Part shown: positions 1 to 61,188 of the stretch, one piece after another | Layout of the letters: each line of letters opens with the position of its first letter | Position numbering within the stretch: position 1 is the first letter of the stretch | Assembly: GCF_014873765.1 (NCBI RefSeq) | Contig: NZ_JADBGG010000027.1 | Coordinates: 1-61,188, forward strand | DNA: 61,188 bases | Origin: Desulfomicrobium macestii | Lineage (GTDB): Bacteria; Desulfobacterota; Desulfovibrionia; Desulfovibrionales; Desulfomicrobiaceae | Direction: 5' to 3' | Made by a program: the position numbers and the translations under genes | The notes under the pieces: generated by a model | Seen by the model: only the letters and a program-made list of their open reading frames with translations | What the model was told of the DNA's origin: nothing | Databases searched by the model: none

Positions 1-69
1 TTTGTCGAGATGAGGAGCGAGACCGGCGAAGAATTCGTCGGAGCGCAGATTACCGTAGAGCGGTGTTAA
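1..69 (+). CDS. C-terminal tail of an unidentified gene (partial)
   Basis: Frame 1 is open from the window edge to a TAA at 67-69 and reads 22 residues with a mixed charged composition (it begins FVEMRSETGEEF and ends VERC). I do not recognise the family and it could be a chance open frame. It sits directly before an IS3 fragment, so the gene could belong to the same patchwork of accessory DNA. Only the sequence left of the window can identify it. Confidence 0.25.
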   Translation, partial: FVEMRSETGEEFVGAQITVERC

Positions 70-75
70 TCATGA

Positions 76-540
76 ATAAATCAACGGGCTGTTAGGACTT
101 TCAACGTCCTGGACGACTTCAGCCGTGAGTGTTTGGCGATCGAAGTCGATACTAACTTGCCCGCAGCAAGGATTTTACGGGTTTTGGATCGCATAGTGGC
201 ATGGCGCGGGTTGCCTGCCAAGTTGAGAATGGACAACGGGCCGGAGCTGATTTCCGTGCTGCTGGCCGACTGGGCTGAAAAAAACGGCGTGGCATTGGAA
301 TTCATCCAGCCAGGCAAGCCCACACAGAATTCGTACATTGAGCGATTCAACAAGACCTACCGGGAAGAGGTCCTGGACTTCTACCTGTTCAAGTCCCTCA
401 CGGAAGTGAAGGAAATTACGGAGAATTGGCTGAGGCAGTACAACGAGGAGCGGCCCCACGAGTCTCTTGGCCATTTGCCCCCGGCAGAGTTCCTCATGAA
501 AAATTCACCCAAGGAAGTCTCTACTTTTGGATGGCACTAA
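76..540 (+). pseudogene. IS3-family transposase (OrfB) C-terminal fragment
   Basis: The frame encodes the C-terminal half of an IS3-type integrase-core transposase. It opens abruptly at RTFNVLDDFSRE, then shows the second catalytic Asp in the DNGPE motif and the catalytic Glu in SYIERFNKTYREE, and ends with the typical NEERPHESLG tail. The N-terminal part, including the first catalytic Asp and the whole of OrfA, is absent: an in-frame stop (73-75) lies just upstream. With about 150 of roughly 280-300 residues left it cannot be an active transposase. It marks the left part of the accessory region as a site of past insertion and deletion. Confidence 0.85.
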
Positions 541-690
541 CTTGGGGAGGTTTACACTACGGTCTAAACAGACTGCACCTCCAGTTCTCCTTCTGGGCAA
601 GCCTAGTGAAAAATAAAAAATTAATTCTTCATGTAATTATTTTGATTGATGTTAACATTAAGTGTTGTTCTGGTCGTAGTTTTGCGTATT

Positions 691-1362
691 CTAGCAATCC
701 TCCCTAGCGTCCTCCTTAGAATCCAACTCAGCAACCGCATCCTTGGTGGCGTGGTAGCCCTTGGCCATCAGATATTTTCGCAAGATCAGGCGCTCCTCTG
801 GCGTCACCTTGAGTTCTGGGTGAAGCCGTATGCGGTCGTCTTCCACTTCGTACGGATATTGCCGGAGTATCCGCCTAACCGTAGCCACCTCCTCGGGGTC
901 AATCGGATTCTTTGGAGGCCTCACCTTGGAAAAGTCATAGACCATCGTGCGCATGGAATCTTTGGGCTTTTGCGCCGGTTCTGTGTTTGCCGGTAATGTA
1001 CTCATCTTTTTCGCGTAAACCTTGCCCACGCTCAGTCCGTCTATATCGACCCAGTCCATGTGCGGAAAATCGGGCGGGAGGTGCCCATGTTCGGCGGCGG
1101 TGTGGGCCACGGTGTAGCCGTCGAAATCCGCCAGGTCCCATTTGTTGAAATCAGGGGGGAGGGAGCCGTGCATGGCCGCTTCATGGGCCACGGTCCATCC
1201 GTCCGCGTCGCGGATCTCCCAGCGGGTGAAGTCAGGAGGCAAGTGTCCGGTTCTGGCGGCCTCGTGGGCCACGCTCCAACCGTCTGGATTTTTCAGGTCC
1301 CACTGGTCGAAGCCTTGGGCCAGACGGCCTTCGCACGCCAGATCGTGATAATCGGTATCCAT
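691..1362 (-). CDS. ankyrin-like repeat protein with 27-residue repeats
   Basis: A 223-residue protein. Residues about 18-98 hold three clean tandem units of exactly 27 residues plus a decayed fourth. Each unit has an aromatic start, a DxDG turn, the helix TVAHEAA and the loop GHLPPD. TVAHxAAxxGHLP is the ankyrin helix-loop signature, but the unit is shorter than the canonical 33 residues. The C-terminal 110 residues are charged and unrecognised. AGGAGAG lies a few bases before the ATG. It is the last gene of the leftward set, 15 bp after a metallophosphoesterase gene. Ankyrin repeats usually bind proteins, so it may be a partner or inhibitor of that phosphoesterase (inference). Confidence 0.75.
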   Translation of the reverse strand: MDTDYHDLACEGRLAQGFDQWDLKNPDGWSVAHEAARTGHLPPDFTRWEIRDADGWTVAHEAAMHGSLPPDFNKWDLADFDGYTVAHTAAEHGHLPPDFPHMDWVDIDGLSVGKVYAKKMSTLPANTEPAQKPKDSMRTMVYDFSKVRPPKNPIDPEEVATVRRILRQYPYEVEDDRIRLHPELKVTPEERLILRKYLMAKGYHATKDAVAELDSKEDAREDC

Positions 1363-1377
1363 TGCTGCTCTCTCCTG

Positions 1378-2241
1378 TTATCGACATTTGGGTCTTTTCA
1401 AGAACGTTTCAAGAATCAGGGAGCCTTCTTCCTGCAAGTTGTTCAGGTCGGGGGCCATAAAACTTGTGCACCCTTCCAGGCCGACGAACTCGCCTCGGTA
1501 CATCTTCTTTTTCGGATCGTATCCCATTGCAAGCACGTTGCCGCCAGGAAAGGCTGCAAGCCAGAAGAGCCCATCCCTTGGCTGGAGCCATTCGATCATC
1601 ATGCCCGACATCCCAACCCCGGCAACCCGGACGCCTCCATCAATCATGGCGTCATAACGCTCGTGGTGATGGCCGTGAATTTGAATTCTGGCTTTGAGGG
1701 CGCGGGCCACGTCACCCAGAATCCGGTAGCCGAGCTTGTGGGACTCTGGAGCCTCGTGGGCCACAAAGACATCAACCCGGGTCTTGCTGGCAAGGCGGGC
1801 CATCAGCGCAAGATCTTCCGGGAAGATGGATGTGTGATCCTGCGGTGCGAGCTTTTTGTCTTTTCGGATCATTGCCAGACTCTGGCGCGTGTCTTGGGGG
1901 CGGACGTGGGCCAGGTCACTCAAGGTCGTCTGGCGGTCCACACCCAGGACATTGGACCGGAAGGTGCCTCCGAGCCCGGCGATGCGTAGGCCATCAATCT
2001 CCACCACACGGCAATGCAGGTTTCTGTCGGCCATGGCGGCGTGGCGCGTCAGGTATTCGGCATCGTCGCTGTCATGGTTGCCGAATATCCACCACGTCTT
2101 TTCAGCGATCTCCGGGCCGAGGATGGACGCCAAATCGTCAAGCGGTTCCTGGTCGCCCAATAGGATAACCGCCGTGGTTCCGGCCGCAGCTTCCAGCATG
2201 GGTTCAAAGTCACCGTGACAATCTCCGGCGAAGAGTATCAT
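1378..2241 (-). CDS. calcineurin-like metallophosphoesterase (paralogue B)
   Basis: A 287-residue protein with the full metallophosphoesterase motif set: GDCHGD at the N-terminus, GDQE near residue 30, GNHDSD near 54, AHEAPESH in the middle and GHHHER near 190. These supply the Asp/His/Asn ligands of a two-metal site hydrolysing phosphomono- or diesters. The first 200 residues are clearly paralogous to the next gene upstream. About 70 extra C-terminal residues (begin WLQPRDG, end KRPKCR) are specific to this copy. Its ATG overlaps the upstream stop as ATGA, so translation is coupled. The substrate is unknown; a nucleotide or nucleic-acid end is possible given the nucleotidyltransferase in the same operon. 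Confidence 0.85.
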   Translation of the reverse strand: MILFAGDCHGDFEPMLEAAAGTTAVILLGDQEPLDDLASILGPEIAEKTWWIFGNHDSDDAEYLTRHAAMADRNLHCRVVEIDGLRIAGLGGTFRSNVLGVDRQTTLSDLAHVRPQDTRQSLAMIRKDKKLAPQDHTSIFPEDLALMARLASKTRVDVFVAHEAPESHKLGYRILGDVARALKARIQIHGHHHERYDAMIDGGVRVAGVGMSGMMIEWLQPRDGLFWLAAFPGGNVLAMGYDPKKKMYRGEFVGLEGCTSFMAPDLNNLQEEGSLILETFLKRPKCR

Positions 2242-2921
2242 GCCCGCTCTCCCAGACCTTGACCCAGCCAGAAAAAACCTTCGGCTGTTCTTGCCATTCC
2301 GATGCCCTCGACGCGAATCCCGCCTGCGATAGTGGCGCTGTAGCGCTCGTGGTGGTGCCCATGAATGAGCATCTTGACGCCCATGGCGCGGGCGAGGTCG
2401 CCGAGGAGTGGAAAGCCGAGAACATGGCTCTCCGGAGCCTCGTGCGTGGCCAGCACATCGACCTGTCCCTTGAGCGCCAACAATGCCTTTATGTCGTCGG
2501 GAAAAATACTCGTAAAGTCAGCCGGGTATGCCCGACCACCTCGCCGCAGTTTGATCCATGCCTCCCGGGTGTCCTGGGGGCAGTCAAGATCCACCTCGTC
2601 CAGGCGCGTGGTCTGGTCAATTTCGAACTTCTTTGCGCGGAACACCCCGCCTAGGCCCGCAATCCGAACGCCCTCAATCTCGATCATCTGGCAGTGCAGG
2701 TTCCGGTCGGCCATGGATTTGTGGTTTTCAAAGTAGTTCAAATAGTCGCTGTCGTGGTTCCCGAATATCCACCATGCCTTCTGGGCCAAGCCAGGCCCTA
2801 GTTCCACTGTCAGGTCGCTCAGTGGTTCCTGGTCGCCCAGCAAAATGACTGCCGAGGCCTCGCTGGCCTCCTCGATGAGGGGGACGAAATCCCCATGCGC
2901 ATCCCCCGCAAACAGAATCAT
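2238..2921 (-). CDS. calcineurin-like metallophosphoesterase (paralogue A)
   Basis: A 227-residue metallophosphoesterase with GDAHGD, GDQE, GNHDSD, THEAPESH and GHHHER. It is more than half identical by eye to the following gene, so the two arose by tandem duplication. It lacks the long C-terminal extension of its neighbour and ends soon after the last metal-binding motif. It overlaps the nucleotidyltransferase gene upstream (ATGA at 2918-2921) and its paralogue downstream (ATGA at 2238-2241), so all three are probably made from one message in fixed proportion. Two near-identical enzymes could act as a heterodimer, or one may be regulatory (inference). Confidence 0.85.
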   Translation of the reverse strand: MILFAGDAHGDFVPLIEEASEASAVILLGDQEPLSDLTVELGPGLAQKAWWIFGNHDSDYLNYFENHKSMADRNLHCQMIEIEGVRIAGLGGVFRAKKFEIDQTTRLDEVDLDCPQDTREAWIKLRRGGRAYPADFTSIFPDDIKALLALKGQVDVLATHEAPESHVLGFPLLGDLARAMGVKMLIHGHHHERYSATIAGGIRVEGIGMARTAEGFFWLGQGLGERA

Positions 2922-3208
2922 ATCTTCCGAGCCTCCTCGATGACTAAATTTCTGAATTTCTCTGGCAAGTCGCCAGGCGTGACGAGGTCAACAGGAATGC
3001 CCAAAAGCTCTTCCAAGTCGATCTGTAGCCCTCCGAGATCAAACAGCGATGCCCCGGGTAGGAGGTCAACGAGGATGTCGAGGTCGCTGCCCTCGTGGTC
3101 CTCTCCCCGCAAAACAGAGCCAAAGACACGGGCGTTGCAGGCCTTCCGTGCATTGACGGTCTTGAGAACGGCGTCCCGGTGTGTTCGAAGAGCCTCAGAT
3201 GGCTTCAC
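2918..3208 (-). CDS. minimal nucleotidyltransferase (MNT/MntA-like antitoxin family)
   Basis: A 96-residue protein of the Pol-beta-like minimal nucleotidyltransferase family. It carries the exact GSX10DXD active-site pattern (GSVLRGEDHEGSDLDILVD) and the family's C-terminal VDLVTPGDL stretch. In known HEPN/MNT toxin-antitoxin pairs such proteins transfer AMP to the toxin. I chose the GTG at 3208 because it overlaps the upstream stop as GTGA, it starts at the family-typical KPSEAL helix, and residues upstream of it look non-homologous. No HEPN (DUF86-type) toxin is adjacent, which is unusual. The target may be another protein of this operon. Confidence 0.8.
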   Translation of the reverse strand: MKPSEALRTHRDAVLKTVNARKACNARVFGSVLRGEDHEGSDLDILVDLLPGASLFDLGGLQIDLEELLGIPVDLVTPGDLPEKFRNLVIEEARKI

Positions 3209-3474
3209 ATGCCCCCGCAGTCTTTGAAATTTGGCCCCCAGGAATCCCGCTCTGGGTCCTGCACCCATCTCCACCATTCCTGATAGCACAGGGCATCAAA
3301 GGGGTTCTCAAGGTTCTTTTCATAGCCCGCGATCTTGCGCAGATTCTTCAGGACATCCGGATCATCGAGGGCGGCCTGGCGCAGTTCGTCCCAATCTTTC
3401 TGGTCCCCCCTGGTGATACAGGAATCGATGCCCGCCGGGGTCCACGCTTCATGATTCAAGTGCCTGTGCTTCAT
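3205..3474 (-). CDS. small hypothetical protein between DUF6088 and nucleotidyltransferase
   Basis: An 89-residue protein from ATG 3474, beginning MKHRHLNHEAWTPAGID and ending NFKDCGGM. I do not recognise it. It is acidic, Trp-rich (for example EWWRWVQDPE) and appears mostly helical, with no signal peptide. Its start lies inside the last 26 bp of the DUF6088 gene and its stop overlaps the GTG of the nucleotidyltransferase, so it is embedded in the coupled cassette. A small protein fixed directly upstream of an MNT domain may be its partner, either the toxin or an adaptor (inference only). A longer frame upstream exists but has no convincing ribosome site. Confidence 0.6.
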   Translation of the reverse strand: MKHRHLNHEAWTPAGIDSCITRGDQKDWDELRQAALDDPDVLKNLRKIAGYEKNLENPFDALCYQEWWRWVQDPERDSWGPNFKDCGGM

Positions 3475-4246
3475 TTCGTCTTTTTTCCCATCTCCGCTCC
3501 CACGCTCTATAAGAGCGCCCAGGCCCAACCAATTTCCATTTTTTAAGATTAGGCAGGGAATCTTTAAGACCTACAAGGTATTCAGTTTGTGGGTTCAATG
3601 TCGCCTTGAGGACAGATCGAAGCCTTTTGTGCCGTGCATGCTCCAGAATTGCACCTAGGATGGCCCGCACTCGTGGCGGGTAGTGCAGGGCGTACTCAAC
3701 GAGTTTTTCGACTTTCTCTTTCTCAAACCGCTTTATGATCCACAAGAGCCGATTCACCGCGTCATCTGGTGACGCATCAGCGATGTGTTTAATATTTTTT
3801 ATTGCGTCGAGAATCATGAGCAATAAATAATCAGCGTCGTCAGGAATTTCTTTCAATGTTGAGCGCACAAATCTGACATTGAGGTATTTAAGCTTTCTCT
3901 TGTGGTGCCAAGTCGGATGCGCAACTTCAATAACAAAGGGCACCTGTGTTGAAATCCCGAGGGCATTGTGCGCGTCGTGCCCGGCTCTATATACATTCCC
4001 AAGCGACCTGATCAATTCTCCTTCACCGACCCCTAGCGCTCCATACTTACACCAGCGCGGCCTGTAGAACGTCCCTCGATACGCCCGCTCGATCTCTTCA
4101 TGCTCCACCAGCCGCGCCAGCGCTCGGGCGAGCGCCCTACGCCTGGTGACTGCCAGCTCTCCGAAGACGTCGTAGCCGAAGATTTTTCCTTCCGGGATTT
4201 CTGCTACTCGCTGTCTTACGACCTCGATGACGCTTTGCTTTTTCAC
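3449..4246 (-). CDS. DUF6088 / AbiEi-like winged-helix antitoxin-type protein
   Basis: A 265-residue protein with an N-terminal winged-helix region (GKIFGYDVFGELAVTRRRA, ALARLVEHEEIERAYRGTFY) like that of DUF6088/AbiEi proteins, which act as DNA-binding antitoxins and autorepressors in AbiE-type toxin-antitoxin systems. The middle and C-terminal parts (for example PFVIEVAHPTWHHKRKLKYL) follow the family pattern. The start is GTG. The usual partner, an AbiEii/DUF1814 nucleotidyltransferase, is missing; a much smaller MNT-type enzyme lies two genes downstream. It may repress the operon together with the divergent HTH protein. The family assignment is from recall of motifs, not from a search. 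Confidence 0.65.
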   Translation of the reverse strand: MKKQSVIEVVRQRVAEIPEGKIFGYDVFGELAVTRRRALARALARLVEHEEIERAYRGTFYRPRWCKYGALGVGEGELIRSLGNVYRAGHDAHNALGISTQVPFVIEVAHPTWHHKRKLKYLNVRFVRSTLKEIPDDADYLLLMILDAIKNIKHIADASPDDAVNRLLWIIKRFEKEKVEKLVEYALHYPPRVRAILGAILEHARHKRLRSVLKATLNPQTEYLVGLKDSLPNLKKWKLVGPGRSYRAWERRWEKRRNEAQALES

Positions 4247-4318
4247 AATACCGCCCCTGTAACCTGCCTTTCAGCGTTCTCTCGTCGTACCGAAGCCTCA
4301 AAAAATGGCGCGACGGTA

Positions 4319-5041
4319 CTACGAACCCAGCTCAACCCACCAATTCCCCCCAAGGCCTTCCCCGCTCAAGGCTTGCCATGCGCAGCCCTGGTCTTCGCCT
4401 TTGGTATGCAAGTGGAAATGCCCAAAGAACCATTGTCTAGGGCGGGCCTCATCCAAAATCACATCCAGAAGGGCGACAGTGGGGTCTTCCAGTCTGGATT
4501 GGTCAATCTTGTTCTTCGGGAGCTGCCGCAAGAACGCCGAGGGGGCCGTGTGCGAAATGACGATGTCCACGCGCCCGCCGCGGGCCTGTACCTGCGCCCT
4601 TGCGTGCTCCAGATCCGTCTGCGTGGGGACTTCCCCGGCCCACCAGGAATCGCCTTCGGTGCGATCCTCCTTGTCGGTCGACATGGCCCCACCAAAGAAG
4701 ATGGCGGTTCTGCCGTCGGGTAAGTTAATGACTGAGCCCCTTGGCATGTAGAAACAGCCGGGAACCGGGATTTCCAGGGGCTGCCCTGGGGCCGCCTTCA
4801 TGCGCTCTTGCAGGTCGGCATGGTTTTCGTGGTTGCCGTCCGCCCAAAAAATTTTAGTGCCCTGCAGCTTGATGGCGTACTGATCGAAAAAGTGATTCCT
4901 GCCGATCCGCTCGACCAAGTGGCGATGTGGCCACCAGCCGAAGTCGCCGCATTGCAATATGATTTCGGGCCGCTTCTTGTTGATGAATCTGTTGAGCGCT
5001 CGAAAATCTGCGTGTATGTCGCCCATGACGATGATTTTCAT
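4319..5041 (-). CDS. calcineurin-like metallophosphoesterase (third copy)
   Basis: A 240-residue metallophosphoesterase with motifs GDIHADFR, CGDFGWW, DGNHENH, SHTAPS and GHFHLH. It is only distantly related to the tandem pair at the other end of the operon, so it was recruited separately. The aromatic pair in GDFGWW and the Glu after GNH differ from the pair (GDQEPL and GNHDSD), suggesting another substrate. It follows the 111-residue helical gene by 8 bp with no clear Shine-Dalgarno sequence, so translation may depend on coupling. It precedes the DUF6088 gene by 72 bp, the largest gap in the set. Confidence 0.85.
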   Translation of the reverse strand: MKIIVMGDIHADFRALNRFINKKRPEIILQCGDFGWWPHRHLVERIGRNHFFDQYAIKLQGTKIFWADGNHENHADLQERMKAAPGQPLEIPVPGCFYMPRGSVINLPDGRTAIFFGGAMSTDKEDRTEGDSWWAGEVPTQTDLEHARAQVQARGGRVDIVISHTAPSAFLRQLPKNKIDQSRLEDPTVALLDVILDEARPRQWFFGHFHLHTKGEDQGCAWQALSGEGLGGNWWVELGS

Positions 5042-5049
5042 ATTACGAT

Positions 5050-5385
5050 TTATTTTTTTAGTAATTTCAAATATCCGAAATAGTGGGCATGATATGCATC
5101 GTGCAGTTTATTCATATCTTCTTGTATTTTTATATGATAATTCCCTTCTATCATATTTTTAATATTATCAATGCAGTACTCAATAGCAGTATTCAATATT
5201 TCAATTTCTTGATGCAATTTATCTAGTTCAAGCCTTGGATTTATATAAAGACTTAACAACGAATTGAGTCTCCAATAAACTCCGCCGAGTTCGGTTCCAC
5301 CGGGATTATCCCTAATTTTTGGGTACAAAATACGCAACGACTGCTCAATCATATCTGCAGCTTCGCTTGTTTTCATAGCCTCCAT
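5050..5385 (-). CDS. helical hypothetical protein, first gene of the leftward operon
   Basis: A 111-residue, AT-rich gene whose product is predicted almost fully helical (long stretches such as LDKLHQEIEILNTAIEYC). I do not recognise it. GGAGG lies 8 bp before the ATG at 5385. One R-x6-H string (residues 51-58) exists, but without other HEPN hallmarks I do not call it a HEPN RNase. As the leading gene of the operon, directly facing the HTH regulator and the palindromic sites, it could be the toxin or a sensor. Base composition is lower in GC than in the genes that follow. Confidence 0.6.
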   Translation of the reverse strand: MEAMKTSEAADMIEQSLRILYPKIRDNPGGTELGGVYWRLNSLLSLYINPRLELDKLHQEIEILNTAIEYCIDNIKNMIEGNYHIKIQEDMNKLHDAYHAHYFGYLKLLKK

Positions 5386-5442
5386 AACAATACCTCCAAT
5401 AACAATAACCCATCAAAAACACTGCCCACTCCGTCCAATTAC

Positions 5443-5463
5443 ACGTTAACGTAATATATTACG
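5443..5463. promoter_or_regulatory. two overlapping perfect palindromes, probable operator
   Basis: ACGTTAACGT (5443-5452) and CGTAATATATTACG (5450-5463) are both perfect palindromes and share three bases. They lie between the divergent starts at 5385 and 5525. This is where an HTH dimer (the 75-residue regulator) or the DUF6088 protein would be expected to bind to control both directions. No clear sigma-70 pair could be assigned with confidence. Confidence 0.55.
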
Positions 5464-5524
5464 ATGGGCTAGTCAATAAATTTCCGTTATTCTTACACCA
5501 AACATTCAGGATGGTGGTAAGATT

Positions 5525-5752
5525 ATGTCGATTTACGATGTTCGAGCCGAAACAAAAGGGATCACAAGCAATGTTAAAAAAATTATGGAAGACAAAGCAG
5601 TGTCAATTGTGACGCTTTCAAATGAGACAAAGTTGTCAACAAAAATTATTGAGAGGGCGCGTACAGATAAAATTAAACTGTGCAAACTTGAAACACTTGC
5701 CATAATCGCAAAAGGACTAAAGGTAAAAGTAAAGGATCTATTTAGCGAATAA
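5525..5752 (+). CDS. small Cro/CI-type (XRE) HTH regulator
   Basis: A 75-residue stand-alone helix-turn-helix protein. The region VSIVTLSNETKLSTKIIERA fits the XRE fold and LCKLETLAIIAKGLKVKVKDLF is the typical helix 4-5 end of Cro/CI-like repressors. A purine-rich GGTGGTAAG precedes the ATG. It is AT-rich and transcribed away from the operon that begins at 5385, with the palindromes in between. It most likely represses its own promoter and the operon, as in many mobile toxin-antitoxin or phage-defence loci. Confidence 0.75.
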   Translation: MSIYDVRAETKGITSNVKKIMEDKAVSIVTLSNETKLSTKIIERARTDKIKLCKLETLAIIAKGLKVKVKDLFSE

Positions 5753-5871
5753 AAATAAGATAAATAGAATTGAATATACAAGATGTAAATAAAATTAAAA
5801 TATTAAATTCTTAAATTTTGTACACAATAAATTATATTTATGAAGTTGTTTAGCTGGCAGGAGGTGTTGAT

Positions 5872-7353
5872 TCAATCAGCGCTTTGAGTCTGCAATCCAG
5901 AGTTTCTTGCGTCTCGGATGATATCAGTGAGTCTCGTGCTAACCATGTCGACTATTTGTTCTGCAGCCAGTCTATTAGTGTTAATTTGCCGTAAATCTCT
6001 TTTTAATATCTCCAATTCTAATTTAAGATTCTCTGCTGCATGGAGACGACCAACTGCTCTGTCAATATTTCCCCATGCACCATCCATTTCTCTAGCTATA
6101 TCAATATAGTGCCATAAAGAATCGACATTGCCATGCCCAGTTTTTTTTCTAACTCGTTCAAGAATTGTTCTATAATCCTGCTCATTCACCATGTTACCGT
6201 GATGATTTTCCCACTGTTTAAGATGTGACAGCACTTCGTAAGTTATAAATCGATGTCTAAACATCGAAAAGCATGCTTGTTTATCTTTGTATCCAGCTAA
6301 CCGTGAAAGTTTTTCAAAGTCTTTTTCTAGACCAGTTTTTCCGATATTAGCGCCACATTTTCCAGGCTCAGTGCTTAAAAACATAGAGTTTTGCTCTTTA
6401 TATTCAGAAAATTTTCCTTTACAAACTTCTATCCACCTTTTTCTTGCAGATAAATACCTCAAAACTACTCGACCATCTTTGAGGGTTATTGGAAAAGAGC
6501 GGTAGGGGGCAATTCGTTTGCGTCTTTTTAAAGTCGGTAAAGTTAATATTTGTTTTGCAACAGCCTGTTGGTTCTCTTTGACAGGCATGCGTATTAACTC
6601 TTCAGGGCGCAAGCCCGTGCGTTTCAGCATCCAAATCATGAAAATACGTCGCTCATATAAATAGTTTAGTAATTCTTGATGAAATACAGTATCATTTTTA
6701 AAGCGGCGAAGAGCCGGCTCCGGATAAGCTGAGGGGTCTCCAAGGCGATCAATTACATCTTCAATATCTTCAATAACCCGTAATCCTATCGGTATTTTTG
6801 GCTCTGTACTGTGGGCTTCAGGAGCACATCTATGGCTCCAATAATAACGGCCATTGTGAGGGTTCTTTTTTTTCTCACAAACAACGGAAGGAGAATCTTT
6901 TCGTTCACCTAAAAGAGGTTTCGATCCATGATGGAGATTATTTGAATACCAATTTAAGAAATCTAAACATCTTTGTAGAATTCGTCTAACCGTATTGTCG
7001 TTACGAACTCGCTGATGCTTGTCCGTCACTTGAGATTTTGAGCGAAGTTGGTCGACAAAAGCATATACGTCGCCATCATCTATTTGATTGAAACCCTTTC
7101 CTGCCCGAGCGCAGTAACGAATTAATTCTGATAATTCGCTAGCGTAAGTTACAGCTGAGTTGCCTGTCCAAAGATAGCTATTGTCGATCAAATACATGTT
7201 AATTGGCAAGCAAGGCCTTCCATTTGGCCAGCAAACATATGCAATACTATTTATTTTTTGATAATAAATAAATTTTTTTTCTTTAGTTTTAGAAATACAA
7301 TCAGATATAAATACGTCATTTAATCTAGTGTAAAGTTTATAATTTCTATTCAT
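5872..7353 (-). CDS. tyrosine recombinase (third of the recombinase operon)
   Basis: A 493-residue site-specific recombinase. The C-terminal half has the arginine box (TGLRPEELIRMP), a box II at SMFRHRFITYEVL, then KKTGHGNVDSLWHYID with the second His and the Tyr nucleophile. In box II the usual H-x-x-R appears as S-M-F-R, a deviation from the consensus. The N-terminal 180 residues form the core-binding region. Its ATG overlaps the preceding small gene by 8 bp. The protein would cut and join DNA when the element excises or integrates. Confidence 0.8.
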   Translation of the reverse strand: MNRNYKLYTRLNDVFISDCISKTKEKKFIYYQKINSIAYVCWPNGRPCLPINMYLIDNSYLWTGNSAVTYASELSELIRYCARAGKGFNQIDDGDVYAFVDQLRSKSQVTDKHQRVRNDNTVRRILQRCLDFLNWYSNNLHHGSKPLLGERKDSPSVVCEKKKNPHNGRYYWSHRCAPEAHSTEPKIPIGLRVIEDIEDVIDRLGDPSAYPEPALRRFKNDTVFHQELLNYLYERRIFMIWMLKRTGLRPEELIRMPVKENQQAVAKQILTLPTLKRRKRIAPYRSFPITLKDGRVVLRYLSARKRWIEVCKGKFSEYKEQNSMFLSTEPGKCGANIGKTGLEKDFEKLSRLAGYKDKQACFSMFRHRFITYEVLSHLKQWENHHGNMVNEQDYRTILERVRKKTGHGNVDSLWHYIDIAREMDGAWGNIDRAVGRLHAAENLKLELEILKRDLRQINTNRLAAEQIVDMVSTRLTDIIRDARNSGLQTQSAD

Positions 7354-7933
7354 GTATTTTTAATTTTATAACTTTGCTTTGTGACATGTTTGGCGTAAAT
7401 AAATCGCCAAAGAGTTCGTCATGGTTTGTAATGAGGTTTTTAAGTCGATGCTTTGTCGAATCATCAATGGTATGGCTTTTTGAAAGCCCGAAGACTTCTT
7501 TTAAAATCCATAAATACGCTTTCGTCTGCGCCATCATTGTTCTTTGCAATGCTGAAAGTTCTTGCTGAGCACGGTTTAGCTTTTCAGCCATAATTAATTC
7601 GCGAGATTTTTTGTTTCTTGCTAGTGCCTCTTTTTTGGCTAAGTCCTTCACTTCATTCCTTAGCCAATCTATATATTTCCATCCGGTCTCGCCATTAGGG
7701 GTATAGTGATCTGAAAAAAGAATATCTGAATATTTAAAAAGTGTATTTCGAGACCCGAGTCTGCATATGCCTATTTCTGGTAAATCAAGTGACGCAAGAG
7801 CAACGGAGGAATTACATGCTGTAGTCAGTGCTTTTGGAGCTGTTTTGATAGATTTTATAGCTTGTTTAAGAGCCTCGTGCCTCGCAAAAACACTGGATCT
7901 GCATTTTTCTTCTGTGAGCCTTACTTTTTTCAT
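7346..7933 (-). CDS. TnpC-like small coiled-coil protein of the recombinase operon
   Basis: A 195-residue protein whose central region (from KYIDWLRNEVKDLAKKEALA through LNRAQQELSALQRTMMAQT) is predicted as a long coiled coil. Size, position among tyrosine recombinases and coiled-coil character match accessory proteins such as TnpC of Tn554, which aids orientation and efficiency of insertion. Sequence-level homology was not verifiable. It is coupled on both sides (ATGA overlap at 7930-7933; 8-bp overlap downstream). It may tether the recombinases or bind the element ends. Confidence 0.6.
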   Translation of the reverse strand: MKKVRLTEEKCRSSVFARHEALKQAIKSIKTAPKALTTACNSSVALASLDLPEIGICRLGSRNTLFKYSDILFSDHYTPNGETGWKYIDWLRNEVKDLAKKEALARNKKSRELIMAEKLNRAQQELSALQRTMMAQTKAYLWILKEVFGLSKSHTIDDSTKHRLKNLITNHDELFGDLFTPNMSQSKVIKLKIHE

Positions 7934-10149
7934 AACTTATTTCCTATATAAGTTGAACGAAATGCCACACATATTTTTTGTCGTCCTTGGTTATCAGTAA
8001 TCGAGTATGGCTCCAGAACGAACTCCCCGCTTTCACGTAGCGTTTGTACGTATGTCTCCCATGATCGTTCTGAAATAAGCTCTAGCTGATCCACAGAAAA
8101 ATGTTTGAGAACTTTTTCGTAAAGTTCATTAAGACCAATTTCTTCTACACCTTGAGCGCGTGATTTGTCATAATGCCTTAGTCTGTCTGCTGCATATTCT
8201 CCTTCAAGCTTTGTAAATTCGACTCCAGGAAATTCACGTTCTATGTATGCGTACAAATGTTGAATATCTGTGTGTCCAGCAATTTCACGTGCTGCATCTA
8301 AAACGTCAAATCGACCTGACCAAAAAAGTAATAACAAAAACCACTTTCGCATTTCATGTATGCGAATGTACCACCTGCGTCCATAATTGTCTGGCTGAAG
8401 ATTGACGTGATCGCAAAAAGCATCAAGACAATAATCAAGTTCTTGAGTGCGGGGGATAGTGCAATGTCCAAAAGTGTCAAACCTCGGTAGGTAAAATAGT
8501 CTACTTTTTTTGTATTCATCAAGTTCATTGAATATTTTTACAAGGCCATCTCCAAGTCTTTGCATTTGAGATATGGCTTTCGCTGTGATCGTCGGTATAG
8601 GTTTTCCTCCTGTGCCGGCCCGATATTCTCGAACAGTACGTTTTGCTAGATCGGATTCGATCCAGTAGGGGCCTGTGCCAAGCAGGCAGTTGCGAGGGAG
8701 TTGTGCTATTTCTGTTTCACGGGATGGTTTAGTCATTCCTATAACGACTATGACCGCACCTGCCCAAATTTTTAGTGCGTGATGGATTGTCGGTACTGTT
8801 GAAAGAAAACCAGATGGTTTTTTCTTACCTCCCCACAAAAGATTAGTGAAAGTAATGCCTGACTTTTTAAGATTATGCGACATCTGTATTTGCTGAATAA
8901 TTTCATATACACTATCTAAGTAAGATGAAGATTTATCTTCTGCACTTTCCTTTATTTTTTTTACTTCCGTCAGTTTTTCTGCAAAAGTAAGATAATAATC
9001 TACTAACTCATCTCCATAGCGATGGATCCACCGAAGAGATTCGTTTAAATATCTTAATCCCGTATCAATAGGTATAAATGGTGTTGGAGTAAATGTCTTT
9101 CCATGATTGAGGCCAATTTTTCTAGCTTCAACAAGGTTAAGTGTTGAAGGATCAGGAATCACATCAGGAAGATGCCTGTAGAGAGTAAACAATGATTTTA
9201 AAGTACAGTATAGATGGTTTGTCGAACTATGTGATGCTGGTTGATTTAAAGCCATATCAATCGTAAGTGTTTTATGGCTAGGGTATTCGGTTGTTTGTCC
9301 CCCTGCAATTAATAATTTTTGAGGATGGTGGAGGTCAGGTTCAAATTGTCTCAAAACTGCATTAAGACTTGAAGATGCTCCTGCAAGTTTTTTGGGAGGC
9401 AAGGAAATGAGTCCGGCTATAAAAACGCGAGACAGCATCTTCTTTCCGGTTGCGTTTGATACAGTATAGGCCTTTTGCGACTGTAGCCATCTCACCATCT
9501 CAATAAGCATATTTGCTGGAAGTTTTCCGGGATTTTCAAGAATTTCAGGAGGGCATTTAGATCCAAAGACTCCTTGATGGATTGAATCGATGATTCGCTC
9601 AGCCATAAGAAGAGCCTTTGTCCAACCATCTTGGCCGAGTGCTGTAAAAAGCTGCCTCATTCCATCTTGGTCAAGAAGAGCAAAGGCGTATTTATTTCCC
9701 AAATAGCGGTCGTTGCGTAGTGATATCCATGAACAAAGTAGTATAAGGTTACAGCAGAATACTTTCCATGTAGATACGGCTGGGGGAGTACCATCGCCCA
9801 TTCCTTCTCGATATAAAAATGCAGCACGTCGACAAGATTCAAGCATTACGCGATTATCGGTATCAGTCAGATGGCTTCCGTTTGGCAAAATTTGATCCCA
9901 ATTAATATCAACGGTTCCAGTCCAAGTCATATTTTTAACAAGTCTAGTTTTTTTGCCACTATAAGTATTCCATACTGGTGAATTCCAGTCATTTAAAAGC
10001 CAAGCAGCTTGATAATTACCCTCGAAAGGTTTCATCATTTTAGCGCAGCTTGCTATTCGTTTAAAAATCTCATCGCGATCGGCTTTGTTAAGAGAAAGGT
10101 TATTCTCCGGCATTATATTGTCTAGCGATGAAGATAAATTTTTATCCAT
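7930..10149 (-). CDS. large tyrosine recombinase (TnpB-like)
   Basis: A 739-residue protein with a tyrosine-recombinase catalytic domain between residues about 480 and 670: the Arg box in KPSRETEIAQLP, the H-x-x-R box in RIHEMRKWF, and AGHTDIQHLYAYIERE with the second His and candidate Tyr. The set is complete, so this may be the main catalytic subunit. The long N-terminal region is unrecognised. I chose ATG 10149 because GGAG lies 6-7 bp upstream; a TTG four codons earlier overlaps the preceding gene. Recombinases of this size resemble Tn554 TnpB and other multi-recombinase integration modules. Confidence 0.75.
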   Translation of the reverse strand: MDKNLSSSLDNIMPENNLSLNKADRDEIFKRIASCAKMMKPFEGNYQAAWLLNDWNSPVWNTYSGKKTRLVKNMTWTGTVDINWDQILPNGSHLTDTDNRVMLESCRRAAFLYREGMGDGTPPAVSTWKVFCCNLILLCSWISLRNDRYLGNKYAFALLDQDGMRQLFTALGQDGWTKALLMAERIIDSIHQGVFGSKCPPEILENPGKLPANMLIEMVRWLQSQKAYTVSNATGKKMLSRVFIAGLISLPPKKLAGASSSLNAVLRQFEPDLHHPQKLLIAGGQTTEYPSHKTLTIDMALNQPASHSSTNHLYCTLKSLFTLYRHLPDVIPDPSTLNLVEARKIGLNHGKTFTPTPFIPIDTGLRYLNESLRWIHRYGDELVDYYLTFAEKLTEVKKIKESAEDKSSSYLDSVYEIIQQIQMSHNLKKSGITFTNLLWGGKKKPSGFLSTVPTIHHALKIWAGAVIVVIGMTKPSRETEIAQLPRNCLLGTGPYWIESDLAKRTVREYRAGTGGKPIPTITAKAISQMQRLGDGLVKIFNELDEYKKSRLFYLPRFDTFGHCTIPRTQELDYCLDAFCDHVNLQPDNYGRRWYIRIHEMRKWFLLLLFWSGRFDVLDAAREIAGHTDIQHLYAYIEREFPGVEFTKLEGEYAADRLRHYDKSRAQGVEEIGLNELYEKVLKHFSVDQLELISERSWETYVQTLRESGEFVLEPYSITDNQGRQKICVAFRSTYIGNKL

Positions 10150-10151
10150 AG

Positions 10152-12290
10152 TCAGCTCCAAGAGGAAGATATTCGCAACTTTCTAAATTTTTTAACTAAA
10201 ACAGGGAGTATTTTAATAGCTGATTCGTGAGATCTCCGCAGTTTAGAAATTTCGAGGCTTTCTTTTAACGCTTCACCGATTATCTCGCTTTCTGCCGCGT
10301 GTCTTAATAATTTTGACAAATCAACAAAATGTTTTGGTGAGAGACCTGTATTTTTTTCTATAGTACACATAGATTTAAAAGAAATTTTTTCACGTGTAAT
10401 TTGATCGAATGCATAAAGGAGAGCGAGAGCGTTGCAAGAAGTATTTAGAGTAAGTATAGAGTTAGAATTAATCTGAGAATTGTTATATAGAAACGTATTG
10501 AAACGTTGGTGGAGACTCTCACCTATAGGAGAGTGTCCACAAGGGTTTTCTTCTAATATTTGAGCTAAAAATGACATAAGCTCGTCGTAGTCATGCATAT
10601 CAGTTACATCAACAAGATAGTCCTCACTTGAGGCTGCGAGTGCAATCAGAGTATTCTGAAATCTTCGAATAATTCGTTCATTCCAGAGTCGAATCAGTGG
10701 TTTTGGTATATAATGTTCCATCACTACATTGTAGCTGTTTCCGAGTTTTCTGGAGACTTTATGGATCGAACCAGAAGAAAACCACTCCAAAACTCCTTGT
10801 GTCGAGCGAATTTTTGAAAATGAAAGGGTCCCTTTTTTTAATCCGCTTGCAGAAAGCTCTGGGTATAGCTGTGCCAATGTTTGTTTGTTGTCAGCAATTA
10901 GAAGAGATGATCTAATAATAGGATGGCCTAATATATTCCAAGCGCCGCCACTATATCCGATAAAAAGGTATTTCCAATGTTTTGAGTTTCCTCTGCGTAG
11001 AAGTTGGCGTACAATTTCAGTGCTTCTTATAACGTGTTTAATTATTCTTTGGGCTCGGCGCGATAATACTGCGTATTTTCTGGATTGAGTCCGGGGCTTG
11101 TCTACAGAAAAAATTAACTGAGATTTGTTGTCAGTGAACAACAAGAACGACTTGCCTCTTGAATTCAGAAGACGAGCTTCTGCCAATGACTCAGGATTTA
11201 AATTGGGATGTTCTTGAATTAAGATAGCCAAGGCAACGGCCATGTCGAGGGGTGTTAAAATGCCTAAGAAACGGGCAAACAAAGTTCTTCTATCAGTCTT
11301 TAATATCTGATTAGCACGTAACGAAGTTGTCTTAATGATATCGGCGATTGGTGTGTGTTTTTCTGTATGTAGAAAGCGATCCATGAAAGCTTTATTTGTT
11401 TGAAGTCGTTTTGTAAAAAAACAACTTTCATCTTTATCTTTTTTGAGAATATATTCAAGAATCTTCAAAGCCCAAGCGCTACTGTCTGGAACACGAGGGT
11501 CAGTTACTCTTCTATAAGTTGTAGAGCGGATACTATAGTCGCAATCAACTTTGCGTCTCCAATTCACCATGCGAACTCTGTCAAAGAATTCGTCCTCTGG
11601 TACTCTTCGTAGCAATTTTCGCCCTTGGCGATAATCTTTTGTCAAGCGAAGCCAATAATCATCAGTCACTTGTTTCAAAAGTTTATTTCTAGAATGAAGC
11701 GTGTCTTCGATTTCTCTAAGATATTCTAGGTCGTTTCGCCAAAAAATTGGGCCAGCAATAGTTTTATTGATTGGATGGCGCTCAGAATCAGTTTCTTTTA
11801 CAGGTTCTTCTCCCATAAGTTCGGAATTGCGAGGAGATGTTGTTGGGATGGTTTCCTGTCGAAATTTGTTTGTTGGAACGACCAGCCCAATTGGCAAAAG
11901 CCCTTCGTTGATCAAATCTTTCAGCCAAGGAACAACAAAATTGTCCCATTGTGAAACCCGTGTCACGATTGAAGCTTTAATTGTGTCACTACTTAAATAC
12001 CAAGCGTACCAATCTAAAATTAACACTTGCCATTCGTTAAAGTTCTGTGGAAAAAAATTTATTGAACGTATTTGTAGATATTTTCCTAGACGCGATAATG
12101 TTGCTTGTAAGTATGCACGTTGAGTTGCGTATTTTTTTGGTAATAAAAATTTTTTTGTAGGTAAGATAATTTTATTTACATCGTTACGAAATAAAATCAT
12201 TAAATTTGAAAGGTTTAGTTGATGGGGCTTGCGACGTTTCGGATCATCAAGTAGAGCCGTGAGAGTAGTTTCTGTGATATCAAAAATCAA
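10152..12290 (-). CDS. recombinase-like protein with decayed catalytic boxes (first of the operon)
   Basis: A 712-residue protein. The C-terminal portion has the layout of a tyrosine recombinase (FSKIRSTQGVLEWFSSGSIH then KLGNSYNVVMEHYI), but the H-x-x-R His is absent and the expected LGH reads LGN, while a Tyr is retained. It may be a structural, DNA-binding partner of the next two recombinases. The start is TTG at 12290, supported by AAGGAG 8 bp upstream. It is the first gene of the operon and reads away from the truncated hsdM. AT-rich composition matches the rest of the element. Confidence 0.65.
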   Translation of the reverse strand: MIFDITETTLTALLDDPKRRKPHQLNLSNLMILFRNDVNKIILPTKKFLLPKKYATQRAYLQATLSRLGKYLQIRSINFFPQNFNEWQVLILDWYAWYLSSDTIKASIVTRVSQWDNFVVPWLKDLINEGLLPIGLVVPTNKFRQETIPTTSPRNSELMGEEPVKETDSERHPINKTIAGPIFWRNDLEYLREIEDTLHSRNKLLKQVTDDYWLRLTKDYRQGRKLLRRVPEDEFFDRVRMVNWRRKVDCDYSIRSTTYRRVTDPRVPDSSAWALKILEYILKKDKDESCFFTKRLQTNKAFMDRFLHTEKHTPIADIIKTTSLRANQILKTDRRTLFARFLGILTPLDMAVALAILIQEHPNLNPESLAEARLLNSRGKSFLLFTDNKSQLIFSVDKPRTQSRKYAVLSRRAQRIIKHVIRSTEIVRQLLRRGNSKHWKYLFIGYSGGAWNILGHPIIRSSLLIADNKQTLAQLYPELSASGLKKGTLSFSKIRSTQGVLEWFSSGSIHKVSRKLGNSYNVVMEHYIPKPLIRLWNERIIRRFQNTLIALAASSEDYLVDVTDMHDYDELMSFLAQILEENPCGHSPIGESLHQRFNTFLYNNSQINSNSILTLNTSCNALALLYAFDQITREKISFKSMCTIEKNTGLSPKHFVDLSKLLRHAAESEIIGEALKESLEISKLRRSHESAIKILPVLVKKFRKLRISSSWS

Positions 12291-12401
12291 TGTGTAGACT
12301 CCTTGCCCCTGGGATTAGCTTTAGACACGGCAGCGTTCTTTTTTTATTTATATTTGTTCATTATTTCAATAATGATTTTATAAATAATTTCAAGGAATAT
12401 T

Positions 12402-12890
12402 ATGATGTTATGTTGCTATGAACAAGCCAGTAGCTCGATAAAAACCGGCATTCCGGTCTGCTTGTGGTTCCTGACAAAAAACAAAGGAACCGACACCAAA
12501 CGCGGGTTCCGCGACCGCCGCAAACACACCCTGTTCATAGACGCCCGCAAACTCGGTACCCTCATCGACCGCGTCCACCGCGAACTGACCGACGTCGATA
12601 TGGAGAAAATCGCCGGCACCTATCACCGCTGGCGAGGAGACAACGGCGCAACCGAATACGAAGACATCGCCGGTTTCTGTAAATCCGCCACAACCGCCGA
12701 TATTGCCGCGCATGGTTTTGTGTTGACGCCGGGGCGTTATGTTGGGGCTGAGGTAGTTGAAGATGATGGGGAGCCTTTTGAGGAGAAGATGACGCGGTTG
12801 GTGGCGGAATTGAAGGGACAGTTCGAGGAATCTGCGCGGTTGGAGTTGGCTATTAAGGCGAATTTGAAGGGGTTGGGCTATGGCGGGTGA
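12402..12890 (+). pseudogene. hsdM: HsdM (type I methyltransferase) C-terminal remnant
   Basis: From about 12444 the frame matches the C-terminal quarter of type I modification subunits: [28 protein letters not shown], then [18 protein letters not shown] and a final coiled-coil tail. The N-terminal helical domain, the SAM-binding motif and the catalytic NPPY box are all missing. About 150 of roughly 500 residues remain, and the first 14 codons of the frame come from the AT-rich element. It overlaps hsdS by 11 bp as in an intact operon. Insertion or rearrangement by the adjacent element is the simplest explanation; the 5' half may lie left of the window. Confidence 0.85.
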
Positions 12891-14172
12891 AGAAATCACC
12901 ATCGGTACGCTTCTCGACGAAACGGGTGGAAGCATTAAGACGGGGCCGTTCGGAACGAAGCTCAAAGCCTCGGAATACACTGCCACTGGCGTTCCTGTGA
13001 TTTCAGTGGGAGAAGTCGGCTTTGGGCGCTTGCGCATTCACCAAAATACGCCGCGAGTCGATGATACCGTTTCCAGTAGGATGCCTGAATTCTTGTTAAA
13101 GGCGGGCGATATTGTGTTTGGTCGAAAAGGCGCGGTCGAACGCAGCGCCCAAGTTCAGCCTGAAGAAGACGGGTATTTCTTGGGCTCTGATGGGATTCGT
13201 ATCCGTCTCAATATTGACTCGTGCGACCCGAAATTCATCGCGTATCAGTTTCAAACAACGGCACACCGAAACTGGATGATTCAGCACTCTGCAGGAACGA
13301 CGATGCCCTCGCTCAATGAAGGCATTATCCGGCGTATCCCGATTGTCCTGAAACCTCTAGCCGAGCAAAAAGCCATCGCGGCGGTGCTTGGGGCGCTAGA
13401 CGACAAGATCGAATTGAATCGGCGGATGAACGTGACGCTGGAGGCGACGGCGCGGGCGCTGTTCCAGAGCTGGTTCGTGGATTTCGACCCCGTTCGTGCC
13501 AAACTTGATGGACGCCAGCCTGTGGGGATGGATGAGGCTACGGCGGCGTTGTTTCCGGATTCGTTTCAAGATTCTGAGGCTGGGCACATTCCAAATGGAT
13601 GGGAGCCGTTGCGTTTGCCTGACGCTATAGAAGTGAACCCTCGTCGTTTGTTGAAAAAAGGCTCTGTCGCGCCTTATCTCGACATGAAAAACCTCCCGAC
13701 ACAGGGGCATTCTGCTGAGGAGGTAATTGACCGGGTATTCAGTTCAGGCACTAAGTTTCAAAACGGAGACACGCTCCTCGCCCGCATCACACCATGCTTG
13801 GAAAATGGTAAAACCGGATATGTGGATTTCCTTGATGATGGTCAAGTCGGATGGGGGTCAACAGAGTACATCGTTTTTACTCCGAAGTCACCGCTCCCCC
13901 CGCAGTTTGGCTATCTCCTCGCCCGTTCCGACGCGCTGCGCTCCCACGCTATACAAAATATGACCGGAACCAGCGGGCGTCAGCGCGTTCCGTCCGAGTG
14001 CTTTAATACGTTTTGGCTAGCTGTCCCGCCGTCTGAAGTTGCCCGGCGTTTCGACGAACTCACCTCGCCACTGATGGCGAAAATCAAAGCCAACTCCACA
14101 GAATCTCGTACCCTAGCCACTCTGCGCGACACGCTGCTGCCGAAGCTGCTGAGAGGGGAGTTGTCGATTTAA
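12880..14172 (+). CDS. hsdS: type I restriction-modification specificity subunit HsdS
   Basis: A 430-residue specificity subunit with two target-recognition domains. The first starts at [20 protein letters not shown] and ends with [20 protein letters not shown], the canonical conserved helix between the domains. The second starts at [18 protein letters not shown] and ends with [17 protein letters not shown], the typical C-terminus. Each domain would read one half of a bipartite DNA target and the coiled coils set the spacing. The gene appears intact, but it lacks a full HsdM partner here. Confidence 0.93.
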
Positions 14173-14192
14173 GAACTCAACATAGAGGCATC

Positions 14193-16457
14193 ATGATTGA
14201 ATCCATCACCATTGCGAACGTTGCGACCTATGCAGGAGCGCCTGAACAACTCGCCGGGTTGTCCCGATTCAATTTCTTATATGGCTCGAACGGGACTGGG
14301 AAAACGACTGTCAGTAGAGTTATCGCAAAAGAGACGGATTTCCCTTCCTGCCAAGTAAAATGGAAAGGCGGAACGAAGCTTCAACCAATGGTCTATAACC
14401 ACGATTTCGTGGAACGAAACTTCCATCAGCTCCCCGAACTCAAAGGTGTTTTCACATTGGGCGAGAAGCAGAAGGACACGCTGACGAAAATTGAAACGGT
14501 CAAGGCAGAACAAGGCGCACTCACTGCAAAGATTGAAAACCTTACCCAATGTTTGACGAGCGCAGACGGCACGGCTGGCAAGAAGGTAGAGTTGGCAGCT
14601 CTCGAATCTGCTTTAAGAGAGAAGTGTTGGACGCTGAAGCAGAAGCTTGATGGACAGCATGTACAAGGTGCTTTCAAAGGCTACATGGGAAGCAAGGATA
14701 GTTTTAGATCGAAAATTCTTCAGGAACACGCCTCTAATGCGGCCACGCTCCTGCCGCAGACCGATTTGGAAAAAAAGGCGGCGAGCATCTTTGGTCCAAC
14801 ACCAATAACGGAGGCGTTTGTTGCCGCCATTGACACGACGAAGCTTCTTTCATGTGAAGCAGACCCGATTCTAAAGAAGCGTATTATTGGAAAGGATGAT
14901 GTCGATATCGCTGCGATGATCAAGAAGCTCGGAAACAGCGATTGGGTTCGCGCTGGACGGGCGTTCTATGATGTGAATGAGGAAGTCTGTCCGTTCTGCC
15001 AACAAAAGACGACCGCAGCATTGAGGCGGAGCTTGGACGAATACTTTGACGAGGCATTTGTAAATGACAGCAAGGTAATCGATGATCTTGCCACTGACTA
15101 CGCCACAGAGGCGAGGCGGTTACAGCAGCAGCTCGCCACAATCATCGCGTCTCCGTCAAAGTTCCTCGACGTTGAGAAGCTGAAGGCAGAGAAAGAACTC
15201 CTCGACACTAAAATTACGCTCAACAACCAACGTATTGCTGGAAAGAGGAAGGAAGCGAGTCAGGTAGTTGAATTGGAATCGCTGACTAATGTGACGACGG
15301 CAATCAAGGCTGTAATCGACGACGCCAACATTCAAGTTGCAGCCCATAACAAGGTGGTCGCAAACCTCGTGACCGAACGCACAATCCTGACATCACAAGT
15401 TTGGAGGTTTGCGCTAGAGGAGCTGAAGGCAGATCTCGACGCATTCAAGACGGCCAAAGAGGCTTTGGATAAAGCCATCACTGCAATGAAGGACCAGATT
15501 GAAAATGCGACTGAAGAACGAAGGATTAAGGCCGCTGAAATTCGTGAGTTGGAAAAGCAGACAACGAGCGTTCAGCCCACTGTCGACGGCATCAATGAGT
15601 TACTCATTTCATTTGGCTTCCAAGGATTCAATCTCACCAGAACCGTGAGCGGGACATCTTACAAATTAGTACGCCCGGACGGTTCAGATGCAAAGGCGAC
15701 GTTGAGCGAAGGAGAAAAGACCTTCGTCACCTTCCTTTACTTCTACCACCTACTTAAAGGCAGCGAGTCAGAGAGCGGGATGACGAACGACCGAATCGTT
15801 GTTTTCGACGACCCTGTCTCCAGTCTCGATAGCGACATCCTCTTCATTGTTAGTAGTCTCATCAAAAATGTCTTTGATGAAGTCCGGGAAGGAACAGGGT
15901 ACATTAAGCAAGTTTTCGTGCTCACGCATAACGTATATTTTCATAAGGAAGTGACCTTCAATCCAGACCGTCGGAAGGTGGCGATGGGCGAGGAGACGTT
16001 TTGGGTGGTTCGTAAATCGGATCTAGTTTCTAAAATCGAGAAGCATAATACCAACCCCATCAAAACTTCTTATGAGTTGCTATGGTCCGAAGTTCGCAGG
16101 ACAGACCGCTCGAACCTGACGATTCAAAATACTTTAAGAAGGATTCTTGAGAACTACTTCAAGATTCTCGGCGGCGCCGATCCCGACAAGATTTGCGGAA
16201 TGTTTGAGGGTAAAGAGAAGCTCATCTGCAAATCGCTCTTTTCGTGGGTCAATGACGGTTCGCATTTTGTCCTCGATGATCTCTATGTTTCAATGGATAG
16301 CTCAATGGTAGAAATTTACCTCAAAGTTTTTCGTGAGATATTCAAGAAATCGGACCACCTTGCTCACTACAAAATGATGATGGGTGACGCATTCGTGGAT
16401 GATGCTCCAGTTTTCGAGGCTACAGCTCCAGTAGCATTTCCAATTGCACAGCCATGA
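14193..16457 (+). CDS. RloC-like zinc-hook ATPase, probable anticodon nuclease
   Basis: A 754-residue AAA_13-type ATPase. Walker A is GSNGTGKTT near residue 31. Long coiled coils flank CPFCQ (Cys266 and Cys269), the Rad50-like zinc hook. The ABC signature is TLSEGEKTF, Walker B is RIVVFDDPVSSLDSD near 534-548, and the H-loop is LTHN near 577. After the ATPase, R649-x3-E653 (LRRILENYF) followed by H691 (NDGSHF) matches the Arg/Glu/His layout of PrrC/RloC anticodon nucleases. Such proteins sit in type I loci and cleave a tRNA anticodon loop when DNA damage or anti-restriction is sensed. The nuclease role is inferred; other AAA_13 proteins are possible. Confidence 0.7.
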   Translation: MIESITIANVATYAGAPEQLAGLSRFNFLYGSNGTGKTTVSRVIAKETDFPSCQVKWKGGTKLQPMVYNHDFVERNFHQLPELKGVFTLGEKQKDTLTKIETVKAEQGALTAKIENLTQCLTSADGTAGKKVELAALESALREKCWTLKQKLDGQHVQGAFKGYMGSKDSFRSKILQEHASNAATLLPQTDLEKKAASIFGPTPITEAFVAAIDTTKLLSCEADPILKKRIIGKDDVDIAAMIKKLGNSDWVRAGRAFYDVNEEVCPFCQQKTTAALRRSLDEYFDEAFVNDSKVIDDLATDYATEARRLQQQLATIIASPSKFLDVEKLKAEKELLDTKITLNNQRIAGKRKEASQVVELESLTNVTTAIKAVIDDANIQVAAHNKVVANLVTERTILTSQVWRFALEELKADLDAFKTAKEALDKAITAMKDQIENATEERRIKAAEIRELEKQTTSVQPTVDGINELLISFGFQGFNLTRTVSGTSYKLVRPDGSDAKATLSEGEKTFVTFLYFYHLLKGSESESGMTNDRIVVFDDPVSSLDSDILFIVSSLIKNVFDEVREGTGYIKQVFVLTHNVYFHKEVTFNPDRRKVAMGEETFWVVRKSDLVSKIEKHNTNPIKTSYELLWSEVRRTDRSNLTIQNTLRRILENYFKILGGADPDKICGMFEGKEKLICKSLFSWVNDGSHFVLDDLYVSMDSSMVEIYLKVFREIFKKSDHLAHYKMMMGDAFVDDAPVFEATAPVAFPIAQP

Positions 16458-16693
16458 GTCTCAACGAATCCATCATCGAAGACGCCGTACTCGAATGGTT
16501 CGAGGAACTGGGTTACGCAACCTCCCACGGCCCGATGCTCGCGCCCGACGAACCTGCAACGGAACGTGATTCGTTTACTGACCTGCTGCTTATCGCACGC
16601 CAGCGTGAAGCCATACGGCATCTGCACCCGGCCATGCCCAAAGAGGTGCATGCAACTATTCAGCGTTTCAAGTTTGGTTGGGGAGGAGTCTGA
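16454..16693 (+). pseudogene. HsdR N-terminal remnant (second, divergent allele)
   Basis: This 79-codon frame starts with ATG overlapping the upstream stop (ATGA), as a true hsdR would in this operon. About two thirds of its first 65 residues match the intact HsdR that begins at 17765 (shared LNES, HGPMLAP and ERDSF blocks). After residue 65 it diverges into a short unrelated tail and stops. It is the original hsdR 5' end, cut off when DNA carrying rhuM and another hsdR allele replaced the rest. It has no nuclease or helicase motif. Confidence 0.8.
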
Positions 16694-16697
16694 ATTC

Positions 16698-17762
16698 ATG
16701 AGTAAAAAAATATCCAATCCCGGTGGTCGCGCCAAAAAGGACACCGCAACCTCCTTGGTCCGTTCTTCGGCGGCTGAATACCTCACCTTTGTGGCTGCCG
16801 GAGGCGACTCGGATGTCAGTATCGAAATGCGCTACGAGGAAGAGAACATCTGGCTGACGCAGAAGATGATGGCCGCTCTTTACGATGTCTCCATCCCCGC
16901 CATCAACCAGCACCTGAAGCGCATTTTCAGCGACAACGAATTGGAGGAAACGGCAGTTGTTAAGCAGTACTTAACAACTGCCGCCGACGGCAAGGGCTAC
17001 CAGACGAAGCACTATAGCTTGCAAGCGATCATCGCCGTGGGCTTCAAGATCGAGAACGAGCGTGCCGTCCAGTTCAGGAAGTGGGCCAATCAGATCGTCA
17101 AGGATTATACGATCCAGGGTTGGACCATGGATGTGGAACGTCTCAAACATGGCGGCACCCTGACGGATGAGTTTTTCGAGCGCCAACTTGAAAAGATCCG
17201 GGAAATCCGGCTCTCCGAGCGGAAGTTTTACCAGAAGATCACGGACATCTACGCCACCGCGCTGGACTACGATCCGTCGGCTACGGCAACGAAGCGGTTT
17301 TTCGCCGCGGTTCAAAACAAGATGCACTACGCCGTGCATGGCCAAACAGCAGCCGAGGTCATCAAGGCTCGCGCGGATCACGAGCGGGAAAACATGGGGC
17401 TGACTAACTGGGAAGGTGCGCCCAAGGGGAAAATCCATCGTTACGATGTTTCCATCGCCAAGAACTATCTCACGGAGTTCGAGCTTGGACAAATGCAGCG
17501 CATCGTTTCCGCCTATCTCGATATGGCTGAAATGCAGGCCATGCGCAAAATTCCGATGACCATGGAGGATTGGGAAACACGCTTGAGCGGATTTCTTCAA
17601 CTCTGGGATCGGGAAATTCTTCAGGATGCGGGCAAAGTGACAGCCGAATTGGCAAAGGCCCACGCGGAAAGTGAGTTTGAAAAATACCGCATCGTGCAGG
17701 ACAGGCTGTTCGAATCGGACTTTGACCGGTTGTTCAAGAAGCTGCCGGAAAAAGGGGATTAG
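16698..17762 (+). CDS. rhuM: RhuM-family virulence protein
   Basis: A 354-residue member of the RhuM family (Virulence_RhuM), which is often embedded in type I restriction operons; its molecular role is unknown. After a poorly conserved Lys-rich start, the [16 protein letters not shown] block resembles a KilA-N/Bro-like DNA-binding start. [37 protein letters not shown] and [10 protein letters not shown] are the family core. I chose ATG 16698 because GGGAGGAG lies 10 bp upstream; an earlier in-frame start lies inside the hsdR remnant. The stop is 2 bp from the hsdR start, so the two are co-translated and probably moved as one cassette. Confidence 0.88.
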
Positions 17763-17764
17763 CC

Positions 17765-20941
<3,177 letters not shown>

Positions 20942-21085
20942 CGGTGCACACAATTTCAGATCGCTCAGTGATGCGTAACTGGACTTTGAGAGGACTCTTA
21001 TTTTGATGAGGGTAATGAGCCTTCCGCATATACATATAGAAACAGCTGATGGTGTAGGTCAGCCGCTTTTCTTGTGCCTTCTAAA

Positions 21086-21364
21086 TCATGTTACAGGCCA
21101 TTTTTGACGTGAATGAAGAAGTCTTAAAATTTGGATTGTGGGGCCTTGCTGGCGATAGATCAATATATACGGCAGTCCAGGTACTACGAGTTCCTTTGTG
21201 CTCATTTCGGCTCCATTCCGGCCCATCTGGGGGAACTGGTCCAGGCGTTCGCTGGCTGACCGGATCGCTTGGGCGACTCGCTGGGCAGACTCGGCATCAT
21301 CGGCGGCGATGTACTCAAGCACGCTGTCCAGGTCTCTTATGGCGAGTTTCGTCCATCTGGGCAT
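21086..21364 (-). CDS. ParE/RelE-superfamily toxin
   Basis: A 92-residue toxin. The motifs WTKLAIRDLDSVLEYIA, the ARG-like SERLDQFPQMGRNGAEMSTKE and VPGLPYILIYRQQG followed by ILRLLHSRQKWP are the ParE fold from first helix to last strand. ParE proteins inhibit DNA gyrase; RelE relatives cut mRNA. The fold fits but the exact target cannot be read from sequence. The gene lies 1 bp after its antitoxin gene. It points against hsdR, so the pair is a separate unit that may stabilise the island. Confidence 0.9.
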   Translation of the reverse strand: MPRWTKLAIRDLDSVLEYIAADDAESAQRVAQAIRSASERLDQFPQMGRNGAEMSTKELVVPGLPYILIYRQQGPTIQILRLLHSRQKWPVT

Positions 21365-21365
21365 T

Positions 21366-21611
21366 TTAGGCCCCGTATTTGTTGAAGATCGCCGTCACTT
21401 CATCCGGGGATGCGAGTTCGCCTTTATCGGCGGCCTCAATGCCTTTTTGAACCTCTGCCACGAACCAGGCCTGATGCTCCAGAATGTCGTCCAACGCTTT
21501 GTTCAGGAGCCAGTTGCGGCTTCTACCCATAGACGTGGCGATCGCGTCGATACGCTCAATTTTGTCTTTTGATGCACGAAAACTGGTGGATACGGTTTCT
21601 GCTGTGCTCAT
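21366..21611 (-). CDS. ParD/CopG-type ribbon-helix-helix antitoxin
   Basis: An 81-residue antitoxin. The N-terminal ETVSTSFRASKDKIERIDAIA gives the DNA-binding strand and first helix of a ribbon-helix-helix dimer, followed by RSRNWLLNKALDDIL as the second helix. The remaining acidic C-terminus would wrap the toxin. It is translated first and coupled to the toxin. It is expected to repress its own promoter, which must lie just right of 21611 where the message begins. The sequence GGAGGAACCACC (minus strand) supplies the ribosome site. Confidence 0.88.
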   Translation of the reverse strand: MSTAETVSTSFRASKDKIERIDAIATSMGRSRNWLLNKALDDILEHQAWFVAEVQKGIEAADKGELASPDEVTAIFNKYGA

Positions 21612-21735
21612 GGTGGTTCCTCCATGCAGTCAGAGTAACTACAAATGACTGCGCTGCCAAGTAGGGATAGCGGAGTTGAAAAGTCGACACCTTTTGTTGT
21701 TTGCCGAAGAACCACTAAGAGGCATTGAAAGGCTG

Positions 21736-21894
21736 CACTGCAAAAAGCCACCAAAGAACCTGAGTGTCATTCCCGCGAACGTGTGCCCAGCATGGGTAGG
21801 CGGGCTATGTCGGCAATAGCGCGAAATCCATTTTTTTCAGATAGTTAAAAGGAATGGATCCCCTTCTTCAAGGGGATGACGGCTTTTTGCAGTG
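21736..21894. repeat. MITE-like element, copy 1 (long form)
   Basis: A 159-bp element bounded by a perfect 14-bp terminal inverted repeat (CACTGCAAAAAGCC at 21736 and its complement ending at 21894). Inside are a TGTCATTCCCGCGAACGTG block and, near the right end, TCCCCTTCTTCAAGGGGAT, which can form a small hairpin. It has no coding capacity. It shares its body with copies near 43.6 and 55.8 kb. Confidence 0.85.
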
Positions 21895-21952
21895 ACGTGA
21901 TTAAGGATTTGAGTCACGCCACGTCCAATCGGCAGTGATTTTTGGCATCCCA

Positions 21953-22426
21953 CTATTTTACTTTTTCCGCCTCCTCGATCATCTTTAGGTAGATAGCCTC
22001 GATATTGCTCAGACATGCTCTACGCATTTGTTCTTCCTTTTCGCCATTCATGGTGAAAGACTGAAGAGCATCGATTGATCTGCGGCTCCATACGATGGCC
22101 GTTTCGATGTCCTCTTCGATGAATGGAGGACTGCACTCGTCCGTCGGATCACTTTCAAGTATCGTATAAAGGCTTATTGCAGCCACTGGCTGGCTTGGAA
22201 TCTTGCGCGCAACAGAGAATTGCCAGATCAGGCTGAAAGCCGCGTCGGATTCTTTTCGTGTCGCAACTAAAATATCTGTGTTTGCAAAAATATCTTTGCA
22301 GGCTTGATGCACAATGTACTCGAATTTTTTTTCCTCGATGGTCTCGTCCACAAAATGTTTATCCGCGAATGCCGGCAACGCCATGAAAATAAGTAGCGAT
22401 GCAAGGATCAAGGAGAAGTTTTTCAC
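21953..22426 (-). CDS. secreted hypothetical protein, probable immunity protein of the adjacent effector
   Basis: A 157-residue protein with a clear Sec signal peptide (MKNFSLILASLLIFMALPAFA, cut after ALPAFA). The mature part is acidic and helical with three cysteines (in HQACKDIF, TDECSPPF and RRACLSNIE) that could form a disulfide in the periplasm. I do not recognise the family. It starts 4 bp after the gene for a Tlde1-like peptidoglycan enzyme and shares its direction, the usual arrangement of a toxic effector followed by a periplasmic immunity protein. The immunity role is inferred from location and context. Confidence 0.65.
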   Translation of the reverse strand: MKNFSLILASLLIFMALPAFADKHFVDETIEEKKFEYIVHQACKDIFANTDILVATRKESDAAFSLIWQFSVARKIPSQPVAAISLYTILESDPTDECSPPFIEEDIETAIVWSRRSIDALQSFTMNGEKEEQMRRACLSNIEAIYLKMIEEAEKVK

Positions 22427-22430
22427 GTTC

Positions 22431-22793
22431 CTATCTCACTTCAAGAGTGGTTTCGCCGCTTCTGACAATGGCTTTTCGAACTTCGCGGCTCAAGACTATG
22501 CACCCTTTGGATGCGGTGCCCAAGGCGCCTGCCTTGTCTCCGTGAATTCTGAAATGGGTTCTTCCGTGCGCAGAGTGGCCGACAGGACTGAGTTTCAGCA
22601 CGAAAGGTCCCAGAGTGGCGCTGTCGTAATGGTCGGGATTGATGCGCCATGTGCCGCGGGGAATCGGGCCGGAATCGACTATCGCTTCGGATCTTGGCTC
22701 ATTCTTGTGGACTCCGCGCCCGCTGTATCCCTGATAATCTTCTCCACCGGGACCGACGATTTTGCCTGATCTTTGATTGTAATGCCATGGCAT
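22431..22793 (-). CDS. Tlde1-like (DUF2778) L,D-transpeptidase-type effector
   Basis: A 120-residue protein. The motif HFRIHGDKAG followed by GTASKGCIVLS matches the His and Cys active site of the Tlde1/DUF2778 group of L,D-transpeptidase-like proteins. The RSGKIVGPGG start and the GPIPRGTWRI block are also typical. Tlde1 effectors are sent by type VI secretion into rival cells, where they trim or exchange peptidoglycan stem peptides. No signal peptide is present, consistent with delivery by a machine rather than Sec. No secretion genes, Hcp or VgrG are seen in the window, so this is an orphan pair with the following immunity candidate. Confidence 0.75.
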   Translation of the reverse strand: MPWHYNQRSGKIVGPGGEDYQGYSGRGVHKNEPRSEAIVDSGPIPRGTWRINPDHYDSATLGPFVLKLSPVGHSAHGRTHFRIHGDKAGALGTASKGCIVLSREVRKAIVRSGETTLEVR

Positions 22794-23077
22794 GGTTGAT
22801 TCTCCTTGATTGGCGTTTTGGTTTTCAAAGTTTGAACCGTGCCAGATTTCAGAGGCCGGGGATATTGGGGGGAATCTGTATCGCTTCGAGGCGTTCCGAC
22901 GCGCCCCCTGCGGGCGAGTTCTTCAGGCAGCGTCTTGTTCCCGTTTGTGTCGGCGATAGGCAGGAATTTTCACGGCAGGTATCTCGCGAAGGACCGACAA
23001 CGAAACCGAGCGGTATCGCGGGTGCAACGTCAGCATCTCAGGTGTTGGGGGCTGTCAAACGGCATTGCAAAGTCAGG

Positions 23078-23572
23078 TCAAGAAACTCGGTTTGATATCC
23101 GTCGCATGAGCAGGCGCGTCGGGAAAAACAGGGCCGGGCCGACCAGGGCCCAGGCGCAGATCCAGCCGAGTATCGCATGGAGAAGGGGGATGCCGAGAAT
23201 GGCGAATGAGCCGATTGGATCCGTAAATACGATTCTTATGATGTCGGGAACCGTTGTCTCGAAATGTTCGACGTCAAGGATCGTTTCGCCCACGCGCAGG
23301 AAGGGGATCATGAGGGCGTATTGAAACGGGGTGAACACCAGTGAGATGCCGCTTGTGATCGCCTTGTTGCATTTGAACGACCACGAAAGAATGAGGGCCA
23401 TGATCGGGTTTGTGCCGATCTGGGGCCAGGTGGAAGATACCAGCCCGACGATGACCGCCAAGGCTACGCGCTCCGGCGAAACGCCCAGCTTCAACTCTCG
23501 AAGAACAGGGCCTCGTACCCTGGTTCGCCAGAGACGTATGGGCCATATGGGAGGTTTTGGTTCAGAATTCAG
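23078..23572 (-). CDS. DUF2062 membrane protein
   Basis: A DUF2062 protein: LKLGVSPERVALAVIVGLV is the family start and is followed by hydrophobic segments (about GSFAILGIPLLHAILGWICA) that span the inner membrane. Function is unknown. The start is uncertain. A TTG at 23494 exists, but family-like residues (LWRTRVRGPVLRE) continue upstream with no ATG or GTG. The first plausible start is a CTG at 23572, with AAGAGG about 8 bp upstream, that overlaps the stop of a small upstream frame as CTGA. I give those coordinates (164 residues). Confidence 0.65.
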   Translation of the reverse strand: MNSEPKPPIWPIRLWRTRVRGPVLRELKLGVSPERVALAVIVGLVSSTWPQIGTNPIMALILSWSFKCNKAITSGISLVFTPFQYALMIPFLRVGETILDVEHFETTVPDIIRIVFTDPIGSFAILGIPLLHAILGWICAWALVGPALFFPTRLLMRRISNRVS

Positions 23573-23742
23573 CGTGATATCCTCTTGTTTGATGGCACAG
23601 CAACAAGGATGGCGAGAATGCCGAAAAGGGTGATTTTTCGAGTCTCGCGCTGTTCGATCTGTTCTCTTATTCGGTCTATCTTGCCTGCAGACCGAGTAGT
23701 TTTTTTCGCAATTCCGGCTTCTGTGTCTTTTCGTTCAGCCAA
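23569..23742 (-). CDS. small single-span membrane protein upstream of DUF2062 (tentative)
   Basis: An open frame of 57 codons from a TTG. It reads a charged amphipathic stretch (KIDRIREQIEQRETRK) then a hydrophobic span (ITLFGILAILVAVP) and ends SNKRISR. It overlaps the end of the chalcone-isomerase-like gene by 67 bp, and its stop overlaps the DUF2062 CTG (CTGA). The layout is typical of a short coupled membrane protein. The lack of a strong start codon and the overlap keep confidence low; the true start could be further in. Confidence 0.3.
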   Translation of the reverse strand: MAERKDTEAGIAKKTTRSAGKIDRIREQIEQRETRKITLFGILAILVAVPSNKRISR

Positions 23743-24206
23743 ATTCCAAAAAACCAGTCGGCAAACGCAGGGTCCGTTATGGTTCCTGCAATCTGATCGT
23801 TATTATAGAAAATTGTCTCGCCTTTATCGTTTCGTACTCCGATCAGTGTCGTGCTCTCGTCAACATCAGGGAATATCCTGAGCATGCTTCCATACCAGTC
23901 ATCAAGGATTTCCTCATCTGAAAATCCGAGATCCCGGATTGCTTCCGCAGAGGTTTTTGCTATCTCAGCGCCTTTTATTTCGCGGAGGTAGGATATGGAG
24001 AGTGCGTAGGGCTCATGGGCGCTCCACTGCGCTTTGGGAGCATACAGCGTGGCGTCGTAAACATTCCAAAAAAGGAGGGTGAGTCTGCCTGAGCCGACTT
24101 GCTGAGCTTGCGGAACATACCGGGAGATTGTGTTTGTGTCCGCCTGGGCATTGGATATTACCAAGACGATGAGAGCACAGATTGGAAAAATAATTTTTCT
24201 GCACAT
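23676..24206 (-). CDS. chalcone-isomerase-like periplasmic protein
   Basis: A 176-residue protein with a signal peptide (MCRKIIFPICALIVLVISNAQA). The mature part follows the bacterial chalcone-isomerase-like domain: VGSGRLTLLFWNVYDATLYA, then ALSISYLREIKG, FSDEEILDDW and IFPDVDESTTLIGV, with a final WFFGIWL segment. Bacterial members lack a known plant-type flavonoid substrate and probably bind fatty acids or other small ligands in the periplasm. The stop lies inside the reading frame of the next small gene. Nothing upstream shows a co-transcribed partner. Confidence 0.85.
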   Translation of the reverse strand: MCRKIIFPICALIVLVISNAQADTNTISRYVPQAQQVGSGRLTLLFWNVYDATLYAPKAQWSAHEPYALSISYLREIKGAEIAKTSAEAIRDLGFSDEEILDDWYGSMLRIFPDVDESTTLIGVRNDKGETIFYNNDQIAGTITDPAFADWFFGIWLNEKTQKPELRKKLLGLQAR

Positions 24207-24688
24207 AGTATTTAACCTGAATCCTGCAATTATGCGATTTTGTCATCAAGTAAAATATTGGACATCATCTAAGATTTGTCATTTTCCACAAAAAGCGGGG
24301 CATTCGAGACTAATCTGCAAGAGATTCGAACGTCCGTTCCGTTTCTCAGGTTCCATGTTCCGTTGGTTATATCGGGACGACAGGCGAAGTCGTATGCACT
24401 CAAGAAAATGATAATGCGACACAATTCTATCAAGTCAACCGAGATGCAACAACTGGCCAAAGGCCAACAAGGTCCGCCGTCCAGTCCCGAAGGTGGTCGG
24501 AGTGGGGACGGTCACGATTTCAGACGTGGCAGTGGATGGACTTCATGCTCCTGGCGGGATAAATTGAAGCGTGACGGTCGTATTTCGGGCATATCGTTCA
24601 GCAGGGCGGCACACTGCCCTGTTTCGGAAATGCAGCCAAGGTGTCGATTGAGTCTGTTTTTGCAGTAGTCCGGAACAAAGGGGAGATC
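24207..24688. other. intergenic region without a recognised gene
   Basis: About 480 bp between divergent genes. Open frames here are short and lack family features or good ribosome sites. It probably holds the promoters of the chalcone-isomerase-like gene and the channel gene. I could not assign boxes. Confidence 0.5.
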
Positions 24689-24736
24689 ATGATTTTGGTT
24701 GCGATTTCAGGAAACGGGTTTTGGCATGAGGCATGA
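24689..24736 (+). CDS. 15-codon leader peptide overlapping the channel start (tentative)
   Basis: An ATG with a strong AAAGGGGAG ribosome site opens a 15-residue frame (MILVAISGNGFWHEA). Its stop lies 8-10 bp past the first base of the channel ATG at 24726, in another frame. The channel start itself has no clear ribosome site, so ribosomes may reach it by terminating on this leader. Translational coupling or a leader effect is inferred. Confidence 0.3.
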   Translation: MILVAISGNGFWHEA

Positions 24737-25559
24737 ACCGAACGGTCTGCAGGCCCCGGATAGGCCCTGGCGCTCCAGATTGCACGAGGTGATCTTCGAG
24801 GCGGACACCTTTGCCGGCAAGGCCTTCGACCTGATCCTCATTCTGAGCATCGCCCTGTCCGTGCTGGCTGTGGTTCTTGACAGCGTGGCCTCGGTACATG
24901 CCCGCTGGGGCGACGAACTTCTGATCGCGGAATGGGCGTTCACCGTGCTCTTCAGCATCGAGTACGCCCTGCGCATCGTGTCGGTCCGCAAACCCTTCAG
25001 ATACGTGTGGAGTTTTTTCGGCATGGTGGACCTGCTGGCCATCCTGCCGACCTACATCTCCCTGGTGGTGCCTGGGAGCCAGTATCTGCTGGTCATCCGG
25101 GTGCTGCGCGTGCTCCGAATCTTCCGGGTCCTCAAGCTGGCCAACTATCTGAACGAGGCCAGGCAACTGACTGCCGCCATGCGCAGCAGTCGGCGCAAGA
25201 TCACGGTGTTCCTGTTCACGGTGCTGACGCTGGTCGTCGTCCTGGGTTCGCTCATGTACATGATCGAGGGCGAGGAATCGGGTTTCACATCCATCCCCCA
25301 GTCCGTGTATTGGGCCATCGTGACCCTGACCACGGTGGGTTATGGAGACATTTCTCCGATCACACCCCTTGGAAAAGCTCTGGCCGCCGTGGTCATGATT
25401 CTTGGTTACGGCATCATTGCGGTCCCGACCGGAATCGTCACGGTGGAGCTTTCCCGTGCTTCCGCAGGGCGCATTTCGACCCAGGCCTGCGAATCATGCG
25501 GGGCGGAAGGGCATGACTCCGACGCGGCTTACTGCAAACACTGCGGCGCGAGGCTCTGA
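24726..25559 (+). CDS. Kv-type voltage-gated potassium channel with C-terminal zinc ribbon
   Basis: A 277-residue six-helix potassium channel of the inner membrane. The S4 voltage sensor is the Arg-rich VIRVLRVLRIFRVLKLANY, and the pore carries the selectivity filter TLTTVGYGD. After S6 (VVMILGYGIIAVPTGIVTVE) a short tail contains CESCG and CKHCG, two CxxC pairs spaced as a zinc ribbon. Such a ribbon is seen in some bacterial channels of this type; its role is unknown. I chose ATG 24726; an in-frame TTG nine codons upstream is possible. It is a monocistronic gene. Confidence 0.92.
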   Translation: MRHEPNGLQAPDRPWRSRLHEVIFEADTFAGKAFDLILILSIALSVLAVVLDSVASVHARWGDELLIAEWAFTVLFSIEYALRIVSVRKPFRYVWSFFGMVDLLAILPTYISLVVPGSQYLLVIRVLRVLRIFRVLKLANYLNEARQLTAAMRSSRRKITVFLFTVLTLVVVLGSLMYMIEGEESGFTSIPQSVYWAIVTLTTVGYGDISPITPLGKALAAVVMILGYGIIAVPTGIVTVELSRASAGRISTQACESCGAEGHDSDAAYCKHCGARL

Positions 25560-25847
25560 CTTTTCCTCCATCCGCACCTCCTGCTTTCGCCTTGCCGTGT
25601 CCGCCGGTTTCAGGTCGTAGCGGCTCCAGGCGAACTTTCGGAGCCGCAAAGGCGTCCGCCGTCCTGCTCCACTTTTTCGATGTCGAGGTGAAGTCCTCGA
25701 ATTCGGATATGAACTGCCGGCGGCCAAGCGGTTCACAATCGCCTCCCTCGTGATCTTCAGAGGATGCCTGCTTTTCGTAATGGACTGAATGCGGTATGTT
25801 CATGTTGGTCCGTGATTCATGAACATTGCAACAGGTCGGGAGTCGTC

Positions 25848-27158
25848 ATGGCCATACTCGCGCTTGAGATTTTCGTTATCTTCCTGCTCATAGCGGTCAA
25901 CGGTGTCTTCTCCATGTCTGAAATCGCCGTCCTGACATCCAAGCGGCATGTGCTTCGGCGGGAGGCCAAAAGTGGGAACGTTCGGGCGCGTCTGGTGCTG
26001 GGCCTGGCCGGTCATCCCGAGAAATTCATGTCCGCCGTGCAGGTAGGCATCACCCTCATCGGCATATTCACCGGCGTTTTCAGCGGCGCCACGATTTCAG
26101 GGGTGTTGTCCTTGAGAATCGCCGAGGCGTTCGATGTGTCCGCCGAGGTGTCCGAGACCGCCGCCGTCTTCATCACGGTCTCCGTGATTACCTATTTCAC
26201 GCTCATATTCGGCGAACTTCTGCCCAAGAAGCTCGCCCTCTCCAATCCCGACCGCTGGGCCAAGGCCATTGCGCCCGTCATCACGTTCGTTCAGGCCGTG
26301 GCCCATCCCGTCGTGGTGCTCGTGTCCCGAAATGTGCACCTCCTCGCGAGGCTACTTGGGATAGGCGAAGGCAGAAGCGGGCTGACGGAAGAGGACTTCA
26401 GATCGGTCATTGACGAGGCTCGGGTCAGGGGCATCATTGAACCGCAGGAAAAGGACATGCTCAACCGCGTCATGCACTTCGCGGATCAGCGTGTTTCGGC
26501 AGTCATGACGCATCGGTCGCGTGTGGTGCAGATCGACGTGGCCGACGGCGAGCAGAGGAATGCCGAGGTCCTGCGCCAGGCAAACCACTCGAATTATCCG
26601 GTGGTGGACGGTTCGGCGGACAATCTGATCGGCTTCGTGAGCGTGAAGGACCTCTACGCAAAGAGCCTCAGCGGACAGAGCATCCGTAGCGTGCTCCAGG
26701 AACCGATATTCATCCAGGAAACGTTTTCGGCCATGTCCCTCTTGAGCGCGTTCAAGGAAACCGGAAACAAGATCGCCATCGTGGTCGACGAATATGGCGA
26801 CATCCAAGGGCTCGTCACCCTGACGGACATCCTGGAATCCCTCGTCGGCGAGATCAGGGAGGACGCCCTGGAGGTTCCGCTCATTGCCGGACGCGAAGAC
26901 GGTTCATGGCTGGTGGACGCCCACGCGCCGCTCTATGACGTCTTTCACAGGCTGGGCATCGACGTGCCGAGGGCTCAGTCCTTTCCGGGAATCAACACCA
27001 TCAGCGGATTCATTCTGCATCATCTCGGCGACATACCCAGTGAGTCGCAGTTTTTTACCTACCACGGGTTCAGATTCGAAATCGTGGACATGGACGGGCA
27101 ACGGCTCGACAAGATTCTCATTTCCCGGCTTGAAGGAGACGATCCTGCTGGGTCGTGA
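25848..27158 (+). CDS. CNNM/CorC-family transporter (DUF21, CBS pair, CorC_HlyC)
   Basis: A 436-residue membrane protein often labelled hemolysin-like. The N-terminal DUF21 part has about four hydrophobic segments (ALEIFVIFLLIAVNGVFSMS; MSAVQVGITLIGIFTGVFSG; FITVSVITYFTLIFGELLPK). A cytosolic CBS pair follows (VMTHRSRVVQID and IVVDEYGDIQGLVTLTDIL). The final 80 residues are the CorC_HlyC domain (SFPGINTISGFIL). The family exports or homeostatically controls Mg2+ or Co2+. I chose ATG 25848 with CGGGAG upstream; the longer frame has no support. It stands alone between two spacers. Confidence 0.92.
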   Translation: MAILALEIFVIFLLIAVNGVFSMSEIAVLTSKRHVLRREAKSGNVRARLVLGLAGHPEKFMSAVQVGITLIGIFTGVFSGATISGVLSLRIAEAFDVSAEVSETAAVFITVSVITYFTLIFGELLPKKLALSNPDRWAKAIAPVITFVQAVAHPVVVLVSRNVHLLARLLGIGEGRSGLTEEDFRSVIDEARVRGIIEPQEKDMLNRVMHFADQRVSAVMTHRSRVVQIDVADGEQRNAEVLRQANHSNYPVVDGSADNLIGFVSVKDLYAKSLSGQSIRSVLQEPIFIQETFSAMSLLSAFKETGNKIAIVVDEYGDIQGLVTLTDILESLVGEIREDALEVPLIAGREDGSWLVDAHAPLYDVFHRLGIDVPRAQSFPGINTISGFILHHLGDIPSESQFFTYHGFRFEIVDMDGQRLDKILISRLEGDDPAGS

Positions 27159-27507
27159 TGGCGGCAGTTGTCGGTTCGACTTGCCGGATGGCCATTGAAA
27201 ACCAGGCCCTTTTTCATGCGGCAAAATCAATGTTCCGGCGGAGGCTTTGGACTTGGCCGTCCGGGGCGATAATCTTCATTTTTGGCTCTGATGACAGTTT
27301 TGTTCCTTGATAATGTGGCATGTCTTCGCATTTATCCGGCATTGCTCTTTCCCGATGTCAGTTTTCAATTTCAATATATTGAAATAAAATACTTTATTTT
27401 TCAGGCCGAGGGGCTTGTGCGGACCGGCTGTGTTGGCACGATTCCGGAAAAGGAATTTTCCAATGGAACGTGACATCATCGGTCATCACAACGCACAAGG
27501 GGGATAT
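27159..27507. promoter_or_regulatory. intergenic region with an 18-bp perfect palindrome
   Basis: About 350 bp without a gene. At 27368-27385 ATTTCAATATATTGAAAT is a perfect palindrome in an AT-rich stretch, upstream of the small gene at 27508. It looks like a repressor operator or an AT-rich promoter element. No regulator gene is adjacent. Confidence 0.4.
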
Positions 27508-27807
27508 ATGGCTAATCGACCGCTCGGCCTGGTCAGGGACATGCTCGCGGGCATGGGCCTGGGGCTTACGTATGCGTATGAGGATCTGGTGTTTGTAGAG
27601 CACAACGCCTTTCTGTTGCAGTTCGGGGACACGGATGAAAGCGTGGGGCTGCATGTCAATGCGGACTGCCCGGATGACCAGTTGGCAAGCCTTGTGGCCA
27701 AAGCGGTGCGTGCCGGAGCGGGCGTGGGGCTGACGGTGGCCATGCGCGGCCGCTACGAGATCCGGGCCAATGACTCGGACGGGACGTTTTCCGTGAATTT
27801 CCACTGA
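27508..27807 (+). CDS. conserved-looking hypothetical protein
   Basis: A 99-residue protein starting MANRPLGLVRDMLAGMGL and ending SDGTFSVNFH. I do not recognise it. It has no signal peptide, membrane segment or known motif, and looks like a small alpha/beta fold with repeated Val/Gly strands. AAGGGGGATAT before the ATG gives a good ribosome site and decides the start; an in-frame ATG 15 codons upstream is less well supported. It precedes a strong hairpin and then lysE, so it may be its own transcription unit. Confidence 0.55.
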   Translation: MANRPLGLVRDMLAGMGLGLTYAYEDLVFVEHNAFLLQFGDTDESVGLHVNADCPDDQLASLVAKAVRAGAGVGLTVAMRGRYEIRANDSDGTFSVNFH

Positions 27808-27840
27808 CATCGGCCGCCTTCCCACGCCCTGCAATAAATT

Positions 27841-27881
27841 CGGCCGTTCGTTCCTGCGGCGACGCTGCGCCGGAACGGCCG
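27841..27881. terminator. GC-rich hairpin after the small gene
   Basis: CGGCCGTTC (27841-27849) pairs perfectly with GAACGGCCG (27873-27881), with more GC pairing possible inside the 23-nt loop. No U-run follows, so it may be a weak or factor-dependent terminator, or an mRNA stabiliser. Confidence 0.35.
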
Positions 27882-28000
27882 GTCGGATTGCGCGCCGGCT
27901 TGTGTCTTTCAAGGATGCGAACTATGTCCTCGGGCTTCACGGCCCGGGGCCTGTTTCGTGCGGCCTTGACCGGGTCATCCTTTTCTTGCGCAGGATCGAC

Positions 28001-28630
28001 ATGGGATACTATCTGACAATCGGAGCCGTTCTGGGGCTGTCCGCCGGGTTCGCGCCGGGGCCGCTGCTTACGCTGGTCATTTCGGAAACGCTCCGGCACG
28101 GCATCAGGTCCGGGATCAGGGTCGCCCTTGCCCCCATCATCACCGATTTTCCGATCATCCTTCTGACGCTCCTCGTGCTTTCGAAGCTGTCGGCTTTTCA
28201 CGGCATCCTTGGAATCATCTCCATCGCAGGAGGCGTTTTCATACTGTTCATGGGGTATGAAAGCGTGCGCGCCAAGGGCTTCGATCTTCAGCTCCCAAGT
28301 GCGGAGAAGCGGTCGCTGCGCAAGGGCATTCTGGCCAACATGCTGAGTCCACACCCCTATCTTTTCTGGTTCAGCGTAGGGGCGCCGACGATGACGAAGG
28401 CCCTGGTGCAGGGCCCCTGGGCTCCGGCGGCGTTTGTGGCGGGCTTCTACGCCTGTCTGATCGGGGCCAAAATCGCCCTGGCCATTCTTGTCGGCTCGTC
28501 GAGGTCCTTTTTCAGGGGCGCGGTGTATGTCTGGACCATGCGCGCGCTCGGCTTCGTGCTGATCGCCTTGGCGCTGCTGCTTTTCCGTGACGGGCTCAGG
28601 CTGCTTGGTTTCGGTGGCGCGTTGTTTTGA
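28001..28630 (+). CDS. LysE-family amino-acid exporter
   Basis: A 209-residue membrane protein. MGYYLTIGAVLGLSAGFAPG is the signature start of the LysE/RhtB family (G-x-x-x-G-x-x-PGP pattern). Six hydrophobic segments follow, ending with ALGFVLIALALLLF. Members export amino acids such as lysine, threonine or homoserine; the substrate cannot be read here. I chose ATG 28001 because the family motif starts there; 33 extra upstream codons are unrelated. The gene stands before an ornithine-cyclodeaminase-family gene 91 bp downstream, so an amino-acid-related substrate is plausible. Confidence 0.85.
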   Translation: MGYYLTIGAVLGLSAGFAPGPLLTLVISETLRHGIRSGIRVALAPIITDFPIILLTLLVLSKLSAFHGILGIISIAGGVFILFMGYESVRAKGFDLQLPSAEKRSLRKGILANMLSPHPYLFWFSVGAPTMTKALVQGPWAPAAFVAGFYACLIGAKIALAILVGSSRSFFRGAVYVWTMRALGFVLIALALLLFRDGLRLLGFGGALF

Positions 28631-28721
28631 GGTTCCGGAGGGCGCGGGCATTGGCAAAGAGGCGCAACGCGCGGCCTGAGCCTTGATGGAGTGAATTTTA
28701 GATGAATTTTCGGGGGTATGC

Positions 28722-29681
28722 ATGAAATTCGTCAGCGAAGATGTTGCGGCCCGGGTCGTGACCATGGCCGAAGCCATAGAGGCCGTGGAGGCCATGTTCA
28801 AGGAATACGGGTGCGGTCTGGCCACGGTTTTTCCGGTGGCGCAGGGGCACGGACCCGACGAGGGGACCTCGTTCAGTATCAAGAGCGGCCTCATCGGGGC
28901 CAGCCGGAAAGTGGGCCTCAAGGTCGGCAGCTACTGGCCGGGGAATCGTGCGCGCGGGCTGGCCGCCCATGCCTCCACGACCCTGCTGCTGGACCCGGAC
29001 ACGGGCTACCCCGAGGCCCTCGTGGCCGCCTCGCATCTGACCTGCCTGCGCACCGCGGCCTCGGACGCCGTGGCCGTGCGCCATCTGTCCCGTCCGGACA
29101 GCCGCGTCCTGGCCCTGTTCGGGGCGGGGCACCAGGCCTGGTTCGAGCTGCTGGCCGTGCGCGAGGTGCGCTCCATTGGCAAGGTTTTCGTGGTCAACCG
29201 CTCCCCGCAGGCTGGAGATGCGTTTGCGCGGCGCATCCGCGAAGAACTCGGGATCGACGCCGTGTGCGTGAGCGCGCAGGCGGCCCTGGCCGCCGCCGAC
29301 ATCGTCGTGACCGTCACCGCCTCGCGCGGCCCGCTCTTCGATGCGGCATGGGTGCGGCCGGGCACGCACATCTCGGCCATGGGCGCGGATCAGCCGGGCA
29401 AGCAGGAGCTGGACACGGCCCTGGTGGCCGGCGCGTCGCTTTTTGCCGACGTGGTGCAGCAGTCCCTGGCCATCGGTGAATACGAGGCGGCCCACAAGGC
29501 CGGGCTGGCGGATTCCGGCCGCATCACGTCCATCGGGGCGGTGCTGAACGGGACTCCGGGGAGGACTCGCGTCGATCAAATCACCATTTACGACAGTTCG
29601 GGCATGGCATTGCAGGACATCGCCATCAGCTCCCTGGCGTTGCGCAAGGCCGATGAGCTTGGCCTGGTGCTGACGCCCTGA
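28722..29681 (+). CDS. ornithine cyclodeaminase / mu-crystallin family protein
   Basis: A 319-residue NAD(P)-dependent enzyme. The Rossmann motif LALFGAGHQAWFE (about residues 129-141) is preceded by ALVAASHLTCLRTAASDAVA, the conserved substrate-binding region. Then DIVVTVTASRGPLF and HISAMGADQPGKQELD follow the family pattern. Members include ornithine cyclodeaminase, alanine dehydrogenase and ketimine reductase; the exact substrate is not decided. The start is ATG 28722, at the first conserved Met. It may work in amino-acid or imine reduction. Confidence 0.88.
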   Translation: MKFVSEDVAARVVTMAEAIEAVEAMFKEYGCGLATVFPVAQGHGPDEGTSFSIKSGLIGASRKVGLKVGSYWPGNRARGLAAHASTTLLLDPDTGYPEALVAASHLTCLRTAASDAVAVRHLSRPDSRVLALFGAGHQAWFELLAVREVRSIGKVFVVNRSPQAGDAFARRIREELGIDAVCVSAQAALAAADIVVTVTASRGPLFDAAWVRPGTHISAMGADQPGKQELDTALVAGASLFADVVQQSLAIGEYEAAHKAGLADSGRITSIGAVLNGTPGRTRVDQITIYDSSGMALQDIAISSLALRKADELGLVLTP

Positions 29682-29705
29682 CGCTGGCGATCTGACGCTG
29701 GCGAC
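29678..29705 (+). repeat. two-copy 14-bp tandem repeat across a stop codon
   Basis: CTGACGCTGGCGA(T/C) occurs twice in a row (29678-29691 and 29692-29705) with a partial third copy, starting within the last bases of the preceding gene. Likely a slippage product of low significance. Confidence 0.6.
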
Positions 29706-29879
29706 CTGACGCGAACGTGGCAGGCCCGCTTCCAGCTCTCCTGAAACAAGGCTAGTGGTCCCGGCTGTGCCGTAGTTGCAATAACGGATCAGCATGTGCA
29801 GGAAAGGATGACGGAGCCACCGTGCGGCCGAAGGTCGACAGCGCGCGGACATGCTTCCAGCGCATAAGGGAGGTCACGA

Positions 29880-30341
29880 ATGAAGCAGCACGATCCCGAT
29901 AAGAGTCTCGACATCGTTCTTCGCGACAAACTGCTTGCCGAGGCCGCATCGGCGGCGGAGCAGGCGTACGCGCCGTACTCTGGGTTCCGCGTCGGCGCCG
30001 CCGTGCTGTGCGGGCGGGGCGCGATATACAGGGGCGCGAACATCGAGAACGCCAGCCTCGGCCTTTGCACCTGCGCCGAGCGGGTGGCCCTGGCCTCGGC
30101 CTATGCGGCCGGGGAGAGAGACATCATCGCCATCGCCGTCGCCTGCGTGGATGCGCCGCAGGACGCGCCGCTTGAACAGCGCATGCCGTGCGGCGCATGC
30201 AGGCAATGGATTCGGGAACTGGCCCCGCACGCGGCGATCATCATTCCTGGCGCGGAGCGTTCCTTTTCGATCCGGGAGCTGATGCCGCTGGCGTTTTCCC
30301 TGGACTCCGGACTCCCGGGAAGACGTGACGGGCACGGCTGA
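29880..30341 (+). CDS. cdd: cytidine deaminase
   Basis: A 153-residue enzyme hydrolysing cytidine to uridine in pyrimidine salvage. It has the zinc-binding and proton-shuttle motifs CTCAERVAL (Cys and Glu) and PCGACRQW (second and third Cys), preceded by YAPYSGFRVGAAVL and GANIENASLG for substrate binding. This is the homotetrameric small type. The start is ATG 29880; GGGAGGTCACGA provides the ribosome site. It stands near a LOG-type nucleoside phosphoribohydrolase gene 130 bp downstream, both handling nucleosides or nucleotides, but nothing shows they share a message. Confidence 0.94.
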   Translation: MKQHDPDKSLDIVLRDKLLAEAASAAEQAYAPYSGFRVGAAVLCGRGAIYRGANIENASLGLCTCAERVALASAYAAGERDIIAIAVACVDAPQDAPLEQRMPCGACRQWIRELAPHAAIIIPGAERSFSIRELMPLAFSLDSGLPGRRDGHG

Positions 30342-30473
30342 CGCCTGCAGGACCCGGCCTGAACTTTTGCGGTTGAAGCGCGGCTTTGCTTCGATAGGCA
30401 TGCGCCGCGGCTGACCGTTTCGTCACGACTGGACAACGGCGCGTTTTTGGGCGTCGCCAATTGGAGATATGCC

Positions 30474-31037
30474 ATGAAATCAGTCTGCGTGTTCCTGGGC
30501 TCAAGCTCCGGGAACCATCCGGCCTACATGCACGCCACCGACGCCCTGGGTCGTGAACTGGCCAGGCGCGGGATCACCTGCGTCTATGGCGGTTCCCGCA
30601 CTGGCCTCATGAACCGGCTTGCCGAGAGTGTCCTTGAGGCCAAGGGAGAAATCGTCGGCGTCACGGTTCAGGCCTTGAAGGACAAGGAGGAGTTTCACAG
30701 AGGGCTGACTCGGCTTCATGTCGTGCCGACGATGCACGAGCGCAAGACGCTCATGATCGACTTGGCGGACGGGTTCATCGCCCTTCCGGGCGGCATCGGG
30801 ACATATGACGAGTTTTTCGAGGTTTACACGCTTCGGCAGCTGGGATTTCACTCCAAGCCCTGCGGACTCCTGGACGTGAACGGTTTTTATGAGCCGCTGA
30901 AGCTGATGCTCGGCATGGCCGAGCGGGAAGGGTTCATGAAGCAGCCGTATCGTGAAGCCATCACGGTCTCATCAGACCCGTCGGAAATTCTGGATCTCAT
31001 GGCGGAGCAGTTTCGTGACAGGCTGGCGGCCGGTTGA
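30474..31037 (+). CDS. LOG-family nucleoside 5'-monophosphate phosphoribohydrolase
   Basis: A 187-residue Rossmann-like protein. It starts MKSVCVFLGSSSGNHPAY and has the family signature PGGIGTYDEFFEVYT (PGGxGTxxE), with VYGGSRTGLMN earlier. LOG proteins cut the N-glycosidic bond of nucleoside 5'-monophosphates; the plant enzymes activate cytokinins and bacterial ones release free bases. I chose ATG 30474, with TTGGAGAT upstream, since the nine upstream codons are not conserved. Often misannotated as lysine decarboxylase. Confidence 0.9.
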   Translation: MKSVCVFLGSSSGNHPAYMHATDALGRELARRGITCVYGGSRTGLMNRLAESVLEAKGEIVGVTVQALKDKEEFHRGLTRLHVVPTMHERKTLMIDLADGFIALPGGIGTYDEFFEVYTLRQLGFHSKPCGLLDVNGFYEPLKLMLGMAEREGFMKQPYREAITVSSDPSEILDLMAEQFRDRLAAG

Positions 31038-31124
31038 GGGATTGCCGGACGGATATGTCCGGTGAGTGCCCGGCGGATGCTCGGGGCAATCTTGTTCGAG
31101 GCGTCGGCCCCGGAATGATGCCTT

Positions 31125-31520
31125 TTAGATGATGCCAAGCTTCTTCATTTCATTGATGATGCTGTGCCCATATATCGGTTTGACCAGATACCCCGAAGCC
31201 CTGCCTTCGTAGAAGGCCTGGCTCACGCTTTCGGCGCTGTCGAGGGCGGTGGTCATGATGATCTTGACTTCCCTGATCTGAGGCAGGCGCAGAGCCCGCT
31301 CCTTTTCCCGAAGGACTTTGAGCACCTCGTGTCCGCTCATGTCCGGCATCATGATATCCAGAAAGATCACGTCATAGGGCCTGCCCTCCGACCAGGCTCC
31401 GTCGAAGGCCTCGATGGCGCCGGGTCCATCGTTCACCTCGTCGACGTCTCCATATTCGGTCAGGATCATCCTCAGCAGTATTGCTCCGGCGGGGTCGTCT
31501 TCAACGATCAGGAATTTCAT
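31125..31520 (-). CDS. CheY-like single-domain response regulator
   Basis: A 131-residue receiver domain. The acidic pocket is VEDDPAG, the phosphoacceptor Asp is in VIFLDIMMPDMSG, the conserved Thr is in IIMTTALD and the Lys is in YLVKP. No output domain is attached, so it must act by protein-protein contact like CheY or by phosphorelay. It is the last gene of the leftward pair, 54 bp after the REC-PAS-HD-GYP gene, and may be phosphorylated by one of the kinases nearby. Confidence 0.92.
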   Translation of the reverse strand: MKFLIVEDDPAGAILLRMILTEYGDVDEVNDGPGAIEAFDGAWSEGRPYDVIFLDIMMPDMSGHEVLKVLREKERALRLPQIREVKIIMTTALDSAESVSQAFYEGRASGYLVKPIYGHSIINEMKKLGII

Positions 31521-31574
31521 AACGTTGGCAATCCTCCGGCAAAAGAGTCATTGGTACAGCGTTTCTTCAAGGAG

Positions 31575-32966
31575 TCAGTCACTGTTGTCCATCGCTCGGG
31601 TGCTGCTTAAAAAATCCGGGTGCTCCTCCATGATCCCTTCCAGAGTGTCGACCGCCGTCGGGTCGAACGCAATCCCTTTCCCAGTGCGTAATTCCCGCAT
31701 GGCCGCTTCCGGCCCCAGTCCCGGCCGATACGGACGGTAGGACGACATGGCCTCAAACACATCGGCTACGGCCAGGATTCTGGCCTCCGGAAGGATTTCT
31801 TCTTCCTTGAGGCCCCCCGGATAGCCGGATCCGTCCAGTCGCTCATGATGTTGCAGGACGATGTTGGCGACGGGCATGCTGAAGGGGATGTCCTGGATGA
31901 TCTGGTGACCGATTTCCGGGTGGTACTTCATCAGGTTCATTTCCGCTTCGCGCAGCGTTCCGGGTTTGGTCAAAAATTCCGCAGGCACGTAGATCTTGCC
32001 GATATCGTGAAGTTTGGCTGCTGTTTCCAGCCCTTCCAGACACCTGGAATCCAGTCCCATGCGCCTGCCCATCTCCTTGGCCAAACGGGCGACACGGGCC
32101 TGATGGCCGGCCGTGTAAGGGTCCCTTATCTCGGTTACGCGGCCCAGGGCTTCCACGGTCTTGCTCAGTGTCGCCTGCAGCATGACCATGCGTTCCGCCA
32201 GGAGGGTCGCCTTTTCCTTCTGGTCCGTGATGTCGCGAAGCATGCCGAAAAGTTTCCAGACCCTGTCGCCATCCCGGAAAACATCCATGAATTGGATGAC
32301 CCAGCGCACTTCACCATCGGGTGTGACGATGCGGTGTTCGGCTTCCCTGGTTTGTGCGTTGTCGCGGCAGTTGTGGATGATGGAGAGGAGTTCCGCGCGA
32401 TCTTCGATATGGACGCTTGAAAAAAGGGAAGGGAGTCGTGCGTTTCCTTCGTCCAACCGGGTGTGCATGATGCGTGCGAAACTCTCGTTCCAGCTGCATG
32501 TGTCTTCAAGGATGTCCCATTCCCAGCGCCCGACGGTGTCGGTCCGGCTGTTCAAGGCCGTTTTGGTGTCCTGCAGGCGCAGGGCCGTGAGGTACTCCTC
32601 GAGTATCTCCACAAGCTGTTGCGTTTCGATGGGTTTGGTCAGAAAGCGATGGATCTGTCCGTTGTTGATGGCAGCGATGACGCGTTCAAGACTCGCGTGG
32701 CCGGTGAGGATGATGCGGATGATCCGGGGCTGTCGGTTGCGGACTATGGCCAGAAAGTCGGAACCGGACATGCCGGGCATCTGTTCGTCGGCAACCACGA
32801 TGTCGATGTCGCCCGAGTCGATAAGTTCCAGGGCCTGAAACGCGGACCCGGCGAAATGGCGTCGGAAAGTGGCATTGTGGAGGGAACGGTTCAGTCCGAG
32901 CAATACTGCCGGTTCATCATCGACGAAGAGGACTGCCTGTTCGCGATGCTTCTGGTTTGTGGTCAC
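31575..32966 (-). CDS. response regulator with PAS and HD-GYP domains (probable c-di-GMP phosphodiesterase)
   Basis: About 463 residues. Receiver: LFVDDEPAV, VVADEQMPGMSG, ILTGHAS and FLTKPI. A PAS domain follows (WEWDILEDTCSWNESFARIM to MLRDITDQKE). Then an HD-GYP domain: ARVARLAKEMGRR, LHDIGKIYVP and HHERLDGSGYPGGLK. All ligand residues of HD-GYP appear present, so it should hydrolyse cyclic di-GMP. I chose GTG 32966, with CAGAGG 5 bp upstream, rather than ATG 33026, which lacks a ribosome site. It faces the multi-PAS kinase gene across about 290 bp of intergenic DNA. Confidence 0.9.
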   Translation of the reverse strand: MTTNQKHREQAVLFVDDEPAVLLGLNRSLHNATFRRHFAGSAFQALELIDSGDIDIVVADEQMPGMSGSDFLAIVRNRQPRIIRIILTGHASLERVIAAINNGQIHRFLTKPIETQQLVEILEEYLTALRLQDTKTALNSRTDTVGRWEWDILEDTCSWNESFARIMHTRLDEGNARLPSLFSSVHIEDRAELLSIIHNCRDNAQTREAEHRIVTPDGEVRWVIQFMDVFRDGDRVWKLFGMLRDITDQKEKATLLAERMVMLQATLSKTVEALGRVTEIRDPYTAGHQARVARLAKEMGRRMGLDSRCLEGLETAAKLHDIGKIYVPAEFLTKPGTLREAEMNLMKYHPEIGHQIIQDIPFSMPVANIVLQHHERLDGSGYPGGLKEEEILPEARILAVADVFEAMSSYRPYRPGLGPEAAMRELRTGKGIAFDPTAVDTLEGIMEEHPDFLSSTRAMDNSD

Positions 32967-33257
32967 GCAAAACCTCTGTTGTTGCCGTATTGGTAAGGTC
33001 TCATGTCGGCAATTCCCTGTCGACATGCACGTTCGTATCGGAAAATTTCCGCTTCCCGGATTGGGATGCCGTTATTTTTGGTACGTTCTTGCAGAATCCT
33101 GACGCTTGCAGTATTTTGCCGCTCGACAACACACGTATGGCATGGGCGTGAATAATGACAAGTGAAATTTGATTTATGCCCGTAGAACATGCGTCGCGCG
33201 CTTGCCGCCCTTCTTTTCGCGGATGGACGGGATTTGCGTTCAAAGCAAGGAACTCGC

Positions 33258-36077
33258 ATGGAAAATCCCGTTGACCTGCTCCGGGCCAAGGAAGATTGGC
33301 TTGTCGAGCGCATTCTCTTCTATGCCCAGAAGCACGGTTATGCCCAATACACATCCACGCTTCCCGAAGCGTGGCGAATCTCCATTGCCGGGTTGATTGA
33401 CGCCCTGTCTCCGGCCTTTGCGGAAGGATCGGCGTCTGACATCGAGATCAAGGTGCATACCGACTGGAGTTCGGATCCTGTGGCAGAATTCGGGCTTCAG
33501 GCGGCCCAAAGGCACCGGGGGCGCGGTGTCGATCTTGGCATGTTTCTGGGGCTTTTCGTTTACTACAGGCAGGCATTTCTGGACTGCATCAGGCAGTTCA
33601 TGCCTCCTGGAGAAGGAAGGGAAGGCCTCGAATATTCCATGATTCGTCTTTTCGACCGCATGAGCACGGCGTTCTGCTCCGAATGGGCGGGGCACGGGGA
33701 GCAGGATTCCAACGCTCGCCTGGCCGCAAGCCTGCGGAAAATGACTAACGAGAAGAATCGTTACCTGACTTTTTTCGAAAGTCTCGTTCATCCGGTCATC
33801 TTTGTTTCTCACGATGGGGCCATCGAGAACCTGAATCGCGCCGCCGCCAGGCTGCTTGAGGAAAATGCAGCGCATGGTCGGGATTACTACGCATGTCGCA
33901 CCAAAGGAGCAATGGCGAGCCTTTGCGGGGAGAAGGCATTGAAGGTTTTTCCCTGGCTCGCTGAGGCATTGAGTCCGGAAGAAATGGAACCGGACGAAGC
34001 GAAGGAGCGTCTGGTTACTTTTCCGGTTTCCGGTGGTGAACGGCTCTTCCAAACTTGCACGTGCAAGGTGCCCGGCGTGTCCGGACAATTCGCGGGTACT
34101 TCGATTTTTCTCCAGGATGTGACGGAGTCCTTGAGGGATCAGGAAATGATTCTGACAGCCAAGGAGGAACTCGAACGCACCTTCGACACAATTTCCGACT
34201 TGGTGTTTCTGGTCGACGACTCGGGCGTCATTCAGCGGGCCAACAGGGCCCTGGCGGACAAACTGGGGCTGTTACCCAAGGACGTGGTCGGCAGAACGTG
34301 CCGGGAGATTTTGGGCTGCACCGAGTGCAGACTGGAAAACACGGGGCATTTGTCGCATGAGACGTCCGTGACGTATCCCAATTTGCCGGGCAGATTCATG
34401 GTTCGCGCCAGCGAGTTGCTGGGCAGGGACGGTAAACGTATCGGCAGGGTTGTCGTATCCCGCGACGTGACCTCTTCGGACAGAATCCGGGACACCCTGG
34501 AGTCCATCGAGAGCAAGTACAAGAGCATTTTTGATCATGCGCCGGTGGGAATATTCCAGAGCACCCCCGAAGGCGTCTACCTGAGCGTCAACGAGACCAT
34601 GGCCGACATGTTCGGTTTCGGTTCGACCAGCGACATGATCAGGTATTACATGGATATCGCCCGTCAGATGTATGCCGAACCGGCGGACCGGGACGCGTTG
34701 ATCGCAGAAGGCCTTGAGCGGGATATCGTTCCAGCCAGGGACGTGAATCTGGTTCGGCCGGACGGATCGACATTCTGGGGCCGTCTGCGTGGGCGCCTGG
34801 TGCGTGATGCGCAGAGCAGGGTCATGTATTTCGAGGGGTTCGTCGAGGATGTCACCGGCCGCCGAAGCGCCAGGGAAAGCCTGGCGCGCAGCGAGCAGCT
34901 TTTCCGGAGTCTGGCCGAGAACATGAGCCAGGGACTGGTGCATGTGGATTTGGCGGGCATTGTCGAATATTGCAACGACCACTTCTGCGACCTCGTGCGG
35001 CAGAGCAGGGATGTGCTCATGGGCATGCCCATAACGCCCCTTGTGCATGAAGAGGACAAGGCGCTTTTCCGCTCGATATTCGGCCAGGAGGCCTGTTTCC
35101 TGCCGGGGTCCCGGTTCGACCTGCGCCTGCAGGTTCAAGGGGACATCCGCTTTGTCCTGGTCACGCCCGTGGCGCAGCGTTCAGGGGGGAGGCATCCGCT
35201 GGGCTACTGGCTTTTGTTTCTGGACATCACCGAGCGCAGGATGCTCGAATCCCAGCTTCTCCAGACGCAAAAGCTCGAGGCCATAGGTCAGTTGGCCGCC
35301 GGGATCGCCCACGAAATCAACACCCCGACTCAATATGTCATGAACAACATGTGGTTCATCAAGGAGGGGGTTGAAAACCTGAAATTGGCCCTCGAAGCCT
35401 GCCGGACTCTGACCACGGGAAGCGAGGCCCTGGAGAAGTTGACGACCAGGGAAACGGATCTGCAGGTTCCATTTTATCTGGAAGAGCTCCCACCGGCGAT
35501 TTCCGAGACGATGCAGGGGCTGGACCGGATCTCCGCCATCGTCAATTCGGTCAAGCAGTTCGCTCACCCCGGCCACGACCAGCATCAGGAGGTCGATTTG
35601 AACGAACTGATCGATAAAACGGTGACTCTGTCCCGCAACGAGTGGAAGTACGTGGCCGAAATGGCTGTCGACCTCGATCCGAATTTGCCACGCGTTGTAT
35701 GCTCTTCCCAGGCCATAGGCCAAGTGCTCTTGAACCTGGTGGTCAATGCCGTGCACGCGGTCATGGATGTGTCCAGGGAGGCGAACCGGTTGGGCAAGAT
35801 CACGATCGGCACGCGAAACCTGGAAGAGCGGGTCGAGATTCGGATCAAGGATGACGGGACGGGTATTCCAATGCATGCCAGGGACCATATTTTCGAACCC
35901 TTCTTCACGACCAAGCCCGTGGGCAAAGGGACGGGACAGGGCCTGTTCATCGCCCATCGCGTGGTGGTCAAGGAGCATGGCGGCGCTATCGGCTTTGAAA
36001 CCGAAACCGGCAAGGGAACCACGGTCATCATCTCCTTGCCTGTTGAGGGCGTGGGCGAAGGTGTGCGCAATGAATAA
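33258..36077 (+). CDS. multi-PAS sensor histidine kinase
   Basis: A 939-residue cytosolic histidine kinase (no membrane segment). An N-terminal sensory region (about 1-180) is followed by four PAS/PAC units, each closing with a DVT or DIT motif (FLQDVTES, VVSRDVTSS, GFVEDVTGR, LFLDITERR). One PAS holds the Cys cluster TCREILGCTECRL, possibly a metal or redox site. The kinase core has phospho-His H685 (GIAHEINTPTQ), N box NLVVNAVHAV, and G boxes DDGTGI and GKGTGQGL. I chose ATG 33258 with AAGGA upstream; the longer frame is unsupported. Its stop overlaps the next gene, a REC-HDOD regulator, the probable partner. Confidence 0.9.
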   Translation: MENPVDLLRAKEDWLVERILFYAQKHGYAQYTSTLPEAWRISIAGLIDALSPAFAEGSASDIEIKVHTDWSSDPVAEFGLQAAQRHRGRGVDLGMFLGLFVYYRQAFLDCIRQFMPPGEGREGLEYSMIRLFDRMSTAFCSEWAGHGEQDSNARLAASLRKMTNEKNRYLTFFESLVHPVIFVSHDGAIENLNRAAARLLEENAAHGRDYYACRTKGAMASLCGEKALKVFPWLAEALSPEEMEPDEAKERLVTFPVSGGERLFQTCTCKVPGVSGQFAGTSIFLQDVTESLRDQEMILTAKEELERTFDTISDLVFLVDDSGVIQRANRALADKLGLLPKDVVGRTCREILGCTECRLENTGHLSHETSVTYPNLPGRFMVRASELLGRDGKRIGRVVVSRDVTSSDRIRDTLESIESKYKSIFDHAPVGIFQSTPEGVYLSVNETMADMFGFGSTSDMIRYYMDIARQMYAEPADRDALIAEGLERDIVPARDVNLVRPDGSTFWGRLRGRLVRDAQSRVMYFEGFVEDVTGRRSARESLARSEQLFRSLAENMSQGLVHVDLAGIVEYCNDHFCDLVRQSRDVLMGMPITPLVHEEDKALFRSIFGQEACFLPGSRFDLRLQVQGDIRFVLVTPVAQRSGGRHPLGYWLLFLDITERRMLESQLLQTQKLEAIGQLAAGIAHEINTPTQYVMNNMWFIKEGVENLKLALEACRTLTTGSEALEKLTTRETDLQVPFYLEELPPAISETMQGLDRISAIVNSVKQFAHPGHDQHQEVDLNELIDKTVTLSRNEWKYVAEMAVDLDPNLPRVVCSSQAIGQVLLNLVVNAVHAVMDVSREANRLGKITIGTRNLEERVEIRIKDDGTGIPMHARDHIFEPFFTTKPVGKGTGQGLFIAHRVVVKEHGGAIGFETETGKGTTVIISLPVEGVGEGVRNE

Positions 36078-37278
36078 GCTCAAAGTGCTCTTTGTTGATG
36101 ACGACATCCATGTGCAGCAGAGTCTGAGGCGCATCGTCATGGCCAGAAAGCTGCCCATCGAGCTGCTGTTGACGACGTCCGCCAGTGAGGCGGATCGGAT
36201 TCTCTCCTCCATGGCCTGCGACGTCATCGTGACCGACGCCAGACTGTCCGACATGGGCGGCAAGGAACTGTTGACGTATGTCAGGGAGCGCTGGCCCATG
36301 ACCATGCGCATCCTGATGACGTCCGAAGCCGAGGATGGCATTGTTTCAAGCCTTCTCGTCGTCGCGCATCAGTTGCTGAACAAGCCGGTCGGTCCGACGG
36401 AACTCCTTGAGGCGGTCCAATCGGCTTCGCGGCTGCGTTTTTTGCTCATGAATGAGCGTTTGCGAACGGTCGTGCACCGCATGGAACATCTGCCGGTGGT
36501 ACCAAATGTGTATCGGGAACTGACCCGGGCGCTGCGCGATGAAAACACGTCGAGCCTGACCCTGGCCAAAATTCTTTCCCAGGACATGAGCCTGACGACG
36601 GGTATCCTGAAGCTCATCAACACTCCGTATTTCGGGCTTTCCCGCAGGGTGAGCGACATGCTCCAGGCGGTGGGCATACTCGGCGTGAATCTGATCAGGG
36701 GATTGGTGATCGCCGATCGAGTTTTCAAGACCCTGGATCCGGACATGTACCCCGGATTTGATACCGAGAAGCTCTGGACTCACTGTCTCGACGTGGCGCG
36801 TTGCTGCCGGGCGGTGGCGCGGAGCGACGGGGCGGATGGCAGGGCGGTCGAGGACGCGTTTCTGTGCGGTCTCCTGCATGATGTGGGCAAGATCGTTCTG
36901 GCCGAAGGGTGTCCGGGAGAGTTTGTGCGGATCCTGCTTCTGGCTCAGGCGCGGAATATTCCCTTGGCGGACATCGAGGCGGAAGAGCTGGGGGTGACCC
37001 ATGCGGAGGTCGGCGCTTACCTGTTGGGATTGTGGGGATTTTCCGAGGATGTCGTCATCGCCATCGCCCAGCACCACGGAAGCAGGCAGGGGCCTGCCTG
37101 GTCGCATCTCTCCTTCGTTGTGCACATGGTGGACGTGGAAATGCACAACCGCTACGTGCGGCAGAGCGGACACGCTCCGCATTCATTTGCGTCAGCACTT
37201 CTTGATGTTGAAGACGGGGAAGTGACGCTCGCGAAATGGAAGGCCGTGATGATGACCGAACTCGAATCACCGAGCTGA
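36070..37278 (+). CDS. response regulator with HDOD output domain
   Basis: A 402-residue protein. The receiver has FVDDDIHVQ, VIVTDARLSDMGG and LLNKPVG; the position usually Pro after the Asp is different (DARLSD). The HDOD domain follows (LPVVPNVYRELTRALRDE, ISQDMSLTTGILKLINTPYFG style) with FLCGLLHDVGKIVL and AQHHGSR. HDOD proteins signal in chemotaxis and stress pathways; catalytic activity is usually absent. Its ATG overlaps the kinase stop (8 bp), so kinase and regulator are co-translated. Confidence 0.9.
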   Translation: MNKLKVLFVDDDIHVQQSLRRIVMARKLPIELLLTTSASEADRILSSMACDVIVTDARLSDMGGKELLTYVRERWPMTMRILMTSEAEDGIVSSLLVVAHQLLNKPVGPTELLEAVQSASRLRFLLMNERLRTVVHRMEHLPVVPNVYRELTRALRDENTSSLTLAKILSQDMSLTTGILKLINTPYFGLSRRVSDMLQAVGILGVNLIRGLVIADRVFKTLDPDMYPGFDTEKLWTHCLDVARCCRAVARSDGADGRAVEDAFLCGLLHDVGKIVLAEGCPGEFVRILLLAQARNIPLADIEAEELGVTHAEVGAYLLGLWGFSEDVVIAIAQHHGSRQGPAWSHLSFVVHMVDVEMHNRYVRQSGHAPHSFASALLDVEDGEVTLAKWKAVMMTELESPS

Positions 37279-37366
37279 CACGACTCGCGAAGTATGAATT
37301 TACGGACGAGGCGCCCTTGGGCACATGAGGGCCGCGATGTATCGGGACAAACAACGGTGAGGGCTC

Positions 37367-38497
37367 ATGAGCGAACGGATTCTTTTTGTCGACGATGAAA
37401 AATTCGTGCTTGAGACGTTTCGGCGCAACTTGCGCAATCGTTTCGAGATCGAGACCGCCGGAAGCGGCCTGGATGCCTTGCGGCTCATGGAGTCGAGCGG
37501 GCCCTTCGCCGTGGTTGTTTCCGACCTGAAGATGCCTGTCATGGATGGGGTGGAGCTTCTGGGCGTCATCAAGAATCGCTGGCCGGACACGGTCCGCGTC
37601 ATGCTGACCGGCCACGCCGACCTCGATACGGCCATCTCGGCTGTGAACAAGGGCGCGATCTTCCGGTTGCTGACCAAGCCTTGCGCCCCGGACGCCCTCC
37701 TTTCGGCGGTGAACGACGGCGTGCAACAGTACCGGCTGATAATGTCCGAGAGACAGCTTCTGCACGGCACCCTGCGCGGATGTATCCAGGTCTTGTCGGA
37801 ACTTCTCGCGCTGGTCAGTCCCAAGGCCTTTGGGCGTGCAGAAAAAGCCAAACCCCTGGTCGCGGGCATTGTCCAGGTTCTCGGCCTGGAGGGGAGCTGG
37901 AAATACGAACTGGCGGCCATGCTTAGTCAGATCGGGTGCATATCCCTGCCCATGGATATCCTTGAACGGAAGATCTCCTGCAAGGCTCTTTCGAAGGACG
38001 AGCAGGAAATATTCTTGATGCATCCGGACATCGCCGGCAATCTGTTGCGGCACGTTCCCCGCCTGGAGAGCGTGGTCGAGATGATCTCGGAGCATGAGCT
38101 GGCCGTGGATAAAAATCCTTGCGCGGGCGCAAGGATACTGAAGGCGGCGCTGGATTTCGCGGATCTCGACAATGTCGGAATTTCCGCTGCTGAAGCGTTG
38201 CAGCGCATGCGGGAGATGCCGGACGTGTACGACGTGCGGGTCTTGTCTGCCTTGGCTGAAGTCGTGGAAAGGCGGCAGCAAAGCGAGATCCGCAGCGTCC
38301 TGATCGACGATCTGCGCGAGGGCATGCTGCTGATGGATCCGGTGTTGAGCGGAAAGGGCGCGGTCCTGATGGACAGGGGACAGAGCATCACCGTGGCAGG
38401 GCTGGAACTGATCCGCAATTTCGGAACCATCCTGGGGGTCAAGGAGCCGCTCTACGTGCTGGCCAGGAAAGAACAGAAGCAGGCGCCGGAACTGTAG
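37367..38497 (+). CDS. response regulator with degenerate HD-GYP domain
   Basis: A 376-residue protein. The receiver is complete (LFVDDEKFV, VVVSDLKMPVMDG, MLTGHAD, LLTKPCA). The second half aligns with HD-GYP (KYELAAMLSQIGCISLPMDI; HPDIAGNLLRHVPRLESVVE), but the HDxGK metal motif is replaced by SQIGC and GYP is missing, so it cannot hydrolyse cyclic di-GMP by the known mechanism. The C-terminal 120 residues (DLREGMLLMDP) are typical of an HD-GYP-associated domain. It may bind c-di-GMP or a partner as a pseudoenzyme. Likely same unit as the kinase and the REC-HDOD gene. Confidence 0.88.
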   Translation: MSERILFVDDEKFVLETFRRNLRNRFEIETAGSGLDALRLMESSGPFAVVVSDLKMPVMDGVELLGVIKNRWPDTVRVMLTGHADLDTAISAVNKGAIFRLLTKPCAPDALLSAVNDGVQQYRLIMSERQLLHGTLRGCIQVLSELLALVSPKAFGRAEKAKPLVAGIVQVLGLEGSWKYELAAMLSQIGCISLPMDILERKISCKALSKDEQEIFLMHPDIAGNLLRHVPRLESVVEMISEHELAVDKNPCAGARILKAALDFADLDNVGISAAEALQRMREMPDVYDVRVLSALAEVVERRQQSEIRSVLIDDLREGMLLMDPVLSGKGAVLMDRGQSITVAGLELIRNFGTILGVKEPLYVLARKEQKQAPEL

Positions 38498-38560
38498 GCA
38501 GCGTCCGGAATCCGACATTTCTTCCTTTGGCCCTGGCGCACGGATTTCGTGTGCGCCTCC

Positions 38561-41500
38561 TCAGCCGACGAATCCTTGGGCTACCTTTGCGAGTTCCGAC
38601 TGCAAATCCTTCATGGTCACCGGTTTGGCCAGGTATCCGTTCATTCCGGCATCAAGGAATTTGTCCTTGTCCCCGCGCATGGCAAAAGCGGTCATGGCGA
38701 TGATGGGAATGTCTTTATTCGATACCTGGCTTGTTTTCGCGCGGATAGCCCTGGTAGCCGCGATCCCGTCCATGACGGGCATTTGGATGTCCATGAGGAT
38801 CAGGTCGAATCCCTGCTTTTCGAGCAGATCGAGGACTTCCTGGCCGTTCACCGCCAAGGATACCTTGTGGCCGCTTTTTTCCAGGAGTGTCTTGGTGGCG
38901 AAGGCGTTGGTCCAGTCGTCTTCGGCCAGCAGTATGCGCATCCCACGCACAGGTTTATCCTGACCGTTCTCCCGGTCTCGGGCGTTCAGAAGTGCCGGTG
39001 GCAGCTTCAGGGGCAGGATGACATGCACGCTGGTTCCCTCGTCCGGCACGCTGTCCATGATGATGTGGCCGTTCATGAGTTCAACGAGCCTGCGCACGAT
39101 GGACAGGCCGAGTCCCGCGCCCTGGTATTTCCGGGTGTAGGACGTTTCGACCTGGGAGAAGGGCTGGAACAGTTCGTCCAACCGCTCGGTCGGGATTCCG
39201 ATTCCGGTGTCGGTCACGCTCATGAGCACGAGCGGTTGCCCGTTCTCGAACCGCAGCGGCGTCATCTCCAGTGTTACCGAACCCGTATCGGTAAATTTCA
39301 CCGCATTGCCGATCAGATTGAAGAGAATCTGGCGCAGCCGCGATTCGTCCCCGAGCAACATCGGGGGCAGGGCGGGGTCAAGGGAACTCTCCAGTCTGAT
39401 GCCTTTCTCCCTGGATGCGACAAGGAAAAGCTCGAACACGGACTCGCACAGTTCCCTGGCCCCAAACTCCTCCTCGCGCAGGATCATCCTGCCGGATTCG
39501 ATGCGGGAGAGGTCGAGAAGGTCTGTCAGAAGTCGGGCAAGACGGTCCGAGGACGTCATGGCCATGGAGACGTACTTGGCTTGTTCCGGGTTCAGCGGCG
39601 TCATCTCCAAAACTTGCATCATGGCCATGATGCCGTTCAGCGGCGTGCGGATTTCGTGGCTCATGTTGGCCAGGAACGAACTCTTGGCGCTGTTGGCGGC
39701 TTCGGCGTCTTCCTTGGCCTGAATGATAGCCTGCTCATTGTGCTTGCGTTCGGTGATGTCGTAGCAATGGCCAATGTAGCCGATGAACGCTCCCGCGCTG
39801 TCGTGGCGCGGGTTGCCGAGATCGAGGATCCAGCGGTAGGAGCCGTCGGCATGACGCAACCGGTACTCGATCTCGAACGCTTCCCGGAGGTTGAATTTCG
39901 CAACGTAAAAGTCCAGGCAGCGGTCATGGTCTTCCGGATGCACGCCTTCGGCCCAACCGTTGCCAAGCTCCTGCTCAAGGGTGCGGCCCGTGAAGTCCAG
40001 CCAGGTATCGTTGAAATAGTCGCAGAGCATGTCCGGGCCTGATGTCCAGATCAGGGCCGTTCCGGCGTTGGCCAAGGTTCGGAAGTGGTGTTCGCTCTCC
40101 CGCAGGGCCGTTTCCGCCCGCTTGCGTTCGGTGATGTCGCGGGCTGCTGCGATGATCCTTTTCTGACCGCCGATGAGCGAGTGCCTGAGCGTGACCTCGA
40201 CCGGAAAAACAGTGCCGTCGTGTCGCTTGGCCTGCCAGTCGAACTGGAGGCGCTCCCCGTGAAACGCCGCGGCGATTCTCTTCTGAGCCTCCGCTTCGGT
40301 GAATGGTTCCTCGTTTGAACTCAAGTCCCCTATGTTTCCCGCCAGAACTGCATCCTTGGAACGGTAGCCGTACATCGAGAGCATGGCATCGTTTACGTCG
40401 AGCAGCCTGCCGGTGTCCGCTTCGCTGATGAAAATGGCTTCGGATGTTGCGTTGAAGATCTCTCTGTAGCGCTGTTCGCTCTCCCGCAGTGAAATTTCGG
40501 CCTTCTTCATCTCCGTGACGTCCTGAATGACACCGGCGATTTTCACGACCTGGCCGTCTTCCACCACGGGCCTGCCCACGGTTCTGACCCATTTTTTATT
40601 CCCGGCGGCGGTCAGCATCTCCAGCTCCAGATCATACGGAAGCGCCAGGTCCACGGCGTCCTGCACCGCACTCGCTATTTTTTCCCTGGACGTTTCGATG
40701 TAGAAGCTCAGACCCTGTTCGGCGCTTACCTTTTCACTGGGCGCCAGGTCGTGGATTCTTGCCACCTGGCTCGTCCAGGTGCCTTGCAGGGTCTTCACAT
40801 TGAACTCCCATCCCCCAAGTCCGGCAATTTCTCCAGCCTGCTCCAGTAATTCGCTTGCCCGTTGGATCTCCTGCTGCGATTCCATCTGCTCCGAGATGTC
40901 CGTAATGACCCCATCCCAGATGATCCGGCCGTCGGCCAGACGGCGGGGCCGCGAGCTGATCTGGAACCAACGCCAGACACCATCGGTGCGACGCATGGAG
41001 AGTTTCATGACAAAATCCGAGAGGTCCTTGATACTGGCGACCTGGTTGGCTTTCATCTCTTGAAATTGGGCTGGAGACACTTGGTCATACAGAAGACGTC
41101 CATCTCGCATCACGTCTTCCGCGCTGAGTCCGTGGAGACGTTCGATGCCGGCGCTGAGGAAAAGAAAACGGGGTGTGCCGTCCGGCTCCAGGGTAAATTG
41201 GTACACATAGCTGTCGGGAAGATTGTCGCACACAAGACGAAATCTGTCTTCGCTCTCTGCGAGACGATTCAGAAGTTCTTCGCGACTGGCCGAGTGGAGG
41301 CGAATGAGTATCATCAGGAGGGCCGCAGAGACGAATACGAACCCCCATCCCTTGTAAATGGACCAGCGAACTACAGATTCTGCATCAAGTCGAAGTGTGG
41401 CAAGAATATTGTCGGAGATGAGAATCCACAGACATGCGAAAATGAAATATGGAAGAACGATGCCAAATATGCTTTTTGAAAATAGTGTTGCTTTGTGCAC
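38561..41500 (-). CDS. membrane-bound hybrid sensor histidine kinase (four PAS domains, receiver)
   Basis: A 979-residue kinase. Two N-terminal membrane spans (FGIVLPYFIFACLWILI and GWGFVFVSAALLMILI) enclose a small periplasmic loop. Four PAS/PAC units follow, each ending in DIS or D(I/V)TE (GVITDISEQ, GVIQDVTEM, AARDITERK, GHCYDITER). The kinase has H615 (FLANMSHEIRTPLNG), N box NLIGNAVKF, G box VTDTGIGIP and G2 GAGLGLS. The C-terminal receiver has DDWTNA and the Asp in LILMDIQMPVMDG. The receiver needs a histidine phosphotransfer partner, which is not seen nearby. It converges on the REC/HD-GYP genes. Confidence 0.93.
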   Translation of the reverse strand: MHKATLFSKSIFGIVLPYFIFACLWILISDNILATLRLDAESVVRWSIYKGWGFVFVSAALLMILIRLHSASREELLNRLAESEDRFRLVCDNLPDSYVYQFTLEPDGTPRFLFLSAGIERLHGLSAEDVMRDGRLLYDQVSPAQFQEMKANQVASIKDLSDFVMKLSMRRTDGVWRWFQISSRPRRLADGRIIWDGVITDISEQMESQQEIQRASELLEQAGEIAGLGGWEFNVKTLQGTWTSQVARIHDLAPSEKVSAEQGLSFYIETSREKIASAVQDAVDLALPYDLELEMLTAAGNKKWVRTVGRPVVEDGQVVKIAGVIQDVTEMKKAEISLRESEQRYREIFNATSEAIFISEADTGRLLDVNDAMLSMYGYRSKDAVLAGNIGDLSSNEEPFTEAEAQKRIAAAFHGERLQFDWQAKRHDGTVFPVEVTLRHSLIGGQKRIIAAARDITERKRAETALRESEHHFRTLANAGTALIWTSGPDMLCDYFNDTWLDFTGRTLEQELGNGWAEGVHPEDHDRCLDFYVAKFNLREAFEIEYRLRHADGSYRWILDLGNPRHDSAGAFIGYIGHCYDITERKHNEQAIIQAKEDAEAANSAKSSFLANMSHEIRTPLNGIMAMMQVLEMTPLNPEQAKYVSMAMTSSDRLARLLTDLLDLSRIESGRMILREEEFGARELCESVFELFLVASREKGIRLESSLDPALPPMLLGDESRLRQILFNLIGNAVKFTDTGSVTLEMTPLRFENGQPLVLMSVTDTGIGIPTERLDELFQPFSQVETSYTRKYQGAGLGLSIVRRLVELMNGHIIMDSVPDEGTSVHVILPLKLPPALLNARDRENGQDKPVRGMRILLAEDDWTNAFATKTLLEKSGHKVSLAVNGQEVLDLLEKQGFDLILMDIQMPVMDGIAATRAIRAKTSQVSNKDIPIIAMTAFAMRGDKDKFLDAGMNGYLAKPVTMKDLQSELAKVAQGFVG

Positions 41501-41945
41501 GTCAGGTCCCGCTCATGCATTTATATTATTGTTAACATTCTTGCTCGGTGCCAGATCGGTATGATGTTTTTCGATCCGGAAGTGGTCCACTGTGTTTACA
41601 GAACCACCGTACCGGCGGCGTCCGTTCGCTCACGTTCCGCTTCTGTCCGGCAGTGGCATGGAAGCCTCTCAAGCACTCCCCGCCTACTCGGCAAGCTTAT
41701 TGTCGCGTTGACTTGCCGGAAAAGTTCGAACTGTTCAATCCTTGAGATATTTTACCTCTTGCAAGCCCCCCCGCGCTTTTCACGGACGTCCAAGGCCAAA
41801 TCTTGGCTGGCTGGTTCCAGCTTGACACGAACGGATATGTCAAGCAAAAGGCTGTTTGATTCACGAATTTTATTTCGTGAATTACGTGGCGCATAGTTTT
41901 TGTCTCGGACATCAAACCTTACTCAACTCTCACGGAAGATTGATA
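41501..41945. promoter_or_regulatory. intergenic region with two inverted repeats ahead of the wHTH gene
   Basis: CTTGACA (41821) pairs with TGTCAAG (41838-41844) around a 10-bp centre, and ATTCACGAA (41859-41867) pairs with TTCGTGAAT (41874-41882) around a 6-bp centre. Both lie 65-125 bp before the wHTH start. TTGACA in the first is a perfect -35 box but no fitting -10 was seen 17 bp on. The two sites are probable binding sites for the encoded regulator. The rest of the region holds no gene. Confidence 0.45.
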
Positions 41946-42254
41946 ATGACCACCACACCTCAAACGTCCTCATGGACTTTCTTGACCAATCACACACACG
42001 TAATGTTCTGCCTGTCCCGGGATCCGGGCATGCGCATGAAGGACATCGCCGGCGAGGTCGGCATCGCGGAGCGGGCCGTCCAGCACATCGTCGCCGATTT
42101 GCGGGCCGCCGGTTATCTGATCGGGGAGCGCGAAGGCCGCCGGGTCAGATATACCATCCTTCGCGACCAGCGCCTGCGGCATCCCCTGGAAAGCGGATGC
42201 TGCATCGGCGACGTCCTTGAAGTCCTGGAACGATTGACGGGTGCTTCAAGATGA
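41946..42254 (+). CDS. winged-helix transcriptional regulator
   Basis: A 102-residue DNA-binding protein. VMFCLSRDPGMRMKDIAGEV then GIAERAVQHIVADLRAAGYL, closed by GEREGRRVRYTI, is the helix-turn-helix and wing of a MarR/ArsR-like winged helix. GGAAG precedes ATG 41946 by about 9 bp and sets the start. It overlaps the OFA-type transporter gene by ATGA, so it very probably controls that transporter and itself, through the inverted repeats upstream. The signal it senses is unknown; the two Cys in SGCCIGD could respond to metal or redox. Confidence 0.85.
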   Translation: MTTTPQTSSWTFLTNHTHVMFCLSRDPGMRMKDIAGEVGIAERAVQHIVADLRAAGYLIGEREGRRVRYTILRDQRLRHPLESGCCIGDVLEVLERLTGASR

Positions 42255-43480
42255 AATGGATCGTTCTTTGCGCAGGGTGTCTGACCCAGATGATACTTGG
42301 CGGCATTTACGCCTGGAGTGAGTTTGTTCCGCTTCTGAGAGCGGAGTATGGTTTGACGTCAAGCCAGTGCGGCATCATTTTCGGCGCCACCATTGCGGTC
42401 TTCACCTGTGTCATGATTCCCGCGGGGCGGTTTCTGCAGCGTCGCGGCGCGCGTTTGACGGCGCTGGTCGGAGCGCTTCTTTTTTGTGCGGGCTATCTGA
42501 CGGCGTCTTTGTCGCAAGGCAATTTCCTTCTGCTGTTTCTTGGTCTCAGCGTGGTCACGGGAGCCGGAATCGGCTTTGGATACATCTGTCCCCTGACGGT
42601 CTCCATGAAATGGTTTCCGGATAAGAAGGGACTCGTGACCGGAGTCTCGGTCGCCGGTTTCGGTGCCGGAGCCATCTTCCTGAGCGTCGTGGCCGAACAC
42701 CTGCTTGTGACCCGCGCCAAGGACGTGATGCATGTGTTTCGCTTTATCGGCCTTGGCTCCGGCGCCATCGCGATATGCAGCGCCCTGCTCATGCGCGAGC
42801 CGTCCTCGGACGATCACGCGCGAAACCTTCAGGGCAGGGACCGGGCGGCCTTGCCGTTAAGCTTGCTGACCTCGCGTAATTTTTTGCTCCTGTGTCTTGG
42901 CATGTTCAGCGGAACCTTCGCCGGACTGCTGGTGGTGGGCAACCTCAAGCCCGTCGCCTTGTCCCTGGGCCTCGGGAACTCGGCCGCCACTCTGGCCATA
43001 TCGGTCTTCGCCCTGGGCAACGCCATGGGCCGGATAGGCTGGGGGCAGGTTCACGATCGGCTCGGTTCACGGCTGACCATCCTTCTTTCCCAGGCTTTTC
43101 TTGGACTGAGCATGCTCCTCTTTCTGCTTCCGTCCGCGCCAGGGCTCGTGCTGGCCGCCGTTCTGTTCACGGGTATCGGTTTTGGAGGATGCTTCGTCGT
43201 CTACGCCGCCTCGATCGTGGAGCAGATGGGGATAGAGCTGTTCCCCCGCCTTTATCCCATTTGTTTCCTCTGGTACGGGCTGGCGGCGCTCATCGGGCCG
43301 CCCTTGGGCGGCATCATGGCCGACGCCACCGGATCATACGGGGTCTCCATCGCCGTGAGCGCGTTGCTCGTTCTGATCACGGCGCCTTTGAGCTGGGTTT
43401 TGTTTCAGCGCAAACAGATCACAAGAAATGTAATGGATTACAGAGGACCGTTGTGCAATCGCTTTGGTTCATGCGAATGA
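42251..43480 (+). CDS. OFA-family MFS transporter
   Basis: A 409-residue, 12-span major facilitator protein. MILGGIYAWSEFVPLLRAEYG at the N-terminus and PLTVSMKWFPDKKGLVTGVSV are the marks of the OFA (oxalate:formate antiporter-like) group. Other segments (for example IGWGQVHDRLGSRLTILLSQ) follow MFS loop motifs. OFA members exchange or import small carboxylates; the actual substrate cannot be told. Its start overlaps the wHTH gene by 4 bp (ATGA). The gene stands next to a MITE copy that follows 110 bp after the stop. Confidence 0.9.
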   Translation: MKWIVLCAGCLTQMILGGIYAWSEFVPLLRAEYGLTSSQCGIIFGATIAVFTCVMIPAGRFLQRRGARLTALVGALLFCAGYLTASLSQGNFLLLFLGLSVVTGAGIGFGYICPLTVSMKWFPDKKGLVTGVSVAGFGAGAIFLSVVAEHLLVTRAKDVMHVFRFIGLGSGAIAICSALLMREPSSDDHARNLQGRDRAALPLSLLTSRNFLLLCLGMFSGTFAGLLVVGNLKPVALSLGLGNSAATLAISVFALGNAMGRIGWGQVHDRLGSRLTILLSQAFLGLSMLLFLLPSAPGLVLAAVLFTGIGFGGCFVVYAASIVEQMGIELFPRLYPICFLWYGLAALIGPPLGGIMADATGSYGVSIAVSALLVLITAPLSWVLFQRKQITRNVMDYRGPLCNRFGSCE

Positions 43481-43590
43481 GGGCAACTCTTGATCTGGAT
43501 TAGGTGCGACGCAACGCATTTTTCAATGCGAAGCCGATACGGATTTGAACTCTGAGTCTGATTTTTCGCGAATAGTAACTTCAGACGCAC

Positions 43591-43707
43591 CTGCAAAAAG
43601 TCGTGGATGAACCTGAACGTCATTCCCGCGAAGGCGGGAATCCATTCTTTTCAGATATTTAGAAAGGCGTAGATCCCCTTCTTCAAGGGGATGACGACTT
43701 TTTGCAG
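43591..43707. repeat. MITE-like element, copy 2 (short form)
   Basis: A 117-bp form with a perfect 14-bp terminal inverted repeat: CTGCAAAAAGTCGT at 43591-43604 and its complement at 43694-43707. The middle lacks about 40 bp present in the long copies and holds GTCATTCCCGCGAAGGCGGG with a small hairpin. It ends about 20 bp before GGAGG of the DUF533 gene, so it may affect that gene's expression. Confidence 0.85.
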
Positions 43708-43739
43708 TGACGTCATTTCATCTTATGTGGAGGTTTTCA

Positions 43740-44426
43740 ATGAGTATAATGAATCTTCTGGATCAAATGCTTCAGTCGGGTCAGGGGGCATTGCAGAATG
43801 CCGGGAACCGGGCAAATGCCGCGACAGGGGGAAATCCCCTGGGCGCACTGCTCACGGGAGCGGGAGGCGGCGCTCTGGCCGCGGGTACGATCGGGGTGCT
43901 CATGGGCAGCAAGAAGGCGCGCAAGATGGGCGGTACGGCTCTCAAGTACGGCGGCCTGGCGGCGCTCGGACTTGTGGCCTACAAGGCTTTCAGCACCTGG
44001 CAGCAGAACAGCGCCTCCGCGCCCCAAGTGCCGCAACCCCGGACGGAGGACAGGGTTCCTGCCCTGGAAGCCGAATTCCACGGAAAGGCGGTTCTGCGCG
44101 CGATCATCGCGGCGGCGAAGGCGGACGGCCATATCGATGATCGTGAACGGCAGTTGATCGACCAGAGTATCGCGCAGTTGACCAGTGACCGGGAACTGCA
44201 GTCCTGGGTAGATCAGGAACTGCGCAAGCCCATGGATCCTGCGGAAATCGCGACTTCGGCCACGACTCCGGAGATTGCCGCTGAAATGTATCTGGCCAGC
44301 CTCTTGATGGTGGACGAGGAGAATTTCATGGAGCGTGCCTATCTGGACGAACTGGCTCGCAAGATGAATCTGGATCCGTCTTTCAAGTTGGAACTGGAAC
44401 GTCAGGCCAGACAGGCACAACTTTGA
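43740..44426 (+). CDS. DUF533 / YebE-like inner-membrane protein
   Basis: A 228-residue protein. A Gly/Ala-rich N-terminal stretch (GALLTGAGGGALAAGTIGVL) includes a hydrophobic segment, then a helical C-terminal domain (VLRAIIAAAKADGHIDDRER and AEMYLASLLMVDEENFMERA) resembles the TerB-like fold, with Asp/Glu clusters that could bind metal. DUF533 proteins are envelope-stress-linked in enterobacteria but unexplained. The start is ATG 43740, with GGAGG 8 bp upstream. It is followed by a perfect stem-loop terminator. Confidence 0.85.
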   Translation: MSIMNLLDQMLQSGQGALQNAGNRANAATGGNPLGALLTGAGGGALAAGTIGVLMGSKKARKMGGTALKYGGLAALGLVAYKAFSTWQQNSASAPQVPQPRTEDRVPALEAEFHGKAVLRAIIAAAKADGHIDDRERQLIDQSIAQLTSDRELQSWVDQELRKPMDPAEIATSATTPEIAAEMYLASLLMVDEENFMERAYLDELARKMNLDPSFKLELERQARQAQL

Positions 44427-44449
44427 TTTGATGCGTTTGGGCATCCCTG

Positions 44450-44493
44450 ACAGACAAGCCGCTGAAATGCATAAGTTTCAGCGGCTTGTCTGT
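44450..44493. terminator. strong bidirectional hairpin terminator
   Basis: A perfect 18-bp stem: ACAGACAAGCCGCTGAAA at 44450-44467 and TTTCAGCGGCTTGTCTGT at 44476-44493 with an 8-nt loop. It lies between convergent genes (DUF533 and PanE) and can end transcription in both directions. Confidence 0.85.
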
Positions 44494-44562
44494 TTAAGCA
44501 AGGCCTCGGGATTCGGGAGCAGAAATGGCAAGAATTGATTGGTCTGATAAGGGCCGGTGAGT

Positions 44563-45492
44563 TCAATTGATTCGTTGCGCGGTGGTGGCTTCCAGCGCCT
44601 TTATCAGTTCCGTCAGCATCTGGTTCACAGGGGTGGGGATGCCGGTCTTGGCGCCTTCGCGGACGACCGCGCCGTTGATGACATCGATTTCGGTGGGTTT
44701 GCCCGCGAGGATGTCCTGAAGCATTGAGGACTGGTTGCCGCTGGTCAGGGCGCAAACCGCCCGGACTTTCTCCAGTGGAGCTTCGTCCGGCAGTCGGACG
44801 CAAAGGGCCCGGGCCACGGCCATGGCCTCGGTTACAGCATCGGCCATGAGGGATTCGCATTCCGGGATTTGGGCCAAGGTGCCGTTTGGGACCCGCAGCA
44901 GCGCGGTCAGGGCGTTGATGCCCACGTTGACGATGAGCTTGGACCAGAGCAGGGCCGCGACGTCTTCGGTGACGGTGGTGGCGATGCCTGCCTGGTTGAA
45001 CAGGGCGGCGACGGCGGCGATCTTCTTTTCCTGTCCGGGCCCTGCGCCGAGCACCGTGGGGCCGCTGCCTGCATGGCGCACCTGTCCGGGGCCGAGCAGG
45101 GTGGCCGCCTGGGCGGTGATTCCGGCGGCGGCGCGGGAGACGCCGACAGCGGCCTGGATGAGTTCGAGGTTGCCGAGCCCGTTCTGGAGGGTCAGCACCA
45201 GGCCGTCCCGGGCCAGCAGTCGGCTTGCGATTTCGGCGGCCTGGCCGGTCGAGCGGGCCTTGGTGCAAATGAGGATCAGGTCGGCGCGGCGGCCGTACCG
45301 GTCTGGATCGGTCAGTGCGCAGGCCGAAGAGCGACGGACCTGGCCATCCATGCAGATGAGGGCCAGCCCGGTTCGATTGATGGCCTCGGCGTGCCCGGCA
45401 TTGGTGGTGAACAGGGTTACAGGAACCAGCGGCGTGAGCAGGGTTGCGAACAATCCGCCCATGGCACCGGCGCCGATGATCAGTGTCTCCAT
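44563..45492 (-). CDS. panE: 2-dehydropantoate 2-reductase family protein (PanE-like)
   Basis: A 309-residue NADPH-dependent reductase. The nucleotide-binding motif METLIIGAGAMGGLF opens the Rossmann domain. The substrate side shows the LTLQNGLGNLE region, DVAALLWSKLIVNVGINALTA and SSMLQDILAGKPTEIDVINGA, all family marks, with Lys and Glu placed as in PanE. The reaction is ketopantoate to pantoate in the CoA pathway. Many PanE-like paralogues have other substrates, so the symbol is tentative. The gene is monocistronic, convergent with DUF533. Confidence 0.85.
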   Translation of the reverse strand: METLIIGAGAMGGLFATLLTPLVPVTLFTTNAGHAEAINRTGLALICMDGQVRRSSACALTDPDRYGRRADLILICTKARSTGQAAEIASRLLARDGLVLTLQNGLGNLELIQAAVGVSRAAAGITAQAATLLGPGQVRHAGSGPTVLGAGPGQEKKIAAVAALFNQAGIATTVTEDVAALLWSKLIVNVGINALTALLRVPNGTLAQIPECESLMADAVTEAMAVARALCVRLPDEAPLEKVRAVCALTSGNQSSMLQDILAGKPTEIDVINGAVVREGAKTGIPTPVNQMLTELIKALEATTAQRIN

Positions 45493-45914
45493 CTATTCTC
45501 CTGGTTGTCGGCATTGCCGCCGAGTGGTGCCGCGCGGGCAGACGCGGGAAAGTCCGAAAAATTATAAACCCTGCGCGAAAAGGTCAATTCGAATCCGCGA
45601 TTTCTGTTCGTCTATCCGTTCAAAATTCACCGGACATAGTGGCCAACACGGATGGCGTGGATGCGCGGCCTTGGATCGCCTTTTTGGAAATGGTGAATTT
45701 TCAGATCGGTTCGACATTTTTTGCATGGCCCGAAAGTGGCGGACATGAAGCAATTGTGCCAAGGTCCTGCTTCAGACCTATTCTGGCTGGAGCAGATTGT
45801 CGTGCGTTGCCAGCGAGCCTCAAAATTGGCCGTAAACGGTAAATTTGGCCGAGATGCGCGTTAGGGGCATGGCAGGAAAAGCTTGATCCGTAATTTTGTA
45901 AGGAGTGGATTTTT
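45493..45914. other. intergenic region, no gene recognised
   Basis: About 420 bp between divergent genes. Open frames here are short and show no homology that I can recognise. Promoters for panE and the coiled-coil gene are presumably present. Confidence 0.45.
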
Positions 45915-46238
45915 ATGCAGGAAAAAAAAGATGCCTATGTGCAGAAACTTAAAGCCAAAATTGATGAATGGAACGCCGAGATCGATCTGCTGGCCGCAAA
46001 GGCGAATCAGTCCAGGGCCGATCTGAAGCTTGGCTACCTTGAACGCATCGAGGAGCTGAAGGGAAAACGCAATGAGCTTGAATCGAAAATGAAGGCGTTG
46101 CAAGAGGCCGGCGGATCTGCCTGGGAGGAACTCAAAGATGGCCTGGAGGAGTCGCTTAAGGTCTGGAAGGACAGTTTTTCCAAGGCCAAGGCCGCGTTTG
46201 GGCAGGGGTTCAAGGAAGGCAAAGAGGACAAGGACTGA
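45915..46238 (+). CDS. small coiled-coil protein
   Basis: A 107-residue, strongly charged, wholly helical protein. Heptads are clear in YVQKLKAKIDEWNAEIDLLA and YLERIEELKGKRNELESKM, then an amphipathic tail with Lys/Glu repeats. AAGGAG precedes ATG 45915. Found in sulfate reducers and other delta-proteobacteria by style, but no function is known to me. It has no signal peptide. It may form oligomers or bind a larger partner. It is followed by the convergent TrmO gene. Confidence 0.75.
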   Translation: MQEKKDAYVQKLKAKIDEWNAEIDLLAAKANQSRADLKLGYLERIEELKGKRNELESKMKALQEAGGSAWEELKDGLEESLKVWKDSFSKAKAAFGQGFKEGKEDKD

Positions 46239-46355
46239 AGTTGTCGCGGGCTTGACGCTGCCCTTGGCGGATGGCTTTTACGGGATCGCCGGATTGGTCA
46301 TGTCCGCGCATCGATGCACGCGGCGTGGTTATTTCCGGGCCGGTTTCGTCCCCGA

Positions 46356-46850
46356 TCATTTCTTGGGATCGACGAAGCGTTTGTCGGAGCGGACCCGGCC
46401 CGCTTCGCTCTGATGGCTTTCGGCCCAGCCTGAAATGGCTTCAGGAAAGGCGTCGAAGGTTTTGAAGTAGGGCTTGATGTCCAGAAGCGGTGTGCCGTCC
46501 AGGACATCCACATCGAGGATGTGCAGGATGTTGCCCTCAATGCGTTCAAGCCTCACGATGGACATGCCGATCTGGTTGGGGCGTCTGGGAGCGCGGGTGG
46601 AAAAGAGTCCGCGTTCGGCCGGTTCCATGAACGGGACGACGGTCAGGTCGAAACCCCGGCTCATGTGGAAGTGATAGAGCAGATAGATGTGGGAAAATCC
46701 CTCCAGATCCGTAAGGCCAGGGGCCAGGGCTTCCTCCAGGACTATCCGGCCGGCCACGTCGCACGCGCCGCAAGGCTGGATGGGCATGTCGGCCCTGTCT
46801 GTGAAGGGGGAGTTGATGACGCCGATGGGGCGCATGCGGATATCATCCAT
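46356..46850 (-). CDS. tsaA: tRNA (adenine37-N6)-methyltransferase TrmO (TsaA/YaeB family)
   Basis: A 164-residue enzyme. It follows the TsaA pattern: MRPIGVINSPF, then TDLEGFSHIYLLYHFHMS, STRAPRRPNQIGMSIVRL and VLDGTPLLDIKPYF, which include the SAM and substrate residues of TrmO. The E. coli enzyme methylates N6 of t6A37 in tRNA-Thr. The family has a beta-barrel fold unlike Rossmann methylases. Some archaeal and bacterial relatives have other roles, but motif agreement here is high. It is monocistronic. Confidence 0.88.
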   Translation of the reverse strand: MDDIRMRPIGVINSPFTDRADMPIQPCGACDVAGRIVLEEALAPGLTDLEGFSHIYLLYHFHMSRGFDLTVVPFMEPAERGLFSTRAPRRPNQIGMSIVRLERIEGNILHILDVDVLDGTPLLDIKPYFKTFDAFPEAISGWAESHQSEAGRVRSDKRFVDPKK

Positions 46851-47355
46851 GACTTGCTCCGGTTTTGTTCGTGCCTCTTTGCCGCGAAGACGAGACGCAT
46901 CGGCGAATCAGCCGGAAAAGTCCGCCTTTCGTCCCGGGATCGCGTATTTCGTCATCGATCCCGATGTTCCATGTCTTTCAATTGATCAAAGCTGACATTG
47001 ATCGAACGGCCGGTTTTTCCCAATCTTGGTCTTGTCCCTGCCCATATTGCGATTGCCGCTGCCATGACGAGGGTTATTGTGATAATGAGAGTCGTTTTCA
47101 TACGAAAAATGGTAGCATGTGAAATATGGAACGATCAAGAAAAATACGTAAGGAAAATTACTTAGAGAGCCATTGGTTTTTCTCAGCATAAGTACGGATA
47201 TACCCAGTTGTTCGGGATGTGGGCGTCCGGCATTCTCGTGTTGGCCCCATGTTAGCCTAGTGTTGATCGGTCAAAATGACGCAGCATCATGGGCGCTTGT
47301 TTTAAAAATCCGGCATGTTGTTTTGCTGCGAACCGGAACCTCCGAAATTTTTGAA
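46851..47355. other. intergenic region, no supported gene
   Basis: About 500 bp of mixed composition between the TrmO gene and a tentative small frame. No open frame with coding features was found. It includes an AT-rich stretch near 47090-47180 that may carry promoters. Confidence 0.45.
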
Positions 47356-47523
47356 GTGGAATTGAGCGGCAGCCGACACCCGCATCGGAACCGCTCAATC
47401 GTTGTCTATCTGTTCGGATCCGGGATCGCGGGAGGCACGATCTTGGCGGTCGCATCCTTTTCTCCCATGGGGATTTGGATGGTTTGCGTCGCTGGGGTTA
47501 TTTTCTCAATGATTCGTGCGTGA
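47356..47523 (+). CDS. small two-span membrane protein (tentative)
   Basis: A 55-codon frame from a GTG. After a basic start (SGSRHPHRNRS) come two hydrophobic stretches (IVVYLFGSGIAGGTILAVAS and MGIWMVCVAGVIFSMI) separated by a short turn, as in small membrane proteins. There is no good ribosome site and it is unrecognised, so the frame may be fortuitous. Confidence 0.3.
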   Translation: MELSGSRHPHRNRSIVVYLFGSGIAGGTILAVASFSPMGIWMVCVAGVIFSMIRA

Positions 47524-47532
47524 TAGTCTTCC

Positions 47533-47628
47533 TCAAGCAAGCCTTGCGCCGAGAATGAACTCGCGCGCCATTTCAATGGCTTTGCGCTCGCAGGTCGGCT
47601 CGCGTCTCTTTTTTTTGGCCTTGTCCAC
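47533..47628 (-). CDS. 31-residue small protein with a strong ribosome site (tentative)
   Basis: GGAGG (47634-47638) stands 5 bp before a GTG that opens a 31-codon frame. It reads a very basic start (DKAKKKRREPTCERK) and an amphipathic helix (AIEMAREFILGARLA). Compact, with good spacing, and similar in composition to real small proteins, but no family is known. A longer frame extends upstream without support. It is convergent with the previous tentative gene. Confidence 0.35.
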   Translation of the reverse strand: MDKAKKKRREPTCERKAIEMAREFILGARLA

Positions 47629-48007
47629 GAATACCTCCACTGTTCGCTTTCCAACGGGTCGATGAAAGCATGAGAGGCTGAAACAAAGCATTCTCGCACG
47701 GAAACATTCAGAAAAAAGCATGCCGCAGCGGATGACTGAATCAATCTTTGAAATGAACGAGGAGGTTGTCAGCTCTGTTCCGGGTCGAAGCAACACCGCT
47801 TGAAACGGCATTTCCGGTTGAATTTTCCTGACAATCGCGGCAGATTCCGTATTGATTGAGGCTTCCGTCAAGTCGTCGGGAATTGGGCATGACCAGGCAA
47901 ATATTTTCAGCACCAACAAATGCTTAATTTATTGATGGTCTGCCCTGGTTGTTTCATTTCGAAGCCTGCGCCGCACATGACGTGGACATCCCGCGGGAGG
48001 GGTGAAT
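47629..48007. other. intergenic region upstream of the SLC13 gene
   Basis: Nearly 380 bp. It holds the ribosome site GGGAGGGG of the transporter gene at its end and, presumably, its promoter. No separate gene is supported. Confidence 0.4.
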
Positions 48008-49930
48008 ATGACCTACGATCAAGCTCTCATCATGATGATCATAGCCGCTGCCATCGGCATGTTCCTGTGGGGCAGGTGGCGGCACGACATGGTGGCGATG
48101 GGGGCGCTGGTGCTTTGCGTGCTGTCCGGCCTGGTCGAGCCGCAGGCGGCCTTTGCCGGTTTTGGTCATCCCGCCGTGGTTACCGTGGCTTGCGTGCTGG
48201 TGCTGAGTCGCGGCCTGCAAGCCTCGGGTGCGGTCGACGTGCTGACCAGGACTGTATTGCCGTCCAACACCGGCCCGACGCTCAGTATCGCGGCCCTGGC
48301 CGCCCTGGGTGCGGTGCTTTCGGGCTTCATGAACAATGTCGGCGCACTGGCCTTGCTCATGCCGGTCGCGATCCAGGTCGCGGGGCGTCTTGACCTGCCT
48401 CCGGGCAAGGTCCTGATGCCTCTGGCCTTCGGGTCGATTTTGGGCGGCACCACGACCCTGATCGGCACCCCTCCCAATCTCATTATCGCGGGCTTTCGCG
48501 CGGACCGGCCGGACATGAGCGCCTTTAAGATGTTCGACTTTTCGATGGTCGGCTTGCCGCTGACCGTGGCGGGGGTCGTCTTTATCGCTCTCATTGGCTG
48601 GCGTCTTGTCCCGGCGCGCCGACAGGCGGGAGCCTCGGGTTTTGAGACGAGCGCCTACATCACCGAGGTCCGCGTGCCGGAGGGCAGCGCCAGCGAAGGC
48701 AAGCGGTTCCAGGAAATAAAGACGGTTCTGCAAGAGCTCGATGTCCAGATGCTGGATCTTGTACGCAACGACCTGCACGTCCGCTCTCCCCGTCCCGGCA
48801 AGATCGTGCGCGCCGGAGACATCCTGGTTTTGGAGGCCGACGTGGGGGCCCTGAGCGAAGTGCTGTCCCGGCTTGATCTGAAGCTCGAAGAGGACAAGCA
48901 GCAGGGTGCGGCCGTGCAGAAAGATGCCGGGGCCGACGAGGAAGAACTGTTTGACGATTCGGAGTTGAAGAGCCCGGACGCAAGTGAAACCCCGTCGATC
49001 GGGCTGGAGGGCGGTTCCGAAGATCTGGCCGAGCTTGCGGCGACCGAGGCGGAACCCGAGGAATCGGGGCGCGAGGAATCCGCGCTGATGGAAATGGCGG
49101 TGCTGCCGGAATCCAGAATTGTCGGGAGTTCGGCCAGCGATCTGGCGTTGCGGACCCGGTACGGCATAAATCTGCTCGCTGTTGCCCGTCAGGGCGAATG
49201 TACCATGGCCCGCTTGCGGTCCCTGCTGATCAAGCCGGGCGACGTGCTGCTGATGCAGGGGCGGCTTGACAGCCTGAACGGCTTCGCCGGCAACTCGGGC
49301 TGCGTGCCCCTTGCCCAGCGGGATCTGCGCATTTTCGACAAGCGCAAGGCGCTCATGGCCACGGGCATCATGGTGATCTCCGTGGGCTTGGCCGCCTTCG
49401 GGCTGCTTCCCGCAGAGGTGTCTTTTGCTGCCGGAGTGCTGGCCTCCATGGCGCTGCGCACGTTGCCCATGCGTTCGGTCTACGAGGCGGTGGACTGGCC
49501 GGTGGTTGTGTTGCTGGGCGGGCTGCTGCCCGTTGCCGAGGCCATGCGCAACACGGGCGCGGCCGATCTCATCGCGCGCCTGCTGCTTGAAAACGTGGCT
49601 CAGGGCAACCCCTTTGTCGCACTGGCCGTGGTCATGCTCACGACCATGATTCTGACCGATCTCATGAACAATGCCGCGACGGCGGCCGTGATGGCTCCCA
49701 TCGGGCTTGGAACGGCGATTCAGCTCGGCGTCAATCCGGACACGTTCCTGATGGCCGTCGCCATTGGCGCCTCCTGCGCCTTCCTGACGCCCATTGGACA
49801 CCAGAACAATACCTTGATCCTCGGACCCGGCGGATTCCGTTTTGGGGACTACTGGCGCATGGGCCTGCCCATGGACGTGGTCGTCATCGCCCTTGGGCTT
49901 CCGCTTCTGGTTTGGTTCTGGCCGCTGTAG
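48008..49930 (+). CDS. SLC13/DASS-family transporter with two RCK-C domains
   Basis: A 640-residue inner-membrane carrier. The N-terminal half (about 1-200) and C-terminal half (about 440-640) each have hairpins with the NNV or NNA turn (FMNNVGALALLMPVA and DLMNNAATAAVMAPI) and GTTTLIGTPPNL, as in anion carriers of sulfate or dicarboxylates. Between them lie two RCK_C (TrkA-C) domains (YITEVRVPEGSASEGKRFQE; IVGSSASDLALRTRYGINLL) split by a very acidic 70-residue linker. RCK_C domains bind nucleotides or ligands and regulate transport. ATG 48008 is chosen for the GGGAGGGG spacing. The substrate is unknown; sulfate is plausible in a sulfate reducer. Confidence 0.88.
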   Translation: MTYDQALIMMIIAAAIGMFLWGRWRHDMVAMGALVLCVLSGLVEPQAAFAGFGHPAVVTVACVLVLSRGLQASGAVDVLTRTVLPSNTGPTLSIAALAALGAVLSGFMNNVGALALLMPVAIQVAGRLDLPPGKVLMPLAFGSILGGTTTLIGTPPNLIIAGFRADRPDMSAFKMFDFSMVGLPLTVAGVVFIALIGWRLVPARRQAGASGFETSAYITEVRVPEGSASEGKRFQEIKTVLQELDVQMLDLVRNDLHVRSPRPGKIVRAGDILVLEADVGALSEVLSRLDLKLEEDKQQGAAVQKDAGADEEELFDDSELKSPDASETPSIGLEGGSEDLAELAATEAEPEESGREESALMEMAVLPESRIVGSSASDLALRTRYGINLLAVARQGECTMARLRSLLIKPGDVLLMQGRLDSLNGFAGNSGCVPLAQRDLRIFDKRKALMATGIMVISVGLAAFGLLPAEVSFAAGVLASMALRTLPMRSVYEAVDWPVVVLLGGLLPVAEAMRNTGAADLIARLLLENVAQGNPFVALAVVMLTTMILTDLMNNAATAAVMAPIGLGTAIQLGVNPDTFLMAVAIGASCAFLTPIGHQNNTLILGPGGFRFGDYWRMGLPMDVVVIALGLPLLVWFWPL

Positions 49931-50053
49931 CATGAACGTCCGGCAGGATGGCGCACGTTTCTGCCCGGTTGCGAAATCGAGTCGGCTGTAGCGCCGAAGT
50001 TTTGATCAAGGTGAAAGTCCATACATGTGACATTGTTTCTTGAGGAGAACTTC

Positions 50054-53000
50054 ATGCCGTTTTTTTTTAAGCAGGATTCTTGCAAGCTGTTGGCCGACCA
50101 GGACGGCCCGGCCTCCCGACGTTTTCGGCACTACAATGACTTTCTGGAGCACAATCATCGCGCGCTGCGCATTCTGGCGGAGCTTGAAATGCTGGACCGT
50201 GGTGCCGGATTGGCCACTATGGCCTTCATCCAGCGGCGCGGCGCGGAGCTTCTGGATCATGTCAGGGAATTGGTGGGCTCCCTGAACCAGCTTTCAGGTC
50301 ATCGCTATGACGGGATTTTGCCCGTTTTTGACACCGTGGCCGATGAGCTTCACGCCTTGATCCAGCGAGAGCGGCCCGTCATCGAAGGGCCGCTCTCGCT
50401 GCCTTTTGCGCAACTTGGCGAGAAGGACACGCTCCTGTCCGGCGCCAAGGCCACCAACCTGGCGCAGATCACAAATGTGCTCGGACTGTCGGCGCCGGAT
50501 GGGTTTGTCGTCACGACCGCGGGCTTTGATCTTTTTCTGCGCGAAAACGGCTTGCTTGATTCCGTGGAGGAGATGCTGGCCGATTTCGATCCGGGCCGGC
50601 CCGACAGCGACGAGGCGTGCAGCCAGATCCGCGAGAAAATTCTGGCCGCTCCGTTGCCGAGCGCCCTGGAGACGGCCATGCAGGGTGAATTTCGTGCCCT
50701 GTCCCGTCGTCTTGGCCGCAAGCCGCGACTGGCCGTGCGCAGCAGCGCCGTGGGCGAGGACACGGCAGCCTCCTTTGCCGGACAGTATGCAAGCGTGCTC
50801 CCGGTTGAAGAAGAGGATTTGCCCAAGGCCTTTCGCACTGTCCTGGCCAGCAAGTACACTCCTCGTGCCATCCTGTACCGGCTTCGGTATGGGCTGTCCG
50901 ACGCGGCCACGCCCATGGCGGTGGCCGTCGTGGATTTGGTCGACGCCAGGGCCAGCGGCGTCCTTTACACTGTGGATCCTTCCATGCCGCAGGCGGGTCA
51001 GGCGCGCATCGACGCGGCCCTTGGCCTGGGGGAGCAGGTGGTCGGAGGGTCCGCCTCGCCGGATGTGTACAGGGTTGACCGCGACACGTTTTCAATCGCC
51101 TGGCGCGCAATCCAGCCCAAAGATGAAGATCCGGAAAACGCAACGCCCGCCCTGAAGGATTCAGCCGTCATTGATTTGGTGCGTTCCGGCCTTCGGCTTG
51201 AAGCGCATTTCGGCGCGCCGCAGGACATCGAATGGGCAGAAGATGCAAAAGGGAGGATTATTTTTCTCCAGTCGCGTCCCCTGGGTATCTCCAAGACCGC
51301 CAAACCCTCGGCAGCCTTGAATACCGAAAGCATGGAGCTGCTCTTGTCGGCCGGACAAACGGCGTCGCCTGGCAGGGTTTCGGGCAAGGCGATCCTTGTT
51401 TCGGCTGAACTGAAACCGGAGCAGACCGAGAACGCCATCCTGGTCGCCCGGACGGCAGCCCCGGATCTGGCCCCCTACATGAGCCGGGTCCGAGGGCTGA
51501 TCACCGACCTTGGCGGGGTGGCCAGTCATCTTGCCTCCGTGGCGCGGGAGTTCAATGTTCCGGCCCTCATGGATACCCGCGAGGCCACGACGAAAATATC
51601 TTCCGGCCAGGAGATCACCCTGCTGGCTGAAGAAGGGGAGGTCTATCTGGGCCTTGTACCAGAATTGAGCCGAAAGCTTCCTGCCCGGGACGAAGATGAA
51701 GGGCTGGGGCCCATTGGCAGACATCTGCGAAAACTGCTGGAGCGCATTTCCCCACTCAATCTGACCGACCCGAAATCGCCGGACTTCACTCCCGAGGGGT
51801 GCCGCACCCTGCACGACCTGATCCGCTTCGCCCACGAAAAGGCCATGGAGGAAATGTTCAACATCTCCCGCCTTGCAGACGACTCGGTGGTGTCGCGTAG
51901 CATGAGCGCCAACATCCCTCTGGCCATGCACTTCATCGACTTGGGCGGTGGCTTGGCCGAAGGGCTTGATACCTGCGCCGAAATTCTTCCGGAGCACATC
52001 CGCTCCAGGCCCATGGTCGCGTTGTGGCGAGGCTTGGCGCATCCAGGCGTGACCTGGGCCGGAAACGTGGACCTGAGCGGACGGAACTTCATGGCCCTCA
52101 TGTCCGGGAGCATGGGGCCCGGCGGTGCCATGCCGCCGGAAACGAAATCCTATGCCCTGGTCTCCGCCGATTACCTGAACCTGAGCGTCAAGTTCGGATA
52201 CCATTATTCCAATCTGGACGCGCTCTGTTCGGATGACCCGGATGCCAACACCCTGACCCTGCAGTTTGCGGGCGGAGCCGGCACCGGCTCCGGCAAGGCC
52301 CTGCGCATCGAGTTCCTGTCCAATGTGCTGAAGCGGCTGGGCTACGAGGTGAACATCAGCGGAGACATGCTGCAGGCGGCTTTGCGGGGGCTCGACTGCC
52401 CGGCCATGGAAGAGGTGCTGGATCAGACCGGCCGTTTGCTGGGCTGCAGCAGGCTGCTTGATCTGGCCATACCGAACCGGGAAGAGGTGCAGACCCTGGC
52501 CGAAATGTTCTTCAGGCAGGAATATGATTTTCTGGATCGTTCCGAAAAGCGGCTTCCCGGTTTTTATGCGTCTTTTGGTCAGTGGTCCCTTGCCGAAATG
52601 GATGGCCGGGAGGTCATCATGCAGGATGGAGCGCACATGGGGCAGACGGTTTCGTGCGCACTGCATTTTGCCGCGAGTTCGGTCCTGGGCGGTCGGTACC
52701 GGAAATTTCTGGAGAAACGGCATGCCCGGCACTACTATCCGACCGCCGTGAAACGCGACAGTCGGCACGAAGACGGGCGCATCCGGGTCGATGTGCGCAT
52801 CGAGGCCGGATGCGTGGACCTCGCCGCCGGGCTGGCTTTCGGCTTGGGCAATGTCGGAAATTGCCTGGTATTGGCCGTGGATGCCGCCGCAGGAGAATTG
52901 CAACTACTTGAATTCGTGAACAATACCAGAAGTTTTTTGGCGCGGGTCGACATGCAGGTGCCTTTGGGGCGTTGGGTTGGCCTTGAAGTGACGGTGGCTG

Positions 53001-53167
53001 GAAAGGAGATCACCGCCGTCGGCTTTAGTGGACGCGGTCTAAGCTTCACCGCCTCCAGACCAGTCTGGGGTTACGTCGGCCTCTGGACCAAGGGAGACAC
53101 CACTGCCTATTTTCGGGATCTGGAAACGGCCGGTGCCACGCAGCAAGAAAAAAAGGCAGGAGAATAG
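50054..53167 (+). CDS. PEP-synthase-like phosphotransferase with a C-terminal lectin-like domain
   Basis: A 1037-residue protein. After a leading helical region (1-120), residues about 125-420 are the ATP/pyruvate-binding domain (GAKATNLAQITNVLGLSAPDG, LAVRSSAVGEDTAASFAGQY). The phospho-His domain has H492 in LGGVASHLASVAREFNVPAL, here with Ala instead of the usual Thr before Ser-His. The typical C-terminal TIM barrel is not evident; instead a large region of unknown fold is followed by about 120 residues (GLAFGLGNVGNCLVLAVD, GRWVGLEVTV, WGYVGLWTKGDT) like a concanavalin-type jelly roll. It may phosphorylate or carry phosphate to an unknown target. ATG 50054 follows TGAGGAGA. Confidence 0.8.
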   Translation: MPFFFKQDSCKLLADQDGPASRRFRHYNDFLEHNHRALRILAELEMLDRGAGLATMAFIQRRGAELLDHVRELVGSLNQLSGHRYDGILPVFDTVADELHALIQRERPVIEGPLSLPFAQLGEKDTLLSGAKATNLAQITNVLGLSAPDGFVVTTAGFDLFLRENGLLDSVEEMLADFDPGRPDSDEACSQIREKILAAPLPSALETAMQGEFRALSRRLGRKPRLAVRSSAVGEDTAASFAGQYASVLPVEEEDLPKAFRTVLASKYTPRAILYRLRYGLSDAATPMAVAVVDLVDARASGVLYTVDPSMPQAGQARIDAALGLGEQVVGGSASPDVYRVDRDTFSIAWRAIQPKDEDPENATPALKDSAVIDLVRSGLRLEAHFGAPQDIEWAEDAKGRIIFLQSRPLGISKTAKPSAALNTESMELLLSAGQTASPGRVSGKAILVSAELKPEQTENAILVARTAAPDLAPYMSRVRGLITDLGGVASHLASVAREFNVPALMDTREATTKISSGQEITLLAEEGEVYLGLVPELSRKLPARDEDEGLGPIGRHLRKLLERISPLNLTDPKSPDFTPEGCRTLHDLIRFAHEKAMEEMFNISRLADDSVVSRSMSANIPLAMHFIDLGGGLAEGLDTCAEILPEHIRSRPMVALWRGLAHPGVTWAGNVDLSGRNFMALMSGSMGPGGAMPPETKSYALVSADYLNLSVKFGYHYSNLDALCSDDPDANTLTLQFAGGAGTGSGKALRIEFLSNVLKRLGYEVNISGDMLQAALRGLDCPAMEEVLDQTGRLLGCSRLLDLAIPNREEVQTLAEMFFRQEYDFLDRSEKRLPGFYASFGQWSLAEMDGREVIMQDGAHMGQTVSCALHFAASSVLGGRYRKFLEKRHARHYYPTAVKRDSRHEDGRIRVDVRIEAGCVDLAAGLAFGLGNVGNCLVLAVDAAAGELQLLEFVNNTRSFLARVDMQVPLGRWVGLEVTVAGKEITAVGFSGRGLSFTASRPVWGYVGLWTKGDTTAYFRDLETAGATQQEKKAGE

Positions 53168-53187
53168 ACCTTTTTTTATGAAAATTG

Positions 53188-53213
53188 CAGGAGCGGCCGA
53201 TGGACCGCTCCTG
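53188..53213. terminator. hairpin terminator between convergent genes
   Basis: CAGGAGCGG (53188-53196) pairs with CCGCTCCTG (53205-53213) around an 8-nt loop. A T-run (near 53225) follows at some distance, so it fits an intrinsic terminator for the PEP-synthase-like gene, in front of the convergent oxidoreductase gene. Confidence 0.7.
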
Positions 53214-53247
53214 TTGGGAATCCTGTTTTTTTGGGCGTTACTTCAGG

Positions 53248-54609
53248 TTACCGGAACATGTATTTCATTGCGTAGCCAAAAGATGGGTATGCCCACAGCA
53301 TGGAACGCAATTCATCGACATCGACCTTCTTGCGCATGGCCAGTGCGAAAAGGTTGATTGTCTCTTCTGCCGCGTCGCCCAGAACGTGCGCCCCCAGCAG
53401 CTGCCGCGTGTCTTTTTCGACCAGCAGCTTGAATCCCGCGCACGTTTGCCCGATACGCTGGTATTCCGACCATCCTGCCGAATCTCCTTGGATGACATCG
53501 AAGCGCATCCCCTGCTTTTGCGCTTCCTCTTCAAGCATGCCCACGGTCGCCAGCGGTGGATAGGTGAACAGGGAGAATGGCGTCACGTCAGGGCTCATCG
53601 TGTGCTTTGGGCCTTCGATGATGTTTTTGGCCACGACTTCCGCCTCCACGCTGGCCACCGGGGTCAGGGGCATGGTTTCGGCGATGACGTCTCCGGCAGC
53701 GAAGACGCAAGGGTTGGAGAGACTCTGCATGTAGGCGTTGACGGCGACTCCGCCATTGCGCGTGTCGACGTTGCCGGCGGGCAGGTCGAGGCCGGCCAGG
53801 GCCGGAATGCGCCCGGCCGCATTGAAGATCGCATCCGCCGTAAAGCTTTGCCGACCGTCCTCTCCAGCCTTCAGCAGCAACGCTCCTCCATTTTCTTCAA
53901 TGGAGTGGGGCGGACAGTTCCGATGAAATGTTACGCCCAGTTTTTCCAGATGCCCGGTCAATCGTTGCACCAGGTCGGCGTCGAATTTTTTGAGGAAACG
54001 CTCGCTGCGATGAACGATTGTCACCTGGGCCCCGGCCGCTGCCGCGATGTGAGCCAGTTCAAAGGCGATGAATCCGCCTCCGATGAAGACGATTCTTTCC
54101 GGCAGGGTGGGCATGGCCAGGAAATCGTTGCTGGAAGAAAGATGTCCGTGCCCCGGGATCTGCAACTCCCTGGGAGTCGAGCCGGTTGCAATGCAGACAT
54201 GGGCGGCTTCAAGCAGTTCATCCCCGCTCACGATGGTATTGGGACCGGCAAATTTGCCGGCCGTGGTGAATGTCTGGATGCCCAGGTTTTGATAGTGCGT
54301 CCGGATTTTGTCCGGCAAATCGTCGGTGAACGTGCGCTTGAAGCGCATGAGTTCGACCCAGTCGAGTTTGGCGGAACCGGTCGGGCCTGTCCCGGAGGTG
54401 TTGTTGAAACGCTCCATGGTCTCGGCGGCGTCGGCCATGACTTTCTTGGGTTCGCAGCCATGCAGTGGGCAGGTGCCTCCAAAACCGTGACTTTCCAGCA
54501 GCGCCACGCTCAGACCGGCCTTGCGGCAGCGTGAGGCGACATGGCCCCCGGCGACTCCGGAGCCCAGAACGATGACGTCGAATTTTCGAGTTTTCAAAAG
54601 CAACTCCAT
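53248..54609 (-). CDS. FAD-dependent pyridine nucleotide-disulfide oxidoreductase
   Basis: A 453-residue flavoprotein of the glutathione/mercuric reductase group. The FAD motif VIVLGSGVAGGHVA is followed by the redox-active disulfide in GGTCPLHGCEPKK (C-x4-C). The NAD(P) motif is VFIGGGFIAFELAHIAAAAG and the second FAD motif is VFAAGDVIAET. The C-terminal dimerisation domain (PPLATVGMLEEEA; LGAHVLGDAAEE) ends with a YPSFGYAMKYMF tail, not the His-x4-Glu of classical reductases. The substrate is unclear. ATG 54609 is chosen for the match to the family start; no good ribosome site is visible. Confidence 0.9.
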   Translation of the reverse strand: MELLLKTRKFDVIVLGSGVAGGHVASRCRKAGLSVALLESHGFGGTCPLHGCEPKKVMADAAETMERFNNTSGTGPTGSAKLDWVELMRFKRTFTDDLPDKIRTHYQNLGIQTFTTAGKFAGPNTIVSGDELLEAAHVCIATGSTPRELQIPGHGHLSSSNDFLAMPTLPERIVFIGGGFIAFELAHIAAAAGAQVTIVHRSERFLKKFDADLVQRLTGHLEKLGVTFHRNCPPHSIEENGGALLLKAGEDGRQSFTADAIFNAAGRIPALAGLDLPAGNVDTRNGGVAVNAYMQSLSNPCVFAAGDVIAETMPLTPVASVEAEVVAKNIIEGPKHTMSPDVTPFSLFTYPPLATVGMLEEEAQKQGMRFDVIQGDSAGWSEYQRIGQTCAGFKLLVEKDTRQLLGAHVLGDAAEETINLFALAMRKKVDVDELRSMLWAYPSFGYAMKYMFR

Positions 54610-55072
54610 GTGTTCAGATTTCAAACCCCGGGACTGCGGAAATGCGGCATCCAAGCGGACTTGGAACGGTAAGCATGGTTGACCGGGTGCCTGGTCGAGA
54701 TTTCTTTCGCGGCGGAATTTTGCGGCATGCGTCCAAAATCTCGAAAGATGGATTGTCCGGAATGAACGGTACATGTAATTGTGCCGCTTTTCAAATCATG
54801 AAGAATAAAACGTCGGATTCGAGAAGATTTGCATGCGCAAGCCCGCACAAGATGCATTGGCATTGGGAAACGAAGCGGGGCGTTCCGTGCCCCTCGGATT
54901 ATCGTCCGTCAGGGCCGTTTGCCTGCATCACTGGAAGGCTAAAGCGCAGATGGTTTGAATGATCGGGGAATAGTTGTGAGGGCTGAAGCCCGCAGGACGT
55001 TTCTTGCCTGCCTTGCGGACATGGCATGCCGGTAAGCGATGTTTCGCGAGGCCGCCGTTTGAAGTGTGAGTC
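54610..55072. other. intergenic region, no gene recognised
   Basis: About 460 bp with short open frames only. It lies between the starts of the oxidoreductase gene and the end of the LuxR-type regulator gene. It probably holds the oxidoreductase promoter. Confidence 0.45.
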
Positions 55073-55732
55073 TTAATTCTGGTTCAGTATATCAAGGAAG
55101 TATATTCCACCGTGTCGCAGTTCGTTAAAGGTGTGGATGCCTATCTTCTGGAGGATGTTCGAGCGGTGCTTGTCGACGGTTTTGATGCTGATGGCCAGAA
55201 TTTCCGCGATCTCCCGGCTTTTCCTGCCGTCGAAAATCAGTTTTACCACTTCGATCTCGCGAGCGGTGAGGTTTTGCAGGGAAGACAAGCCCTTTCGTTG
55301 CCGTGTGGCGATAATATAGTCCTTGACGATGTTTTTGGTGAGTTTGGGGCTGATGAAGATTTCATCGTTCAGAGCGTATTTTATGGCCATGAAAATTTCT
55401 TCGGGGTTCTCGCTTTTGAGAACATATGCGTTGGTGCCATATTCCAGGGTTTCATAAAGGAAGTCGTTGTTCTCGCAGACGGTCAAGACGATTATCTTGA
55501 CCTGCTTGTCGATCCTGCGCAGTTTTCTCAGCACTTCCATTCCTGTCATGTCCGGCAGCAACAGATCCAGAAGGACGATGTCCGCAGGTTGCTTCCTGAA
55601 GGAACGCAACGCCTCCCTGCCTGTCGCCACGTCCGAAGCGCATGTGTACTCGTCATGCATGTCGATCATGGATTTGAGTCCCATGCGTAAAAGGTGATCG
55701 TCTTCAACCAGAAGAAAGTTGTTTTTTTCCAA
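55073..55732 (-). CDS. NarL/FixJ-type response regulator (first copy)
   Basis: A 219-residue regulator. The receiver carries LLVEDDHLLRMGLKSMI, the Asp in DIVLLDLLLPDMTGMEVLR, the Thr region IIVLTVCEN and the Lys in YVLKSENPEEI. The LuxR-type HTH is LTAREIEVVKLIFDGRKSRE then ISIKTVDKHRSNILQKIGIH. It is a close paralogue of the regulator at 56319 and stands 68 bp from a MITE copy. It is not next to a sensor kinase, so the cognate kinase is elsewhere. Regulation of the type I secretion genes downstream of its paralogue is possible. Confidence 0.92.
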   Translation of the reverse strand: MEKNNFLLVEDDHLLRMGLKSMIDMHDEYTCASDVATGREALRSFRKQPADIVLLDLLLPDMTGMEVLRKLRRIDKQVKIIVLTVCENNDFLYETLEYGTNAYVLKSENPEEIFMAIKYALNDEIFISPKLTKNIVKDYIIATRQRKGLSSLQNLTAREIEVVKLIFDGRKSREIAEILAISIKTVDKHRSNILQKIGIHTFNELRHGGIYFLDILNQN

Positions 55733-55800
55733 GGTGTGTCACTCCCGGATTTTTCTCGATGATTGCAGGTTACGAAGCCCCTTTTGTGTTTTTTTGACGA

Positions 55801-55960
55801 CATTGCAAAAAGTCGCAAAAGAACTCGAGTGTCATTCCCGCGAACGTGTGCCCAGCATGGGTAGGCGGGCCATGCCGGGCAATAGCGCGAAATCCATTCT
55901 TTTCAGATAGTTAAAAAGGCATGGATCCCTTCTTCAAGGGGATGACGACTTTTTGCAGTG
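55801..55960. repeat. MITE-like element, copy 3 (long form)
   Basis: A 160-bp long form, with CATTGCAAAAAGTCG at the left end and CGACTTTTTGCAGTG at the right end (one mismatch in 15 as inverted repeats). The inner body, including the GCGAACGTGTGCCCAGCAT stretch and the ATCCCTTCTTCAAGGGGAT hairpin region, is almost identical to copy 1. It separates the two response-regulator paralogues and has no gene. Confidence 0.85.
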
Positions 55961-56318
55961 ACCTTTTTTTTATCGAATGTTGAAGATTGTGGACTTATAA
56001 AATTGTTCATGAATATTATTTTTTTAACATACTATGCGAAATGCTTCGCTATTTGTTTCTTTGTTCTTTATGTTTTATAGAGGATAATCGTGAATTATTT
56101 TAAAGTGACAGTTTACGGAGTAACTATGACATGCATCTTGAAACACTACGCAATGTCAATGTGTTACGTAAGAACTCGCTGAGAGTTTACTTGAAGGCGG
56201 AGAGCTTCAGCAACGGAAAGTGCTGTGTATTTTGGATAAATTTGACTAAAACGTGGTAAGTATAAAATTAAGATTCCACGTCCGTATTTTTCTCAAAGGG
56301 AAGGTTGTGGCGGTTCGG
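55961..56318. other. AT-rich intergenic region between the regulator paralogues
   Basis: About 360 bp without a gene, of low GC around 55990-56110. Nothing clear as a promoter or riboswitch could be assigned by eye, although it is upstream of 55073-55732. Confidence 0.45.
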
Positions 56319-56987
56319 CTATTTGTTGATGTCCTCTTCGTACATTTCGGTGAGGACATACATTTTTCGCTGGCGCAGGTCGGCCAGGTTGCTGAGGCCC
56401 AGTTTTTCCAGGATGTTGGACCGGTGTTTGTGAACGGTTTTGACGCTGATAAAGAGCGTGTCGGCTATCTCCTTGCTCTTTTTCCCGTCGATGATGAGTT
56501 TGACGATTTCCCTTTCCCGCGCCGTGAGTTCGTTCAAGGGCGGCAGGGCCTTTCGCTGGCGATTGACGAAGAGATAGGCTTCCACGATGAGCTTGGCCAG
56601 TTTCGGACTGATGAACATCTCATTCAGCAGTGCGTAATGAATGCCCAGGAACAATTCTTCCGGCCCCGCTCCCTTGAGAACATAACAGTTCGCGCCCCAT
56701 TCCAACGCTTCAAAAAGCAGTTCGTTCTCTTCATGGGCGGTAAGCACCACCACTGGAACTTTGGGAGCGACCCGTTTTATATGCCGCAACACCTCGATGC
56801 CGGAAATGTCGGGCAGCAGAAGATCGAGAAGCACTATATCGGGATGGTTTGCGTCAAAAAGGCGCAGGGCCTGTTTCCCGCTCGCCGTGTCGGCTTCAAT
56901 GGAATATTCTTTTTTGGCCTGAATTATGGACTTCAGGCCCAAACGCAGCAGATCGTCGTCTTCAACCAGCAGAATTCTTTTTTTCAT
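56319..56987 (-). CDS. NarL/FixJ-type response regulator (second copy)
   Basis: A 222-residue regulator with receiver LLVEDDDLLRLGLKSIIQ, Asp in DIVLLDLLLPDISGIEVLR, VVLTAHEENE, YVLKGAGPEEL and LuxR-type HTH LTAREREIVKLIIDGKKSKE then ISVKTVHKHRSNILEKLGLS. It is similar to the regulator at 55073 over its full length, hence a duplication. It is transcribed in the same direction as, and 53 bp after, the HlyD-type gene of the secretion pair, so it may be in that operon and control it. Its cognate kinase is not in the window. Confidence 0.92.
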   Translation of the reverse strand: MKKRILLVEDDDLLRLGLKSIIQAKKEYSIEADTASGKQALRLFDANHPDIVLLDLLLPDISGIEVLRHIKRVAPKVPVVVLTAHEENELLFEALEWGANCYVLKGAGPEELFLGIHYALLNEMFISPKLAKLIVEAYLFVNRQRKALPPLNELTAREREIVKLIIDGKKSKEIADTLFISVKTVHKHRSNILEKLGLSNLADLRQRKMYVLTEMYEEDINK

Positions 56988-57040
56988 GGCATACTTCTCC
57001 CAAATTGATGCATGCCACGCAATTCGCTGGAGTTCAACCC

Positions 57041-58492
57041 TTACCTTTCACGAAGCGCGCCTCTGGCAGTCTTGATGATGGGTTTCAAGATGTATTCAAG
57101 CACCGTTTTCTTGCCGGTCAGCACATCCACTTCGGCCACCATGCCCGGGATGATGGGCAGTTCCTTGCCGTCTTTGCTTGTCAAAGAAGCACTGTCGGTG
57201 CGGACCTTGATGAGATAGTAGCTGGTTTTTTGCTGTTCGTCGGTGATGGCGTCGGCGCTGATGTGTTCCACTTTTCCCTTCATGCTTCCATAGATGGAAT
57301 AGTCGTAGGCCGTGATCTTGACGTCCGCATCTTGGCCTGGATGCAGAAAGGCGATGTCTTGCGGGGGCACCCTTGCCTCGACCAGGAGGGTGTCTTCCCG
57401 GGGCACGATCTCAAGCATCTCCTGGCCCGGCCCGACAGCCTCCCCAATGGTCGTCACGAAGACCCGCTTTACGGTGCCGTCCACGGGAGAGCGTACACTG
57501 GTGCGGTTCATCTGGTCTTCAAGGGCCGGGAGCTTTTCCTTGCGGCCCTCCATTTCGGTGCGAATCGCACTGAGTTCCTTGAGTATTTCAGTGCGATGCT
57601 TGCTTTTTTCCTCCTCGATGCGGTGCGTGGCGGCTTCCAGGGCGGCGGCCACCTTGGGGATGGCGATACGGGTGTCGGCGATCTGTCCGGCAAGTCCCAT
57701 GAGCTGGCGCTTTGAGCGCAAGAGATCCATCTCCGACGCGGCTCCCTTGGCAACCATGGTCCGGGTCATCTCCACTTCCTTGCTCAGCAGCGCATGGTTG
57801 CTTTGCAGATAACCCAGCCTGCTCCTGAGTTCCTTGAGCTCCTGCATGCGCTGCTGCCTGTCGAATTCAAGAACGGACAGGGCGGCCTGACGGTTCGCGG
57901 TGCGAGAGCGCAGAAGCTCGGTCTGGTTTTCGAGCAGGTGCGGTTTCTGGTTCCGCGCCTCGGCCGGGAAGGCTATGGCATCCTTGCCTGCCAGTTCAGC
58001 TTCCAGACGGGCGATGGCCAGGATCTGATCCAGATAGTTTGACCGCTGTTCACGGAACCGGGAGGCCATCTGTGTTCGATCGAGGAGGATGAGCGGCTGG
58101 TCCCTTGTCACCTCCTGGCCTTCGCGCACCAGGATCTCCTTGACGATGCCGCCCTCGAAATTCTGGATGCGCTTGATTTCCGTGGAGGGAATGATCTTGC
58201 CCATGCCCCGCACCACTTCATCAAGGGGGGCATGGGCCGCCCAGGCAAGTGCTGCCGTGAAGAACATGACGATGACGATGAGCATGAGGTTGGGCGTGAT
58301 CCGGCTCCGGCTGGTCAGGTCGTCGAGTTCCAGCGCGAAGCTGCGGGTCTGTTGGTCCCGGTGGGCGTGCTCCCGGCTTTTAGCGGCGGACCCCGCGGAT
58401 GGACATGTGTGTTGTCGTGCGCACTGCGGGGGAGTTGCTTCGATTCTTGCCGTGTTTAAGGACGGTGCGCCAAGATTGTGCGGAGCGTTCAT
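57041..58492 (-). CDS. HlyD-family type I secretion adaptor
   Basis: A 483-residue periplasmic adaptor. After a cytosolic head, one membrane span (LMLIVIVMFFTAALAWAAH) is followed by VVRGMGKIIPSTEIKRIQNF and GIVKEILVREGQEVTRDQPL, the lipoyl-like barrel start, then a long coiled-coil hairpin (about 150-310). The RSPVDGTVKRVFVTTIGEAV block closes the lipoyl fold and a beta-barrel domain follows. It links an ABC transporter to an outer-membrane channel (TolC). Its start overlaps the ABC gene stop by ATGA, so the two are made together. The secreted cargo is not in the window. Confidence 0.92.
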   Translation of the reverse strand: MNAPHNLGAPSLNTARIEATPPQCARQHTCPSAGSAAKSREHAHRDQQTRSFALELDDLTSRSRITPNLMLIVIVMFFTAALAWAAHAPLDEVVRGMGKIIPSTEIKRIQNFEGGIVKEILVREGQEVTRDQPLILLDRTQMASRFREQRSNYLDQILAIARLEAELAGKDAIAFPAEARNQKPHLLENQTELLRSRTANRQAALSVLEFDRQQRMQELKELRSRLGYLQSNHALLSKEVEMTRTMVAKGAASEMDLLRSKRQLMGLAGQIADTRIAIPKVAAALEAATHRIEEEKSKHRTEILKELSAIRTEMEGRKEKLPALEDQMNRTSVRSPVDGTVKRVFVTTIGEAVGPGQEMLEIVPREDTLLVEARVPPQDIAFLHPGQDADVKITAYDYSIYGSMKGKVEHISADAITDEQQKTSYYLIKVRTDSASLTSKDGKELPIIPGMVAEVDVLTGKKTVLEYILKPIIKTARGALRER

Positions 58493-60702
58493 TGCCTGAC
58501 CCCCGTTTGCCGCTGCACGGTTTGATTGACGGGGACTCCTCCGGACTGCAACTGCCGCATGATCGCCTCCTTTGGCCCATCCGCCACCACCCGGCCATCG
58601 TCGATGACCACCAGACGATCCACCAGTTCCAGAAGGGACGGGCGATGGGTGATCAGCACCAGGGTCTTTGCGTCCAGAAAGAATTTGAGGCGTTGCAGCA
58701 GGAGCGCCTCGGACTGGGAGTCCATGGAGCTGGAGGGCTCGTCCATGACCAGGATGCGCGGATCGCGCAGCAGCGCCCGGGCGATGGATATTGCCTGGCG
58801 CTGGCCGCCGGAAAGCGTGCTGCCGCGTTCACCCACGTGCAGGGCGTAGCCTTGGGGATGGGTGCTCATGAAGTCGTGGGTGCCGGAGATGCGGGCGGCA
58901 TGCAGGATTTCCTGGTCCGAAGCCTGGGGATGCGCCATGGAGATATTCTGTCGCACCGTGCCCTGGAACAGGGCCACGTCCTGGGGCATGTAGCCGGTCC
59001 AGCGGCGCAGGTCCGTAGGGTCGACCTGGCGCAGGTCCGCCCCGTCCACGAGCACCGCGCCCTGGTCGGGGGTGTAGAGGCTCATGATCAGCTTGCCCAG
59101 GGTTGACTTGCCAGAGCCTGTCCTGCCCACGATGCCCACCCGTTCTCCGGCCGCGATGCGCAGGTTCAAGCCCTTGAGGGCAGGCAGCTTGGAGCCGGGG
59201 TAGGAAAACGTGACGTCGCGGAATTCAATGCTTCCATCAAGTCGGGGTCTGTGCAGAAAGGAGTCAGTGTCCGTGCGTTCCACCGGCAGGTCCATGATCC
59301 GGTTCAGCTCCCTGTAGGCGCTCATGGTATGGTGCAGGCGTGTGATGAGCTGGGCGATCTGGGCGAAGGGGCCCATGACCCGGCCGCTCAGTATGGAACA
59401 GGCCACCAGACCGCCCATGGTGAGCTTTCCGTCCTTGATCAGGTACACGCCGACGATGATGATGATCAAATACGCGAACTGCTGCACGAAGCCCGTCAGG
59501 TTCATGGCCAGATGGGACAGGGAACGGGAGCGGATTGCGTGGCGGGCGCTGGTTGCCGTGTCGTGCATCCATCGCCCGCGCATGGTCGCCTCGCAGCCGA
59601 GGCCCTTGATCGTTTCGATGTTGCTCAAGGTCTCGACCAGGACCGCATGCTTGCTGTTGCCCATGGCCATGGCGGTCTCGACGGAGTTTTTTATGGGGAC
59701 ATGGATGATCAGGCCGATAAGCAGCGTGATGGGCAGCACGGCCATGAAAATCAAGGCGATGGGGCCGCCGATGTACCAGAACATGATGATGAAGAGGATG
59801 ATGAACGGCAGGTCGACGAAGCTCACCAGCGTGGCCGATGTGAAGAAGTCCCGCAGGACTTCCAGTTCGCGCAGGAGGTTGGCGAAGGAGCCCACCGAGG
59901 CGGGCTTGTCCTTGAGGTGCATGTCGAGGAGCTGGTCAAAGAGCCTGCCCTCCAGTTCGACGTCGATCTTCTTGCCGGTCCTGTCGATGAAGAAGGCGCG
60001 CAGTCCTTTGATGGTAAAATCGAAAACGAAGACGACGCCCATGCCCATGGCCAGTACCCAGAGGGTTTCCAGGGCGCTGTTTGGCACCACCCTGTCGTAA
60101 ACGTTCATGACGAAGAGCGGCATGGCCAGTGCGAGCATATTCAGAATCGTCGCCGCGATGATGACCTGCGAATAGGCGCGCCAGTTCCGGAGCAGGGCGC
60201 TTTGCAGCCAATGGCCTTTGGGTTTTGGCGCGGCGCTCTGGGGCGAGGCCTCTTTTCTTGCGGGCATGAGATAGAGGACATGTCCTGTGTGGAGCTTTTC
60301 GAGCTCTTGCCTGGCCATGATCTTGGCCCCGTCTTCAAGGGCCGGATGGGAGTCCGTGAAGTTCTCGCCATCCACCTCCTGCAGTACGCAGGCTTCGTCG
60401 TCCCTCAGAAAGAGCACGGCCGGCAGGGCGAAGCGGGCGATCTTCTTCAGCGGGCTCCTGACGATGCGGGCGGACAGCCCGGCATTGCGGGCAGCCGCCT
60501 CGATCATGCCGGGAGTCAAGCGCCCCTGGGCATCGAGGGGCAGGCCGGACAGGAGGGACGCAGGCGACAGGACGCGGCCGTGATGCTTGGCCACAAAGAG
60601 AAGGCACCCGGTGAGCGCGTCGGCGATTCCCGGACTTTCTTTGAGGCCGACTGTGCCGGACTGAATGGTCTCTTCGCTTGCTGTTTGCGGTTCCTGCGAC
60701 AT
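58489..60702 (-). CDS. type I secretion ABC transporter with C39-like domain
   Basis: A 737-residue ABC exporter. The N-terminal C39-like region (about 25-140, starting GIADALTGCLLFVAKHHG) lacks the full peptidase triad, as in the LssB/LapB class that handles large RTX adhesins. Six membrane spans follow (for example VIIAATILNMLALAMPLFVM). The ATPase has Walker A GRTGSGKSTLGK, signature TLSGGQRQAISIA, Walker B ILVMDEPSSSMDSQ and H-loop ITHRPS. ATG 60702 is the first gene of the secretion operon. The substrate could lie beyond 61188 or elsewhere. Confidence 0.92.
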   Translation of the reverse strand: MSQEPQTASEETIQSGTVGLKESPGIADALTGCLLFVAKHHGRVLSPASLLSGLPLDAQGRLTPGMIEAAARNAGLSARIVRSPLKKIARFALPAVLFLRDDEACVLQEVDGENFTDSHPALEDGAKIMARQELEKLHTGHVLYLMPARKEASPQSAAPKPKGHWLQSALLRNWRAYSQVIIAATILNMLALAMPLFVMNVYDRVVPNSALETLWVLAMGMGVVFVFDFTIKGLRAFFIDRTGKKIDVELEGRLFDQLLDMHLKDKPASVGSFANLLRELEVLRDFFTSATLVSFVDLPFIILFIIMFWYIGGPIALIFMAVLPITLLIGLIIHVPIKNSVETAMAMGNSKHAVLVETLSNIETIKGLGCEATMRGRWMHDTATSARHAIRSRSLSHLAMNLTGFVQQFAYLIIIIVGVYLIKDGKLTMGGLVACSILSGRVMGPFAQIAQLITRLHHTMSAYRELNRIMDLPVERTDTDSFLHRPRLDGSIEFRDVTFSYPGSKLPALKGLNLRIAAGERVGIVGRTGSGKSTLGKLIMSLYTPDQGAVLVDGADLRQVDPTDLRRWTGYMPQDVALFQGTVRQNISMAHPQASDQEILHAARISGTHDFMSTHPQGYALHVGERGSTLSGGQRQAISIARALLRDPRILVMDEPSSSMDSQSEALLLQRLKFFLDAKTLVLITHRPSLLELVDRLVVIDDGRVVADGPKEAIMRQLQSGGVPVNQTVQRQTGVRQ

Positions 60703-61188
60703 GCAACACTCCTTGGCTTGCGTGTTTTGATGGCCGGTCCTGAAAGGGAGATGTGGTCATCTCGGTATGACTAGGTATTACGTGATATAATTTATTTGAA
60801 TTATCCCTAATTGTTAGTATTTTTTACTCGAAGCCATACGTAGTTTTGTATGTGTTTTTGGTAAAATATTCGCAAAGATACGTATGATCATATTCCAGTC
60901 CCGTAGTTTATGACGTTAGCTCTTGAAGGAGTATTTTTGTCGGTGCTTCGTATCGCGAAGAAGTCATTTACCTGAAATAATCGCACATCTGTCTTACAGT
61001 CGGTGGCTTTGTGCGTTGCCAACAACGATTTAATGTATTACTTGTCATACATACTTGTCGCACAGCGTATTGTTTGTATGGAATTTTGGGTAGTTATTAC
61101 TCCGAGCCCTAAACAGTTAACATTTTAGGCTGCGTATCGAACATGTTGTCCGTGGAAATACTTCTGAACAATCGAGGGCCTTCTCTGG
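60703..61188. promoter_or_regulatory. AT-rich region upstream of the secretion operon
   Basis: About 486 bp at the window edge with low GC. No open frame of note is present. It should contain the promoter of the ABC/HlyD operon and perhaps that of a divergent gene beyond the edge. No operator-like palindrome was found by eye. Confidence 0.4.

Follow-up and report, generated by a model that had tools for sequence, protein, structure and literature searches.

Four overlapping genes of Desulfomicrobium macestii, denoted here A, B, C and D, very probably constitute the recombination module of a site-specific mobile element, with the protein roles, element ends and copying-out route proposed below. 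They are encoded on the minus strand (12290-5872) of the window, that is, the whole stretch of DNA analysed (contig NZ_JADBGG010000027.1, positions 1-61,188; 61,188 nucleotides). The same gene set recurs in conserved order in other genomes. The element interrupts hsdM, a type I restriction-modification (R-M) gene, and a second hsdM of the same genome is split by the same ends; six base pairs (bp) were transferred between the two sites, and an empty site is present for a relative of the element.

Gene composition and conservation of the operon

Successive open reading frames (ORFs) overlap by 10 bp (A/B), 4 bp (B/C) and 8 bp (C/D) (Table 1). The order A-B-C-D on a single strand is found in 67 of the 76 loci detected elsewhere, which argues that the arrangement is beyond chance; in two of the remaining nine, C alone was undetected, and seven loci are partial, with five of them cut off by a contig end. 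The family alignments include the window proteins and plasmid relatives; alignments, counts and tree exclude proteins shorter than 600 (A), 620 (B), 150 (C) or 430 (D) residues, and a locus with B in two pieces (L047) is absent from the tree. The plasmid records seen label the core genes 'hypothetical protein' and 'integrase'.

Table 1. Features of the window
Feature	Positions	Strand	Remarks
Gene A	10152-12290	minus	712 aa, TTG start; from the ORF list
Gene B	7930-10161	minus	743 aa from TTG; 739 aa from ATG four codons on
Gene C	7346-7933	minus	195 aa; ORF
Gene D	5872-7353	minus	493 aa; ORF
Right (operon-side) element end	12418-12443	minus	terminal sequence common with second copy on C65, 93/93 element bases
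6-bp footprint	12444-12449		not native to window hsdM; identical to 6 bp beside left end on C63
hsdM C-terminal half, interrupted gene	12450-12890	plus	N-terminal half is G000:C38, L014 5661-6806 minus
Small ORF	5525-5752	plus	in cargo adjoining D; similar copies on C9 and C41
Cargo	2238-5041	minus	ORFs presumed metallophosphoesterase-like from sequence, and AbiEi/DUF6088 protein at 3449-4246

Gene B is predicted to encode a large tyrosine recombinase remotely homologous to IntB of the SE elements (hhalign, 82.8%, E 9.4e-6, three SEs). It carries the complete R-K-H-R-H-Y catalytic set; in the family alignment (78 proteins), four catalytic residues are invariant, the second H is conserved in 76, and Y is found in 77, the remaining protein having a gap. 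Gene D is a likely tyrosine recombinase and a remote homologue of SE IntA (hhalign, 97.6%, E 2.6e-12, three SEs), with a weak match to the integrase profile PF00589 (E 1.2e-5; score 25.6 bits, cut-off 27.1). In D, Ser363 replaces the box II His; this appears to be natural variation given that Ser is found in 16 of the 75 aligned D proteins (His in 58, Arg in one). B and D would be the catalytic recombinases of the element.

The product of gene A is probably a tyrosine-recombinase-fold protein with a role like that of Tfp or GinC, binding the element ends without cutting. All top structural matches of A are tyrosine recombinases or type IB topoisomerases, which underlies this fold assignment: the best Foldseek match is XerA (E 7.8e-3), and the AlphaFold model (pLDDT 83) aligns with XerH (5jk0_D) at Z 13.1 (rmsd 3.0 A, 172 aligned), Z values below about 13 being possibly due to chance in helical models. 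K398 and R495 are retained in 70 of 70 aligned A proteins and Y527 in 69 (one gap). The second box II His is replaced by N in the window (46 H, 23 N and one gap in the family), and visual inspection of the family alignment shows no evident box I Arg. Searches of Pfam, NCBIfam and PHROGs gave no match for either A or B.

C is predicted to be helical, with one 67-residue helix (model pLDDT 90). A fold search against PDB gave no match under E 1, Pfam, NCBIfam and PHROGs gave a weak match to DUF3919 (E 0.001), and hhalign found no sequence match of C to Srap, the GInt-like protein 4 or GmtX in the loci compared. C follows B as Srap follows IntB, and may be a small helical accessory protein of the TnpC/Srap kind. 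The four coupled ORFs, the complete 739-residue recombinase (B from its ATG, with all six catalytic residues), the 712-residue protein with decayed boxes (A) and Ser for the box II His in the 493-residue D are exactly as given in a preliminary description, whose observation is confirmed and whose reading as a recombinase operon is partly supported.

Interrupted target genes and the six-base footprint

The operon alone fills 5872-12290; the element reaches 12443 on the right and passes the left edge of the window. The element sits in hsdM, and 153 bp separate its right end from the start of the operon. Contig C38 carries the other hsdM half beside the left element end and, as cargo between this end and the rest of the element, the QatABCD anti-phage system. 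A second, different hsdM (C63/C65) is interrupted by the same two ends at the homologous motif. The two genes belong to different subfamilies and are cut at homologous codons, FYS-TQ-IP and FYN-TG-IT. Because the ends of the two copies are identical (left 95/95 bp, right 93/93 bp), the last move looks recent. Among relatives whose hsdM motif was read, the halves pair by subfamily, the C half, aligned from residue 1, being at the same locus in 16 of 17 cases for the C38/window type and in 27 of 28 for the C63/C65 type.

The window element is split over two contigs, with one end in the window, the other on C38 and its middle unassembled; window 1-95 recurs at the starts of two other contigs, and the middle could not be joined. 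An IS3 transposase fragment lies at this contig break (133-540). The window element and the C38 end most likely belong to one element. B is present once in the assembled genome and hence, as far as tested, so is the operon; the presumed second element copy between C63 and C65 is accordingly recognised by its ends.

Among 29 hsdM relatives examined, 26 have a readable motif, encoding TQ (as in C38) in 23 cases and TG, TP and VT in one each; the 11 nearest all have TQ. Since relatives mostly encode TQ at this site, the six bp at the window junction appear foreign to this hsdM, a contrary case being the relative L134, which encodes TG. The donor's six bp were carried to the operon-side (A-side) end and the target's own six bp stayed at the far end, which is the D (intA-like) side.

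The search for empty sites in relatives suggested in the preliminary description was fruitful: a relative of the element splits umuD on an IncT plasmid of Providencia, and plasmid Rts1 has the empty site. There too the D-side end retains the native six bases, so that these lie far from the operon start in both cases with known native sequence. The A-side six bases of this case recur where Colwellia, Neiella and Thalassolituus carry umuD-like insertions; the spacer limits in umuD are uncertain by about 2 bases as flank and spacer have letters in common. In an Acinetobacter copy, the D-side six differ by one base. Copies of the umuD element are identical at 99.9% over 7.7-8.2 kb; this version is nearly unchanged between the patient-derived Providencia plasmid and Colwellia, Neiella and Thalassolituus. 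In Cellvibrio, radC is split with its halves 36.6 kb apart, the D-side bases being native in part only. Other targets of the relatives are a Mg-chelatase (comM-like) gene, an aminotransferase gene and yaeQ. Near L044 and L057, hsdM was rejected as a target as the gene runs uninterrupted through the motif; a pirin-like target in L034/L035, seen by eye, was not confirmed by Pfam and is not counted. In the class of the host, 2 of 348 genomes have matches, the host itself and one of its genus (two pieces, 26-29% identity); none of the 19 pattern matches in viral contigs is a relative.

According to the parts of the two reports consulted, hsdM is also disrupted by integrative and conjugative elements (ICEs) with serine-integrase triplets in Streptococcus (PMC4701971), and rulB, the partner gene of umuC type, is a hotspot at which integron-like elements carrying three recombinases insert (PMC4542609); these elements have target genes in common with the A-B-C-D family but other recombinase families and gene sets.

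Next to D, a 281-bp block (5451-5731) is 78-80% identical on C9 and C41. It was rejected as an element end, holding instead the small cargo gene and its upstream region.

Relationship to known elements

The closest known kinds are the SE (intA-tfp-intB-srap) and GInt (ginABCD) elements. The references compared were three SEs (L115, L117 and L118, all with the SE gene order), one GInt-like locus (L116, taken as GInt from gene order and sizes only) with part of another (L119), and one GMT-type locus. The comparisons with the literature refer to those portions of the cited papers that were available. As described there, SEs likewise have two RHRY tyrosine recombinases (one large), one decayed recombinase-fold protein and one small helical protein, as well as imperfect inverted terminal repeats, a 6-bp fingerprint/footprint, targeted insertion and variable cargo (PMC9345347, PMC10214605). 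In SEs, the 6-bp fingerprint of one end of the donor copy turns up at the opposite end of the new insertion, and this is also what is found here (window/C63, Providencia/Rts1). The differences are in arrangement and range. By role, the order here is tfp-intB-srap-intA, which the window shares with 67 of 76 loci. The native six bp of SEs, in the published accounts available, are at the intA-proximal, operon-start end and the donor six bp at the far end, whereas here the native bases are far from the operon start and the donor bases at the operon-start end. Unlike SEs, as far as those accounts go, the A-B-C-D family also occurs outside Gammaproteobacteria. In blastp, the window proteins gave nothing under E 0.05 against the three SEs, so the IntA/IntB homology is remote; by hhalign against the same three, A scores 0.7% with Tfp and C 0.3% with Srap.

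GInts, as described in PMC5385486, likewise have an operon of four genes, three for recombinase-type proteins and one for a small protein, one member without the first Arg, a 6-nt staggered exchange, high target specificity, and R-M and other adaptive cargo. In that account, the small gene is the last (ginA-ginB-ginC-ginD), whereas here it is the third, and targets are said to be left incompletely inactivated, whereas here hsdM is cut mid-gene. With L116 and the part of L119, hhalign gives 38% (E 3.3e-4) for B, 20% for D, and at most 1.1% for A and C.

Tn554 and Tn552-II, in the text available, likewise bring the donor att to one end of the new insertion and have a small TnpC-like helper, site specificity and target-gene-like cargo (cf. 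yaeQ) (PMC12486829). Their native att is on the left, which, judging by the gene order in print, is taken to be the tnp side, against the far side here, and the Tn552-II spacer is 7 bp rather than 6 bp. Tn554 is set apart by its description, with three genes tnpABC and no decayed recombinase, against four genes here, among which A has no published counterpart in the text available. RIT elements likewise contain several adjacent tyrosine recombinases but, as described in PMC10214605, these are three proteins of 315-410 aa, all with the catalytic Tyr, with no small protein, which sets them apart. The sizes here are 712, 743 and 493 aa, plus a non-recombinase protein of 195 aa.

GMT islands resemble A-B-C-D in combining recombinase genes with a small protein, in being mobile and in carrying defence cargo. 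The Photobacterium alginatilyticum locus L112, found with NCBIfam NF040692 (which we take to be the GmtX family), is presumably a GMT locus; its proteins have 497, 1439 and 221 aa, the largest containing integrase repeats. The A, B, C and D family profiles gave no match in this single locus (GmtY and GmtZ counterparts), and NF040692 hit none of the window proteins even with E values as high as 1 allowed; its one hit in the L035 Photobacterium genome is not gene C. The lack of a clear match to Tn554, RIT and GMT in the preliminary description stands, for RIT and Tn554 by described gene numbers and sizes, but the closest kinds, SE and GInt, were not named there. The open-access PMC literature searched yielded neither an account of the order A-B-C-D nor a named element that has these four genes, in line with that description.

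Proposed movement and alternative readings

In the proposed scheme, the imperfect inverted terminal repeats TTTTNTCGASCTAC at the element ends, followed by a second block near TGTTCA, would be recognised, the target being a conserved coding motif of hsdM. Strand exchange would occur around a 6-bp spacer, possibly with a circular intermediate, such that the new copy has the target's six bp at its A-distal end and the donor's six bp on the A side. The window copy would have come from the other hsdM of the same genome (C63/C65). A copy-out/copy-in route fits because both C63/C65 junctions persist at the donor hsdM; cut-and-paste movement once the chromosome has replicated could likewise leave both hsdM junction pairs in place. 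The element may still be active.

We lean towards viewing these systems as a third, unnamed family of four-component tyrosine-recombinase elements, apart from SE and GInt, that is spread across Gamma- and Betaproteobacteria and present in at least one other class, homes to conserved coding motifs (hsdM, umuD, radC, comM-like, aminotransferase, yaeQ) and copies the donor six bp to the operon-start end, and by which Qat would have moved here between R-M loci, swapping defence genes. This view is weakened by the prospect that part of the family already sits unrecognised in published SE lists. According to the part of their report available, Idola et al. found SEs via tfp-srap synteny in 11 PSI-BLAST rounds, with a large Pseudomonas clade whose ends were mostly unfindable; A-B-C would satisfy this synteny, and some of the A-B-C-D family could belong to the published Pseudomonas 'SE clade'. 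This lends weight to the alternative of a divergent SE or GInt, the same group with drifted sequences and shuffled gene order, which we consider a serious possibility without preferring it. The matches of D to IntA, of B to IntB and of B to one GInt-like integrase speak for it, as do the same 6-bp footprint logic and the set of two recombinases, one decayed relative and one small protein; it is at odds with the lack of hhalign matches of A and C either to Tfp/Srap or to their GInt-like counterparts, proteins 2 and 4 (probability no higher than 0.7%), the 67 complete loci with neither SE nor gin order, and a footprint at the opposite end relative to operon direction.

With respect to the route, conservative excision and integration of the Tn916/ICE type, with heteroduplex coupling sequences and no copying out, is known for ICE tyrosine recombinases (contrasted in the available part of PMC10214605), and the junctions alone are compatible with it; it appears rather unlikely given the donor six bp on the operon side and the native six bp at the far end in both the window and Providencia umuD, and the persistence of both hsdM junction pairs. 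It is improbable that the window element is a dead relic with only its relatives mobile: the IS3 fragment at the contig break and the missing box II His of D could be so read, but all four ORFs are open, the other catalytic residues are intact, Ser at this position of D is common and the ends of the two copies are identical. A reversible R-M switch (phase variation), retained for silencing hsdM, seems very improbable; two R-M genes of one cell are indeed cut at the same motif, and for Streptococcus serine-integrase ICEs in hsdM, excision at times when the gene is of use has been proposed (PMC4701971, available part), but the relatives occupy unrelated targets and there is no sign of regulated excision.

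For SE and Tn554 movement, the need for three or four proteins and the choice of the exchanged strand are open questions. The favoured reading of A-B-C-D as a distinct family would make its permuted operon, with the footprint at the other operon end, a natural test of whether polarity is set by the operon, by the ends or by the IntA-type recombinase, and the family would be a further carrier of defence systems and other cargo.

The four-gene set and its distribution

The four coupled genes that the preliminary description placed at 5872-12290 are found at those coordinates, on the minus strand, and overlap by 4-10 bp; we denote the products A, B, C and D (712, 743/739, 195 and 493 aa). B possesses the catalytic set of a tyrosine recombinase (R481, K507, H602, R605, H630 and Y639), of which the first four residues are invariant across 78 aligned B proteins, H630 is present in 76 and Y639 in 77. 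The respective set of D is R249, K276, S363, R366, H407 and Y416; the serine previously noted in place of the box II histidine is indeed present in the D protein of the window, and among 75 aligned D proteins this position is occupied by His in 58, Ser in 16 and Arg in one. In A, K398 and R495 are found in all 70 aligned proteins and Y527 in 69 (with one gap); no box I arginine was evident when this alignment was inspected by eye. Short fragments were dropped from the A, B and D alignments; the window sequences and the plasmid relatives are among the aligned proteins. A tyrosine recombinase fold is predicted for A, given that its model (mean pLDDT 83) compares with XerH, XerA, the Tn1549 integrase and Cre at Z scores of 11.7-13.1; Foldseek by itself yields only weak matches (best E 7.8e-3). 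C is predicted to be helical, with one helix of 67 residues (model pLDDT 90), and a fold search of the PDB with this model returned no match with E below 1.

A scan of 84,980 species, one genome each, with a B pattern derived from a six-sequence alignment yielded 76 loci. As judged by profiles of all four proteins, 67 of these encode A-B-C-D in the same order on a single strand; among the other nine, C alone went undetected in two, and the set is incomplete in seven, five of which lie at a contig end. The hosts include Photobacterium, Pseudomonas, Cellvibrio, Acinetobacter and Marinobacter and, within the Betaproteobacteria, Rhodoferax and Methylophilus. In the tree of 78 B proteins, built by a quick method to which the long-branch warning applies, the window clusters with two Photobacterium, one Cellvibrio and one MAG entry (support 100), the closest B being 45% identical. 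Within the class of the host, presumably one other than Gammaproteobacteria, only 2 of 348 genomes match: its own and another of the same genus. This narrow occurrence makes it probable that the element came from an outside source.

Split hsdM genes and the six-base footprint

Features of the window and of other contigs of the same genome
Feature	Location	Context	Basis or similarity
hsdM C-terminal half	window 12450-12890	close to the right of gene A	Pfam/sequence reading
754-aa protein	window 14193-16457	between hsdS and hsdR	PADLOC candidate PDC-S06, E 1.4e-289
Cargo module copies	window 2238-5752; contig C41 (L017); contig C9 (L018)		~70-86% alike in aligned blocks
Dispersed repeat blocks	window 21736-21949, 43639-43717, 55796-55964; contig C38 locus (L014) 7184-7869		

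In the window, hsdS, an ATPase-like gene and hsdR come after the C-terminal half of hsdM. N-terminal halves of hsdM occur on two other contigs of the same genome, C38 and C63; both end at the same position of the N6_Mtase domain (Pfam) and run into a common left, D-side element end (95/95 bp identical). Contig C65 terminates in the right, A-side element end of the window (93/93 bp), joined to another hsdM C-terminal half. In relatives with a readable motif, the C-terminal half usually aligns from its residue 1 in the same locus; this holds for 16 of the 17 relatives of C38/window type and for 27 of the 28 of C63/C65 type. Because the ends are identical and the halves pair by subfamily, sequence comparison indicates that two different hsdM genes are cut by one element, and at the same codons: FYS-TQ-IP in one, FYN-TG-IT in the other. 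The two ends form an imperfect inverted repeat comprising TTTTNTCGASCTAC and, after it, another block near TGTTCA. Ends like these lie upstream of gene A in three loci of the family (L034, L035 and L041), and looser versions in five others (L036, L038-L040 and L043).

The hexamer at the left end is ACGCAG on C38 and ACCGGC on C63, and that at the right end is ACCGGC in the window and ACTGGT on C65. Of 29 hsdM relatives of the C38/window type, 26 have a readable motif, with TQ at the site in 23, including all eleven nearest ones, and TG (L134), TP and VT in one each; the prevalence of TQ implies that the native 6 bp were kept at the left end. The ACCGGC of the window is thus attributed to the C63 site, and the hexamer pattern points to a route from C63/C65 to C38/window. 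Both C63/C65 hexamers encode TG, as do all 28 readable sequences among 29 relatives, so that the preceding donor was probably a TG-type site as well.

Other targets and relation to known elements

A relative of ~8.2 kb sits in umuD of a Providencia IncT plasmid (L011), and the search for empty sites proposed earlier bore fruit here: the IncT plasmid Rts1 has an uninterrupted umuD. Compared with Rts1, the D-side junction retains the native six bases, the same polarity as in the window, and the A-side six bases recur at umuD-like insertions (targets read by eye) in Colwellia, Neiella and Thalassolituus, where the element is almost identical; the boundaries of the spacer can be placed only to within about two bases. 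The DNA common to these copies is 99.9% identical over 7.7-8.2 kb. An Acinetobacter copy is 100% identical over 6.5 kb and differs by one base at the D side, its A side lying beyond the contig. In the Providencia plasmid, a class A beta-lactamase gene (L011 4676-5539) belongs to the common mobile segment and is flanked by the A-side end and gene A. Cellvibrio has a split radC whose halves lie 36.6 kb apart; the A-side bases are not native and the D-side bases are native in part only. Genes cut on the A side, each matching without its first part, encode a Mg-chelatase (comM-like, L036), an aminotransferase (L038) and yaeQ (L039 and L040). By eye, a second yaeQ frame begins directly behind gene D in L039 (14398 onward), and an additional one lies farther from D in L040 (~20908); these recall the target-gene-like cargo of Tn552-II and could rescue the cut gene. 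Serine-integrase ICEs of Streptococcus are known to insert into hsdM (PMC4701971), and integron-like elements into rulB, a gene of umuC type (PMC4542609).

The closest known four-component tyrosine recombinase elements are SEs (intA-tfp-intB-srap) and GInts (ginABCD). Novelty was judged on open-access literature searches, in which no account of this gene order turned up, and on small reference sets: three SEs (L115 on pAQU1, L117, and L118, which is SE-6945 on pSEA1), GInt-like L116 and part of L119, both assigned by gene order and size alone, and one GMT-type locus. In profile comparison, D matches SE IntA with a probability of 97.6% and B matches SE IntB with 82.8%; B reaches 38% with GInt-like protein 3 and D 20% with GInt-like protein 1, and A and C have no match in any of these references (<= 2.0%). 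On plasmids, tblastn with SE IntB retrieved 107 records, and with Providencia B, 19. The Photobacterium alginatilyticum locus found with NF040692, which we take to be GMT, encodes proteins of 497, 1439 and 221 aa, a build unlike A-B-C-D, and gave no match to the family profiles. Two side observations concern other recombinase arrays: three integrases in a row adjoin the GInt-like three-gene piece of L119 (Cupriavidus necator pHG1), and the genome of L047, Burkholderia sp. OK233, has five tyrosine recombinase trios with identical scores (frames of 428, 412 and 351 aa). Together with a sixth trio that is partial, they resemble RIT elements present in several copies.

SEs are described as leaving a 6-bp footprint, with the native bases kept beside intA, where the operon starts (PMC10214605 and PMC9345347). 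Relative to operon direction, the footprint in SEs is thus at the opposite end from that in the window family, as it also appears to be in Tn552-II according to PMC12486829. Since the native bases are on the intA side in SEs and on the D (intA-type) side here, polarity may follow the intA-type recombinase or its end rather than the operon. Idola et al. assembled their SE set on the basis of tfp-srap synteny in 11 PSI-BLAST rounds; they report a large Pseudomonas clade, and in Pseudomonas and Acinetobacter most of the ends were not found. Part of the A-B-C-D family may already be listed there as SEs, because A-B-C would satisfy such a search.

The best reading is that of an SE/Tn554-like, site-specific element. 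Direct support covers the conserved genes, the common ends, the interrupted targets and the transfer of 6 bp. B and D would be the recombinases; from fold, position and analogy, A would be an end-binding partner of recombinase fold and C a helper protein. Movement would probably proceed by copying out. The B gene is assembled once in the host genome, the interior of the second copy (C63/C65) lying outside the assembly, and no circular form was seen in this assembly.

Cargo of the element

The window part of the cargo comprises AbiEi-like genes, ORFs that we presume to be metallophosphoesterase-like and, where the contig breaks off, an IS3 fragment. Three sites of the genome, one of them inside the element, share a module that consists of metallophosphoesterase-like genes, an AbiEi/DUF6088 gene and a small ORF. 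Separately, dispersed repeat blocks of ~70-215 bp, 82-93% alike, are found on two contigs. On C38, QatA, B, C and D adjoin the left end (PADLOC E 0, 2.9e-127, 2.8e-197 and 7.3e-117, respectively). GInts in E. coli are described as carrying defence systems (PMC10121019). The arrangement suggests that the element brought a defence system into a restriction-modification locus and, because the hsdM gene is split, would have disabled that locus.
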